Shown here: positions 1-52,622 of the stretch, piece by piece | Numbering within the stretch: the first letter of the stretch is position 1 | How the letters are laid out: each line of letters opens with the position of its first letter | Source: Gammaproteobacteria bacterium | GTDB lineage: Bacteria > Pseudomonadota > Gammaproteobacteria > JAADHS01 | Direction: 5' to 3' | NCBI GenBank assembly: GCA_013151745.1 | Contig: JAADHS010000009.1 | Span: 1-52,622 of the forward strand | Length of the DNA: 52,622 bases | Position numbers and translations under genes: made by a program | The notes under the pieces: generated by a model | The model's input: the letters and a program-made list of their open reading frames with translations, nothing else | Told to the model about the DNA's origin: nothing | The model's database searches: none

Positions 1-534
1 GTGAAATTTAGTGATGGAATTGAGGTAACAAATATCGATGAGATCGCCGCTTGATTTTTCTTTCTGAAACACCAGATTTGACAATAACTCAACACTTTAC
101 CAGGAGCGCTATAAAAGAAATAACAGAAGACTTTGATGAAAACCGCTATGGACACATTCGAAAACGGCGGCATCGTCCTCGCTGGCATCGGCGGCGCCCT
201 GAGCTGCCGGGACATCGCCAATGCGAATTATCAGCAGGAGAAAAAGGAAATATCGGTCGCCTGTAGATTACGAAAAGATGCTAAAAATTTTGTAATCGGG
301 TGTCCGGAAAAGTGTTGTGTTGATACATAAGTGTCGTGTGGTTAGGGCAAAAGGAATGGTTATTGCTTAGGAAAGGTCAATAAATAATTACGAGGTCGAG
401 ATACGCTTGTTCTTGAGCCATGTTATGGTATCTGTCCAAAAAGCTATGAAAAGTTTATTGCAGAAATATGTAGTGGCTCGCTTAATTGAGCATGCGCCCT
501 GGTCAGTACAGGTTGAGAGCAAGGAAGAAATATT
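1..534. other. Gene-poor left edge, no confident gene
   Basis: The first 54 bases form an open frame ending in TGA at 52-54, which could be the last 17 codons of a gene entering from outside the window. A short open frame at 133-330 (65 residues) sits on a patch at about 145-240 that is visibly more GC-rich than its surroundings. I recognise no family in it and see no good ribosome binding site, so it may be gene debris. The remainder up to 534 is AT-rich and presumably holds the promoter of the next gene. Confidence 0.35.
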
Positions 535-1143
535 ATGAAATTTTTGAGTTTAACGATCACTATTTTTGTTTTTTTTATTTTTGTGACATCAGCAGGGGCT
601 GCGGCTCTTGGGGTATCGGAAAATACAGCTCGTATTGGCTACGGAATGGGGGTTGCTATTATGAATGTTAATGATCCTCAAGGGCTTGTCGAAAAAGAGA
701 CTTCAGCACAATTGTTTCAGCTTGTGTATAGCGACCGGTTAAGGGGGAAATATCGATATTGGGGAGAAGTCTTTGTTGACGCGAGCACCCATAAGGCAAC
801 GGAGACGAAAATAGGGCAAGAAGTTCAACGTTTTGGTGTTCGGGCTCTGGCGCACCGACAATTTTATGTATCAGATAAATCTAGCATGTGGGTCGGAGGC
901 GGTTTACAGTTTGCTCAAGAGAAAATGACATTGCGCCATACGGTCGACAGTAGTGGATTTTTAGAGCAAACATTTGGCGATAGAAACAATACCTCCACGG
1001 CACTGGCTCTGGATATTATAAATGAATGGCATATTACTCGCCGTTGGGATGTTGCTGGACGACTGAGATACAGTTTTGCCCTGGGTGATGGCATTGATGA
1101 TTTGGCGACTTCAGTTGTTTTTTTATATCAGTTTCAAGATTGA
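535..1143 (+). CDS. Putative outer-membrane beta-barrel protein
   Basis: Exported protein of 202 residues with no family I can name. A typical signal peptide covers about residues 1-22 (Lys near the N-terminus, a Phe/Ile-rich core, then SAGAA). The rest alternates polar and aromatic or hydrophobic residues in short stretches with Gly turns (WVGGGLQFA, RLRYSFALGDG), and the chain ends in a beta-strand-like aromatic segment (VVFLYQFQD), as expected for a small eight- to ten-strand barrel. The start at 535 is supported by AAGGAAG about 8 nt upstream. The convergent gene on its right is an EPS sugar transferase, so a role in the envelope or in EPS is possible but unproven. Confidence 0.7.
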   Translation: MKFLSLTITIFVFFIFVTSAGAAALGVSENTARIGYGMGVAIMNVNDPQGLVEKETSAQLFQLVYSDRLRGKYRYWGEVFVDASTHKATETKIGQEVQRFGVRALAHRQFYVSDKSSMWVGGGLQFAQEKMTLRHTVDSSGFLEQTFGDRNNTSTALALDIINEWHITRRWDVAGRLRYSFALGDGIDDLATSVVFLYQFQD

Positions 1144-1195
1144 AAATGTAGCGTTCGTTGACGTTCCTAACTACGAAAGGGAAGATGGCGTAAGC

Positions 1196-1358
1196 TATAC
1201 CCGTGGCGTTTGAAATTTAGGTGTTAGTGTGCGTTCAACTCATTTCATGGCTAGGAAAAATGACGAGTAATCGTGTCGGCCATTGCGAGGAATTTTAACG
1301 CCGCCATGGAATGAAGAGGATACGCAATCACACCCAAATTTTAATCGCCACGGGAATA
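1196..1358 (-). repeat. MITE family A, copy 1
   Basis: A 163-bp imperfect palindrome. Its left end TATACCCGTGGCGTTTGA is nearly identical to the ends of the copies at 12943 and 17971. Its right end (CGCCACGGGAATA) has drifted. The interior matches the reverse complement of the 12943 copy over most of its length, so this copy lies in the opposite orientation. It encodes no protein. It sits between two convergent genes and may act as a terminator there. Confidence 0.85.
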
Positions 1359-1391
1359 TCATCGCGGACTAACGGCGCTCTGCGTGAGTCA

Positions 1392-2777
1392 TTAGCGACT
1401 CCCTTTTTGCAATAAAACGACGCCTACTGTTTGAAAAAGAATGGTCAAGTCAAGGAAAAGGCTGTAGTTCTTCATATAATACAGATCAAACTGTAGTTTT
1501 TGAGCGCTGTCTTCGTCATTGTCGCCATAAGGATATTTGACTTGCGCCCAACCTGTAATCCCGGGTTTGAGGCTATGACGTAAATTGTAATAGGGTATTT
1601 TATTTTTAAGTGTTTTCACAAATTCTGGGCGTTCAGGGCGTGGGCCAACAAAACTCATTTCGCCACGCAGGACGTTCAGTAACTGTGGGAGTTCATCAAT
1701 ACGGGTTTTGCGGATAAAATGGCCTATTGTCGTTATTCTCGGATCATTTTGCTCGGCATATTGTGCGCCTTCAAGTTCCGCATTTTCTATCATACTTCGA
1801 AACTTATAGATACTAAATTCCCTGCCTCCGGCACCTACACGTGTTTGACTGTAGAACACACTCCCTCTACAGCCTGATTCAATCCAAATAGCTAAGGCTA
1901 TGGTTAACATGATAGGTAAGCTTAATAGTAATGTGCTGAGGCTAACAAAGACATCAAAGATACGTTTACTGACAGGTTTGAGTACGGTGTGAACATAACC
2001 ATCGACAAAAACCAGGCAGCTGGGATTAATTTCATCGAGGTCTATTTTTCCCGTTTGCTGTTCCAAAAATGTGAGTATATCTATGACTTCTACGCCATTC
2101 ATTTTACAGTCAAGCAAGGCATCAATTGGTAAAGATTTACGGCGATCGTCCACGGCAACAACGATTTCGTTTACCTCTTTTTTTGCAACCACCTCAAACA
2201 ATTTAATACGATGAGTATCGAGCACATAGTGAGAATCGATGACTTGGGTTTCACCCGCAACAGGCCAATAGCCGACCACCTCAAACGACCTGAGATCAGT
2301 AAGCTTTCGCATACGTTCAATGCGAGAAGCTCTTTTCCCGGTACCAATAATAAGGGCGCGTTTCTGAGAGAAAGTGCTATCAACATAGCTGAATAAAAAC
2401 AAACGGGCAAGAATGACACCAACAGCGCCACTACTGATGGCTGTAAACATCACCCCTTGATTAAGAAAAAGGTCAGGTGAAATATAAAACAAAAGGCTCA
2501 TGAGTGCCATACCCATGGCAAAACTGAATATAATCCGCACGATCATATCAAGTTTTTTATCCTGTACTTCACGCTGATAAAGCCCCATGGCAAGCAATGT
2601 ACCTAACATGACAGAACAAAAAATAGTGGCTTGGAGAAGAGTAAGCTCTGAGGGTGTTTCGCTGTTATAGAAGCGAAAAGAGACACTCAACATGATGGCT
2701 GACAATAAGACAACAAATTCCAATGCCGCAAACATGAGCAGGGACTTAGGGATATAGTGTCTAAATAAACGAATCAT
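1392..2777 (-). CDS. Undecaprenyl-phosphate sugar phosphotransferase, PEP-CTERM/EpsB type
   Basis: Predicted initiating enzyme of exopolysaccharide synthesis, which transfers a sugar-1-phosphate to undecaprenyl phosphate at the inner membrane. The N-terminal third has about four membrane segments. A Rossmann-like CoA-binding region follows (RALIIGTGKRASRI, about residue 140). The C-terminal bacterial sugar transferase domain starts near KRIFDVFVS, with one more membrane segment and the motifs YKFRSM, TRIDELPQ, FVGPRPERPE and KPGITGWAQV. Length (461 residues) and order fit the subgroup found with PEP-CTERM/exosortase systems (TIGR03013-like). ATG at 2777 is preferred over the in-frame TTG at 2792 because the protein then begins MIRLFRHYIP, as relatives do. 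No exosortase is present in the window. Confidence 0.9.
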   Translation of the reverse strand: MIRLFRHYIPKSLLMFAALEFVVLLSAIMLSVSFRFYNSETPSELTLLQATIFCSVMLGTLLAMGLYQREVQDKKLDMIVRIIFSFAMGMALMSLLFYISPDLFLNQGVMFTAISSGAVGVILARLFLFSYVDSTFSQKRALIIGTGKRASRIERMRKLTDLRSFEVVGYWPVAGETQVIDSHYVLDTHRIKLFEVVAKKEVNEIVVAVDDRRKSLPIDALLDCKMNGVEVIDILTFLEQQTGKIDLDEINPSCLVFVDGYVHTVLKPVSKRIFDVFVSLSTLLLSLPIMLTIALAIWIESGCRGSVFYSQTRVGAGGREFSIYKFRSMIENAELEGAQYAEQNDPRITTIGHFIRKTRIDELPQLLNVLRGEMSFVGPRPERPEFVKTLKNKIPYYNLRHSLKPGITGWAQVKYPYGDNDEDSAQKLQFDLYYMKNYSLFLDLTILFQTVGVVLLQKGSR

Positions 2778-3542
2778 ATTTCGCCCCAGCAATAAACCGT
2801 AAATAATTTAGGCGCCATAGTTGACCGAGTTATCCTTTTTGAGTTGTGATGGTACGACCTAAAACAGGGATCTGAAAATCTACACTGTCTCAATAATCAT
2901 ACACTAAAAAAAAACCTTAAAAAACCTTAAATTAGCTTCCTTTCCCTGATTTCTTCTTAGCGTTAGCAATAAATCTAAAAAATTAGTTGATTCACTGCAT
3001 ATAGCATTTATGTCCGGCTTCTTGGGTAGAAATTCTTGCATTCATCGAACGATGCGAAAAAAGTTGGATCACCCTTTAAGGTGAGAACGATGTTTTTGTC
3101 TCCGCTGACGGCCATGGAGAGCAGAGCGAAGGCGGTGTCCCCGGTGGGCAACACTGTCCGGAAATTAGCAGTAAGGCGTGTTAGCACATGACGGATGTTG
3201 ACAACGAAGAAGATAGCCGCGGTTTTTTGTTGCCGTAGCATGAGGAACTCATACGGAGTCGTGATGTGGACGTAGGACGGTTGAGGCAAAAGGCATCAGT
3301 GATCGCGTAAGGGAGTTGGTTTTTGACAGGGAGGTCAAAAATCGATCACAAGAAAGTAATACGATCACTGTATCTGCACCCAGCTAGATTTTTCAGGACA
3401 TAACTTGATTTTTGGGTGTTCTCCACGCTAAATGCGTACCCCATCTCAAAACATTATTTTATTAGGTAATATGTGCTGTAGGTCGTATTTCTTGTGTGAA
3501 GACTGCCGTAAACCCCCATGACCTTATGAAAAAAAACGTTAT
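2778..3542. other. Long gene-poor region with nested hairpin
   Basis: No confident gene. A minus-strand open frame at 3008-3289 (93 residues) lies on a patch more GC-rich than its neighbours. I recognise no family, and it may be debris of a transferred gene. Just beside it is a nested inverted repeat. The outer arms GTGATCG (3299-3305) and CGATCAC (3343-3349) enclose the inner arms TTTTTGAC (3320-3327) and GTCAAAAA (3334-3341). The rest up to 3542 shows no clear structure and presumably holds the promoter of the lipoprotein gene. Confidence 0.4.
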
Positions 3543-3602
3543 ATGAAAGCGAGTCAATCTTTCAAATGGCCAGCGTCCACTAGTCTAAGCATGGTGATAA
3601 AA

Positions 3603-5033
3603 ATGTTTGAAATCAAAATAACCCGAATATCTATTTTATTGTTCTGTTCTTTCCTCACCGCATGCGGAGGCGGAGTGACTGATACAGAATCAAAGACCTT
3701 TAGCATCAAAATCACAACGATAGAAGATGAAGTCACTCGTGAATTTTCAGGAAGTGTTATTGATGGTCCCGTTATTGGTGCCACGCTCATGTTTTATGAT
3801 AGGAATGGACGTCTTCTTAAAACAGAAATGACCGATGGAAACGCAAGATACCGTGTCTCCATTAATGCCGATGCCAATGTATACCCATTAACAATAGAGG
3901 CCACGGGAGGGACAAACCTCGTTACGGGACGTGAAATTGACTTTAAGTTGCTTTCTGTTATTACCAGCCCCTCAGTGAAGCATGCTAACGTCAATCCCTT
4001 TTCTACATTAATCGTGCAGTCTGCTCGTTCGATGGCAGGCGGACTGAATACCGAGAATCTAAATTTAGCCAAAAACCTCATTGTAAAAAATATGAATTTT
4101 GGTCTGGATTCCCGATTGGTTGCAGATCCAATAACAAGCGAAATTAACGATTTAAATATCGGAGTTATTGTCAAATCAAGTGAAGTCCTTGCTGAAATGA
4201 TACGTCGAACTCATGATAGTTTGAAAGATGCGGGGACAGCTTTCGATATAAACAACATTGTAAAAGCAATTGCTGATGACATGACCGATGGCGAGCTAGA
4301 TGGTGCAGGAGGCGCGACAGCAAACAAACAAATTGCCTTGGTTTCAACGCTAGTATCGGGGAAAGTACTTATAGAGGCATTAAGTAACAACTTGAATGTC
4401 AATGGTAGCATCGCCACACTCAGGATGGACAATGCCATCGCTGCCGTTAACCCACAAGCGACAACATCCTCTATGACGGCTAATGTACGTATTAATCAAG
4501 AACAATTACAACAAACAAAAATTGCGGTAGATGCTGGTATCACTTTGTTGCCAAGCATAGAACTTAAAGCCATAAAAAGTGTGCTAAATATTTTACAGAC
4601 AGACAGCCTTCCTGTAAAAATAGAACCTATATTTCCTGCCGACAAAGGAAAGTATATTGATGAGGCGATTGAATTTGCATCTATTGTAATTGAAACTAAG
4701 ATTGATAAAACTAACCAAACAGCGCACCAATTTCAAAAAGATAAAGCAAGTAGAAATCTATCAAGAACCGTCATACTGTCATGGGTTGCACCTATAGTGC
4801 GCTCTGACTCCAGCCCTTTACCATTAAGTGAAATAGGGGGGTACAAAATTTACTCTGGAACTGATCCTGATAACTTGGCATTTTTGTTCGATATTAATGA
4901 TTCATCGGTTAACGAATATATGATCAGTAATCTTGCTCCGGCAACATACTATTATGCAATAACAGCGTATAATCAATCTGGTGCAGAGAGTGAGTTTTCA
5001 ACGCGGGTTTCTAAAACAATAAAGAATTTATAG
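3603..5033 (+). CDS. Lipoprotein with carboxypeptidase-regulatory-like and fibronectin III-like domains
   Basis: Surface or periplasmic lipoprotein of unknown role, 476 residues. ATG at 3603 gives a compact lipoprotein signal (MFEIKITRISILLFCSF) with lipobox LTAC and Cys near residue 21. Upstream in-frame ATGs at 3543 and 3591 would bury this signal, so they are less likely. Residues of about 45-95 resemble a carboxypeptidase-regulatory/transthyretin-like fold (GSVIDGPVIGATL, then a D/G-rich turn). The middle is helical and unrecognised. The last 90 residues form an Fn3-like module (VILSWVAP, GGYKIYSG, APATYYYAITAYN, SGAES). The secreted beta-helix protein at 46523-48379 ends in a similar module (FNIYD, YEFAVTAMD, GESAYS), which hints at related surface roles. 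Confidence 0.75.
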   Translation: MFEIKITRISILLFCSFLTACGGGVTDTESKTFSIKITTIEDEVTREFSGSVIDGPVIGATLMFYDRNGRLLKTEMTDGNARYRVSINADANVYPLTIEATGGTNLVTGREIDFKLLSVITSPSVKHANVNPFSTLIVQSARSMAGGLNTENLNLAKNLIVKNMNFGLDSRLVADPITSEINDLNIGVIVKSSEVLAEMIRRTHDSLKDAGTAFDINNIVKAIADDMTDGELDGAGGATANKQIALVSTLVSGKVLIEALSNNLNVNGSIATLRMDNAIAAVNPQATTSSMTANVRINQEQLQQTKIAVDAGITLLPSIELKAIKSVLNILQTDSLPVKIEPIFPADKGKYIDEAIEFASIVIETKIDKTNQTAHQFQKDKASRNLSRTVILSWVAPIVRSDSSPLPLSEIGGYKIYSGTDPDNLAFLFDINDSSVNEYMISNLAPATYYYAITAYNQSGAESEFSTRVSKTIKNL

Positions 5034-5279
5034 GGATGTGAGCCCCGCTTGAAAATGAATATATAATAACTTTAAAAAATGCAGTTGATAATATTCTTTT
5101 AACAATTAGTATGCATAATGGTACACAGCTTCAACCCGTGCTCGTTGCTGAGCATTAATAGGGGCATGGCGAACTCGTTTTGTTCTTTTTGAAAAATAAA
5201 CGATGCGAGTTTGCTTGTTTATTTCAATAGCCTGGAGTGAAACGTCAACAAAATCTAGTTTTATAAAAAGTAATCATAT

Positions 5280-5411
5280 TATACCCATGGCGTTTATTGT
5301 AGGTGTTTCCACGTACACCTGCACCTCGTTTCCGACTTTTTTTCAATTGAAAAAACCGAACCTAAGGCACGTTTGCACACGCTAACACCTACAATAAACG
5401 CCATGGGTATA
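5280..5411. repeat. Short palindromic element related to MITE family A
   Basis: A 132-bp element whose ends are near-perfect inverted repeats (TATACCCATGGCGTTTATTG at 5280 and its complement ending at 5411). The outer bases TATACCC.TGGCGTTT match family A, but the interior is different and shorter, with a central AT-rich palindrome (TTTTTTTCAATTGAAAAAA). An open frame running through it has no other support. It lies 33 bp upstream of the carbonic anhydrase start and could affect its expression. Confidence 0.85.
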
Positions 5412-5444
5412 TTTCCACTTCAAAAAATATTATAGGAGATTCTC

Positions 5445-6320
5445 ATGGACGAAAAACGGACACTATCAATAATTAAGTCAAGTGCCATATTTATTGTTTT
5501 ATATGTTATGGCCACAATTGCCTATGCCCAGGCGACTTCCTGGGGATATGAGCCCGGTGAGGTTATGCCAGAAAACTGGGGCACATTATCTGGTTTTGAA
5601 ACTTGTGGGGTTGGAGTCAAACAATCGCCTATAGACCTGAGTCAGTCTAAATTAACATCTAAGCAGGTGAGAGTTAAAGTTAAAAATCTGCCTGACCTTG
5701 AATTTGATTATGATTCATCCCCTCTCAATGTAATCAATAATGGACACACTGTAGAGTTTGAGTATGAGTCTGGCAGCGTTGTCAGACTGGAACCGGATGG
5801 TCCACAATACGAAGTACTACAGTTTCATTTTCACGCTCCAGCGGAACATTCGTTTGAAAAAGGTGCATTGTATGAAATGGAAATGCATATTGTTCACCGG
5901 AGCCTGAGTGACCCTGACCAACTTGCTGTTGTAGGCGTTATGATAAGGCTAGGTGCCGAAAATATAACGTTATCGCCCATTTGGAATAATGTTGCAAATT
6001 TGATGAATGCTGGTGACCATGTTGTTGATCATAATCAGTTTATCAATATTGCTGAAGCACTTCCTGGTGACAAGCGTTATTTTAGTTATAGTGGTTCGCT
6101 AACGACGCCACCCTGTTCTGAGATTGTTGAATGGAAAGTGTTGAGAGAGCCGATTGAAATGTCTCTTGAACAGATACATGCTTTTGTTTCAATACTTGAT
6201 AATTCTTGCTGTGAGACCAATGGCAATAATCGTCCAACACAGGAGTTAGAGGGCAGACCTGTGGTTTTGGATAAACGAGCTGATAACGATAACGACGATG
6301 ACGATGACGACGATGATTGA
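5445..6320 (+). CDS. Secreted alpha-carbonic anhydrase with poly-Asp tail
   Basis: Zinc enzyme interconverting CO2 and bicarbonate, predicted periplasmic or secreted (signal peptide about residues 1-29, ending AYAQA). All hallmarks of the alpha class are visible: zinc ligands H128 and H130 in QFHFH, H148 in EMHIVH, E146 as the gate neighbour, T220 in SLTTPPC, and H101 in NNGH at the proton-shuttle position. C54 and C224 are placed for the disulfide usual in bacterial alpha enzymes. The catalytic domain ends near residue 275. A tail RADND followed by N and eight Asp residues is then added, encoded by a run of GAC/GAT codons. The ribosome binding site is TAGGAGA about 8 nt before the ATG. The gene stands alone between two palindromic elements. 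Confidence 0.97.
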   Translation: MDEKRTLSIIKSSAIFIVLYVMATIAYAQATSWGYEPGEVMPENWGTLSGFETCGVGVKQSPIDLSQSKLTSKQVRVKVKNLPDLEFDYDSSPLNVINNGHTVEFEYESGSVVRLEPDGPQYEVLQFHFHAPAEHSFEKGALYEMEMHIVHRSLSDPDQLAVVGVMIRLGAENITLSPIWNNVANLMNAGDHVVDHNQFINIAEALPGDKRYFSYSGSLTTPPCSEIVEWKVLREPIEMSLEQIHAFVSILDNSCCETNGNNRPTQELEGRPVVLDKRADNDNDDDDDDDD

Positions 6321-6348
6321 AATTTGACATAGGCAAGGATATATAAAG

Positions 6349-6422
6349 TGTAGTAGCTCAGACCCGATCTGACAGTGACTCGTTTTTTAGGGTGTCTGTT
6401 AGTTTAGATTTGAGCTACTACA
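6349..6422 (+). repeat. 74-bp stem-loop repeat, copy 1
   Basis: Inverted repeat with arms TGTAGTAGCTCAGAC and its near complement ending GAGCTACTACA, enclosing inner pairing around a T-rich centre (CGTTTTTTAG). It starts 28 bp after the carbonic anhydrase stop. A second copy in the opposite orientation follows the DEAD-box gene at 46363-46434. Both lie immediately 3' of genes, so they may work as terminators or 3'-end stabilisers. Confidence 0.8.
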
Positions 6423-6604
6423 GATAAGATGCACACTATCAACCCTGACAATTTTGTAAAAACAAAAAAACTATTTCCTGCCGGTTTTCAGAGAAAAATA
6501 GAGTGCATTATGATTTTCTTCGACTCAAAAATTTAGCCGAAACTTTCTGCATTAATATCTATAGGGTTGTTTGGAATCATATTACTGGATAGAATGAGTC
6601 AGTT

Positions 6605-7048
6605 ATGAATTTTTTTCGCCAGATGAACAAAAAGACATTGCTGTTGTGGAGCTTATTGCTCTCATTGTCACTGCTGTGTGCGCAGAGCGTTAAGCTACAT
6701 GTGCATAATTTGGATCACGAACATAATGAATTCCAAAGTCACAGCCATGATACAGATGAAGTGCAGGATCACACCCATTTAAGCAAAGCTCATTTTGTTC
6801 ACGACACATCTCACGGAAATCAACACGATGGGGTATCCGAAATTGATATCAGTCCAGATGGGCTACTGAACAAGGCGAGCAGTAGTCTTGTTGTTATCGC
6901 TCTGTTCATTTTCTTTTTTACCTTGGCAAGGTTTGTTTCTTTACCCACTTTCGTTCAACTCTTCCGAAAGAACAAGCTGATCATTCAGGAGCATTACGTC
7001 CTTTCTCCGCCTTTACGAGCGCCCCCCTCAGTATTAAACTTCTTCTGA
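6605..7048 (+). CDS. Histidine-rich membrane protein at the head of a metal-efflux locus
   Basis: A 147-residue protein with a hydrophobic N-terminus (about residues 9-27, signal peptide or anchor), a periplasmic His-rich stretch, and a second membrane segment (LVVIALFIFFFTLARF, about residues 95-112) before a short basic tail. Twelve His residues fall within about residues 32-79, mostly as HxH pairs mixed with Asp/Glu (HVHNLDHEH, HSHD, DHTH), a composition that binds divalent metals. It precedes czcCBA by 140 bp in the same direction, a place where small His-rich proteins are common in Czc-type loci. A role in periplasmic metal binding or delivery to the pump is inference. No enzyme motif is seen. 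Confidence 0.75.
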   Translation: MNFFRQMNKKTLLLWSLLLSLSLLCAQSVKLHVHNLDHEHNEFQSHSHDTDEVQDHTHLSKAHFVHDTSHGNQHDGVSEIDISPDGLLNKASSSLVVIALFIFFFTLARFVSLPTFVQLFRKNKLIIQEHYVLSPPLRAPPSVLNFF

Positions 7049-7188
7049 GATTTTTTCACCTTAAGCTGGCGCCAAGATTTCTATGATAAGTTATTAAAAT
7101 CAAATCGTTGCGCCTGTACAGTACCCATGATACCTGAATCCCAAGTGCTACGGGTCAGGTCGCAATCATGTGTAAGGAGTTTGTAATA

Positions 7189-8511
7189 ATGTGGAAATAT
7201 TTTTTTATAGCGGCACAAACGAAGAGACGGGTGGCCGTATTTTTTTTACTCTTATTTAGTTCAGCCGTGAGTGCCGCCCCAAATTTAGAGGCGAAGGCAC
7301 GCACGATAAGTTTACATGAAGCCGTGACCAAAACCATTGAACACAACCCGGATTTGCGAGCCTTTGACTATCAACTTGAAGCTCAACAAGGGCGCGTGCT
7401 GCAAGCGGAGTTAGCACCCAGCCCTGAATTAAATTTCGAACTGGAAGATGTGTTAGGCACGGGAAATAATAAAAGCGTAGAGAGTGCGCAAGCAACACTG
7501 AGTATTAGTTGGGTGTTGGAACGCGGAGTTCGACAGCGTCATATTGATGCCGCTCGCGCCGGTTCATCCCTGGTTGCTGTTGAAGCAGATATCAGGCAAT
7601 TGGACGCCGCTGCTGAAACCGCACGTCGTTATCTGGCCAGCTTGGCCTACCAGGCTCGTGAAGTGAATGCGGACAAAACCGTCCAGCTCGCAAAAGAAAC
7701 CATTAAAGTAGTAGATAAACGCGTGAAAGCAGGCAAAACACCGGATGCTGAACGGCTCAGAGCTCAAGCTGAATGGACTCGCAGAAAGCTGGAACGCAAA
7801 GACATTGACTATAAAAGAATTTCAGCGAATCGTCGCTTGGCTGCTCAATGGGGAGAGACCACACCTACTTTTGCACGAGTAGAAGGTGATATTACTCGTC
7901 CTATCCAGGTGGCATCCTTTACAACCCTTAAATCACAGCTGGCACAAAACCCTGAATTCGAACGACTATTGTCAGACCAGCGTCTAAAAAAAGCTGAGCT
8001 ACAGCTTGCATTGGCTCAAAAAAAACCAAGCTGGCGGGTGAATGCAGGGGTTCGTCATAGCAACAGAGACCATGATCAAGCCCTTGTTGCGGGCATTAGT
8101 ATTCCCTTTGGCAAGCGCACACTTAACCCAGGCGGTATTGCGGAAGCGCGTGCTAATCTGGCTCAAACTAACCGTGAAGAGCACGCAGTACGGGTTCGTA
8201 TCGAAACAGCGCTCTATGTTATGTATGAAAAACTGCAACGCAGTTTGTATGTTATTGAAACCGTACGTAACGAAATTATCCCCCCTCTTGAGCAGGCACT
8301 CACTCAAACTCGTCGTGCCTACCAGCTTGGGCGCTACAGTTATCTAGAGTGGCGTAGTGTTCAAGATGAAGTTCTGGGTGCACACAATACTCTCATTGAA
8401 GCCAGTATTGATGCTCATCGCAATATTATTGAAATTGAACGACTAACGGGCGTGCGTTTGATACAGCCAACCCCTCACTTAAAACAAACAGCACCAGGAA
8501 GACCGCTATGA
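7189..8511 (+). CDS. czcC: CzcC-like outer-membrane factor of metal RND efflux
   Basis: TolC-family outer-membrane channel expected to work with the following membrane-fusion protein and RND pump in exporting divalent metal ions. It has a signal peptide (about residues 1-30, ending SAVSAA) and two OEP repeats of long amphipathic helices, each beginning with a heptad-rich region (ISLHEAVTKTIEHNPDLRA and LKSQLAQNPEFERLLS). ATG at 7189 is chosen over 7168 because AAGGAG lies 7172-7178, inside the longer frame and properly spaced for 7189. The stop overlaps the next start as ATGA, a sign of translational coupling. Length (440 residues) is normal for the family. Confidence 0.92.
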   Translation: MWKYFFIAAQTKRRVAVFFLLLFSSAVSAAPNLEAKARTISLHEAVTKTIEHNPDLRAFDYQLEAQQGRVLQAELAPSPELNFELEDVLGTGNNKSVESAQATLSISWVLERGVRQRHIDAARAGSSLVAVEADIRQLDAAAETARRYLASLAYQAREVNADKTVQLAKETIKVVDKRVKAGKTPDAERLRAQAEWTRRKLERKDIDYKRISANRRLAAQWGETTPTFARVEGDITRPIQVASFTTLKSQLAQNPEFERLLSDQRLKKAELQLALAQKKPSWRVNAGVRHSNRDHDQALVAGISIPFGKRTLNPGGIAEARANLAQTNREEHAVRVRIETALYVMYEKLQRSLYVIETVRNEIIPPLEQALTQTRRAYQLGRYSYLEWRSVQDEVLGAHNTLIEASIDAHRNIIEIERLTGVRLIQPTPHLKQTAPGRPL

Positions 8512-9761
8512 AAAAAATGGTGAAAAATTCTATATTGCTATTTCTATGGGCGATTTTCCTCACCGCTTGCGGTCACATCGATTCAGAAAAAACAACACCA
8601 GCAACAGATGCTCATGGTGAAACGATTGAGGCAGAGCCAGAAAAAGGTCCGCATCGAGGGCGATTATTTAAAAGTGGCGATTTTATCCTTGAACTTGCTA
8701 TTTTCGAGACGGGTGTGCCGCCAGAATTTCGTGCCTGGGCAACAAAAAATAACAAAGCACTGGCACCTGAAGCGATCGATCTTGATATTATTTTGACTCG
8801 CCTGGGCGGTAAACAAGAACACATCAAATTCAAGCCTCAGGGTGATGTCTTACGCGGTGATACCGTTATTTATGAACCCCACTCATTTTCTGTTGCGATC
8901 AAAGTAACTCATGATGGCTTAACACATACCTGGCAATATGATAGTTTTGAGGGCAGGACTGCAATTGAAACCGCAGTGGCCGAAGCTTTGGAAATTGGCA
9001 CCACGGTTGCGGGTTCTGTGCTGATGCAAGAAACCATCACGGTGTATGGTCAGATCACAGCCAATAATGAGCGTATGCGAAAAATTACCGCTCGCTTTGA
9101 TGGCATGATTAAATTAGTGTCACCCGCACTGGGTGAGCAGGTTCGCAAAGGCCAAAAGCTAGCTACGGTTGAAAGCAATGAAAGCTTGCAACTGTTTACG
9201 GTAAACGCGCCTATCAATGGCGTAATCATTCAACGTGATGCTAACGTCGGCGAACAAACAGACGGGCGTCAACTATTCACAATTATGGATACCACTTCTG
9301 TTTGGGCGGAACTTTTTGTCTTTCCTGCCGATTTGCATCAAGTGAAAATGGGCGCACCGGTGACCATTACCGATACAACCAGCAAGCAAACGGTCAACGG
9401 AAAAATTTCTCAAATCAATATAACGGCTGAAACCGATCAATCAGTCAAGGTGCGCGTCGTATTGGATAACCAAAAAGGCCAGCTCCATCCCGGACGTCAT
9501 ATCAGCGCAGCAATAACCGTAGGAGAGCACGCCGCCGCTTTGGCTGTGAAACGAACCGGGCTACAGGCTTTCAGAGATTTTACGGTGGTTTATGCACAAA
9601 TAGGAGAAGAGTACGAAGTTCGTATGCTCGATCTTGGTCTACAAACAGGTGAATGGGCCGAAGTGTTGGGTGGCCTGGAACCGGGCACCCGTTATGTCAG
9701 CGAAAACAGCTACGTTATCAAAGCCGACATTGAAAAAGCCGGCGCAGCTCACGATCATTAA
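8508..9761 (+). CDS. czcB: CzcB-like membrane-fusion lipoprotein
   Basis: Periplasmic adaptor linking the CzcA pump to the CzcC channel. A lipoprotein signal ends FLTAC (Cys at residue 21). A PHRGRLF-type N-terminal domain common in CzcB-like adaptors follows. Next comes a split biotinyl-lipoyl region (MIKLVSPALGEQVRKGQKLA, then NAPINGVIIQRDANVGEQ), with almost no helical hairpin between the halves, as in short metal-type adaptors. Beta-barrel and membrane-proximal domains complete it (VWAELFVFPADLHQVKMG, LGLQTGEWAEVLGGLEPG). The C-terminus is His-containing (AAHDH), a possible weak metal site. It overlaps czcC by 4 nt and is 12 nt from czcA. Confidence 0.93.
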   Translation: MKKMVKNSILLFLWAIFLTACGHIDSEKTTPATDAHGETIEAEPEKGPHRGRLFKSGDFILELAIFETGVPPEFRAWATKNNKALAPEAIDLDIILTRLGGKQEHIKFKPQGDVLRGDTVIYEPHSFSVAIKVTHDGLTHTWQYDSFEGRTAIETAVAEALEIGTTVAGSVLMQETITVYGQITANNERMRKITARFDGMIKLVSPALGEQVRKGQKLATVESNESLQLFTVNAPINGVIIQRDANVGEQTDGRQLFTIMDTTSVWAELFVFPADLHQVKMGAPVTITDTTSKQTVNGKISQINITAETDQSVKVRVVLDNQKGQLHPGRHISAAITVGEHAAALAVKRTGLQAFRDFTVVYAQIGEEYEVRMLDLGLQTGEWAEVLGGLEPGTRYVSENSYVIKADIEKAGAAHDH

Positions 9762-9773
9762 AGGCCATTTATT

Positions 9774-12897
<3,124 letters not shown>

Positions 12898-12914
12898 TTA
12901 ATAGTATGAATCAT

Positions 12915-12935
12915 CATAACCTTCGTAAGGTTATG
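12915..12935 (+). terminator. Hairpin after czcA
   Basis: CATAACCTT, loop CGT, AAGGTTATG: a perfect 9-bp stem 18 bp after the czcA stop. Only a weak T-tract follows (CTATTGTT), so it could be an inefficient intrinsic terminator or a 3' stabiliser. A MITE begins 8 bp later. Confidence 0.5.
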
Positions 12936-12942
12936 CTATTGT

Positions 12943-13103
12943 TATACCCGTGGCGTTTGAGATTTAGGTGTGATTGCATGTCCTCTTCATTCCATGGCGG
13001 CGTTAAAATTCCTCGCAATAGCCCGCTATTACTCGTCATTTTGCCTAACCATGAAATGAATTGAACGCACACTAACACCTAAATCTCAAACGCCACGGGT
13101 ATA
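12943..13103 (+). repeat. MITE family A, copy 2
   Basis: A 161-bp non-coding palindromic element bounded by TATACCCGTGGCGTTTGA and its exact complement. The TA at each outer end fits a TA-duplicating (IS630/Tc1-like) transposition, which is inference. The interior is shared with the copies at 1196 (reverse orientation) and 17971 (same orientation). It separates the 3' ends of the convergent czc and SpoVR operons. Confidence 0.9.
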
Positions 13104-13175
13104 GAAATAGCTTGAAACGAGAAAAATAATTTAATGAATTAATTCGAGTTTATAGAGGTCGACTTGGTTTTTTTT

Positions 13176-14678
13176 CTAGGGCGCGATTTCAATTTCGTGG
13201 CTTATTTCAATATTGCCATTACTGTGCTCGGTTTCCATTCTAACGGTGAATCCCCAGAGGCGGGAAACATGACGCATGACGTCAAAGGTGCTGTCTCCGA
13301 GAGGGCGACGATTATGTTGATAATGGCGCAGTGTTAACGAACGATCACCGCGACGGTTAACGCTATAAACCTGAATATTGGGTTCTCGGTTTCCCAGGTT
13401 GTATTGATTTGAAAGTTGTTCCCTGATGTTTTGGTAGCCGCGGTCATCATGGATGGCGGTGATTTCAAGTTCACTTTGTGTATCGTCGTCTAATACGGAA
13501 AAGAGTTTGAGGTCTCGTATGACCTTAGGAGATAGATACTGGGCAATAAAACTTTCGTCTTTAAAATTACGCATGGCAAAATCCAGAGACTTGACCCAAT
13601 CGGTATTGTGCAGGTCAGGGAACCATCGTTTGTCTTCTTCAGTCGGGTTCTCACAGATACGGCGAATATCACTCATCATGGTAAAACCCAGCGCGTAGGG
13701 ATTAATGCCGCTATAGTGGGGTTCATCAAAGGCCGGTTGGTCAATGACATTTGTGTGTGCTTGTAAAAATTCGATCATAAACCCATCGGTAACCTGGCCT
13801 TCTTCATAGAGTCGATTCAAAATAGTGTAATGCCAAAATGTTGCCCAACCTTCATTCATGACCTGGGTCTGCCTTTGAGGATAAAAATATTGAGCAATTT
13901 TTCTTACAATACGTACAATTTCGCGTTGCCAGGGTTCTAGTAAAGGGGCGTTTTTTTCAATAAAATAAAGTAAATTTTCCTGGGGTTCTTCAGGGTATCT
14001 TTTTTTGTTTATGTCTGAATTTTCTTTTTCGGTCGCCGGGATAGTTTTGCGCCACAATTCGTTGATTTGCAGTTGTAAGTAGGCTTCTCGCTCTTTTTGG
14101 CGCGCTTCTTCTTTCACTAAAGACAAACGGTAGGGATGTTGATAACGATCCACACCATAGTTCATGAGAGCATGGCAGGAGTCTAGTGTTAATTCTACGG
14201 CCTCTTCACCATAGCGTTCTTCACAATGTGTTACATAGTTTTTAGCGAAAAGTAGATAGTCAATGATGGCATCGGCATTAGTCCAACTCTGAAAAAGATA
14301 ATTACTTTTAAAAAACGAATTATGTCCATAACAAGCGTGAGCGATAACCAATGCTTGCATTGTCATGGTGTTTTCTTCCATGAGATAAGCAATACAGGGG
14401 TTTGAGTTGATTACAATTTCGTAGGCGAGTCCCATACGGCCGCGGCGATAGTTTTTCTCAGTGGAAAGAAACTGTTTGCCAAAAGACCAATGGTGATAAC
14501 CCACCGGCATACCCACAGAGGAGTAGGCATCCATCATTTGTTCAGTGGAAATCACTTCAATCTGGTTAGGGTAGGTCTCCAAATTGTAACTCTCGGCAAT
14601 GCGGGAAATTTCTCTATCGTATTCTTTGATTAAATCAAAAGTCCATTCGGAAGTTATAGATAGGGGTTTACGTTTCAT
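13176..14678 (-). CDS. SpoVR/YcgB family protein
   Basis: Third gene of the widespread PrkA-YeaH-SpoVR stress module. Its biochemical activity is not established. The 500-residue length and the sequence (SEWTFDLIKEYDREI, PVGYHHWSFGKQF, AHACYGHNSFFKSNYLF, NEGWATFWHY) are typical of YcgB in gammaproteobacteria. No signal peptide or membrane segment is seen, so it is cytoplasmic. Its start overlaps the YeaH stop as ATGA, which points to coupled translation. In E. coli relatives the module responds to stationary phase and nitrogen stress; regulation here cannot be read from the sequence. Confidence 0.97.
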   Translation of the reverse strand: MKRKPLSITSEWTFDLIKEYDREISRIAESYNLETYPNQIEVISTEQMMDAYSSVGMPVGYHHWSFGKQFLSTEKNYRRGRMGLAYEIVINSNPCIAYLMEENTMTMQALVIAHACYGHNSFFKSNYLFQSWTNADAIIDYLLFAKNYVTHCEERYGEEAVELTLDSCHALMNYGVDRYQHPYRLSLVKEEARQKEREAYLQLQINELWRKTIPATEKENSDINKKRYPEEPQENLLYFIEKNAPLLEPWQREIVRIVRKIAQYFYPQRQTQVMNEGWATFWHYTILNRLYEEGQVTDGFMIEFLQAHTNVIDQPAFDEPHYSGINPYALGFTMMSDIRRICENPTEEDKRWFPDLHNTDWVKSLDFAMRNFKDESFIAQYLSPKVIRDLKLFSVLDDDTQSELEITAIHDDRGYQNIREQLSNQYNLGNREPNIQVYSVNRRGDRSLTLRHYQHNRRPLGDSTFDVMRHVSRLWGFTVRMETEHSNGNIEISHEIEIAP

Positions 14679-15937
14679 ACTTTTTTCTTTTTAAATAAGC
14701 TTCTGAAAACAGGATAAATATCAGCGATCCCTTCGATTCTTTGCATGACGAAATTTTCGTATTTAGATTTTATATTAAGGTATTCATGCCACAAATTCTG
14801 GTGGACGTCGGTGGTGATTTCTATATAGGCATAATATTGTACCAGCGGCATAATAGTGTTTGTTAACAGTTCGCGACAGAGAGGGGAGTCATCGTTCCAA
14901 TTGTCACCGTCTGACGCTTGAGCTGCGTAGATGTTCCAGTCGTTTTCCGGGTATCTTTCAGTGATGATGTCGTGCATGAGTTCCAGTGCGCTGGAAACCA
15001 CGGTACCGCCTGTTTCTCTTGAATAAAAGAAGTTTTCTTCATCGACTTCCATGGCAATAGTATGATGACGAATAAATACTAATTCAATTTTTTCATAGTT
15101 ACGGTTGAGAAATAAATAAAGTAACATGAAAAAACGCTTTGATATTTCCTTTTTTTCTTGATCCATAGATCCTGAAACGTCCATTAAACAAAACATGACG
15201 GCCTGTGTTGTGGGTAGATTTTGTTTGATTCGGTTATTGTATCTGAGATCGAATTCATCAATATAAGGGATAGCATGGACTTTCTTTTTGAGTACACATA
15301 TTTCATTTTTTAACGCGATGATGTGAGGTTCATATTCGCCGAAACGCTTGAGTTCGGCTTGCAACTCTTTTTCTTTTTTCTTGAGTTTTTTCTTGTATGG
15401 ACTTTGTAAGGCGATGCGTCTGCCCATGGCTCCCTTTAGTGATCGAATCACATTAATATTGGCTGGGATGCCGCTGGTTGCATAGCCTGCCCGGACTGTT
15501 TTTTCAGTTTCCAGTTTAGCCAGTTTGGTTTTTATAAGATCGGGTAGGGCTAAATCTTCGAAAAAAAATTGCAAAAATTCATCGCGAGAAAGTTCGAAGA
15601 TAAATTCATCCTCGCCTTCACCGCTGTTACTTGCTTTTTTTCCTCCTTTTCCACTTTGGCTTTTGGGGCGGCGTACTCTATCTCCGGCTGTAAATTCTTT
15701 GTTTCCAGGGTGAATATTTTCGGTTGTGCCGCCACTGCCATGATGGAAACTGGGTTCTGAGATATCTTTTTCTGGAATACGGACATGTTCACCTTTTTCG
15801 ATGTCGGTGATGCTCCGACCGGCGATGGCATCAGAGACCGCTCGTTTTATTTTATTTTTAAAGCGCCGAATAAACCGCTGTCGATTGACAGCACTTTTAT
15901 TCTTGCCATTTAGGCGTCGATCAATAATTTGAGACAC
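14675..15937 (-). CDS. yeaH: YeaH/YhbH family protein (DUF444), VWA-like
   Basis: Middle gene of the PrkA module, thought to be a partner of the kinase. It contains an N-terminal basic region (IDRRLNGKNKSAVNRQRF), a SEPSFHHGSGG segment, and a C-terminal von Willebrand factor A-like fold with a DxSxS metal site (LMDVSGSMD). The correct start is probably GTG at 15937: AGGAG lies 8 nt upstream, and the product then begins M-SQIIDRRLNG, matching relatives that begin just before IDRRLNG. The longer frame from 15979 would overlap the kinase gene and adds 14 unconserved residues. With the GTG start the gap to prkA is 11 nt. Product length is 420 residues. Confidence 0.95.
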   Translation of the reverse strand: MSQIIDRRLNGKNKSAVNRQRFIRRFKNKIKRAVSDAIAGRSITDIEKGEHVRIPEKDISEPSFHHGSGGTTENIHPGNKEFTAGDRVRRPKSQSGKGGKKASNSGEGEDEFIFELSRDEFLQFFFEDLALPDLIKTKLAKLETEKTVRAGYATSGIPANINVIRSLKGAMGRRIALQSPYKKKLKKKEKELQAELKRFGEYEPHIIALKNEICVLKKKVHAIPYIDEFDLRYNNRIKQNLPTTQAVMFCLMDVSGSMDQEKKEISKRFFMLLYLFLNRNYEKIELVFIRHHTIAMEVDEENFFYSRETGGTVVSSALELMHDIITERYPENDWNIYAAQASDGDNWNDDSPLCRELLTNTIMPLVQYYAYIEITTDVHQNLWHEYLNIKSKYENFVMQRIEGIADIYPVFRSLFKKKKV

Positions 15938-15948
15938 AAAAATGGCTC

Positions 15949-17871
15949 CTAGGATGACTTGCGTACCCGGAGGTACCATTCTGAAAGTAGTCTGACTTGT
16001 TTTCGAGTATAGCCTTTATCCATCATACGTTTAACGAAGTCTTCATGTTTTTTCTGGTCATCACCAGAGGCTTTGGTGTTAAACGAAATGACGGGTAAGA
16101 GATCTTCAGTATTTGAAAACATTTTCTTCTCAATAACGGTTCTTAATTTTTCATAACTGGTCCAGGTTGGGTTTTTTCCTTCGTTGTTTGCTCTTGCTCG
16201 CAATACAAAATTGACAATTTCATTGCGAAAATCTTTGGGGTTGCTGATGCCAGCGGGCTTCTCAATTTTTTCCAGTTCTTCGTTGATTGCAGGCCGATCA
16301 AATATTTCGCCAGTATCAAGGTCTCGGTACTCTTGGTCTTGTATCCAGAAATCGGCATAAATAACATAGCGATCAAAAATATTTTGTCCATATTCCGAAT
16401 AGGACTCTAAATAAGCGGTTTGTATTTCTTTGCCGATAAATTCAACATAGCGAGGGGTGAGATAACCTTTAAGGTAGGACAGATATTTTTCTTCTATTTC
16501 AGCGGGAAATTGTTCCTGTTCAATTTGTTGTTCTATAACATAGAGTAAATGCACGGGGTTGGCGGCAATTTCACTATGATCAAAATTGAAAACTTTCGAT
16601 AGTATTTTAAAGGCAAAACGGGTGGATAAACCGGTCATGCCTTCATCAACGCCGGCGTAATCTCTATATTCTTGGTAGGATTTTGCTTTTGGATCCGTAT
16701 CTTTTAAGTTTTCACCATCATAAATTTTCATCTTTGAGTAAATGCTGGAATTTTCAGGATTCTTAATGCGCGAGAGCGTGGCAAATTGAGCCATCATGGT
16801 CAAGGTATCTGGCGCACAAGGGGCTTGCGATAACGAGCTGTTGGCTAGGAGTTTATCGTAAATGTGTACTTCTTCTGATACTCTCAAGCAGTATGGAACT
16901 TTAACGATGTATATTCTATCGAGAAAGGCTTCATTGTTTTTATTATTTTTGAATGCCAGCCACTCGGACTCATTGGAATGAGCCAGCACAATACCTTTAA
17001 AAGGGATGGCACCGAGTCCTTCTGTGCCTTTGTAATTACTTTCTTGTGTTGCAGTGAGTAAAGGATGCAATACTTTGATCGGTGCTTTGAACATTTCTAC
17101 GAATTCTAATAGCCCCTGGTTTGCCAGGCAAAGTCCTCCGGAGTAGGAATAGGCATCGCTATCATTTTGACTGAATTCTTCGAGTTTTCGAATGTCAATT
17201 TTGCCGACGAGTGCCGAAATATCCTGATTGTTTTCATCTCCCGGTTCTGTTTTGGCAACGCCTATTTGCTTAAGCGTTGAAGGACGTTTTTTGACCACTC
17301 TGAATTTAGTAATATCACCATTAAATTCATGAAGGCGTTTTACCGCCCAGGGAGACATAATACTATTGAGATAGCGCTCGGGAATATGGTAATCATTTTT
17401 CAAGATGTCCCCATCTTCAATAAGCGAAAATAAACCCAGAGGGGATTCATTAACAGGGGAATCTTTTAATGCGTAAAAGGGCACGGTTTCCATTAAAGAT
17501 TTTAATTTTTCAGCGAGTGAAGATTTGCCACCACCGACAGGGCCCAATAAATATAGAATTTGCTTTTCTTCTTCCAGCCCCTGTGCGGCATGGCGAAAGT
17601 AGGAAACGATATTTTCAATGACATCTTCCATGCCATAAAAATCCTTAAAGGCGGGGTAGACGCGGAGAATTTTATTAGAGAAAAGTCGGCTTAACCTCGG
17701 GTCATGCCGAGTGTCTATGCTTTCAGGTTCACCTATTGCCATTAACATGCGTTCTGCGGCGGAAGCGTAAGCGGATTTATCCTGCTTACAAATATCTAAA
17801 TATTCTTGTAGCGTATATTCGTCTTCAAGTGCATCATCGAAGCGGCTTTGGTAGTGGTTAAAAATATTCAT
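15949..17871 (-). CDS. yeaG: PrkA-type serine protein kinase (YeaG)
   Basis: Cytoplasmic kinase/AAA+ protein heading the stress module. It has a Walker A motif (LLGPVGGGKSSLAEKL, about residue 95) within the PrkA AAA domain and the conserved C-terminal PrkA domain (YLSYLKGYLTPRYVEFIGKE region onward). Length of about 640 residues is normal. ATG at 17871 is preferred over 17892 because GAGGT stands 8 nt before it and the protein then begins MNIFNHYQSRF as in homologues. Its operon (PrkA, YeaH, SpoVR) lies between two MITE copies at 12943 and 17971. The upstream MITE begins 100 bp before this start, so it may lie in or next to the promoter. Confidence 0.97.
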   Translation of the reverse strand: MNIFNHYQSRFDDALEDEYTLQEYLDICKQDKSAYASAAERMLMAIGEPESIDTRHDPRLSRLFSNKILRVYPAFKDFYGMEDVIENIVSYFRHAAQGLEEEKQILYLLGPVGGGKSSLAEKLKSLMETVPFYALKDSPVNESPLGLFSLIEDGDILKNDYHIPERYLNSIMSPWAVKRLHEFNGDITKFRVVKKRPSTLKQIGVAKTEPGDENNQDISALVGKIDIRKLEEFSQNDSDAYSYSGGLCLANQGLLEFVEMFKAPIKVLHPLLTATQESNYKGTEGLGAIPFKGIVLAHSNESEWLAFKNNKNNEAFLDRIYIVKVPYCLRVSEEVHIYDKLLANSSLSQAPCAPDTLTMMAQFATLSRIKNPENSSIYSKMKIYDGENLKDTDPKAKSYQEYRDYAGVDEGMTGLSTRFAFKILSKVFNFDHSEIAANPVHLLYVIEQQIEQEQFPAEIEEKYLSYLKGYLTPRYVEFIGKEIQTAYLESYSEYGQNIFDRYVIYADFWIQDQEYRDLDTGEIFDRPAINEELEKIEKPAGISNPKDFRNEIVNFVLRARANNEGKNPTWTSYEKLRTVIEKKMFSNTEDLLPVISFNTKASGDDQKKHEDFVKRMMDKGYTRKQVRLLSEWYLRVRKSS

Positions 17872-17970
17872 GGCGATTACCTCGTTATGCACAGGTTAAC
17901 GGTATTCTGTAGCTTAAAAATTAAGCAATTAACAGGCCATTGGATAAGGCATAGGAATGGAGAGACATTA

Positions 17971-18132
17971 TATACCCGTGGCGTTTGAAATTTAGGTGCA
18001 ATTGCACATTCTCTTCATTCCATGGCTGCGTTGAAACTCCTCGCAATAGCGGGCTACATTTCGTCATTTCTCCTTGCCATGAAATAAATAGAACGCACAT
18101 TAAACACCTAAATCTCAAACGCCACGGGTATA
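17971..18132 (+). repeat. MITE family A, copy 3
   Basis: A 162-bp element with perfect end motif TATACCCGTGGCGTTT and its complement, in the same orientation as copy 2, so the PrkA operon sits between direct repeats. Open frames across it on both strands are by-products of the palindrome. It separates the divergent PrkA operon and the EPS operon and may affect either promoter. Confidence 0.9.
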
Positions 18133-18159
18133 ACGAAAGCAAGTTTGCATCCTGGATGT

Positions 18160-18190
18160 CTACCCTACCTAATGGGTAGATGGTTTTTTT
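18160..18190 (+). terminator. Hairpin with T-tract in the divergent intergenic region
   Basis: CTACCC (18160-18165) pairs with GGGTAG (18174-18179), followed by ATGG and seven T residues. This looks like an intrinsic terminator on the plus strand, yet no plus-strand gene precedes it. It may stop read-through from outside or act as a leader structure ahead of the EPS operon. The rest of 18133-18425 shows no gene. Confidence 0.35.
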
Positions 18191-18425
18191 AGGGGCAAGT
18201 TCCATCATTTTTTGAGCGTGATAAGTATATAGACGTATATCGTCAAGCGGGGATTTACGCTACCTTAAATAACAAATACGGCTTGCTATGCGGAGTCCAT
18301 GTTGAGTCATACGTAAGCGATCAAAACCCATACCCATACCCCTAATTAAAGGTAGATAAAGTTATTACTTCTCTCATACAACAAAAATGAAACTAAGCCA
18401 TTGGATTGGTTTTAGAGAAATTTCA

Positions 18426-18478
18426 GATTGAATATGGATATTCAATCGAATTCAAAACCCTTAACTGGGTCATAAAAT
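18426..18478 (+). promoter_or_regulatory. Candidate promoter and operator of the EPS operon
   Basis: A perfect 22-bp dyad at 18426-18447 has half-sites GATTGAATAT and ATATTCAATC around a GG centre. It ends just before a possible -35 (TTCAAA, 18451-18456), a 16-bp spacer and a possible -10 (TAAAAT, 18473-18478). The first gene starts at 18502. The position next to the -35 box would suit an activator, but the protein that binds is unknown. Confidence 0.4.
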
Positions 18479-18501
18479 AGATATTTTTTTTAAGGCATCT
18501 C

Positions 18502-20544
18502 ATGAAGTTCCAGATAATGATCCGCGCTGTGGCCATGGCGCTAGCGGTATGTTGTGGTTTTATTTTTGTACCGGCTGTTGCCTTGTCTGAACAGGGCAAG
18601 GTGATGGATATAGCTCAACCGGATGGTCAGGTTTCAATCAGCTTGAAAGAACTGGGTTATGAAGATGGCATCAGCTTTGAAGGGGCGGCAACCCGACATG
18701 AAGCAAAATTAGCTTACTCCGTTCCACGCGATACACTCATTTCCTCTGCAAATATTCATCTTCGTTATACCACTTCGCCGTTGTTGAATGAGCTTGCAAA
18801 TGTTTTGTTGCTGGTCAATGGGCATCCGCTTAAGCAGGTGCAATTGGCGGATGAAAAATACAATCATGAGCTTAAAGTTGAAATTCCTGTTGATTTACTC
18901 CAGGCGGGTACTCTGGATATTACGCTCAAGGTGGCTCTATTCGTCTCGGACGATCGTTGTCTGGATTCCCGTATTGACAGTGCATTATTACATATTGAAT
19001 CAGATTCAATACTCACTATTGGCTACCAGGGTGGTATTGCTTCGTTACGTGATGCCTGGATTTTATTGCCTGAAAAAGTGGTGCTCACGATACCAAGCAA
19101 ACCTTTTTCGGAGGATGAATACAGCGCAACCTGGGAGATTATGGATCACCTGTACCGCCAAGGGAAAGAAGTCGTCATTACGCATTATCCAGAAATTGGT
19201 CATATCGTTATCGGCGACAGGTCAAAGCTGAAAAAGCAGTTGCAACTGGAGATGCAATCTTCAGCCCTCTCTCAGAAAGACTCAAACCCATTGAAGAGCA
19301 CGGATGATAGCAATATGATTGAGTTGGTGAGCAGCCCCTTACGTAGTGTGATTTCAATAACCAGACCGGCTGAAATATCGGTTTCTGCGTTGATGAGCGA
19401 TACTTGGCAAAAATTGGTAGCAGGTCGTCAATACCAAACGTTTACGACAGGGTTGAATGAACAATTTAATAATTCTACTCACTTGAATGAGCTCGATCAC
19501 GCGAAAGAAATCAGGCTTGCTGATCTGGGTATGGACACATCAATCCATTATGTTCGAGCTAATACGGAATGGAAGTTATTGTTGGACCCTTTCAGAATGC
19601 CTGCAGGCACACGTCCGACCCGATTATTTGTAGATCTGATTGCGCCACCTCCACCAAATAAGACGGCGTTTAGTTTGTATGCCTATTTAAATGGCATTAT
19701 GGTTTATGCGCAACAGCTGGAGGACAGCAGGGATATACAGCATCTGCAAATTCCGTTACCGCTTAGGTATCAACAGCTCTATAACAACATACGCATACAG
19801 ATTATGCATGCGGAAGCCAGTGGAGACTGTAAACACGATCTCGCTGCATTTCCTGTACAGCTATTACCTGAGAGTACTTTGATTGTTGAGCAGAGTACGG
19901 ACAGCCCCGAACGGTTTGTTGATTTGCCCGCCTATCTTGCTGATCAATTTGATTTTTATTTGCCTCTTGCATACCTTGAAGATCCGGTTCAGTCTCTGCC
20001 TTTTATCGCTGCTTTTACAGCACGTTACCCCGTACCTTTTGCCAGTCGTAAAGCGATTTTCACCAAGCCCGGCCAGCCTTTGAGTCCAGAACGTCCATTC
20101 ATTGCATTAGGCGATGTTGAATTTGAAGAATTAAAGGCGCGTGTTAGCTATGACCGGGGGAGGATTGAAATTCGGGATCGAAAAGGTAAGTCTTTACTGC
20201 AGGTGGATGAGTTATCGAAAGTTTCAATTGCACAGCTTGTCACCAGTCAAGGTCAGCATGGTCTATGGTTACGGTCTGGTGACAGTGACCCTTATCCGGA
20301 TGTACGAAAATTATTTTTGAATGAAGGTGATGTCGCCTTTGCGGATCAGAGCGGTTTGTTATTTAGTTTGAATAGCGTAGAGGCGAACCTGGCTCGAGTA
20401 CATTACCCGGCAGTTCGGGACTGGTTGACCATAGCCAATGAATATCGCTTCTGGATAATGGCTTTTGCTTGGCTGGCTCTGGTGCTGGGTATTGTTTACC
20501 TGTTTAGACGAACCCGTCAACATCAAAAAAATAACCAGGAATAG
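18502..20544 (+). CDS. BcsB-like periplasmic subunit of a glycan synthase
   Basis: Predicted membrane-anchored periplasmic partner of the glycosyltransferase encoded next. It has a signal peptide (about residues 1-29), a long beta-rich periplasmic region with BcsB-type jelly-roll/flavodoxin-like features (SLKELGYEDGISFEGA, LLVNGHPLKQVQL, DDRCLDSRID, VFVDLIAPP-like stretch near residue 375) and a single C-terminal membrane helix (WIMAFAWLALVLGIVYLF) followed by basic residues. At 680 residues it is somewhat shorter than cellulose BcsB. Its stop overlaps the GTG start of the glycosyltransferase by one base. Because bcsC, bcsZ and a PilZ domain are absent, the polymer need not be cellulose. AAGG precedes the ATG. 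Confidence 0.85.
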   Translation: MKFQIMIRAVAMALAVCCGFIFVPAVALSEQGKVMDIAQPDGQVSISLKELGYEDGISFEGAATRHEAKLAYSVPRDTLISSANIHLRYTTSPLLNELANVLLLVNGHPLKQVQLADEKYNHELKVEIPVDLLQAGTLDITLKVALFVSDDRCLDSRIDSALLHIESDSILTIGYQGGIASLRDAWILLPEKVVLTIPSKPFSEDEYSATWEIMDHLYRQGKEVVITHYPEIGHIVIGDRSKLKKQLQLEMQSSALSQKDSNPLKSTDDSNMIELVSSPLRSVISITRPAEISVSALMSDTWQKLVAGRQYQTFTTGLNEQFNNSTHLNELDHAKEIRLADLGMDTSIHYVRANTEWKLLLDPFRMPAGTRPTRLFVDLIAPPPPNKTAFSLYAYLNGIMVYAQQLEDSRDIQHLQIPLPLRYQQLYNNIRIQIMHAEASGDCKHDLAAFPVQLLPESTLIVEQSTDSPERFVDLPAYLADQFDFYLPLAYLEDPVQSLPFIAAFTARYPVPFASRKAIFTKPGQPLSPERPFIALGDVEFEELKARVSYDRGRIEIRDRKGKSLLQVDELSKVSIAQLVTSQGQHGLWLRSGDSDPYPDVRKLFLNEGDVAFADQSGLLFSLNSVEANLARVHYPAVRDWLTIANEYRFWIMAFAWLALVLGIVYLFRRTRQHQKNNQE

Positions 20545-22433
20545 TGAAACGAATGAAGGATGCTGCAGGTGATATAACGCCACTCGGGGAATTGTTGGTT
20601 GCCCGAGGTTTACTTGCACATAAACAGCTGGATAATGCGCTTGAACTACAAAAAAAATGGGGGACGCGCTTGGGTGATATTTTACTCTCCAAAGGCTGGG
20701 TTCGTGCTCAGGATTTTTATCTCACTCTTGCTATTCAGCAACAAAAACCATTTATCAATCTTTTTAAAGCATTTCCTGATACCCGGTTATGGAAGGATGA
20801 AGAACTGACTCGTTACACCGAGTTACTGGTGTTACCTTTCCGTAAAATGGAGGGGTATACTTTGTTTGCCATCGCGGATTCGACGCCGGCTGTATTTGAG
20901 TACATGAATGAACAAAGCAGTGGCTCGTATGATTATGTTATAACATCCAAATTTGACATCATATGGTCAGCACAAAGTAAAGCAGATCATCATTTCAGTG
21001 ACCTAGCGGTCAATGAGCTTGCTCGACAACAACCCGTAAATTCAGCCGGACAAGTGTTTACCAGCCAGCAACTTTTTTGGCTTTTCGCTATTTTATCTAC
21101 GTTTATTGTGTCTGTTACGTTGTGGCCTGTGATGACCCTGATCCTGGTTAATATTTTTATCAGTATTTTTATGCTGTTGAATTTTGGGTTGCGCATGTTG
21201 TTTGCGTGGGTGGGTAGCCATACAAAAATAGATGTCAAAGTTACGGATGAAGAAGTCACAGCTATCGATGACCGTGATTTGCCTTTGTATACGGTTCTTG
21301 TACCCATGTACAAGGAACCGGAGGTGTTGCCCATTATTACGGAATCGCTGAGAAATATGGATTATCCGCTTTCAAAGCTGGATATCAAGCTGATACTGGA
21401 AGAAGATGATGAGGAAACGATTGCTGCAGCCAAAGATCTGGGTCTGGAAGGCATGTTCGAAATTATTCGAGTTCCGAGTTCGTTACCTCAAACCAAACCC
21501 AAGGCCTGTAATTATGCGCTGAATTTTGCGCGTGGCGAATTGGTCACAATTTATGATGCTGAAGATAAGCCTGAGCATGACCAATTAAAGAAAGCGGTTA
21601 TCGCTTTTCGAAAAGCTCCGGAAAATACAGCGGTCATTCAGGCTCGCCTTAATTATTTTAATGCGGATGAAAACTGGCTTACACGGATGTTTACTCTGGA
21701 GTACTCTCTCTGGTTTGATTTTTACTTGCCGGCGCTTGAATCGTTAAAAATACCGATTCCGCTGGGAGGTACTTCGAACCACTTTAAATTCCAAATATTG
21801 AAAAAAGTTAACGCCTGGGATCCCTATAATGTGACTGAAGATGCGGATTTGGGTATTCGTTTGAGGCAGTTGAACTATCATGTTGGTGTGGTCAATTCGA
21901 CGACTTACGAAGAAGCTAATAATCAATTGGGTAACTGGATTCGTCAACGTTCGCGTTGGATTAAAGGGTATATGCAGACCTACCTTGTGCATATGCGCCA
22001 TCCCGTGCGCTTGTATAAATCATTGGGACATGTTGGTTTTTGGGGTTTCCAGTTTTTTATAGGTGGCGCTGTGCTCAGCTGTTTGTTGGCGCCTGTTTTG
22101 TATTTAATGTATTTCATTTGGTTGTATAGCCAGACTCATCTCATGGATGTCGTCTTTCCTCCCATTATTTTATACATCAGTCTGTTCAGCCTGTTACTGG
22201 GTAACGGATTGTTGGTTTATTTATCTGCTCTGAGCGTATTCAAACGCCATCTATATCATTTGATTCCCTGGGCACTAACCGTCCCGATTTATTGGTTAAT
22301 GATGTCCATTGCAGCTTATAAAGCACTTTGGCAACTGATACATAAACCTTTTTATTGGGAAAAAACCACGCACGGTTTAACTCAGTTTTTAGATGCTGAC
22401 CCGCGTAAAAAAAAGGATCAGGCCAACGTATGA
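20544..22433 (+). CDS. BcsA-like family 2 glycosyltransferase with N-terminal MshEN-like domain
   Basis: Inner-membrane processive-type GT2. Residues 13-36 (PLGELLVARG...Q) and 42-65 (RLGDILLSKG...Q) form two 24-residue motifs separated by five residues, the layout of the c-di-GMP-binding MshEN domain of GspE/MshE-type ATPases. The first motif has Pro where Arg is usual. Two membrane helices (about 173-222) come before the catalytic domain, with DAED at 338-341, TED at 431-433 and QRSRW at 468-472. Several more helices follow, and the chain ends without a PilZ domain. E. coli NfrB also pairs a GT2 with an MshEN-type domain, but in it the domain is C-terminal as I recall. GTG at 20544 or ATG at 20553 may start it. 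Confidence 0.9.
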   Translation: MKRMKDAAGDITPLGELLVARGLLAHKQLDNALELQKKWGTRLGDILLSKGWVRAQDFYLTLAIQQQKPFINLFKAFPDTRLWKDEELTRYTELLVLPFRKMEGYTLFAIADSTPAVFEYMNEQSSGSYDYVITSKFDIIWSAQSKADHHFSDLAVNELARQQPVNSAGQVFTSQQLFWLFAILSTFIVSVTLWPVMTLILVNIFISIFMLLNFGLRMLFAWVGSHTKIDVKVTDEEVTAIDDRDLPLYTVLVPMYKEPEVLPIITESLRNMDYPLSKLDIKLILEEDDEETIAAAKDLGLEGMFEIIRVPSSLPQTKPKACNYALNFARGELVTIYDAEDKPEHDQLKKAVIAFRKAPENTAVIQARLNYFNADENWLTRMFTLEYSLWFDFYLPALESLKIPIPLGGTSNHFKFQILKKVNAWDPYNVTEDADLGIRLRQLNYHVGVVNSTTYEEANNQLGNWIRQRSRWIKGYMQTYLVHMRHPVRLYKSLGHVGFWGFQFFIGGAVLSCLLAPVLYLMYFIWLYSQTHLMDVVFPPIILYISLFSLLLGNGLLVYLSALSVFKRHLYHLIPWALTVPIYWLMMSIAAYKALWQLIHKPFYWEKTTHGLTQFLDADPRKKKDQANV

Positions 22434-22446
22434 GGGTGATGTTGTT

Positions 22447-23937
22447 ATGATACCGGCGAATAGGCAGGGCGCCGATTTTGCCTGGTTGCTGCTACTTGGG
22501 GTGCTATTGGCAGTGTGTTCTATTTGGCTGATAAGCAACAACTTCAGCAATGAGGTTGCGCTACGAGACTGGGTTAAGGTTTTAGGGGTTATGGATGCCG
22601 ATCAGTTTCGTATCGAGCATCTTGGGCTGAATGCACCCCACGTCCCATTGTATTTGTTAATGCCTTTTTCTTGGTTACCGAGTAACTCACAGGGGGCGGC
22701 GCCTTATCTACTCTCCAGTTTATTGGTTGCACTATTGCTGGTGATTTGGAACTACCAGCTTCGCCAGAAACAATTGACACTATGGCAACGTTTTTTGCTG
22801 CTGTTGTTAGTTTTGTTACAAGTCCCTTTGTTGTGGGCGGCAACGACAGGTGAAAATCTGGCGCTCACTCTTCTGGTTTTTTACTTTGTGTATCGAACGT
22901 GTTTACGGATGAGTTTTGAAGCTGATTTACGTTCTTTTATCATGCTGGGCATATTGCTGGCTCTATTATTTTTTATTGATGCAGGCGCTCTGTTTATATA
23001 TATCGCTCTTTTTCCTTTTTTTGCATTAATCGCACCACGGCGTATTTTTTTGGCATCACCCATCAGTGTTTATATTGTGATTGCTATACCGCTGGCCGTG
23101 GCCGTACTGGCATGGGGCTATCTTGGCTGGATTTTTGAAGGGACTGCCAATAATTTTATCCATCAACCGAATTCGACCTTTCTTGGCGGTTGGCAGCATA
23201 CCCCTGAATCACCCTGGTTGATTCGTTACGGGGGGCAATGGTTGGCTCCACTGGGTGCCTCTGTGGTGTTATTGATTGTTTATTTTCCGATTTTCTTGTT
23301 GCTGTTGGCGTTGCTTGTAAAGCATAAGAATCATTTGAAAGTGAGTTTGGTGCTGCTGTGTGTACCCTTGATTGCCATTGCGTTTGCGAGCAGTAAATTT
23401 TATCTGGAACGTCCTGTTGAGATGCTGGCATTGCTGATGGTGGGTGTGATGGCGGAGCTAAGCGTGATTCAAATTCGCCAGGGCTGGAAATTTCCTGCTG
23501 TTGTTTTGTTACTTTTTGTGGGCGGGATATCGGGCTGGTACCATTTTTTGCAGACGCCGGATCCTGTCGCGCGCGATTGGCAGAAGGCGCTTTTGGGTCA
23601 TCAAGACAATAGGTATGAGGCAGACCTAGCGTTGGGACAATTTTTATCCAGGCATCGTGGTGAAATGTTGATCGATGATTTGACTGCTTATCGTGCTATT
23701 GCAGCTCGCGGCGATGCAGAAAAAATGGCTCTGCCCCGGTCAGATCAATTTAAATTACAGACTCGCCAGCAGAGACCTGATATAGAGTATATCGTCGTAC
23801 CCAATCCGCGTATAAAAAAAGGAGGTTGGGATCGTATCAATAAACATTTTCCTGACTTGTATCACGAGGGCATGAAAGGCTATAGGCGAATTTATGATGA
23901 TCAAGGCTGGCGGGTATTCAGGCATGTCTCGGATTGA
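22447..23937 (+). CDS. Polytopic inner-membrane protein, GT-C-like
   Basis: Protein of 496 residues with about ten hydrophobic helices in the first 390 residues and a soluble C-terminal part (about 390-496). I recognise no precise family. The layout (early extracytoplasmic loop with acidic residues after helix 1, many helices, C-terminal periplasmic domain) is that of GT-C/PMT-type lipid-linked sugar transferases, and a related role on the same glycan is plausible. ATG at 22447 is chosen because GAGGGT lies 9 nt upstream and overlaps the stop of the glycosyltransferase; a longer frame from 22393 would overlap that gene. The end overlaps the hydrolase gene. Confidence 0.65.
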   Translation: MIPANRQGADFAWLLLLGVLLAVCSIWLISNNFSNEVALRDWVKVLGVMDADQFRIEHLGLNAPHVPLYLLMPFSWLPSNSQGAAPYLLSSLLVALLLVIWNYQLRQKQLTLWQRFLLLLLVLLQVPLLWAATTGENLALTLLVFYFVYRTCLRMSFEADLRSFIMLGILLALLFFIDAGALFIYIALFPFFALIAPRRIFLASPISVYIVIAIPLAVAVLAWGYLGWIFEGTANNFIHQPNSTFLGGWQHTPESPWLIRYGGQWLAPLGASVVLLIVYFPIFLLLLALLVKHKNHLKVSLVLLCVPLIAIAFASSKFYLERPVEMLALLMVGVMAELSVIQIRQGWKFPAVVLLLFVGGISGWYHFLQTPDPVARDWQKALLGHQDNRYEADLALGQFLSRHRGEMLIDDLTAYRAIAARGDAEKMALPRSDQFKLQTRQQRPDIEYIVVPNPRIKKGGWDRINKHFPDLYHEGMKGYRRIYDDQGWRVFRHVSD

Positions 23938-24976
23938 TAGATTGCGTGGTGTGTCACTGGTCTGGGTTAGCATGCTGCTGTTAATGGGGCAGAGTGTCGA
24001 TGCAAATACGCTACGAGGGTTTAATTTCTTGCAGGACAGGCAAACGACACTGGATTCGTCACGGGTCTGCCTGTCATTAAAAAAACTTCAAAAGACCGGT
24101 GCCAATTCTATTATTTTGATCCCCTTTATGAAGCAAGAAAGTCAGCGCGCAGTGACGCCGTCTTTGGCAGAGAATGTCACTGATGGGCAACTGATTGCCG
24201 GAATTCGTGAAGCGAAGCGCCAGGGTTTGCATGTGATTGTTAAACCCCAGTTATTGGTCAGTGGTTCCTGGGCTGGAGAAATCAAGCTGATGACGGATAA
24301 GGATGAGCGAATCTGGTTCAAGCGTTATATAGAACATATCATTCATTACGCCAGAATAGCGGAAAAAAACCAGGCCGATGCTTTTGTGGTTGGCACTGAA
24401 ATGAAGCAGTTGAGGAAAAGTAAATACTGGCGAGAGGTTATTCAGGCTGTACGTGGTCACTTCAGAGGGCGTATCACTTATGCCGCGCATGGTCTCGAAG
24501 GTGTCGTCGAATTTCCATACTGGGATTTACTCGATAATATCGGAGTGACTTTGTATCCCGTATTTCCGGAAAAGGCGAATGCGGGTCAAGTTTTAGCGGT
24601 GACGGATCGGCTCATGGACGAGCTTAGAACAATAACTCGAAAATATACGGATAAAGCAGTTTGGATACTTGAAATTGGTATGCCCTCTGCCGAAGGCTGG
24701 GAGCCGCATCCTTGGGATTGGCAAAAATTACGCGATGAAAAACCGCGAGCGGACAGTCAAATGCAAGCGGTCATTATTAAGGAATGGCTGACATCTGTCG
24801 ATCGCCCCTGGATTGACGGCGTCTGGATATGGCAATGGAGCAGCTCACCGCAAGCGGGGGGTGAAGACGATGCGGATTATACAGTACAAAATAAACCCGC
24901 AGAGTTGATGATTCAGGCTGTCTGGCAAGGCGCTAAGTTAATTTCGAACGATGAGGTCAGGCCATGCGAAAATTAA
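23924..24976 (+). CDS. Secreted GH113-like glycoside hydrolase
   Basis: Predicted periplasmic or secreted TIM-barrel glycosidase of 350 residues, similar in pattern to family GH113 (beta-mannanases). It has a signal peptide (MSRIDRLRG..., ending QSVDA), the barrel-strand motif HVIVKPQL, the presumed acid/base Glu in VVGTEM (about residue 159), DNIGVTLYP, and the presumed nucleophile Glu in WILEIGMPS (about residue 250). The spacing of about 90 residues between the two Glu fits the clan. ATG at 23924 leaves a 14-nt overlap with the preceding gene. In an EPS operon such an enzyme commonly trims or releases the polymer, as BcsZ does for cellulose. The substrate cannot be read from the sequence. 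Confidence 0.75.
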   Translation: MSRIDRLRGVSLVWVSMLLLMGQSVDANTLRGFNFLQDRQTTLDSSRVCLSLKKLQKTGANSIILIPFMKQESQRAVTPSLAENVTDGQLIAGIREAKRQGLHVIVKPQLLVSGSWAGEIKLMTDKDERIWFKRYIEHIIHYARIAEKNQADAFVVGTEMKQLRKSKYWREVIQAVRGHFRGRITYAAHGLEGVVEFPYWDLLDNIGVTLYPVFPEKANAGQVLAVTDRLMDELRTITRKYTDKAVWILEIGMPSAEGWEPHPWDWQKLRDEKPRADSQMQAVIIKEWLTSVDRPWIDGVWIWQWSSSPQAGGEDDADYTVQNKPAELMIQAVWQGAKLISNDEVRPCEN

Positions 24977-25812
24977 TGAAGCAGAGACGTTTTAAACAGG
25001 GCTTGCTGAGTCTGATTTTATTGACGGGTGTTGCCATTGCGCAGGCGGCCAGCCCCTGGATGCGTTCCGAAGGTGATCGTTATTACTGGGCCGGTACCAG
25101 TTATTCAACGGGAAATCAGTTCTGGGATGGTGGAAATGATTTGCAGGATGCAGATTGTCGAAATAATGACTGGAAAACATTTCACAAGTTTGAATATGGA
25201 TATAGCTATTATTCTACTTTAGTCGCAGGATTAAGTGCAGGTTCTGTTCGTTGTGGTGATGATGATGAGCTTACCGGAGTGGGTGATCTGACGCTGGGTA
25301 TTCGAGGGCGACTGGACATCTACAGCAATGGCAAAAGCTGGGAAATCACGGCCATTATACCGACTGGGTATGACCGTAATAACCCATCGCGCTTGGGTAA
25401 TGGCCGGTTTGGTATTGAGGGCGGAGTGGCCTGGTCCTCCCGGGAGAGAGGGAGGTCTATGCTTAGTCCCTGGTCCTGGGAAGGGAGTACTTCTATTCGC
25501 CTTTGGCAAGGTCCTCCTGCGGATCAGTTTCTCAGTTCCTTTTCTGTACGTCGACGTATTACCGCAGTCAGCGGGATCAGTGTGCGTATTAGCGGCGATA
25601 TTTCCTTACGCAATGAATCACCCGAAAAAGTCAAGTTCGAGAATCGGACTCGCTTGACGGATTTCGACAAAATAAGAGCAGCCATCTCATGGTCCAGTCG
25701 TATCAATACGCGCTGGTCTTACCAAACAAGTATCGGTCATGTTCTGTGGGGTAGAAACGCCACTAACAACTTGACGGTGGGTCTGAATATCAGCTACGAC
25801 TGGAGACAGTGA
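24964..25812 (+). CDS. Outer-membrane beta-barrel protein of the EPS operon
   Basis: A 282-residue exported protein. The signal peptide (about residues 1-29, ending AIAQA) is followed by short amphipathic strands rich in Tyr, Trp, Ser and Gly separated by charged loops (FEYGYSYYSTLVAGLSAGS, SWEITAIIPTGYD, RFGIEGGVAWSS), ending NLTVGLNISYDWRQ. It has no TPR region, unlike BcsC or AlgK-type exporters. The start lies inside the hydrolase gene (13-nt overlap). It could be an outer-membrane pore or anchor for the polymer, similar in place to the barrel protein in XagABC-like loci; this is inference from context. Confidence 0.75.
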   Translation: MRKLMKQRRFKQGLLSLILLTGVAIAQAASPWMRSEGDRYYWAGTSYSTGNQFWDGGNDLQDADCRNNDWKTFHKFEYGYSYYSTLVAGLSAGSVRCGDDDELTGVGDLTLGIRGRLDIYSNGKSWEITAIIPTGYDRNNPSRLGNGRFGIEGGVAWSSRERGRSMLSPWSWEGSTSIRLWQGPPADQFLSSFSVRRRITAVSGISVRISGDISLRNESPEKVKFENRTRLTDFDKIRAAISWSSRINTRWSYQTSIGHVLWGRNATNNLTVGLNISYDWRQ

Positions 25813-25817
25813 ACCTT

Positions 25818-27611
25818 ATGAAATTATCAACTCGTTTTATTCATCGCTATGCCTGGATGCTTATCTCTACCGGCATGTTTGCTCTGTTTTTTATCAGTGC
25901 CTCGAGTCATGCTCAGGTTCGTCATACGCAAGAGCAAGTAGATTTGTCGCAGATGAATATAGGGCAGATTCACCTTAATATGAGACCGGTTGATGCCGAG
26001 GTTCTGTTTCGTAAGGATCAGCATGATACGTCTTCGTTTGCCGTGAGCGTCAAGGATGACGACGGCCAATTATTGAAAGGGCGAGTCAAAGTATCCGGTA
26101 GTTTTACTCGGCGATTTCCCAAGAAAAGCATTTTAATCAAGCTCGACAGCGAACAGCAGTGGCGCGGCCAGAGAAAAATATCCCTCGATGCTATGGCGAC
26201 AGATGGTTCGATGCAGCGTGAATGGCTCGTTTGGCAATTGGCGCATGCGCTGGGTATGCCCGGCCCCAGGTTGCAATATATTCGGGTCTACATTAACGAC
26301 GATTACAAGGGATTATTTATGCATACCGAGTGGCTGGATCCCCAGGTTATGGCGCGCTATGGGTTGGGTTCCGACGGGCAGTTTTTTCATCCTTCAGATT
26401 CACAGTTTTGTGGCGATTTTCTACCGCACAAAAAAAATACCCTGGCGGATTGCTGGTTCAAACTCTCGCCTCGTGACCAAGATTTTTCACCGCTGCAAAC
26501 ATTGGTGGATCAGCTTGCTCAAACACCCGTTGCAAAGTTTAATGAATACCTGGAAGCACATTTTGACGTTGATTCGGTGATCAACTGGCTGGCGCTGAAT
26601 GTGCTTGTCAGTAATGGCGATACTTATAATAAAAACTATTTTCTTTATCAGTCCGCTGTTACCGAAAAATGGGTGGTGATCCCTTGGGATTATGACCTGT
26701 CCTTCGGTCGCAATTGGGATGCTTATCTACCGTTTCCAAAAGATGTGTTGAACGATAATTTCCAGTATTTTTATCCACCTGAGCTGGGTGCACCGAACCC
26801 ATTAAAAGAAAAAACATTACGTAATCCGGTTCTCAAAAAGCGCTTTACTGAGCGATTGCTGCATCTTCTTGGGGAAAAAAAGAATGGGCTTGAGACTACT
26901 TTTGGCTGGTTTAGTCCGGAAAATATGCGCGCCCGTATTAACAACACCAGTATAAAATTTCAGTCCGACCGTCTTGATGATCCCTATCTTAAGGACAGTC
27001 AAATTAATTTTATGCAAGAAACAGAAAGCCTCTGGCATTATGTGCAGAGACGATATGCGTATCTGCGCATCATTTTTAAAGGTGCGGTACCTTGGGATCC
27101 AGAGCTTGCGATTTGGGATCCGGCTGATGCACCACCCCGACCCCCGCTCAGTGTCAATGTGTCTGCCAGCCTGGAAATGCCAAGTAATAATCAATATGCG
27201 CTGATTGCCGCACCGGCTTATGGTTATCTCCTGGCAGCAATAAAGTTGAAAGATGACTACGGGTTGGCTGAATTCAGTGTTGAATCTAAAATAAAACACA
27301 CGCCCACCGTCCTGCCTCCGGGCTACGATGCCTCATCCTGTATCCAGCGCAACTGGTTTCTGACTTTGCGGACCCCATTCAAATCACGACTCATAGATTT
27401 ACAACTGGATTATTTACAGGAAGACTCTAGGCGTCAGGAACTGGGAAGGGGGCGTATTGAGCAGAATCTTGACCTATGGGCTCTGGATGGCGAGCATTGG
27501 CAAAAGCTTGATGTGCGTATTAATCCTTTGTCAAACGTGATCAGTATAGATAATGTAATCATCAGACCATCACAAATGTTACGTTTTGTTGCTTGCTCGG
27601 CAGATAAATGA
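25818..27611 (+). CDS. Secreted CotH-type atypical protein kinase
   Basis: CotH-family protein of 597 residues with a signal peptide (about residues 13-32, ending ASSHA). CotH of Bacillus is an atypical kinase that phosphorylates spore-coat proteins. Family features visible are the basic strand SGSFTRRFPKKSILIKL (about 93-109), GLFMHTEWLD with its Glu (about 165-174), NGDTYNKNYFLY, and the metal-binding WDYDLSFG (about 290-297), equivalent to the DFG-type site. A C-terminal region (about 430-597) is beta-rich and unrecognised. ATG at 25818 is preferred to the GTG at 25809, which has no room for a ribosome binding site. It overlaps the transporter gene as ATGA. A target in the envelope (protein or glycan) is inferred. 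Confidence 0.88.
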   Translation: MKLSTRFIHRYAWMLISTGMFALFFISASSHAQVRHTQEQVDLSQMNIGQIHLNMRPVDAEVLFRKDQHDTSSFAVSVKDDDGQLLKGRVKVSGSFTRRFPKKSILIKLDSEQQWRGQRKISLDAMATDGSMQREWLVWQLAHALGMPGPRLQYIRVYINDDYKGLFMHTEWLDPQVMARYGLGSDGQFFHPSDSQFCGDFLPHKKNTLADCWFKLSPRDQDFSPLQTLVDQLAQTPVAKFNEYLEAHFDVDSVINWLALNVLVSNGDTYNKNYFLYQSAVTEKWVVIPWDYDLSFGRNWDAYLPFPKDVLNDNFQYFYPPELGAPNPLKEKTLRNPVLKKRFTERLLHLLGEKKNGLETTFGWFSPENMRARINNTSIKFQSDRLDDPYLKDSQINFMQETESLWHYVQRRYAYLRIIFKGAVPWDPELAIWDPADAPPRPPLSVNVSASLEMPSNNQYALIAAPAYGYLLAAIKLKDDYGLAEFSVESKIKHTPTVLPPGYDASSCIQRNWFLTLRTPFKSRLIDLQLDYLQEDSRRQELGRGRIEQNLDLWALDGEHWQKLDVRINPLSNVISIDNVIIRPSQMLRFVACSADK

Positions 27612-28972
27612 CCCGTCATATAAAGGCACTGGCTGGTCGTGTCATGTCGCTGTCTGCGACGATACACAGTGATGAAGTTGGGCCGACGCTCAAGCTGGCA
27701 TTGCGTATTTTTCTTATTCTGTTTGCTTATTACCTGCTTAAACCGGCTCGCGAAGCTTTTATCCTCGCGGATGGTAGTGCGGAGCTGCGCAGTTATTCGG
27801 TGGCTTTGCAAGCGGTGGTGCTTTTGATTGCGATTCCGCTTTACAGCGCACTCTACAAGCGTGTCTCTGGTGAGAAATTATATAATCGAATCACCGCTTT
27901 TTTTGTCGTGACGCTGCTTGGGTTTTGGTTGGCGGGGTCGAATGGTTTCGCAATTAGTGTACCGTTTTTTATTTGGTTGGGTATTTTCAGTGTGACACAA
28001 GTTGCCCAGTTCTGGGCGCTTGTTGCAGACCTGCATCGCCCCACGTCAGGTAAGCGACTGTTTGCGATTATCGGTTTTGGCGGTTCTTTGGGGGCTGTTT
28101 TAGGTTCCGTTTGTGCCTCAGAGCTTTTTTCTTATGTAGGGCCGTATACTTTATTATTACTGGCGGCAGTCCTTCTTGTGTTGAGCAGTTTGGGAGGGCG
28201 AGTTAAGACCTCGGATTCTAATGCACCCATTCGGTCTGCGACTACGGTTGACTGGCACTCAATGCTGGGTGGTTTGCATTTGGTGATGCAATTACCTTAT
28301 TTGCGAATTTTGGCCGTGCTCGTCGTATTGCTCAATTGTGTTAATTCAATCGGGGAGTATATTTTGGCGAGTATGGTTGTCGATCATTTTTCCAGTATTG
28401 CTTCTAGCGACGAACGAGGTATGCGGATTGGCGAATTTTATTCGGACTTTTTCTTTTGGGTCAACTTGATCAGTTTGCTGTTACAGTTTTTTCTTGTTTC
28501 GAGAATCTACCAGGTGATTGGTGTGCCGGGTGCCATATTATTATTACCTTTGATTACAACCATAGGTTATGCCTTGATTGCTTTTTTCCCCATTTTTGCA
28601 GTTGTGCGTATTATTAAGATTGTCGAAAACAGCACAGATTATTCGATCAATGCAACCAGTCGCCATGCGCTTTTTCTTCCTGTGTGTACCAGTTCGAAAT
28701 ACTTGGGGAAAACCACGATCGATACTTTTTTTTGGCGGCTTGGCGATTTAATTCAGGCCGGGATTGTTTTTGCGGGTACGACCTGGCTTGGGTTAAAGTT
28801 GGGTGCCTTTGCTGCCATTAATGTATTGCTTTCAATGTTATGGTTGTGGATGGCTATGCAGGTAGGGCGATATTATAAACACTATACAGAACAATCGTTA
28901 CAAACCGATAAGGTTGACATGACGAAGAAGCTCTTACCCTCCAGGCCAGATAGCCATACCCATGGTGATTGA
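27608..28972 (+). CDS. Carrier of the NTP/NDP exchange transporter-like (MFS) type
   Basis: Polytopic inner-membrane protein of 454 residues with about eleven to twelve hydrophobic helices. The opening LFAYYLLKPAREAFIL, followed by an Arg/Ser-rich loop, and the motif FAIIGFGGSLGAVLGS resemble the ATP/ADP translocase-like branch of MFS proteins found in many free-living bacteria. The true substrate of such free-living members is mostly unknown. It starts within the stop codon of the CotH kinase gene (ATGA), so the two are probably made together. Its last residues and stop codon lie in a decayed MITE end. Supply of nucleotide to the periplasm for the kinase is an attractive but untested idea. 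Confidence 0.75.
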   Translation: MTRHIKALAGRVMSLSATIHSDEVGPTLKLALRIFLILFAYYLLKPAREAFILADGSAELRSYSVALQAVVLLIAIPLYSALYKRVSGEKLYNRITAFFVVTLLGFWLAGSNGFAISVPFFIWLGIFSVTQVAQFWALVADLHRPTSGKRLFAIIGFGGSLGAVLGSVCASELFSYVGPYTLLLLAAVLLVLSSLGGRVKTSDSNAPIRSATTVDWHSMLGGLHLVMQLPYLRILAVLVVLLNCVNSIGEYILASMVVDHFSSIASSDERGMRIGEFYSDFFFWVNLISLLLQFFLVSRIYQVIGVPGAILLLPLITTIGYALIAFFPIFAVVRIIKIVENSTDYSINATSRHALFLPVCTSSKYLGKTTIDTFFWRLGDLIQAGIVFAGTTWLGLKLGAFAAINVLLSMLWLWMAMQVGRYYKHYTEQSLQTDKVDMTKKLLPSRPDSHTHGD

Positions 28973-28990
28973 GGTTTGGGTGTAATACGC
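28955..28990 (+). repeat. Decayed end of MITE family A
   Basis: CATACCCATGGTGATTGAGG, continuing into TTTGGGTGTAAT, aligns with the left end of family A with several substitutions. No matching right end was found nearby. It overlaps the last five codons and the stop of the upstream carrier gene. Confidence 0.55.
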
Positions 28991-29021
28991 GTAGACTCAA
29001 TATAAACCTAAAAAATGCAGA

Positions 29022-29135
29022 ATGTATAACACAAGTTTTTGATCCGCCTAACTATGCGGGAGAAGTCTCATCACGAATCAGGTGGCCACGGTTTTCCTCG
29101 CTACGCTATTTGAATCAAAAACTTGTGTTATACAT
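29022..29135. repeat. 114-bp inverted-repeat element B
   Basis: Perfect 22-bp arms at 29022-29043 (beginning ATGTATAACACAAG) and 29114-29135 enclose a 70-bp non-coding centre. Weaker pairing continues outward (CCTAAAAAATGCAG on the left against CTGCGTTTTCTAGG on the right). No protein is encoded and no second copy was found in the window. It lies between the EPS operon and hinT. Confidence 0.75.
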
Positions 29136-29255
29136 TTGAGTTTAACTGCGTTTTCTAGGATAAAACTGTACCGCATTTGTTCCTTACCCACGAACAAAAG
29201 TCCGGCGCAATCTGATACTTTTCCCGGTATGCCGTAAGTTCAGCAGGAGTCAAAA

Positions 29256-29600
29256 ATGACCGATTGTTTATTTTGTCGTATGGTTGCGAAAGAGATAGAG
29301 CCTGATGTGGTGTATGAAACAAAGCGAGTGCTGGCTTTTAAAGACCTTAACCCACAGGGGCCAGTGCATATTTTAATTATTCCCAAAGAGCATATTCCAA
29401 CCATTAACGAATTAAAAGAGACGCATGTGCAAATTGCTGGTGAGATGATGTTAGCCGCTCAGGTGGTTGCAGATCAATTGGGTGTAGCAGAAAAGGGGTT
29501 TAGATTAGTCATGAATTGCAATAAGCATGGCGGGCAATCTGTTTACCATCTACACATGCATTTAATTGGTGGCCGCCAGCTTGATTGGCCGCCAGGCTAA
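29256..29600 (+). CDS. hinT: HIT family nucleotide-binding hydrolase (HinT-like)
   Basis: Cytoplasmic histidine-triad protein of 114 residues that hydrolyses purine nucleoside phosphoramidates. The histidine triad is complete (YHLHMHLIGG, about residues 97-106), with the HILIIPKEHIP segment and the N-terminal CLFCRMV zinc-type Cys pair usual in this branch. The end GGRQLDWPPG is typical of gammaproteobacterial HinT. GCAGGAG lies 7 nt before the ATG. It is a single gene between two palindromic elements, and its TAA stop is the first three bases of the element that follows. Confidence 0.96.
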   Translation: MTDCLFCRMVAKEIEPDVVYETKRVLAFKDLNPQGPVHILIIPKEHIPTINELKETHVQIAGEMMLAAQVVADQLGVAEKGFRLVMNCNKHGGQSVYHLHMHLIGGRQLDWPPG

Positions 29601-29744
29601 GTACCCCGCCATAATTATTTTAACTTTATATTGATGCAGTATTTTCGCGTGAATCAAGCATAGTGCGCTATGTGACTGAACCTGCAACGCGGAGCCACGT
29701 AAAAAAGACCAGTAAATATTAAAATAATTATGGTGGGGTACTTA
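29598..29744. repeat. 147-bp inverted-repeat element C
   Basis: The ends TAAGTACCCCGCCATAATTA (from 29598) and their complement (ending ACTTA at 29744) pair over about 26 bp with one or two mismatches, around a non-coding centre of about 95 bp. The first three bases form the stop codon of hinT. The end sequences differ from family A and element B. It could serve as the hinT terminator. Confidence 0.8.
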
Positions 29745-29806
29745 ACACCGGCATCGGAGTGAAGCCCCGCAATTTGTAACATTATCAACGGGGCGGCGAA
29801 TGAAAC

Positions 29807-29965
29807 TCAAGTTAATTCATTATTAGTGTCATTTTCCGGCTCAACCGAAGCGCGTTGTTTTGGTTTTTCTGCCATATAAATTTGCACTGTCAGAAACGCT
29901 AATAATGCGATTACAATTATTCCGACAATAACCGTCATTCCTGTTACAAGTTCTTCAGTAATCAA
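29807..29965 (-). CDS. Small single-span membrane protein, TTG start
   Basis: A 52-residue protein that would be missed by a length cut-off. TTG at 29965 is preceded by a strong GGAGGA seven bases upstream. The product begins MITEELVTGM, has one membrane helix (VIVGIIVIALLAFLTVQIY, about residues 12-30) and ends in a polar tail rich in Lys then Asp/Asn/Glu. I recognise no family. The strong ribosome binding site, clear helix and charge change after it support a real gene. The downstream neighbour is element C, and the divergence or co-direction with the GAF gene (same strand, upstream) leaves transcription open. Confidence 0.6.
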   Translation of the reverse strand: MITEELVTGMTVIVGIIVIALLAFLTVQIYMAEKPKQRASVEPENDTNNELT

Positions 29966-30097
29966 GACTTTATCCTCCGCAAAACAGTTGAAAATGTATT
30001 AGTGAACTCTTCTCTCTCTATAGGTCAAATCATAACGTTTTCTGCATCAAACTGAAAGCAAATTATTTATTAAAATAGTCAGGAACCGGTGGGGTTA

Positions 30098-30703
30098 TTA
30101 CTGGTGGCGCTTTTTAGGCTTAAGCTGTTGTTCTAATTTTTCTATTTTGTTTTTAAGCTGGTTGGATAAACGGGATAATTCTTGTCTTAAAAAGATATTC
30201 TCAATGTTCATTTGTAATAAAAATGCGAGTTTTTCCAGGTATTGCTGATCTTGGTTGTTGAATTTTTTTCCATGGGATTTGTTAAGTAGTTGAATAGCGC
30301 CGGTTACGCGTTGAGTGGTTACGCCGCGAACAGGAACACACATAGAGTTGCGGCAGATAAACCCTGTTTGCATTGCGATAATATCGTGTGTGCCAACGAC
30401 ACTTTGCATGTCATTTTCTATAATAACGTTTCCTGAGGAGATCACTCGGCCGACTAAAGAGCCACTTTCAGGAACGGAAACTTCTTTTTCTCCCAGGCCG
30501 GTTCCGCATTGTAGCCAAACATCTTGCTGTACGGGGTCGTGAATAAAAATACTGCAACGTTCGGCATTGAGCGCTTTAGGCATTATTTCCACAAGAAACT
30601 GCAGGAGTTCAGTGTTGCCGGAACGTTTTTTTGACGCGGCTTCGATTTGTTCCTGCTTCTTTCTTAGTTCTTCAAGTTTAATATATAATGCGTTTTTTTT
30701 CAT
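30098..30703 (-). CDS. GAF domain protein
   Basis: Cytoplasmic protein of 201 residues. A short N-terminal coiled-coil (KLEELRKKQEQIEAASKK) leads into one GAF domain (about residues 30-170: ERCSIFIHDP, GSLVGRVISSGNVIIEND, SMCVPVRG, GAIQLLNK). It ends with a second coiled-coil (LRQELSRLSNQLKNKIEKLEQ) and a basic tail. No output domain is attached, so it may be a small-molecule or redox sensor acting through a partner. The Cys pair near residues 116-121 (FICRNSMC) might bind a cofactor, but that is speculation. Single gene; no operon partner is obvious. Confidence 0.85.
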   Translation of the reverse strand: MKKNALYIKLEELRKKQEQIEAASKKRSGNTELLQFLVEIMPKALNAERCSIFIHDPVQQDVWLQCGTGLGEKEVSVPESGSLVGRVISSGNVIIENDMQSVVGTHDIIAMQTGFICRNSMCVPVRGVTTQRVTGAIQLLNKSHGKKFNNQDQQYLEKLAFLLQMNIENIFLRQELSRLSNQLKNKIEKLEQQLKPKKRHQ

Positions 30704-30856
30704 GAATTTTCCGAAACCTCATTAGCAAGATATTTAGCGGCTTTATGGCCTTAAGCTTTATGGCTTAACCTCAACAGGTTAATGCCAAAAATTGTAATGG
30801 AGAGCCTTTAACTTTATGATATATTTAAATTTCTTAACTTTTTGGTATGTTTTTAT

Positions 30857-31687
30857 ATGATTGAAAGTTTACTGAAAATGGTGTTCAATGGTTTGTTTAT
30901 TAGCATGATATTACTTGTGTGTGGTGGAACCCAAGCGTCAACTCAGGTTTATAAAAATGCAAAAAACTTAACAGATCAGTGTCATTATCGCGGAGAAGAC
31001 TATGATCAGCGTTCGATTATGACAGTGCTTAATCGAAACAGAGGGGGTATGGAAAAAAAGAGTGAGTATCTCAGATTGTTACGTTATTACGGCATGAGTG
31101 CGCAAATAAAAGAAAAAATGTTGCTTTTAACTGAATACCCTCCCGATGCCAAAGGCGTTGCTTTTTTGCGATGGGAGTATGCACTGTCAGCCCGGCGTGA
31201 AGTTGATCAATGGCTTTACATGCCTAATAGAAAAGTATTGAGGAGAATATCGGCACGTAATGACAACGACAGTTTTCTGGGTTCTGTTTTAACATTAGGT
31301 GATATTAAAGAACGCCCCTTTGATGCAGACCAGCATGCAATAATAAAAACTCAACAATTTAAAGAAGGTATTATTTATACTCTTGAAAGTAGCCCTAAAA
31401 ATAAGGGGGAACAGTATAGTAAACTGCTGAAAAAATATAGGCAAAGTTTTAGTACCGGCAAGTGTGAACTTGAAGAAATTATTTATTATGATCAAAAAAA
31501 GCAGATGTTAAAGAAGCAAAGCTTAGTATGGCAGTATATAGACGGTATTCCCATCTGGAAGCATGTGGCGATAGAAAATTTACAATCCAGGCAAAGTTCT
31601 GAATTTTCGGTGGACAGGGTGGAAATGAACGTAGGCATCAAAGATACGGTGTTTAGCAAACGTACGATGCGGCGTGGACTAAAATAA
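30857..31687 (+). CDS. LolA-like outer-membrane lipoprotein-sorting family protein
   Basis: Exported protein of about 276 residues with a signal peptide (about residues 8-27, ending GGTQA). The sequence has the shape of the LolA-like family annotated as outer-membrane lipoprotein-sorting proteins (PF17131-like): a run of beta strands with ALSARREVDQWLYMPN, RKVLRRISA, SFLGSVLTLGDI and the C-terminal FSKRTMRRG. Such proteins often accompany MMPL/RND lipid exporters, but none is near. The start is uncertain: ATG at 30857, ATG at 30878 or TTG at 30842 are all possible, none with a good ribosome binding site. Confidence 0.7.
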   Translation: MIESLLKMVFNGLFISMILLVCGGTQASTQVYKNAKNLTDQCHYRGEDYDQRSIMTVLNRNRGGMEKKSEYLRLLRYYGMSAQIKEKMLLLTEYPPDAKGVAFLRWEYALSARREVDQWLYMPNRKVLRRISARNDNDSFLGSVLTLGDIKERPFDADQHAIIKTQQFKEGIIYTLESSPKNKGEQYSKLLKKYRQSFSTGKCELEEIIYYDQKKQMLKKQSLVWQYIDGIPIWKHVAIENLQSRQSSEFSVDRVEMNVGIKDTVFSKRTMRRGLK

Positions 31688-31805
31688 GTGAGAGGCCATT
31701 TTCAGTCGTGCTCATTTCTAATCTCTTGAGCGTTAAGAGGCTTAATGGTATAAATGTAGAGTACTAAGGTGGGGAAACAATAAAAAACAAAGGGGGGTGT
31801 TTATA

Positions 31806-32162
31806 ATGAGTCGATGGATTATCGTAGGGATGGTCAGTGTTTATTTTTTAGTAGCGGGCGTAGGTACTGTTTCAGCAGAAGAGGTTAAACTAAATTCAAG
31901 CAGTTGGTTGGGGAACCTTAAGCTGGAAGATGGGCAATTAATTGCCATAAAAAAAGCAATGGAAAAAGCGCTGAATGCGCCGATTGATGCCAGTCAACAG
32001 TGTGGCGAAGTACGTCAGGATTGTGTGGTACGTGCTGCTCGAGAGTGGACTATAGGCAAAGATCGTTTCCGGGAATTAGTGGTTTATATTCACACTGTAG
32101 GGCAAGCGTCCAATGTGGTCGCTCAAACTAATGGTGTTTGGCCAACCATTTCTGCGAAATAA
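31806..32162 (+). CDS. Small periplasmic protein of unknown function
   Basis: A 118-residue exported protein with no family I recognise. The signal peptide covers about residues 1-25 (ending GTVSA). The mature part is about 93 residues with two Cys in QQCGEVRQDCVV, placed for a disulfide, and a short aromatic-basic stretch (GKDRFRELVVYIHT). ATG at 31806 is chosen because a GGGGGG-rich ribosome binding site lies about 7 nt upstream, inside the longer frame from 31797. It follows the LolA-like gene by 118 bp in the same direction and could belong to the same transcript. Confidence 0.65.
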   Translation: MSRWIIVGMVSVYFLVAGVGTVSAEEVKLNSSSWLGNLKLEDGQLIAIKKAMEKALNAPIDASQQCGEVRQDCVVRAAREWTIGKDRFRELVVYIHTVGQASNVVAQTNGVWPTISAK

Positions 32163-32332
32163 GGGGGGCGTAAAAAATGAGTTTACATTTAAGGGTTTCC
32201 AATCGCCATTGAAAAAGGTGAAAAGTGGGCATTCAACTGACGAACAAAATGGATGTCTATACCTTTAGCAAGCAAGATCACGACAGTGAGTGAGTGGAAA
32301 ATCAAAAATGTGAAATAATTTTTAAGGTGACT

Positions 32333-32374
32333 CGATACTTCGTCTGCCTCATCGCTGAGGCGGGCGAAGTATCG
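32333..32374. repeat. Strong REP-like stem-loop
   Basis: A 19-bp stem (CGATACTTCGTCTGCCTCA at 32333-32351, partner TGAGGCGGGCGAAGTATCG at 32356-32374) closes on a TCGC loop. The two mismatches are G-T type on one strand. No T-tract follows on either side, so it looks more like a REP-type palindrome or mRNA stabiliser than an intrinsic terminator. It sits 10 bp after the 3' end of the YciI-like gene. The surrounding 32163-32383 holds no gene I can support. Confidence 0.7.
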
Positions 32375-32383
32375 CTAAATGTG

Positions 32384-32683
32384 TTATGGCAATACTTGAA
32401 TAAAAGGTTTGACTATGACGTTAGTATAGACGCCTGCCGTAATATAAGGGTCAGCGTTTGCCCATTTTTGAGCCTCATCCAATGATGGAAATTCAGCAAT
32501 AATAAGGCTGCCACTGAAGCCCGCTGGGCCGGGGTCGGAGGCATCAATGCTGGGGTTAGGTCCGGCAATGACGAGCCGTCCTGCCTCGTTTAAAAGAGTG
32601 AGTCTTGCCAGGTGAGCGGGCCGGGTTGATTGGCGTTTATTTAAGCTGTCGGGTACGTCTGTACCTACTATACTATATAGCAT
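32384..32683 (-). CDS. YciI-like protein
   Basis: A 99-residue cytoplasmic protein of the YCII/ferredoxin-like dimer family. Conserved features are the N-terminal strand MLYSIVGTD, the [11 protein letters not shown] helix with the His usual in the family, the strand [10 protein letters not shown], then [23 protein letters not shown] and a closing strand FIQVLP. Length matches E. coli YciI. Its chemical role is not established. It is divergent from the YciO-like gene, with 54 bp between starts, so the two likely share a control region. Confidence 0.93.
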
Positions 32684-32737
32684 AAAGTCCTCTCGTTTTG
32701 ATGGTTCTGTAATGATTAATTATAACCGTATATTTTT

Positions 32738-33370
32738 ATGAGCCAGTTTTTTGTAATCCACTCCGAGACCCCCCAGAAGCGACTGATTTTACAGGCGGTG
32801 AAAATCATTCAAAGCGGGGGGGTTGTGGTCTATCCTACAGACTCAAGTTATGCCTTGGGATGTAAAATAGGTGATAAAAATGCGGTTAACCGGATCCGGA
32901 TGTTAAGACAGCTGGATGATCGGCATCATTTTACACTAGCGTGTAAAGATTTATCCGATTTAGGAACCTACGCAAAAGTGGATAACAGCGTTTATAGAAC
33001 GTTGAAATCTTTAACGCCAGGGCCTTATACCTTCTTGTTGAAGGCGACCCGGGAAGTCCCAAGACGATTACAGCATGCAAAACGTAAAACCATTGGTTTG
33101 AGGGTTCCGGATAACGAGATTGCCAGCGCTTTGCTGGAGGCGTTAGGTGAACCCATTTGTACCACCACAATGCAGCTCCCGGATGAAAGTTTTGCAATGA
33201 CTGACCCTTATGAAATCAAAGATATTCTCGGCCATCAATTAGACTTAATTATCGATGGGGGCTATTGTGACATAGAGTCTACGACGGTGATTGATTTTTC
33301 AGAGGGTGTACCCAGCTTGGTTCGCATGGGGAAAGGGGAGGTTACCTCTCTGGGTTTAGAGTCGTCGTAA
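32738..33370 (+). CDS. yciO: YciO-like Sua5/YrdC family protein
   Basis: A 210-residue protein with a complete YrdC-like fold (GGVVVYPTDSSYALGC, LTPGPYTFLLKAT, KTIGLRVPD, TTTMQLP), the fold that makes threonylcarbamoyl-adenylate for tRNA t6A in TsaC/Sua5. The length and the segment following the fold (LIIDGGYCDIESTTVIDFS, SLVRMGKG) fit the YciO subgroup, whose cellular role is less certain than that of TsaC. It is followed by the YcgN-like gene after three bases, so the two form one transcript. Confidence 0.92.
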   Translation: MSQFFVIHSETPQKRLILQAVKIIQSGGVVVYPTDSSYALGCKIGDKNAVNRIRMLRQLDDRHHFTLACKDLSDLGTYAKVDNSVYRTLKSLTPGPYTFLLKATREVPRRLQHAKRKTIGLRVPDNEIASALLEALGEPICTTTMQLPDESFAMTDPYEIKDILGHQLDLIIDGGYCDIESTTVIDFSEGVPSLVRMGKGEVTSLGLESS

Positions 33371-33373
33371 AGG

Positions 33374-33829
33374 ATGAAGCCGTTAAAGTATCAGGATGAA
33401 TTCTGGAAAAAGAAAAAACTGACGGAGATGACGCAGGCCGAATGGGAGTCTTTATGCGATGGTTGTGCTCGGTGCTGTGTTTGCAAATTGATTGATGAAG
33501 AGACCGAAGAATTACATTTCACCAACGTATCCTGCCGTCTTCTTGATTCCTTGAGTTGCCGTTGTCAGGGCTACGCTTCACGTACGCAGCAAGTAAAAAA
33601 TTGTCTTGTCTTAAATGAAAGCAATATTTTGGTACTCAGTGGGTTGCCGGAAAGTTGTGCGTATCGACGGATTGCTTCAGGTTTAGAGCTGGAAAGCTGG
33701 CATCCACTCATTTCCAAATGTAACAATAGCGTTCGCCAGGCAGGCATTTCTGTCAGCGGTCGAGTCGTTTGTGAGACGACAGTGCCTGACGCGTTATTGC
33801 AAGAACATATCATTGACTGGATAAAATAA
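33374..33829 (+). CDS. YcgN-family cysteine-cluster protein (UPF0260)
   Basis: A 151-residue cytoplasmic protein with the Cys pattern of the YcgN/YkgJ-type family: CDGCARCCVCKL near residues 28-37, then Cys in NVSCRLLD, SCRCQGY and a later SKCNN. These probably bind zinc or iron-sulfur. Typical segments FWKKKKLTEMTQAEWESLC and ESCAYRRIASG are present. Function is unknown. It lies three bases after the YciO-like stop. Confidence 0.93.
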   Translation: MKPLKYQDEFWKKKKLTEMTQAEWESLCDGCARCCVCKLIDEETEELHFTNVSCRLLDSLSCRCQGYASRTQQVKNCLVLNESNILVLSGLPESCAYRRIASGLELESWHPLISKCNNSVRQAGISVSGRVVCETTVPDALLQEHIIDWIK

Positions 33830-33939
33830 AAGAGGATCCTATCCTGCGTTTTCTAAGTTTAATTCTGCTGGTTTGAATAGGGCTGTGTTAGAATTCAGGC
33901 CATCATGTTTTTCACTGGGCTGAGGTTAGCAGAGTATCA

Positions 33940-34905
33940 ATGAAGCTGGATTATTTGGATTTTGAGCAGCCGATCGCTGAGTTGCAAGAAAAAATAAAAG
34001 AATTGCGCAATATTGTGAGTGATAACGAAATCAATATTAGCGATGAATTATCACGTTTGGAAGCAAAAAGTCATTCCTTGACCGAGTCTATCTTTTCGTC
34101 GCTGAATCCGTGGCAGGTTGCCCAGCTTGCAAGGCATCCACAACGTCCCTATACATTTGATTATATCGCTCGAATTTTCACCGATTTTGATGAATTGCAT
34201 GGTGATCGCCAGTATGCAGATGATGAAGCTATTATTGGTGGGGTGGCACGATTTGATGGACGGCCTGTTATGGTCATTGGTCATCAAAAGGGTCGCGATA
34301 CCAAGGAAAAAATCCGTAGAAATTTTGGTATGCCTCGTCCAGAAGGCTACCGCAAAGCATTGCGTCTGATGGAAACGGCAGAACGGTTTAAGTTGCCGGT
34401 GATTACATTGATCGACACGCCAGGTGCTTATCCTGGAATTGGTGCGGAAGAACGAGGCCAAAGTGAAGCTATTGCGCGTAATTTAATGGTGATGTCTAGA
34501 TTGAAAACGCCTGTTATATGCACGGTTGTGGGCGAGGGCGGCTCTGGAGGGGCACTGGCGATTGGGGTGGGTGATGTGGTTATGATTCTGCAGTACAGTA
34601 CATATTCGGTGATCTCGCCAGAAGGCTGTGCTTCCATTTTGTGGAAAAGTGCAGACAAGTCAAAAGAAGCTGCCGCCGCGATGGGTATCACTTCAGAGCG
34701 TTTGTTAGAACTGGGGGTTGTTGATCGTGTTATTGCTGAGCCGTTGGGTGGTGCGCATCGGGATGTTGATCAGATTGCCCTTAATCTTAAAGAAGCCGTC
34801 CAGCAAAGCCTGGATAAAATGTCAAAAATGAGCACGGAAGAGATGTTGGCGGCACGTCATCAAAAGTTAATGAATTATGGCAATTTTACAGAAAAAGCCA
34901 AATAG
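33940..34905 (+). CDS. accA: Acetyl-CoA carboxylase carboxyltransferase alpha subunit
   Basis: Subunit that, with AccD, transfers the carboxyl group from biotin to acetyl-CoA, the first step in fatty-acid synthesis. It is 321 residues, normal length. The N-terminus [17 protein letters not shown] and the crotonase-fold motifs [33 protein letters not shown] and [12 protein letters not shown] are all conserved. It starts the core block accA-tilS-pyrG-kdsA-eno-ftsB. The gap of 236 bp to tilS holds a terminator-like hairpin, so accA is probably its own transcript. Confidence 0.99.
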
Positions 34906-34976
34906 CGACCCGCTCGCCCCTGGTGAAATCCAAAAATAGTACTAGAAGGTATGTTTCACACTGCTGTTTATGTATG

Positions 34977-35000
34977 AAATACTGTTTTTTAGTATTTTTT
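34977..35000 (+). terminator. Weak AT-rich hairpin after accA
   Basis: AAATACT (34977-34983), loop GTTTTTT, AGTATTT (34991-34997), then more T. A seven-pair stem made mostly of A-T pairs, followed by a short T run, 72 bp after the accA stop. Possibly a weak intrinsic terminator. Confidence 0.4.
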
Positions 35001-35141
35001 ATGCAATTGTAAGGTTGACCTTCAGGAGGCCACCCTGAAATAAAGGATTATTAACTTCTGTAGGTGCACATTATCTCCTTGAGTTGAAAAAATTCAGAGG
35101 TAACCTGAGTCGTTATAAAAACAAGAAATAAATCATCTAAA

Positions 35142-36485
35142 ATGGGTAAAAATCAACCCTTTTCAAAGACGGCGTTATTATCACTCTTCGAGCGCTTTCC
35201 TGCTTATGAACGTTTGCTTATTGCTTTTAGTGGGGGGTGTGACTCCAGTGTGTTATTACACGCATTGGCCGCGTTACGTCAGCAGCAATTAATCTCGGAC
35301 AATATCGTGGCAATCTATGTTGATCATGGCCTAAATGAGGCCTCCGCAGCTTGGGGGCATCATTGCCGATCTTTTAGTTCTGCCATCAATATCCCCTTTT
35401 GTTCAAAAAAAGTGGATGCCACAAAAAAGCGTGGCCAAAGCCCCGAAGAAGCCGCGAGAAAGGCTCGTTATGCTGCTTTTTACGAAGAAGTTCGTGCGGG
35501 TGATGCCTTGATAACGGCGCATCATGCCGATGATCAAGCTGAAACACTGATGCTGCAAATGTTACGTGGTGCGGGACCTAAAGGCTTGGCTGCAATGCCG
35601 GAATGCACGTCTTTTGGCAAGGGCGATTTACTTCGTCCTTTGCTGGGTTTTACGCGCAGTGAGTTGGAGCAATATGCGACGCAGCACGCTCTGCAATGGC
35701 TCGATGACCCCAGTAATGCAGCGGATCGATATGATAGAAATTATTTGCGCCAGACCGTGATGCCGCTGTTGTCGAGTCGGTGGCCTGCTTTGTGTTCATC
35801 ATTAGGGCGAGTGGCAGCACATCAGGCTGAGGCTTGCAGGCTGATGGCGGGGCTGGCCAGGGATGATTTCTCCGCTGCGAAGACGGGTGATTGTTTAAGT
35901 ATTAAGGTTTTGTTGACTCTGGATAAAGACAGACAGCGCAACGTGTTGCGATATTGGATACAGTCCAGAACCCTTTGTTTACCTAGTGCTGCAATTATGG
36001 TGCAGATTTTACACACCGTGATTGCAGCTAAAGGCGATCGTTCTCCGCTGTTATCTTGGGGAGGTTTTGAGCTCAGACGGCATAGAGAAAAACTCTATCT
36101 GGATAAAGTCTTACGGCCCCATAATGCGGCGGTGACTTTGTTGTGGAATGGGGAGGACGCACTTGAATTACCCGCTAATTTAGGTGTTTTACGAGTACGG
36201 CAAAGTGATGGCGCGGGACTTAAGCTGCCTTCTTTGAATAACGCTCGTTTTTCTGTTCGTTTTAGACAGGGAGGAGAGCGCATTAAACCTCATGGGCAAG
36301 TCATCACGCACGATCTAAAAAAACTTTTTCAAAGCAAAGCCGTGCCGCCGTGGTTACGTAACCGTATCCCCCTAGTTTTTGTTGAGGATGAATTGGTGGC
36401 AGTTGTAGGGTATTGGCTGGCCGATGCTTTTACAGTAGAGCATGGGCTTGAGCTTTTTATTGATCCTGCATTGAGAGTGGCGTGA
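35142..36485 (+). CDS. tilS: tRNA(Ile)-lysidine synthase
   Basis: Essential enzyme that converts the anticodon wobble C34 of tRNA-Ile(CAU) to lysidine using ATP. The PP-loop SGGCDSSVLL (about residues 30-39) and the motifs VDHGLNEAS, TAHHADDQAETLMLQMLRGAGPKGLAAMP and NYLRQTVMPLL show the catalytic N-domain. The C-terminal TilS domain follows (FRQGGERIKPHG, LKKLFQSKAVPPWLRNRIPLV). Length of 447 residues is typical of the long gammaproteobacterial form. It is in the usual place between accA and pyrG. Confidence 0.98.
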   Translation: MGKNQPFSKTALLSLFERFPAYERLLIAFSGGCDSSVLLHALAALRQQQLISDNIVAIYVDHGLNEASAAWGHHCRSFSSAINIPFCSKKVDATKKRGQSPEEAARKARYAAFYEEVRAGDALITAHHADDQAETLMLQMLRGAGPKGLAAMPECTSFGKGDLLRPLLGFTRSELEQYATQHALQWLDDPSNAADRYDRNYLRQTVMPLLSSRWPALCSSLGRVAAHQAEACRLMAGLARDDFSAAKTGDCLSIKVLLTLDKDRQRNVLRYWIQSRTLCLPSAAIMVQILHTVIAAKGDRSPLLSWGGFELRRHREKLYLDKVLRPHNAAVTLLWNGEDALELPANLGVLRVRQSDGAGLKLPSLNNARFSVRFRQGGERIKPHGQVITHDLKKLFQSKAVPPWLRNRIPLVFVEDELVAVVGYWLADAFTVEHGLELFIDPALRVA

Positions 36486-36717
36486 TATTTTGTTATCCTT
36501 AGCGGTTACCGAATTCCATAGTTGATTCTTCTTTTAAGGCATGAAAATTAAATAACTTATGCAAGTGGCGCGCAAATTTGGTTTCTATTTGAATGTTCTG
36601 ATTGAGAAAAAACGCAGCTCTAGTGGGCTAAAGTGAGTATTTTTTGATTGAAGAATGTTCAAAGAGGAACCGAAGTTGTGATGCCAGATGTACAAATTAT
36701 TTAAATTTCATTCCTAA

Positions 36718-39212
<2,495 letters not shown>

Positions 39213-39393
39213 TATAAAATCTGATTTTTTTGTAGGTGATCCAGACTATTCATTCATATAACGAGATAAAGTTTTTCGGAAATCACAATATTTAAGTATT
39301 CCGCTTAAAGTTCTCGCTTACTCTGAAAGCACGATCGCTTGCAGAACAGATATAAAAAATAATGAAGATGAAAATGATCAATAATTTTGTTAG

Positions 39394-40686
<1,293 letters not shown>

Positions 40687-40768
40687 TCGAGTGCAGTCTT
40701 TGCGCCATAAAACCAGGCTTGGCTCATCCAACGTCTATGAATGACAAGGGTTGCGGGAGTAACCAAAA

Positions 40769-41065
40769 ATGAAGTGGGTGATCCTTTTGCTCGTCCTGTT
40801 CTTTATGGTGATGCAGTATAAACTCTGGGTAGGCGAAGGCAGTTTGGTTGAAGTACAAAGCTTAAATAAGGCGATTGAAATACAGCAAGCTGAATTTGAA
40901 ACCCTGAAAGCTCGCAATGATAAACTGGAAGCTGAAGTACGGGATCTGAAAACAGGGTTGGCAGCAATCGAAGAAAGAGCGCGTACAGATTTAGGCATGA
41001 TCAAAAAAGGTGAAATTTTTTACCAGGTTCATGACTCCGTCCCACCAAGAACGATAAATAAATAG
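40769..41065 (+). CDS. ftsB: Cell-division protein FtsB
   Basis: Small bitopic divisome protein that joins FtsL and FtsQ. One N-terminal membrane helix (WVILLLVLFFMVMQYKLW) leads into a periplasmic coiled-coil (about residues 30-70) and the conserved C-terminal part ERARTDLGMIKKGEIFYQV. Length of 98 residues is typical. The position after eno is diagnostic. Its stop overlaps the GTG of the next gene by one base. Confidence 0.97.
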   Translation: MKWVILLLVLFFMVMQYKLWVGEGSLVEVQSLNKAIEIQQAEFETLKARNDKLEAEVRDLKTGLAAIEERARTDLGMIKKGEIFYQVHDSVPPRTINK

Positions 41066-41832
41066 TGGTCGCACGTGTTCGCCTGCTTCGGCTTGCCGTT
41101 GATGTAACGGATTATCAACATGCGGCACAGGAAGTGGTTGAGCGAGTGGCTCGGAAAAACTGGGCTTATGTGTGTGCTGCTAATGTTCATATGCTTATGG
41201 AAGCTTATGATGATCCTGAATTCAGGGCGGTGGTGTCCGCTGCGGCGCTGGTGACGCCAGATGGTATGCCCCTGGTTTGGTTGTTAAAAAGATTGGGCGC
41301 CCGGTCGGCGACTCGTGTCTATGGCCCTGATTTGATGTTAGCAGTCTGTGCTTTGGCAGTAGAAAAGGGTGTGAAAATTGGCTTGTATGGTGGGCATGAG
41401 CGGGCATTATTACCATTGCAAGCTTATTTATTAAAGCATTACCCCGGTCTGAAATTGACTTACGCTTTTGCCCCGCCTTTTCAGCGTTTGAATGAAAAGA
41501 CGCAACAGGACATTCGGAGAAAAATTACCTCTGCCGGTGTGCAGATTTTGTTTGTGGGTCTCGGTTGCCCTAAACAGGAGCGATGGATGCACCAGCAATT
41601 ACCTGAACTGTCTTGTATGATGTTAGGGGTGGGGGCCGCTTTTGATTTTCATTCTGGGCGTGTCCAACAGGCACCCACTTGGATTCAACGCTTGGGTTTA
41701 GAGTGGTTTTTTCGTTTGATTCAAGAACCACAACGCCTTTGGCGACGTTATTTCTGGCATAATACCCGTTTCGTTATTTTAGCTTTAATACAGTTATGGC
41801 AAACGCCACGGATCAATGCTGGTGATGATTGA
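41065..41832 (+). CDS. WecG/TagA/CpsF family glycosyltransferase
   Basis: GT26 enzyme of 255 residues, expected to add a sugar (often ManNAc or ManNAcA-type) to a lipid-linked acceptor at the inner membrane in surface-polysaccharide synthesis. Conserved segments are VCAANVHMLMEA, VTPDGMPLVWLL, RVYGPDLM, LFVGLGCPKQERWM, MLGVGAAFDFHSG and the membrane-associated C-terminal APTWIQRLGLEWFFRL, QEPQRLWRRY. GTG at 41065 overlaps the ftsB stop; no clear ribosome binding site is seen, so coupling with ftsB is likely. In Pseudomonas-like genomes this place usually holds ispD. Confidence 0.93.
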   Translation: MVARVRLLRLAVDVTDYQHAAQEVVERVARKNWAYVCAANVHMLMEAYDDPEFRAVVSAAALVTPDGMPLVWLLKRLGARSATRVYGPDLMLAVCALAVEKGVKIGLYGGHERALLPLQAYLLKHYPGLKLTYAFAPPFQRLNEKTQQDIRRKITSAGVQILFVGLGCPKQERWMHQQLPELSCMMLGVGAAFDFHSGRVQQAPTWIQRLGLEWFFRLIQEPQRLWRRYFWHNTRFVILALIQLWQTPRINAGDD

Positions 41833-41845
41833 TATTGCTCTGAGT

Positions 41846-41904
41846 TGAAATAAATAACACAGGCTCTTAAACATCTAAATTTTCAGCGCTACGGACAGGG
41901 TATG
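41846..41904 (-). repeat. Decayed half of MITE family A, reaching into mlaF
   Basis: TGAAATAAATA...TTAAACATCTAAAT...CGCTACGG...GGGTATG lines up with the right half of copy 3 (TGAAATAAATAG...TTAAACACCTAAAT...CGCCACGGGTATA) with substitutions and small gaps. The terminal GGGTATA has become GGGTATG, which supplies the ATG start of the next gene at 41902. Confidence 0.65.
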
Positions 41905-42693
41905 AATACACTAGTCAACATGAAAAACGTCCATCTCTCATACAGTGAAAGACCGCTATTTAATGGCCTGGATATTGAGATTGAAAAAGGTAAAATAACC
42001 ACGATTATGGGGCCGAGTGGCTCGGGAAAAACAACACTGCTGCGTTTGATAACGGGGCAGGCTCGTCCAGATTCTGGTGAAATTATCGTTGACGCGTTGA
42101 GTTTGTCTACCTTGTCTCAAGCTGAGTTGTTTACGTTGCGCAAACGAATGGGCATGATGTTTCAAAGCAGTGCCCTGTTTACCGATCTGAACGTATTTGA
42201 AAATGTAGCCTATCCCTTGCGTGAACATACGGATTTATCTGATTCACTCATTTATTTTTTGGTATTAATGAAACTCAACTCCGTAGGCTTGCGGGGTGCC
42301 CGGGATTTAATGCCCAATGAGCTTTCTGGAGGGATGGTGCGCCGGGTTGCATTGGCTCGAGCCATAGCCCTTGACCCCATGGTGATATTGTATGACGATC
42401 CATTTTCTGGTCAAGATCCGGTTACGCTGGGTGTGATCATGAAAATGATCCGTTCATTAAATGAGCATTTAAATATTACAAGTATTATCGTTTCTCATGA
42501 TGTTGATGAGGTAATGGCTCTCTCTGACTATATCTATATGATTAATGAAGGCCAGGTTCGGGAGCAAGGATCTCCGGCATCAATAAAAAAATCTGATCAG
42601 GCTATGGTAATGCAATTTATTAGGGGGGAATATGAAGGCCCTGTTCCGTTTCAATATCCCGCTGCGGCTATGTCCAAAGATTTACATTTCTAA
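41902..42693 (+). CDS. MlaF-like ABC transporter ATPase, orphan, altered Walker B
   Basis: ATP-binding protein of the MlaF type (phospholipid transport between the two membranes). Walker A GPSGSGKTT (about residues 37-45), Q-loop MMFQSSALF, signature LSGGMVRR and the MlaF-like GQDPVT and SHDVDEV motifs are present. The Walker B end reads ILYDDPF: the catalytic Glu of most ABC ATPases (DEPF) is Asp. No mlaE, mlaD, mlaC or mlaB follows; the next gene is a chemoreceptor. The partner permease must be elsewhere, or the gene is a surplus copy. The ATG lies in a decayed MITE end and no strong ribosome binding site is visible. Confidence 0.88.
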   Translation: MNTLVNMKNVHLSYSERPLFNGLDIEIEKGKITTIMGPSGSGKTTLLRLITGQARPDSGEIIVDALSLSTLSQAELFTLRKRMGMMFQSSALFTDLNVFENVAYPLREHTDLSDSLIYFLVLMKLNSVGLRGARDLMPNELSGGMVRRVALARAIALDPMVILYDDPFSGQDPVTLGVIMKMIRSLNEHLNITSIIVSHDVDEVMALSDYIYMINEGQVREQGSPASIKKSDQAMVMQFIRGEYEGPVPFQYPAAAMSKDLHF

Positions 42694-42777
42694 AGCTATT
42701 TTAATTATTTTTCTCATTTCTTTTCCTTATCCGCCGCTAAAGTAAGCGGTAGAGTGATTAAAAATGGGGGAATAAGT

Positions 42778-44382
42778 ATGTCCACACGCGTTAAATTCAA
42801 TGCGTTAATTTGTGCCATCGTTGTTGCTTTTACAGTCATTGGTATCTTGAGCTATCATGCGGTTAATCCCGTTAAAGAAAAGTGGAATAATTATTTAAGC
42901 CATGTTGATTCGCGCGATTCTGCTATTCTGACGATCCAGTCTCAATTTGGTTATGGCGGGGCAATACATAATTTCAAAAACTATGTATTACGGGGTACAG
43001 ATCAATATTACAGCCATTTTATCAGTAACTATGATGTGGCAAGCCGTGCGATAGAGCAATATCGAAAGTTATCGGATGTGAAGCAAGAAGAACTGCAGGC
43101 TTTGGATGCGATTGAAAAAAATCTTAACCTCTATCGTAAAGAGCTTGATCAAGTGCAACTTTTGCATACGGAGGGTGCAAATATTGTAAAAATTGACGAT
43201 ATAGTCAAGATTAGTGATGCTCCTGCGCTCACGGGGTTAGATTCCCTGATTCGTATTATGTCGACAATGACAGCACAATATACGGATGAAATGTCGTTTT
43301 CCATTGATCGCTCGCTCTCTATTTTATTTGGCGTGGTGGTGGTCGCATTAGTGGTATTAACCACGCTGGTTGTGATTATTAGCAAATCTGTATTAAGGCC
43401 ACTGAAAAAATTTAATCATGCAATAGATGATATTGCTTCTGGCAGGGGGGATTTGACTCGTCGCCTTGATGAGAGTGGCGGTGATGAATTCGCACAGCTC
43501 GCCGGCAGTTTTAATCGCTTTGTTGAAACGCTACAGGGGATGATGAGCGGCGTTTCTGGCGCTCTTGAAAATCTTTCTTCCGCGATAAATCAAATGTCAT
43601 TAACAACGACCGACGCGCAAACTCATATTAAACAACAGCAGATAGAAACAGGGCAGTCTGCTACGGCTGTGGAAGAAATGTCAGCGACTTCACAAGAAGT
43701 GGCAAGAGGGGCAGTCACGGCAGCAGATGCTGCGCAGACGGCCAATGAACAGGCCAATAATGGCCGGAGGGTGGTCTCAGAAACCATTGTAGCGATACAA
43801 TCTTTAGCGACCGCAGTAGAACAAGCTGGAAATGTGATAAAAAAACTTGAGCATAATGCCGACAGTATTGGTTCCGTTATTGATGTGATTCGTGATATCG
43901 CGGAACAGACTAATTTACTTGCGTTAAATGCAGCCATTGAGGCGGCCAGGGCTGGGGAGCAAGGGCGTGGCTTTGCTGTGGTTGCTGACGAAGTTCGAAC
44001 TTTAGCGCAGCGCACTCAGGAATCAACACAAGAAATTCAAAATATGATCGAAGCATTACAATCGGGTGCCAGAGAAGCGGTGACGGCGATGGAGCAGGGC
44101 AGAACCCAGGCAGAAACGAGTGTAAAGCAAGCGGGGCAAGCGGGTCAGTCTTTGGACTCAATCAATGAAATGGCAGCTAAAATTACGGATATGATTACTC
44201 AAATAGCGACTGCAGCCGAAGAGCAAAATGCCGTTACTGCTGAAGTAGCAAAAAATATCAACTCTATAAATGATCTGTCCACGATGACGGCCTCTGGATC
44301 AGAGCAAGTGTCGGCAGCATGTGTGGAGTTGGCTCATATAAATGATCAGTTACAATCCACTGTGAGTGGTTTTAAAGTTTAA
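42778..44382 (+). CDS. Methyl-accepting chemotaxis protein
   Basis: Transmembrane chemoreceptor of 534 residues. ATG at 42778 is preferred (GGGGGA upstream) over GTG at 42754. A first membrane helix (about 8-28) is followed by a periplasmic helical sensor of about 150 residues, a second helix ([20 protein letters not shown]), a HAMP domain ([24 protein letters not shown]) and the signalling coiled-coil with hairpin tip [20 protein letters not shown] followed by [18 protein letters not shown]. No C-terminal NWETF-type pentapeptide is present. No che or flagellar genes are near. A short hairpin (CCGCT/AGCGG, 42734-42749) lies upstream. Confidence 0.96.
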
Positions 44383-44517
44383 ATTTCGTTTTTTGAACCC
44401 GCAATGGATTCATTACCGCCTATTTCTCTGTCTCTATGAGTGTCTCATCACCGAAAAAGGTTTATAATCCCGGGAGATACAGATTTTTTTAAAGCATAGA
44501 GTGTTAGAGGTAGATTG

Positions 44518-46341
44518 ATGTCATCAGAATCCAAAAATTTACAGTTTTCAGAGCTGGGCTTAACCAGTGAAATTGAAAAAGTTATTAGAGAAATTGGTTA
44601 TGAAACTCCGTCGCCAATACAAGCTGAGAGTATTCCACCTTTGTTAGCAGGGCGTGACATCGTTGGGCAAGCGCAAACAGGAACAGGAAAAACAGCGGCT
44701 TTTGCTTTACCTTTATTGTCAAAAATAAAACTGTCAAAGAAACAGCCGCAAATTTTAGTTTTGGCACCAACAAGAGAATTGGCTATTCAGGTTGCCGAAG
44801 CTTTTCAGGTTTATGCTCGATATATGAAAGGGTTTCAGGTGTTGCCCATCTACGGTGGGCAAAGTATGGGGATTCAATTAAAGCAATTAAAAAGAGGCGC
44901 TCATGTCATCGTGGGAACCCCTGGGCGGGTGATGGATCATTTGCGTCGAAAAACATTAAACTTGAGTCAGCTTGCTGCCCTGGTACTGGATGAAGCCGAC
45001 GAAATGCTGAATATGGGGTTTATCGAAGATGTTGAATGGATTCTAGGGCAGGCACCAGAAGAGAGGCAGATCGCCTTGTTTTCAGCGACGATGCCTTCAG
45101 CAATCAAAAAAATAACACGCAATTATTTAAATGATCCGGTCGAAGTCAAAATCAAGACAAAAACAGCAACGGTAGACACTATTACACAGCGTTATTGGCA
45201 GGTGACCGGTACAAATAAGCTGGATGCATTAACCCGGATACTTGAAGTTGACCCATTTGATGCGATTATTATTTTTGTGCGTACTAAAAATGCGACGGTA
45301 GAGTTGTCGGAAAAGCTGGAAGCACGAGGCTATTCCAGCTCCGCAATCAATGGCGACATGAATCAGCAATTGAGAGAAAAAACAATTGCCAGGTTGAAAT
45401 CAGGTTCTCTGGATCTTCTCGTTGCGACGGACGTTGCTGCACGTGGCCTGGATGTTGGTCGAGTCAGTCACGTGATCAACTATGATGTGCCCTATGATAC
45501 GGAAGCTTATGTGCATCGTATTGGCCGTACGGGTCGAGCGGGTAAAAAAGGGCAGGCGATCCTCTTTGTTGCGCCACGTGAAACCAGAATGCTACGTGCT
45601 ATAGAACGCGCAACCAAGCAAAAAATCGAGCCATTGAAACTGCCCACAAGGGAACAAGTTGCTGGGCATCGCATCAATCAATTTAAAAATAAAATCAGCC
45701 AAATTTTAGAAAATGAAAAATTAGAATCTTTCCAAAAAATTCTGGAAAGCTACCAACAAGAGTGTAATGTAGAATTTTTTGATATTGCATCTGCGTTGGC
45801 TTTCATGGTGCAGAGCGAGCGACCTTTTGTTGATCTGAAGCCAAAAAGAACATTGTTGGAAAATAATAAAAAAGCAAAAACAAAAATAAAAAACGATCAG
45901 GATTCATCACAACCTAGACGGAAATCTCAACTTAGAGAAGAGCATTCAACTCATGCTGAAGAGGGAATGGTGACCTATCGTATAGACGTGGGCAGGGCTC
46001 ATGGTGTCTCTCCTGGAAATATTGTGGGAGCGATTGCTAACGAGGCGGGTTTAGATAGTGAACATATTGGTCGTATCAAGTTGTATGATGATTATAGTAC
46101 AGTAGATTTACCCGAAGGCATGCCTGCCGACATTTTTCAACAATTAAAAAAAACCAGGGTATGTGATCGGCGGATAGATTTATCGCTGATGACCGGTTCA
46201 TCAGATTACGCCAATAAAAATGACTCTAACAGAAAGAAAAAGCACTCAACAAAAGTAAAAAGGGTGCGAGTTGCTTCAGGTGTAAAAACAGATAAAAAGA
46301 TAAAAAAGAAATCAAACAGCTCAAAGGAAAATAAAAAATAA
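44518..46341 (+). CDS. deaD: DEAD-box RNA helicase (DeaD/CsdA-like)
   Basis: Cold-shock and ribosome-assembly type RNA helicase. All motifs are present: AQTGTGKTAAF, PTRELA, GTPGRVMDHL, DEADEMLNMGF, FSATMP, IIIFVRTKN, ATDVAARGLDVG, HRIGRTGRAG. A DbpA-like RNA-binding domain follows (about residues 475-560: TYRIDVGRAHGVSPGNIVGAIANE, IGRIKLYDDYSTVDLP). The tail of about 45 residues is very Lys-rich. ATG at 44518 follows GAGG at 7-9 nt; an in-frame TTG at 44515 is less likely. Length of 607 residues is close to E. coli DeaD. A 74-bp stem-loop repeat follows the stop. Confidence 0.97.
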   Translation: MSSESKNLQFSELGLTSEIEKVIREIGYETPSPIQAESIPPLLAGRDIVGQAQTGTGKTAAFALPLLSKIKLSKKQPQILVLAPTRELAIQVAEAFQVYARYMKGFQVLPIYGGQSMGIQLKQLKRGAHVIVGTPGRVMDHLRRKTLNLSQLAALVLDEADEMLNMGFIEDVEWILGQAPEERQIALFSATMPSAIKKITRNYLNDPVEVKIKTKTATVDTITQRYWQVTGTNKLDALTRILEVDPFDAIIIFVRTKNATVELSEKLEARGYSSSAINGDMNQQLREKTIARLKSGSLDLLVATDVAARGLDVGRVSHVINYDVPYDTEAYVHRIGRTGRAGKKGQAILFVAPRETRMLRAIERATKQKIEPLKLPTREQVAGHRINQFKNKISQILENEKLESFQKILESYQQECNVEFFDIASALAFMVQSERPFVDLKPKRTLLENNKKAKTKIKNDQDSSQPRRKSQLREEHSTHAEEGMVTYRIDVGRAHGVSPGNIVGAIANEAGLDSEHIGRIKLYDDYSTVDLPEGMPADIFQQLKKTRVCDRRIDLSLMTGSSDYANKNDSNRKKKHSTKVKRVRVASGVKTDKKIKKKSNSSKENKK

Positions 46342-46362
46342 ATCGATTTGGGTAGAAAAGAA

Positions 46363-46434
46363 TTTAGCTCAAATTTAAACTAACAGGTACTCTAAAAAAA
46401 CGGGTAACTGTTAGATTAAGTCTGAGCTACTACA
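46363..46434 (-). repeat. 74-bp stem-loop repeat, copy 2
   Basis: The reverse complement begins TGTAGTAGCTCAGAC, identical for 15 bases to copy 1 at 6349, and continues with the same layout (CGTTTTTTTAG centre, CTGTTAGTTTAAATTTGAGC). The outer arm on the left has drifted. It lies 22 bp after deaD and between convergent genes, so it may end transcription from both sides. Confidence 0.8.
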
Positions 46435-46522
46435 ATTTAAGGTGTCCTGTTTAGGTTGACCAGTACAGTTATAACTCTCGATCGCAACGATGCTTCAAAA
46501 TGACCGCTTACGCAGTTTTCCA

Positions 46523-48379
46523 TTATTTTGCTAATACATCTCTAGGAATACCGGGAGATGCTCCAGCAAAAGATATGTCTACCGTTTTATAAGAGTAAGC
46601 GCTTTCGCCTTTATTTTTATCCATTGCCGTAACAGCAAATTCGTACTTCATGCCCGTCGTTAGGTTGGGTATGTTTTTGCTGTAGGTTGTATTGCCATTA
46701 ACGGTTGCGATAAGAGTTTTTCCTTGAGAAACATCATAGATGTTGAAACCGGTAATGGACGAAAGAGCCTGAGCGGCTGGTTTATCCCAAGTTATGATAA
46801 TTTGCCCATTTTTCGATGACGCTTTGACAGAGAAGGGCGGTACTGTGTTTCCAAGATAACCCCAGATATAATTAGTGAGGCTTTGGTTATCAGCTGCAAA
46901 ACCTCTTGTTGCATCAGTGGTATATTCAGATGTTCTCATCTCGCTTTTAATCCACTGTTCTAATGGCCAGGGCCATAATTCGTCCTGCTTAGTTTCCCAG
47001 TTTAGGTCTCCTTTAAATGTACCATCCTTTCCAAGTTTATGCGTTATATTGGCTCCTATTGGTTGACCTCCTTTACCTTGAGTTGCCAGGGGTGAGCCAG
47101 CCTCTATGCGAATAGGATATGCAAGCCCATTTTGAAAGGGGTCAGTTGACATGAAACTAGACGTTTTTTTTGATTTGAAATAATCCTTCCCGCTTATTTG
47201 AAACATATTAATGCCGTTATTTGTTACTGCAGCTCCATCTATACCATCACCCGCGATATCTTTAATGATGGCATTATTGAATGTGATAGGGCCATCTCCG
47301 TCATAGAGTTTCACTCCATCATTAGGGCCTAATATTTTACTTTCTTGCGCTGCACTTCGATAAGAAAAATTATCCACTCCAACATCAATTAACGTCACAT
47401 TATCAACATCGGTTTGTCCTCTTAAGAACAGTCCACCCGCAGTTTTAACCGCAGCAAGATCCTGAATGATATGTCCGGTTGAACGACTTCTGCTTGCCAA
47501 TACAGGGAGTGCCGTATTGATGACGATGGATCCCTTGACTTCAAAAGCATGGGCGCCACGGTCAACAGCTTGTAAAAAAGCGCCTGCAAGTTCGGTAGGG
47601 CTATTGTGCCATTCACTTGGTGTGTCAGAGTCAATAACAATACAATTTAAACAGGCTGTCCCTCTATTATAATAAGAGGTAATGCCAGCGATAGGTTCAG
47701 GGTCCATATCATTTTTCATGGCCCAATCGTGCCTGATAATACATCGTCTACAGATATTATTACCATCTCCTTTGCTTTGCTTGTTACGACTATAATCATA
47801 AAAAAGAATTTTATAACGGCCTTTACCAAAGGCCACAACATCTTCCAGAAGGTTGTTTTGACCTGCGATAGAAATAGCTGAGCTATTCCCATCCACTATT
47901 CCCTGCGAAGCAACTTGTTTAAAATAGATATGATCCCATCCTGTATAGGTTGCGATTCCATCCCATCGTATTCCCCAGAACTTTACATAGGAGGTAATAT
48001 TGTTATTACTTTGAGCTGAAAATTTTGCATCACCGGAAAATTTAACTTTTAGAGGCTGGTTACATGGGATCGCCCCCTGGCAGGGTATATTTTTAGCGCG
48101 AATAACGGTAAATGCGCCTGGGCTGCCAGCAGGAGGAACTTTAAATTGCCATATTTTATTATTTCTTGATGTGTAAGTGCCATCATCAATATAGAGTGTG
48201 TCACCGCCACTCATTTTAGAAAATATATATTTAAAGTCTCGGCAGGGGCTTTCTTCATTAGTGCAATCACCTGAGTTGATACCTGTTGTCGCCATATATA
48301 AGTCTTTAGCAGAGACTGGCGTAGCCATCAGAAAAGTCAAGGCGGTGATCGCTGTGAATAGAGTATATTTATTGTTCAT
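46523..48379 (-). CDS. Secreted right-handed beta-helix protein with Fn3-like C-terminus
   Basis: Exported protein of 618 residues with a signal peptide (about residues 1-24, ending PVSAK). The body has repeated short strands with Asn/Gly/Asp turns (GQNNLLEDVVAFGKGRY, NVTLIDVGVDNFSYR, ITFNNAIIKDIAGDGIDG) and begins with a parallel beta-helix opening (YMATTGINSGDC, GGDTLYIDDGTY), as in polysaccharide lyases and surface proteins. Several Cys pairs (CTNEESPC, PCQGAIPC, CRRC, CLNC) could be disulfides. An Fn3-like module fills about residues 520-605. It is the last gene of the minus-strand polysaccharide cluster, so cutting or binding that polymer is plausible. No catalytic residues can be named. 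AGGAAA precedes the ATG. Confidence 0.8.
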   Translation of the reverse strand: MNNKYTLFTAITALTFLMATPVSAKDLYMATTGINSGDCTNEESPCRDFKYIFSKMSGGDTLYIDDGTYTSRNNKIWQFKVPPAGSPGAFTVIRAKNIPCQGAIPCNQPLKVKFSGDAKFSAQSNNNITSYVKFWGIRWDGIATYTGWDHIYFKQVASQGIVDGNSSAISIAGQNNLLEDVVAFGKGRYKILFYDYSRNKQSKGDGNNICRRCIIRHDWAMKNDMDPEPIAGITSYYNRGTACLNCIVIDSDTPSEWHNSPTELAGAFLQAVDRGAHAFEVKGSIVINTALPVLASRSRSTGHIIQDLAAVKTAGGLFLRGQTDVDNVTLIDVGVDNFSYRSAAQESKILGPNDGVKLYDGDGPITFNNAIIKDIAGDGIDGAAVTNNGINMFQISGKDYFKSKKTSSFMSTDPFQNGLAYPIRIEAGSPLATQGKGGQPIGANITHKLGKDGTFKGDLNWETKQDELWPWPLEQWIKSEMRTSEYTTDATRGFAADNQSLTNYIWGYLGNTVPPFSVKASSKNGQIIITWDKPAAQALSSITGFNIYDVSQGKTLIATVNGNTTYSKNIPNLTTGMKYEFAVTAMDKNKGESAYSYKTVDISFAGASPGIPRDVLAK

Positions 48380-48402
48380 ATGAGTTTCCTATTAGTTTCG
48401 AG

Positions 48403-49284
48403 CTAGCGAATAATAAAATAAGGTTTCACCCGATACCAGCCTCCCAGAATATTTTGTTTTTTTACAGGTAACTTTTTCAATTTCATAAAAATTAATTTGG
48501 GTAATAGCTGGATATTAAATGTAATAAATCTAAAAACATCAACGGTGAAAACTAAACTAAAGCGAAGACTGCTGAAGTGTTTTTTTATAAATTGTACTCG
48601 TGTATGGTGATACCTTATTGTTTCATCTTCGTATCGACCCGTCTGACTATGGTAGTGAAGCACAGACGCGCCGTGCCAAACATAATTATTGAGGCCTAAA
48701 TGTTGTAGACGGGTACCAAAATCCATATCTTCAGCGCCAAAAACAAACTGTTCATCAAACCCTTTTAATTTCTCCGTATATTCTTTTTTTGTTAGGCAGT
48801 TACATGTTGCTAGGTAATCGCACTCAACCAAAGCGGTATTTTTATATGCCGCTACCCTTTTATTTCTACCATCCCAAAGCAGCTTTCGCCCATATGCTTG
48901 CTCAACGTTGCCTTCTAAAGGTACAATTTCCCCACCTAAAGAACCGATTTTTTTGTTACTTTTAAACATGGCTAATGTTCTACTTACTATATTCTTATCT
49001 GGGAGAATGACATCACTATCAAGAAACCATAGATAATGACCTTTTGATTGTGAAATAGCCAAGTTCCGTGCATAAGAGGGGCCTCTCCTACCTTGAGTTT
49101 CCAGTATACGTATATCGGTATAGTTCTCTATTTTCTTCACTGTTCCGTCAGTACTTCCGTCATCGACGATAATTATTTCATAAGTTTTATGCGTTTGTTT
49201 GATAATCGAGTCCACGGTTTTAGTCAGACTGTTTAATCTATTATAAGTGGGAATAATGAAGGTGATCTTATTGTCAGGTGCCAT
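48403..49284 (-). CDS. Family 2 glycosyltransferase
   Basis: Cytoplasmic GT-A fold glycosyltransferase of 293 residues with no membrane helices typical of processive enzymes. Features are the N-terminal strand ITFIIPTYNRLNSL, IIVDDGSTDGT, GPSYARNLAI, the metal-binding DSD in LWFLDSDVILP, GGEIVPLEGN and the acceptor-side GAEDMDFGTRLQHLG. The donor and acceptor cannot be told. It lies between the beta-helix protein and a deacetylase-like gene in the same direction (gaps of 23 and 30 bp), so they likely form one transcript. Confidence 0.93.
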   Translation of the reverse strand: MAPDNKITFIIPTYNRLNSLTKTVDSIIKQTHKTYEIIIVDDGSTDGTVKKIENYTDIRILETQGRRGPSYARNLAISQSKGHYLWFLDSDVILPDKNIVSRTLAMFKSNKKIGSLGGEIVPLEGNVEQAYGRKLLWDGRNKRVAAYKNTALVECDYLATCNCLTKKEYTEKLKGFDEQFVFGAEDMDFGTRLQHLGLNNYVWHGASVLHYHSQTGRYEDETIRYHHTRVQFIKKHFSSLRFSLVFTVDVFRFITFNIQLLPKLIFMKLKKLPVKKQNILGGWYRVKPYFIIR

Positions 49285-49314
49285 GGTCTCATCTTAGTTT
49301 ATTTGTAGATTGAT

Positions 49315-50487
49315 TTATGTGATGCGATATACGTATTTCGGTATGGAAAAATCCCGATAGTCTCCGGGGTTTCCTTTTTTTCCTGCTTCTGCCGCTTTGA
49401 TAATGTTATACATTTCTCTGGAGGTCACATAATGCAGGTATCCCTTTTCAGGATTATTATATTTATTTTCCAGTTGAGTGAAAAAATGATCTGCCATTTC
49501 TCCAATATTATGCTCAAAATTCTGCTTCATTGCCCCATGAGTATGGAGTTTTACAAACACCCACTCCGGTCTACCTTTGACATGAACATTCGCTTCAGTC
49601 CAGCTTTCCATTCGGTTTATATCGAGGACACTCTGCCCCTGGAGCTCAGCCGCTTCAATGGCTGGAAAAAAGGGGATCCCATATCTCCATTTTTTCCGGA
49701 TCCATAAGGGGCCTTGTATCAGCATCAAATCACCCCAAGTTTGTCCACCTACTTTTACGTCAATGCCATCGTTGTAAGATTTTGGTTTTAGTGGGTCATC
49801 TTTGACGTAGTATATGGAATTGATTTTTTGGGGTTGAGCTTCATGCAGCGATGGGAAAGTAAAATCAGCATAACATCCTTCTTCCGCTAAAATTTTTATC
49901 TCATCATTGACCCCGCAATATTTCCCCCCTCTGGAATTATCTAGAGCCCAATCCCCATGAATAAAGCCAAATGTTCGTTTACCACTGGGCAAACAAAACA
50001 CACCAAATTTGGCATAACTTTCAATGCAGTCCTTAATTTTTTTTCTTAATGTTTCCGAGGTGTCAGGGAATGGTTCAGTATGATCATGGTGAAGGTGCAT
50101 TTCTATTTCCCCATACCCTTGTTGACACAGTTTGACTAATCTTTCAACATAGTTTTTTCTGTCATAATGAAAGGGAAAAAACCAAGTATGTTGTAAGTTT
50201 ACTCCATTGCTATCTTTATGTTTATCTGAAAGAGGAGGGTATTTTTCTTCCCATATATCGAGAATTTGTTCTTCACCTTCTTCATATTCGCCGCTACTTC
50301 CAAAATCGAAGTGATCGCAAATCGCGATAATAATGTGTTTTTCTTTTACTGCTTTATTTTTAGAAAAAGCCTGAAAAAAACGTTGTTTAAGATATGAAAA
50401 CAACCACAAATGCATTTGTTTTTTAACGATAACAAAGGCGAATATAAGGGTGAAACAGAGTAGGGAAAAAATATAAATATAAATCAT
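49315..50487 (-). CDS. Membrane-anchored NodB-like polysaccharide deacetylase-type protein
   Basis: A 390-residue protein with an N-terminal membrane helix (about residues 3-21). The motifs suggest a deacetylase-type TIM-barrel metal enzyme: CDHFDFG (57-63, candidate catalytic and metal Asp), HLHHDH (131-136, candidate metal His), FIHGDWALDNS (175-185) and KLHTHGA (about 330-337). This is not the standard NodB HSxxHP form, so it belongs at most to a distant branch, and the activity is inferred. It lies in a polysaccharide gene cluster, where N- or O-deacetylation of the chain would fit. Confidence 0.65.
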   Translation of the reverse strand: MIYIYIFSLLCFTLIFAFVIVKKQMHLWLFSYLKQRFFQAFSKNKAVKEKHIIIAICDHFDFGSSGEYEEGEEQILDIWEEKYPPLSDKHKDSNGVNLQHTWFFPFHYDRKNYVERLVKLCQQGYGEIEMHLHHDHTEPFPDTSETLRKKIKDCIESYAKFGVFCLPSGKRTFGFIHGDWALDNSRGGKYCGVNDEIKILAEEGCYADFTFPSLHEAQPQKINSIYYVKDDPLKPKSYNDGIDVKVGGQTWGDLMLIQGPLWIRKKWRYGIPFFPAIEAAELQGQSVLDINRMESWTEANVHVKGRPEWVFVKLHTHGAMKQNFEHNIGEMADHFFTQLENKYNNPEKGYLHYVTSREMYNIIKAAEAGKKGNPGDYRDFSIPKYVYRIT

Positions 50488-50753
50488 AGTGCTTTAATAG
50501 TCCGTTATTTTATTTTTTGAGAGATTAGGGGGGGCAGGAGGCTGTCCGATAATAGAGAACCGACTGCGGAAAATCCATTTTGGCCATATTTCCCGATCAA
50601 GTTTGTTAAAAATGCTCAATACTCGCCTCGTTTAATCGAAAAATTTGATATTTATACTCCATGTGGGTGCAAAATGACTTCCCTTCTTTACGATTTTTAT
50701 TTTCGAATAGCTTTCCCTAGAGCTTTGTTCGAAAATAAAGCCGTTGTGAGAAA
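50488..50753. other. Intergenic region with large hairpin
   Basis: A 266-bp gap inside an otherwise tight minus-strand cluster, with no gene. Near its right end are perfect 12-bp arms TTTATTTTCGAA (50696-50707) and TTCGAAAATAAA (50728-50739), around a 20-nt loop that contains AGCT on both sides for further pairing. This may be a terminator or leader structure that splits the cluster into two transcripts. The left part has a G-run (GGGGGGG, about 50530) and is otherwise featureless. Confidence 0.45.
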
Positions 50754-51932
50754 TTATACGATTTTTTGAATTTCTGAAAAATACTGTTTTGCACAATCTT
50801 TCCAGTCATGATGTTGAAGTGTATCCCTGATTTTTTTTCTGTCATAGTCAGTTTTGAGACAGGCATCTAGTTTTTCGAAAATATCACGAGGGTCAGAGGG
50901 CTTTGTTGTCATACCATTTTGGGTATGAATGAAGTCGGGTATTGAACCGACAGAGCTTGCCACAACGGGGGTTCCGCAAGCCAGCGCTTCCATCATCACA
51001 TTAGGATGTCCTTCACTTAAGCTAGGTAGGCATAAGCAATCAGCGGCGTTCATCCAAAACAATAGCTCGGCATGAACGACAGAACCTACAAATTCAATGT
51101 TCGAGTTGATCTTTAATTGCTCAGCCATCTTTTTTAAATTGGCCAACAAAAAACCACTGCCTATCAAATACAAGGTCAAATCCGATTTTTTATATTGACT
51201 TAGAAGATGTGCAAAAGCTTGAAATAAACAATCTATACTTTTAACTGGAACTAATGAACCGACAAAAAGAATCATTTTTTTTGTTTCATCAATATTGATT
51301 TTTTTTCGAGCAGTTTTCCTGTCTATGATATCAAACTGGGTTAAATCAACGCCATTTGGAATGATCACTAATTTTTGAGGTGAAACCCCTATATTCAGGC
51401 ATTTTTCGTACATTGATTTGCTTAAAACTGAAACTTTGTCCGCGCCAAGCAGCGCTTTAGTGATGTTTTTCTTTCGCAACTTCAAAGTTGCATAATAATT
51501 CAAATCTGTTCCCAATGCAGTCAGCATGAGTGGTAAACCTAATTCCTGGCAAACTTGATGAACCGCGACGCCATCTGGAAAGATCCAGTGGCAATTGACC
51601 GCATCTATTTTACGTTCCCTATTTAGCTTTTCAATAAGTGGCTTCAATACTTTATATATAGATAAATGATGAATAAAGCCCATTTTTGGAGCGACACTGT
51701 AGGGAGGGTGGTAAATTTCAATTTCGCCTATCGCTTGGTATGCAGGAATTTCAAAGTTAGTTTTATACTTTTTAAACCTATCAAGAAACCGGAATATGCC
51801 CATTGAAGCGACAGGCGCAATCACTCTCAAATTTGCAAACTTATCCACTTCTTTTACAATTTGTAAAGAAAAAACCCCTTTATTTTGCTCTGCAGGGTTA
51901 GGGAACTGAGAAGAAACAAACAAGATATTCAT
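50754..51932 (-). CDS. Family 4 glycosyltransferase
   Basis: GT-B fold retaining glycosyltransferase of 392 residues. The N-terminus NILFVSSQFPNPAEQNKGVFSLQIV is typical of GT4 enzymes in polysaccharide clusters. The C-terminal domain has IIPNGVDLTQF, ILFVGSLVPVKSID, LIGSGFL and the donor-site EGHPNVMMEALACGTPVVAS, with the EX7E-type Glu pair. ATG at 51932 is preferred: an in-frame TTG at 51980 overlapping the upstream gene would add 16 unconserved residues. AAAGG lies about 10 nt upstream. It follows a radical SAM gene by 44 bp. Confidence 0.94.
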   Translation of the reverse strand: MNILFVSSQFPNPAEQNKGVFSLQIVKEVDKFANLRVIAPVASMGIFRFLDRFKKYKTNFEIPAYQAIGEIEIYHPPYSVAPKMGFIHHLSIYKVLKPLIEKLNRERKIDAVNCHWIFPDGVAVHQVCQELGLPLMLTALGTDLNYYATLKLRKKNITKALLGADKVSVLSKSMYEKCLNIGVSPQKLVIIPNGVDLTQFDIIDRKTARKKINIDETKKMILFVGSLVPVKSIDCLFQAFAHLLSQYKKSDLTLYLIGSGFLLANLKKMAEQLKINSNIEFVGSVVHAELLFWMNAADCLCLPSLSEGHPNVMMEALACGTPVVASSVGSIPDFIHTQNGMTTKPSDPRDIFEKLDACLKTDYDRKKIRDTLQHHDWKDCAKQYFSEIQKIV

Positions 51933-51976
51933 GTTCTTTAAACCTTTAATGTTGCAATACCTGTAGTGATTGAAAT

Positions 51977-52622
51977 TCAAATAGATAAAGCTTCTTTGAC
52001 CATTTCGGGTTCAAACATCAAGCTGGTACTAATATTACAGCCATGGGTACAGAAACAGCTCTTTACCTTGGGTCTCATAACAAGTGCGTTAGGGTTATGC
52101 CATAATTTTTTCATGTCACAATCATAATTATAAAGATTACCTATAACCTTAGTCAGCTCACAAAAAGCAACGTCGCCATTCGCATAGATAACGGCGTCAA
52201 TCGTTCCTGCATAACAATCAATCACTTTCTTTTTTTTCTCTATCACTGCCATACCTATTTCAAAAGAACGTTGATGTCGTTTACTCCAGAAAGAAAACTC
52301 TTTGTTTTTTTCACATAAGATATGATGGAGTCGATGCATTTCTGTAACATTCAAGCTTATTGAATCGCCATCCTTAGGGGTAAAGTGACTGGAGTCATTT
52401 GAGCTAACGCCAAATGTGCCAGAGGATTCCCCTCTAATTAAATTAATCCTGATGTTAATTCCTTTTTTCCCTAGCAGATCAATCAAAGGTTCGACTTCTT
52501 CAATGTTACTTTTTTGAACCGCTATGCCTGCGCTCAAAGAGAATTGGCTAAACTGATTTGAAATACTTAGCAATTTATCCATCGTATTGAAGGCATGTTT
52601 AAAACTGCCTTTTACTTCTCGG
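51977..52622 (-). CDS. Radical SAM/SPASM-type protein, C-terminal part (cut by window edge)
   Basis: The open frame continues to the right edge of the window without a start, so the N-terminal part, including the expected CxxxCxxC cluster site, lies outside. The visible 215 residues hold the second half of a radical SAM barrel (GSFKHAFNTMDKLL, FSLSAGIAVQ, GINIRINLIRGESSG) and a C-terminal Cys-rich region (DCYAG, VAFCELTKVIGNL, KSCFCTHGCN) like a SPASM/Twitch auxiliary cluster domain. An in-frame ATG at 52582 is internal. Such proteins occur in polysaccharide clusters as sugar-modifying or companion enzymes; the substrate here is unknown. Confidence 0.85.
   Translation of the reverse strand, partial: REVKGSFKHAFNTMDKLLSISNQFSQFSLSAGIAVQKSNIEEVEPLIDLLGKKGINIRINLIRGESSGTFGVSSNDSSHFTPKDGDSISLNVTEMHRLHHILCEKNKEFSFWSKRHQRSFEIGMAVIEKKKKVIDCYAGTIDAVIYANGDVAFCELTKVIGNLYNYDCDMKKLWHNPNALVMRPKVKSCFCTHGCNISTSLMFEPEMVKEALSI

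Follow-up and report, generated by a model that had tools for sequence, protein, structure and literature searches.

The locus raises the question of what a bacterium would make with a polysaccharide synthase whose genes run on into those of a secreted kinase and a nucleotide carrier, and whether kinase and carrier serve the same pathway. It lies on a stretch of 52,622 nucleotides (hereafter the window) from a gammaproteobacterium, where seven plus-strand ORFs cover positions 18502-28972 end to end. Neighbouring ORFs overlap at five junctions, by 4 to 44 bases (GT2/GT-C, GT-C/GH113, GH113/barrel, barrel/CotH and CotH/NTT), and one base is common to the BcsB stop and the GTG start of the GT2 gene. 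ORF tiling and domain searches bear out the co-directional, overlapping or touching arrangement described in an earlier sequence-only reading, whose gene identities also proved correct by domain searches and structure models. The operon is a complete seven-gene set for polysaccharide synthesis and export. Its gene set, gene order and kinship to the sfz and xag clusters are results at the sequence level, and on these grounds it is almost certainly a synthase-dependent exopolysaccharide system of the sfz type. An Rfam search of the window returned neither a c-di-GMP riboswitch nor any other RNA element.

The first gene (18502-20544) encodes a 680 aa BcsB-like protein of the Sfz1 type with an N-terminal signal sequence, a C-terminal membrane helix and a match to PF03170 (70.9 bits, cut-off 21, 9.7e-20), a putative periplasmic, membrane-anchored partner of the synthase. 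The synthase itself (20544-22433) is a 629 aa BcsA-like inner-membrane GT2 of the Sfz2/XagB type that matches PF13632 (77.3 bits, cut-off 27) as well as PF13641 and PF00535, and carries the motifs YDAED at 337, TED at 431 and QxxRW at 468. Residues 13-65 match the MshE-type c-di-GMP-binding domain, MshEN (NF053729, 58.1 bits, cut-off 38). Binding of c-di-GMP to this domain would switch on polymerisation through the inner membrane together with the BcsB-like partner, and the predicted domain makes c-di-GMP control of the system very probable. The earlier description of the GT2 did not include the MshEN domain. Cellulose synthase was rejected as an identity for the GT2, which scores 43.8 bits against the CelA model TIGR03030 (cut-off 699) and is accompanied by a GH113 hydrolase, not a BcsZ-type GH8. 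The PNAG synthase PgaC was likewise rejected (equivalog TIGR03937, 40.6 against 422), as was NfrB of the NGR system (NF008411, 31.8 against 1170), where the match is confined to the MshEN part of NfrB.

The third gene (22393-23937) encodes a 514 aa protein of the Sfz3/XagC type for which neither Pfam nor a PDB sequence search gave a match. Its structure model, built on a homologue alignment (pLDDT 93), finds its best PDB fold matches in ArnT (5f15, 1.1e-4), AftA and PglB, pointing to a GT-C-fold membrane glycosyltransferase that would add side sugars in the periplasm from lipid-linked donors. The real start of this ORF possibly lies downstream of 22393. The fourth gene (23894-24976) encodes a putative secreted hydrolase of 360 aa (Sfz4/XagD type) that matches PF22612 (152 bits, cut-off 27, 2.8e-44) and the PDB beta-1,4-mannanase 5ylh (1.5e-29), with both catalytic glutamates aligned and the pair conserved. 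Domain and catalytic residues place it among the GH113 beta-mannanases, and activity on mannan is predicted. Because the hydrolase is of a beta-1,4-mannanase family, a mannan-like polymer is proposed, which would probably take the form of a beta-1,4-mannan or glucomannan-like chain; the chances that the polymer is mannan-like at all appear evenly balanced. The mannan reading also draws on Xanthomonas, where a beta-1,4-mannanase is implicated in the dispersal of biofilms that need the xag genes to form (PMC3528676). A gene for a ManC-type GDP-mannose/PMI enzyme beside the NTT gene of Mariprofundus PV-1 is a further point in favour of the overall model.

The fifth gene (24964-25812) encodes a 282 aa protein of the Sfz5 type that has no Pfam match. 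Its model, again built on a homologue alignment, is a 12-strand barrel (pLDDT 80) whose best PDB fold match is the COG4313 channel 4rl8 (TM 0.71), followed by FapF, and such an outer-membrane barrel would form the outlet for the polymer. The sixth gene (25809-27611) encodes a secreted CotH protein of 600 aa (Sfz6 type, lacking SH3 repeats) that matches PF08757 (195 bits, cut-off 23.8, 2.5e-57) and the PDB CotH structure 5jd9 (1.8e-20). Its D271 and D294 align with the catalytic D228 and D251, the conserved Asp pair being 23 residues apart, and the catalytic residues are invariant across 13 sequences. Domain and both aspartates identify it as a CotH kinase, for which phosphotransfer is predicted. 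The seventh gene (27608-28972) encodes a 454 aa membrane protein with a TLC/NTT domain (PF03219, 33.4 bits, cut-off 21). A single-sequence search of the PDB gave no match for this carrier, but a profile search found the Chlamydia NTT 9j3n (1.8e-24) and plant NTT1 9j3j (4e-18), and the NTT profile matches the window at 663 bits. The carrier is thus related to characterised NTTs, and ATP/ADP exchange is predicted.

The sequence-only reading had taken the operon to match no textbook or described system, a claim that does not survive comparison with Mariprofundus. The sfz1-6 cluster and adjacent "ATP-ADP antiporter" of this genus (Koeksoy 2021, PMC8250860) comprise these seven genes in identical order, the window succession BcsB, GT2, Sfz3, GH, Sfz5 and CotH corresponding to sfz1-sfz6, with the antiporter adjacent in both. 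Such a gene-for-gene match was what that reading had itself named as overturning the novelty. The CotH, barrel and NTT of Mariprofundus are homologous to the window proteins, and the window GT2 is 60-61% identical to those of Mariprofundus (60% for PV-1), 59% to that of Ferriphaselus R-1 and 55-58% to those of Xanthomonas. The two clusters differ in spacing, which is wider in Mariprofundus, whereas all junctions of the window operon overlap, and in their hosts, the window operon belonging to a gammaproteobacterium. The Mariprofundus cluster has been proposed to serve twisted stalks. An N-terminal SH3 domain has been described for Sfz6 in the Zetaproteobacteria, and the CotH of Mariprofundus PV-1 is 1591 aa long with a long SH3-containing N-terminal part, whereas the window protein consists of the CotH domain only; since other gammaproteobacterial members are also short, the SH3 part is treated as variable and not as defining. 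The literature yielded no biochemical or genetic data for any sfz gene, and what is new here is the evidence on how kinase and carrier co-occur with the synthase.

Other described systems share parts of this layout. The xag cluster of Xanthomonas has a GT2 of the same family, a GT-C protein and a GH113 in common with the window, but its xagA-type barrel is only distantly similar and lies upstream of the GT2 instead of downstream, and CotH and NTT are absent from the xag locus and from the one genome tested. The window operon is therefore excluded as Xag, having a CotH and no XagA-type barrel upstream of the GT2. In the GT2 tree the window protein groups with Mariprofundus sfz2 and not with xagB, the GT2s of loci with an sfz-type CotH in the genome forming one clade (SH-aLRT 99) separate from the xag type. 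The GT2 of Thiobacillus falls outside this clade in the tree built without a site-mixture model and inside it in the mixture tree. The NGR system of E. coli (NfrAB, PMC8669469) resembles the window in its c-di-GMP-controlled GT2 with MshEN, but there the MshEN is C-terminal in NfrB, not N-terminal, NfrA is a TPR barrel, and BcsB, CotH and NTT are lacking. The earlier reading denied Pel operons a CotH, which is incorrect for those of Gram-positive bacteria: there CotH is an accessory gene of the cluster (PMC7112168), and its loss leads to less Pel-driven aggregation (PMC12345266). These clusters likewise combine a synthase-dependent polysaccharide, an accessory CotH and a linked phosphate-handling gene, but the synthase is another one, and a polyphosphate polymerase and DUF4956 stand where the window has the NTT (PMC7112168, PMC12345266).

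Homologous loci occur class-wide, with gene order kept in 5/5 and the carrier in place in 4/5; as the order is also kept in Mariprofundus, at 60% GT2 identity, the arrangement is not a product of chance. Relatives in the window organism's own family have no close GT2, so that the locus is patchily distributed. The assembly contains no 16S rRNA by which to place the organism. Among 66 loci, each with at least 9 kb downstream, 12 have barrel, CotH and NTT, two have barrel and CotH only, and 52 have none of them; barrel and CotH are always present or absent together, and NTT is never found without both. Kinase and carrier accompany the synthase from genome to genome. Among 100 Gallionellaceae genomes (raw counts uncorrected for shared ancestry), the synthase, the sfz-type CotH and the NTT are each restricted to the same five, G371, G390, G398, G416 and G424; all five also have the barrel, and the other 95 have neither an sfz-type CotH nor an NTT. 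The five GT2s spread over at least two lineages in the tree, and three of the genomes carry the barrel-CotH pair at a site not linked to the synthase. As passengers, CotH and NTT might have been inherited along with the cluster without playing any part in the glycan. Their place at the operon's 3' end would suit this, as would the sfz locus L038, which has no linked NTT and whose genome holds a sole, generic NTT elsewhere; but both are kept with the synthase even when scattered far from it, as happens in G371 and G390, and the invariant CotH catalytic residues also speak against a passenger, which makes this reading very improbable.

CotH probably works in the polysaccharide pathway, and a kinase and carrier that travel with the synthase suggest, short of proof, the phosphorylation of something in that pathway outside the cytoplasm. 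The extracytoplasmic phosphorylation proposed earlier remains reasonable and has gained support from the retained Asp pair and from co-inheritance with synthase, barrel and carrier, kinase activity itself being predicted. CotH, in the periplasm or at the surface, would phosphorylate the glycan or an export-apparatus protein and so yield an anionic, metal-binding matrix. It is possible, if not favoured, that the target is solely a protein (the barrel, the BcsB-like partner or a secreted matrix protein), with CotH in a regulatory or assembly role and the glycan unphosphorylated. The constant pairing of barrel and CotH, which move together, fits such a target, and the operon encodes no obvious Ser/Lys/Arg-repeat substrate protein, which does not. 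TPRs of other synthase-dependent systems are positioned on the export path. A CotH of Ferriphaselus that is joined to TPR repeats and adjoins bcsB and GH8 genes fits a glycan substrate equally well. The only CotH studied in depth acts as a Ser/Thr protein kinase on spore-coat proteins (PMC7821199), and a regulatory role has been suggested for the Pel-linked CotH (PMC7112168).

The NTT-type carrier may swap cytoplasmic ATP for periplasmic ADP and thereby supply CotH, a role assigned to it tentatively. A general CotH-NTT partnership was rejected: in the 11 other genomes of the class with a strong, non-sfz CotH no NTT lies beside it, and most of them lack an NTT altogether, while NTT-like genes occur in 107/369 genomes; an NTT is thus no general requirement of CotH. 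The carrier could instead move a nucleotide by-product, a nucleotide sugar or NAD and serve sugar supply rather than CotH, which is conceivable but somewhat doubtful. Substrate and transport direction are unknown for the uncharacterised NTTs of free-living bacteria, for which broader roles are expected (PMC5381601), and in Mariprofundus PV-1 the NTT gene adjoins that of a ManC-type GDP-mannose/PMI enzyme; together with the CotHs that occur without NTT outside sfz-type genomes, this favours another cargo. Against it, no TLC match was obtained in xag-type genomes, which share the synthase family but have no CotH (3/3 tested), and the Gallionellaceae NTT is confined to the genomes that have CotH. 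The reading preferred, with fair but not high confidence, is that c-di-GMP controls the export of a glycan, probably a mannan-like one, and that CotH, using ATP from the carrier, would phosphorylate this glycan or its export partners. Its narrower form, in which a dedicated NTT brings ATP to the periplasm and CotH phosphorylates the nascent polysaccharide to give the anionic, iron-templating matrix of stalk-formers, seems unlikely.

Twisted iron stalks are proposed biomarkers of ancient iron oxidation, and the genes responsible are still candidates only. That the operon makes an iron-binding stalk in the window organism, as proposed for Mariprofundus, is rather unlikely. The gene set is identical to sfz, and the genome encodes a 424 aa, porin-sized monohaem c-type protein with a Cyc2-like N-terminus; similar proteins, however, are also encoded by genomes not known for iron oxidation, and the operon-bearing homologue genomes G203, G067 and G344 gave no match to a Cyc2 query. 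Ferriphaselus sfb1-4 (Kato 2015, PMC4643136) encode BcsB, GT2, GT-C and GH113 in the window's order, and barrel, CotH and NTT lie elsewhere in its genome, although stalk-forming Betaproteobacteria have been stated to lack sfz5, sfz6 and the antiporter, for which reason only sfz1-4 were considered possibly essential (PMC8250860). The Gallionellaceae counts contradict this published absence. Phosphorylation of the polymer or its exporter by CotH, if it takes place, could explain metal binding and would require ATP outside the cytoplasm, an open Gram-negative question that becomes testable via the NTT gene. With its seven compactly arranged genes, the window operon is a handy unit for expression. 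Found in every sampled Gallionellaceae genome with the synthase, with CotH and NTT in 0/95 of the others, the barrel, CotH and NTT become core stalk candidates.

The operon in the window consists of seven ORFs on the + strand (18502-28972) that overlap by 1 to 44 bases at all six junctions. Five of the products match Pfam families above cut-offs (BcsB, GT2, GH113, CotH and the TLC family of NTT carriers), and the third and fifth genes have no match in the Pfam search. AlphaFold models of these two, based on homologue alignments, predict a GT-C fold for gene 3 (pLDDT 93; top PDB matches ArnT, AftA and PglB) and a 12-strand outer-membrane barrel for gene 5 (pLDDT 80) that most resembles the COG4313 channel 4rl8 (TM 0.71), followed by FapF. 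Together with NCBIfam, these results bear out the single-direction operon and the gene types named in the sequence-only reading. Residues 13-65 of the GT2 form a MshE-type c-di-GMP-binding domain in NCBIfam (58.1 bits, cut-off 38). As a cellulose, PNAG or NfrB synthase the GT2 scores far under the NCBIfam cut-offs. Catalytic motifs are present in the GT2, GH113 and CotH proteins, and signal-like N-termini are found on the CotH, GH113, barrel and BcsB-like proteins. GH113 is a beta-1,4-mannanase family and would indicate a mannan-like polymer; in Mariprofundus PV-1 a ManC-type enzyme adjoins the NTT. Xanthomonas biofilm formation requires the xag polysaccharide, and a beta-1,4-mannanase has been implicated in dispersing the biofilm (PMC3528676).

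The operon had been taken to match no described system, a view that fails because the Mariprofundus sfz cluster with its antiporter carries the same seven genes in the same order. In Zetaproteobacteria, sfz1-sfz6 are the proposed genes for twisted-stalk production, and an ATP-ADP antiporter gene lies right beside them (Koeksoy et al. 2021; PMC8250860); the betaproteobacterial counterpart had been named 'xag-like' (Kato et al. 2015; PMC4643136). Scanning genomes with an alignment of GT2 sequences recovered Mariprofundus PV-1, M. micogutta, M. erugo, Ferriphaselus R-1, Xanthomonas, Pseudomonas and many Alphaproteobacteria, and profile searches of the scanned loci found the window's gene order repeated in Mariprofundus and several gammaproteobacterial MAGs. 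The window therefore holds a further case of the described sfz-type operon. In the MAG ES_Gamma_035 the NTT gene (L040:18831-19801, and L046) is split across two overlapping frames by a frameshift or assembly error. For the window proteins, MshEN and GH113 fit better than the published labels of T2SS EpsE domain for the GT2 N-terminus and GH10 for the hydrolase (PMC8250860).

The GT2/GT-C core is common to two locus subtypes. Sfz-type loci carry the Sfz5 barrel, CotH and NTT. In xag-type loci (Xanthomonas, Pseudomonas, Alphaproteobacteria) CotH and NTT are missing, and any barrel is only distantly similar. All three genes are present in 12 of the 66 loci that have 9 kb or more of sequence downstream of the GT2; 2 carry barrel and CotH, and 52 carry none, although these 52 include Ferriphaselus R-1, whose genome encodes all three elsewhere. 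As one of the two barrel-CotH loci (L053) ends within its CotH, the other (L038) is the sole clear exception without a linked NTT, and its genome has a generic NTT at another site. A single clade (SH-aLRT 99, site-mixture model) unites the GT2s of sfz-type genomes.

The sfz study reported sfz5, sfz6 and the antiporter cassette to be absent from Betaproteobacteria (PMC8250860), but on profile matches homologues of all three are present there. Ferriphaselus R-1 encodes an adjacent barrel-CotH pair (L217:6292-9326; 219 and 583 bits), an NTT (L157:6571-7932; 477 bits) and a second CotH of ~1490 aa with N-terminal TPR repeats (L216:77-7071; 590 bits), all unlinked from the synthase. These CotHs are assigned to the sfz type since no other gammaproteobacterial CotH scores above 114 bits with this profile; identity to the window CotH is 38.5% in Ferriphaselus R-1 versus 35.7% in PV-1. 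The TPR-CotH follows BcsB and GH8 (BcsZ-like) genes, so that CotH is attached to a cellulose-type locus too. Like Ferriphaselus R-1, the Gallionellaceae genome G390 encodes a second CotH of the sfz type (L253:6639-11141), the two proteins measuring about 1490-1500 aa.

The synthase occurs in 5 of 100 Gallionellaceae genomes, and within this set both the sfz-type CotH and an NTT are confined to the same five. In each of these the barrel adjoins a CotH; the pair sits at the locus in two genomes and elsewhere in three. The probability of two random five-genome sets coinciding is 1.3e-8, a figure that ignores shared ancestry; the five GT2s split over at least two lineages in the tree and the independent events are therefore few. 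The NTTs of two of the five genomes (G416 and G424) score 278-282 bits, in the generic NTT range, and each is the sole NTT found in its genome and lies near the locus. The interest of the operon lies in this co-inheritance and in the correction of the published gene content.

Extracytoplasmic phosphorylation, also put forward from the sequence, remains a putative step of the sfz-type pathway, strengthened by this co-inheritance and by retention of the catalytic aspartates. D271 and D294 of the window CotH correspond to D228 and D251 of Bacillus subtilis CotH, with 23-residue spacing in both, and are invariant in a 13-sequence alignment; substitution of the B. subtilis residues abolishes activity (PMC7821199). 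Invariant cysteines are retained in the same alignment and, with the signal-like N-termini, fit an extracytoplasmic site, where CotH may act upon the glycan or its exporter. Two precedents tie CotH to secreted polysaccharides: the Gram-positive Pel clusters, in which a CotH mutant shows less aggregation (PMC7112168, PMC12345266), and the Ferriphaselus TPR-CotH adjoining bcsB and GH8 genes. The carrier would supply ATP, given that its profile hits NTT structures from Chlamydia and plants and that its gene tracks CotH in sfz-type genomes. Against ATP supply, other CotHs in the class lack an NTT partner and NTT-like genes are common (107 of 369 genomes), which limits the CotH-NTT link to the sfz-type system.

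Recent surveys take sfz genes as an iron-stalk marker. In Ferriphaselus R-1 the sfb cluster has cyc2 (L054:6032-7396) as its immediate upstream neighbour (locus tags in PMC4643136), which ties iron oxidation to stalk genes. The window's genome encodes a 424-aa monohaem (CxxCH), porin-sized protein with a Cyc2-like N-terminus (G000:C1:72879-73025; L126/L218), a possible candidate for an outer-membrane iron-oxidation porin; one such protein is too little for the host to be called an iron oxidiser. Several operon-bearing gammaproteobacterial genomes gave no match to the Ferriphaselus Cyc2 query, which caught PV-1's own Cyc2-like protein by its N-terminus only, Cyc2 being fast to diverge. If these gammaproteobacteria oxidise no iron, sfz genes alone would be an unsafe iron-stalk marker.

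Elsewhere in the window, a cluster at 46523-52582 (- strand) with genes for an fn3-domain protein and for GT2 and GT4 enzymes is probably another surface-glycan locus, and 1392-2792 encodes a Bac_transf sugar transferase. A carbonic anhydrase of the 'eukaryotic' PF00194 type is encoded at 5445-6320. Genes for an outer-membrane efflux protein, a HlyD-type adaptor and an AcrB-type pump lie at 7168-12897 (+ strand). The pump gene may be frameshifted, as its 770-aa ORF aligns to profile positions 263-1020 only and is preceded by a 269-aa ORF. Three neighbouring genes at 13176-17892 (- strand) resemble, from reading alone, the prkA-yeaH-spoVR (yeaG-yeaH-ycgB) stress set.
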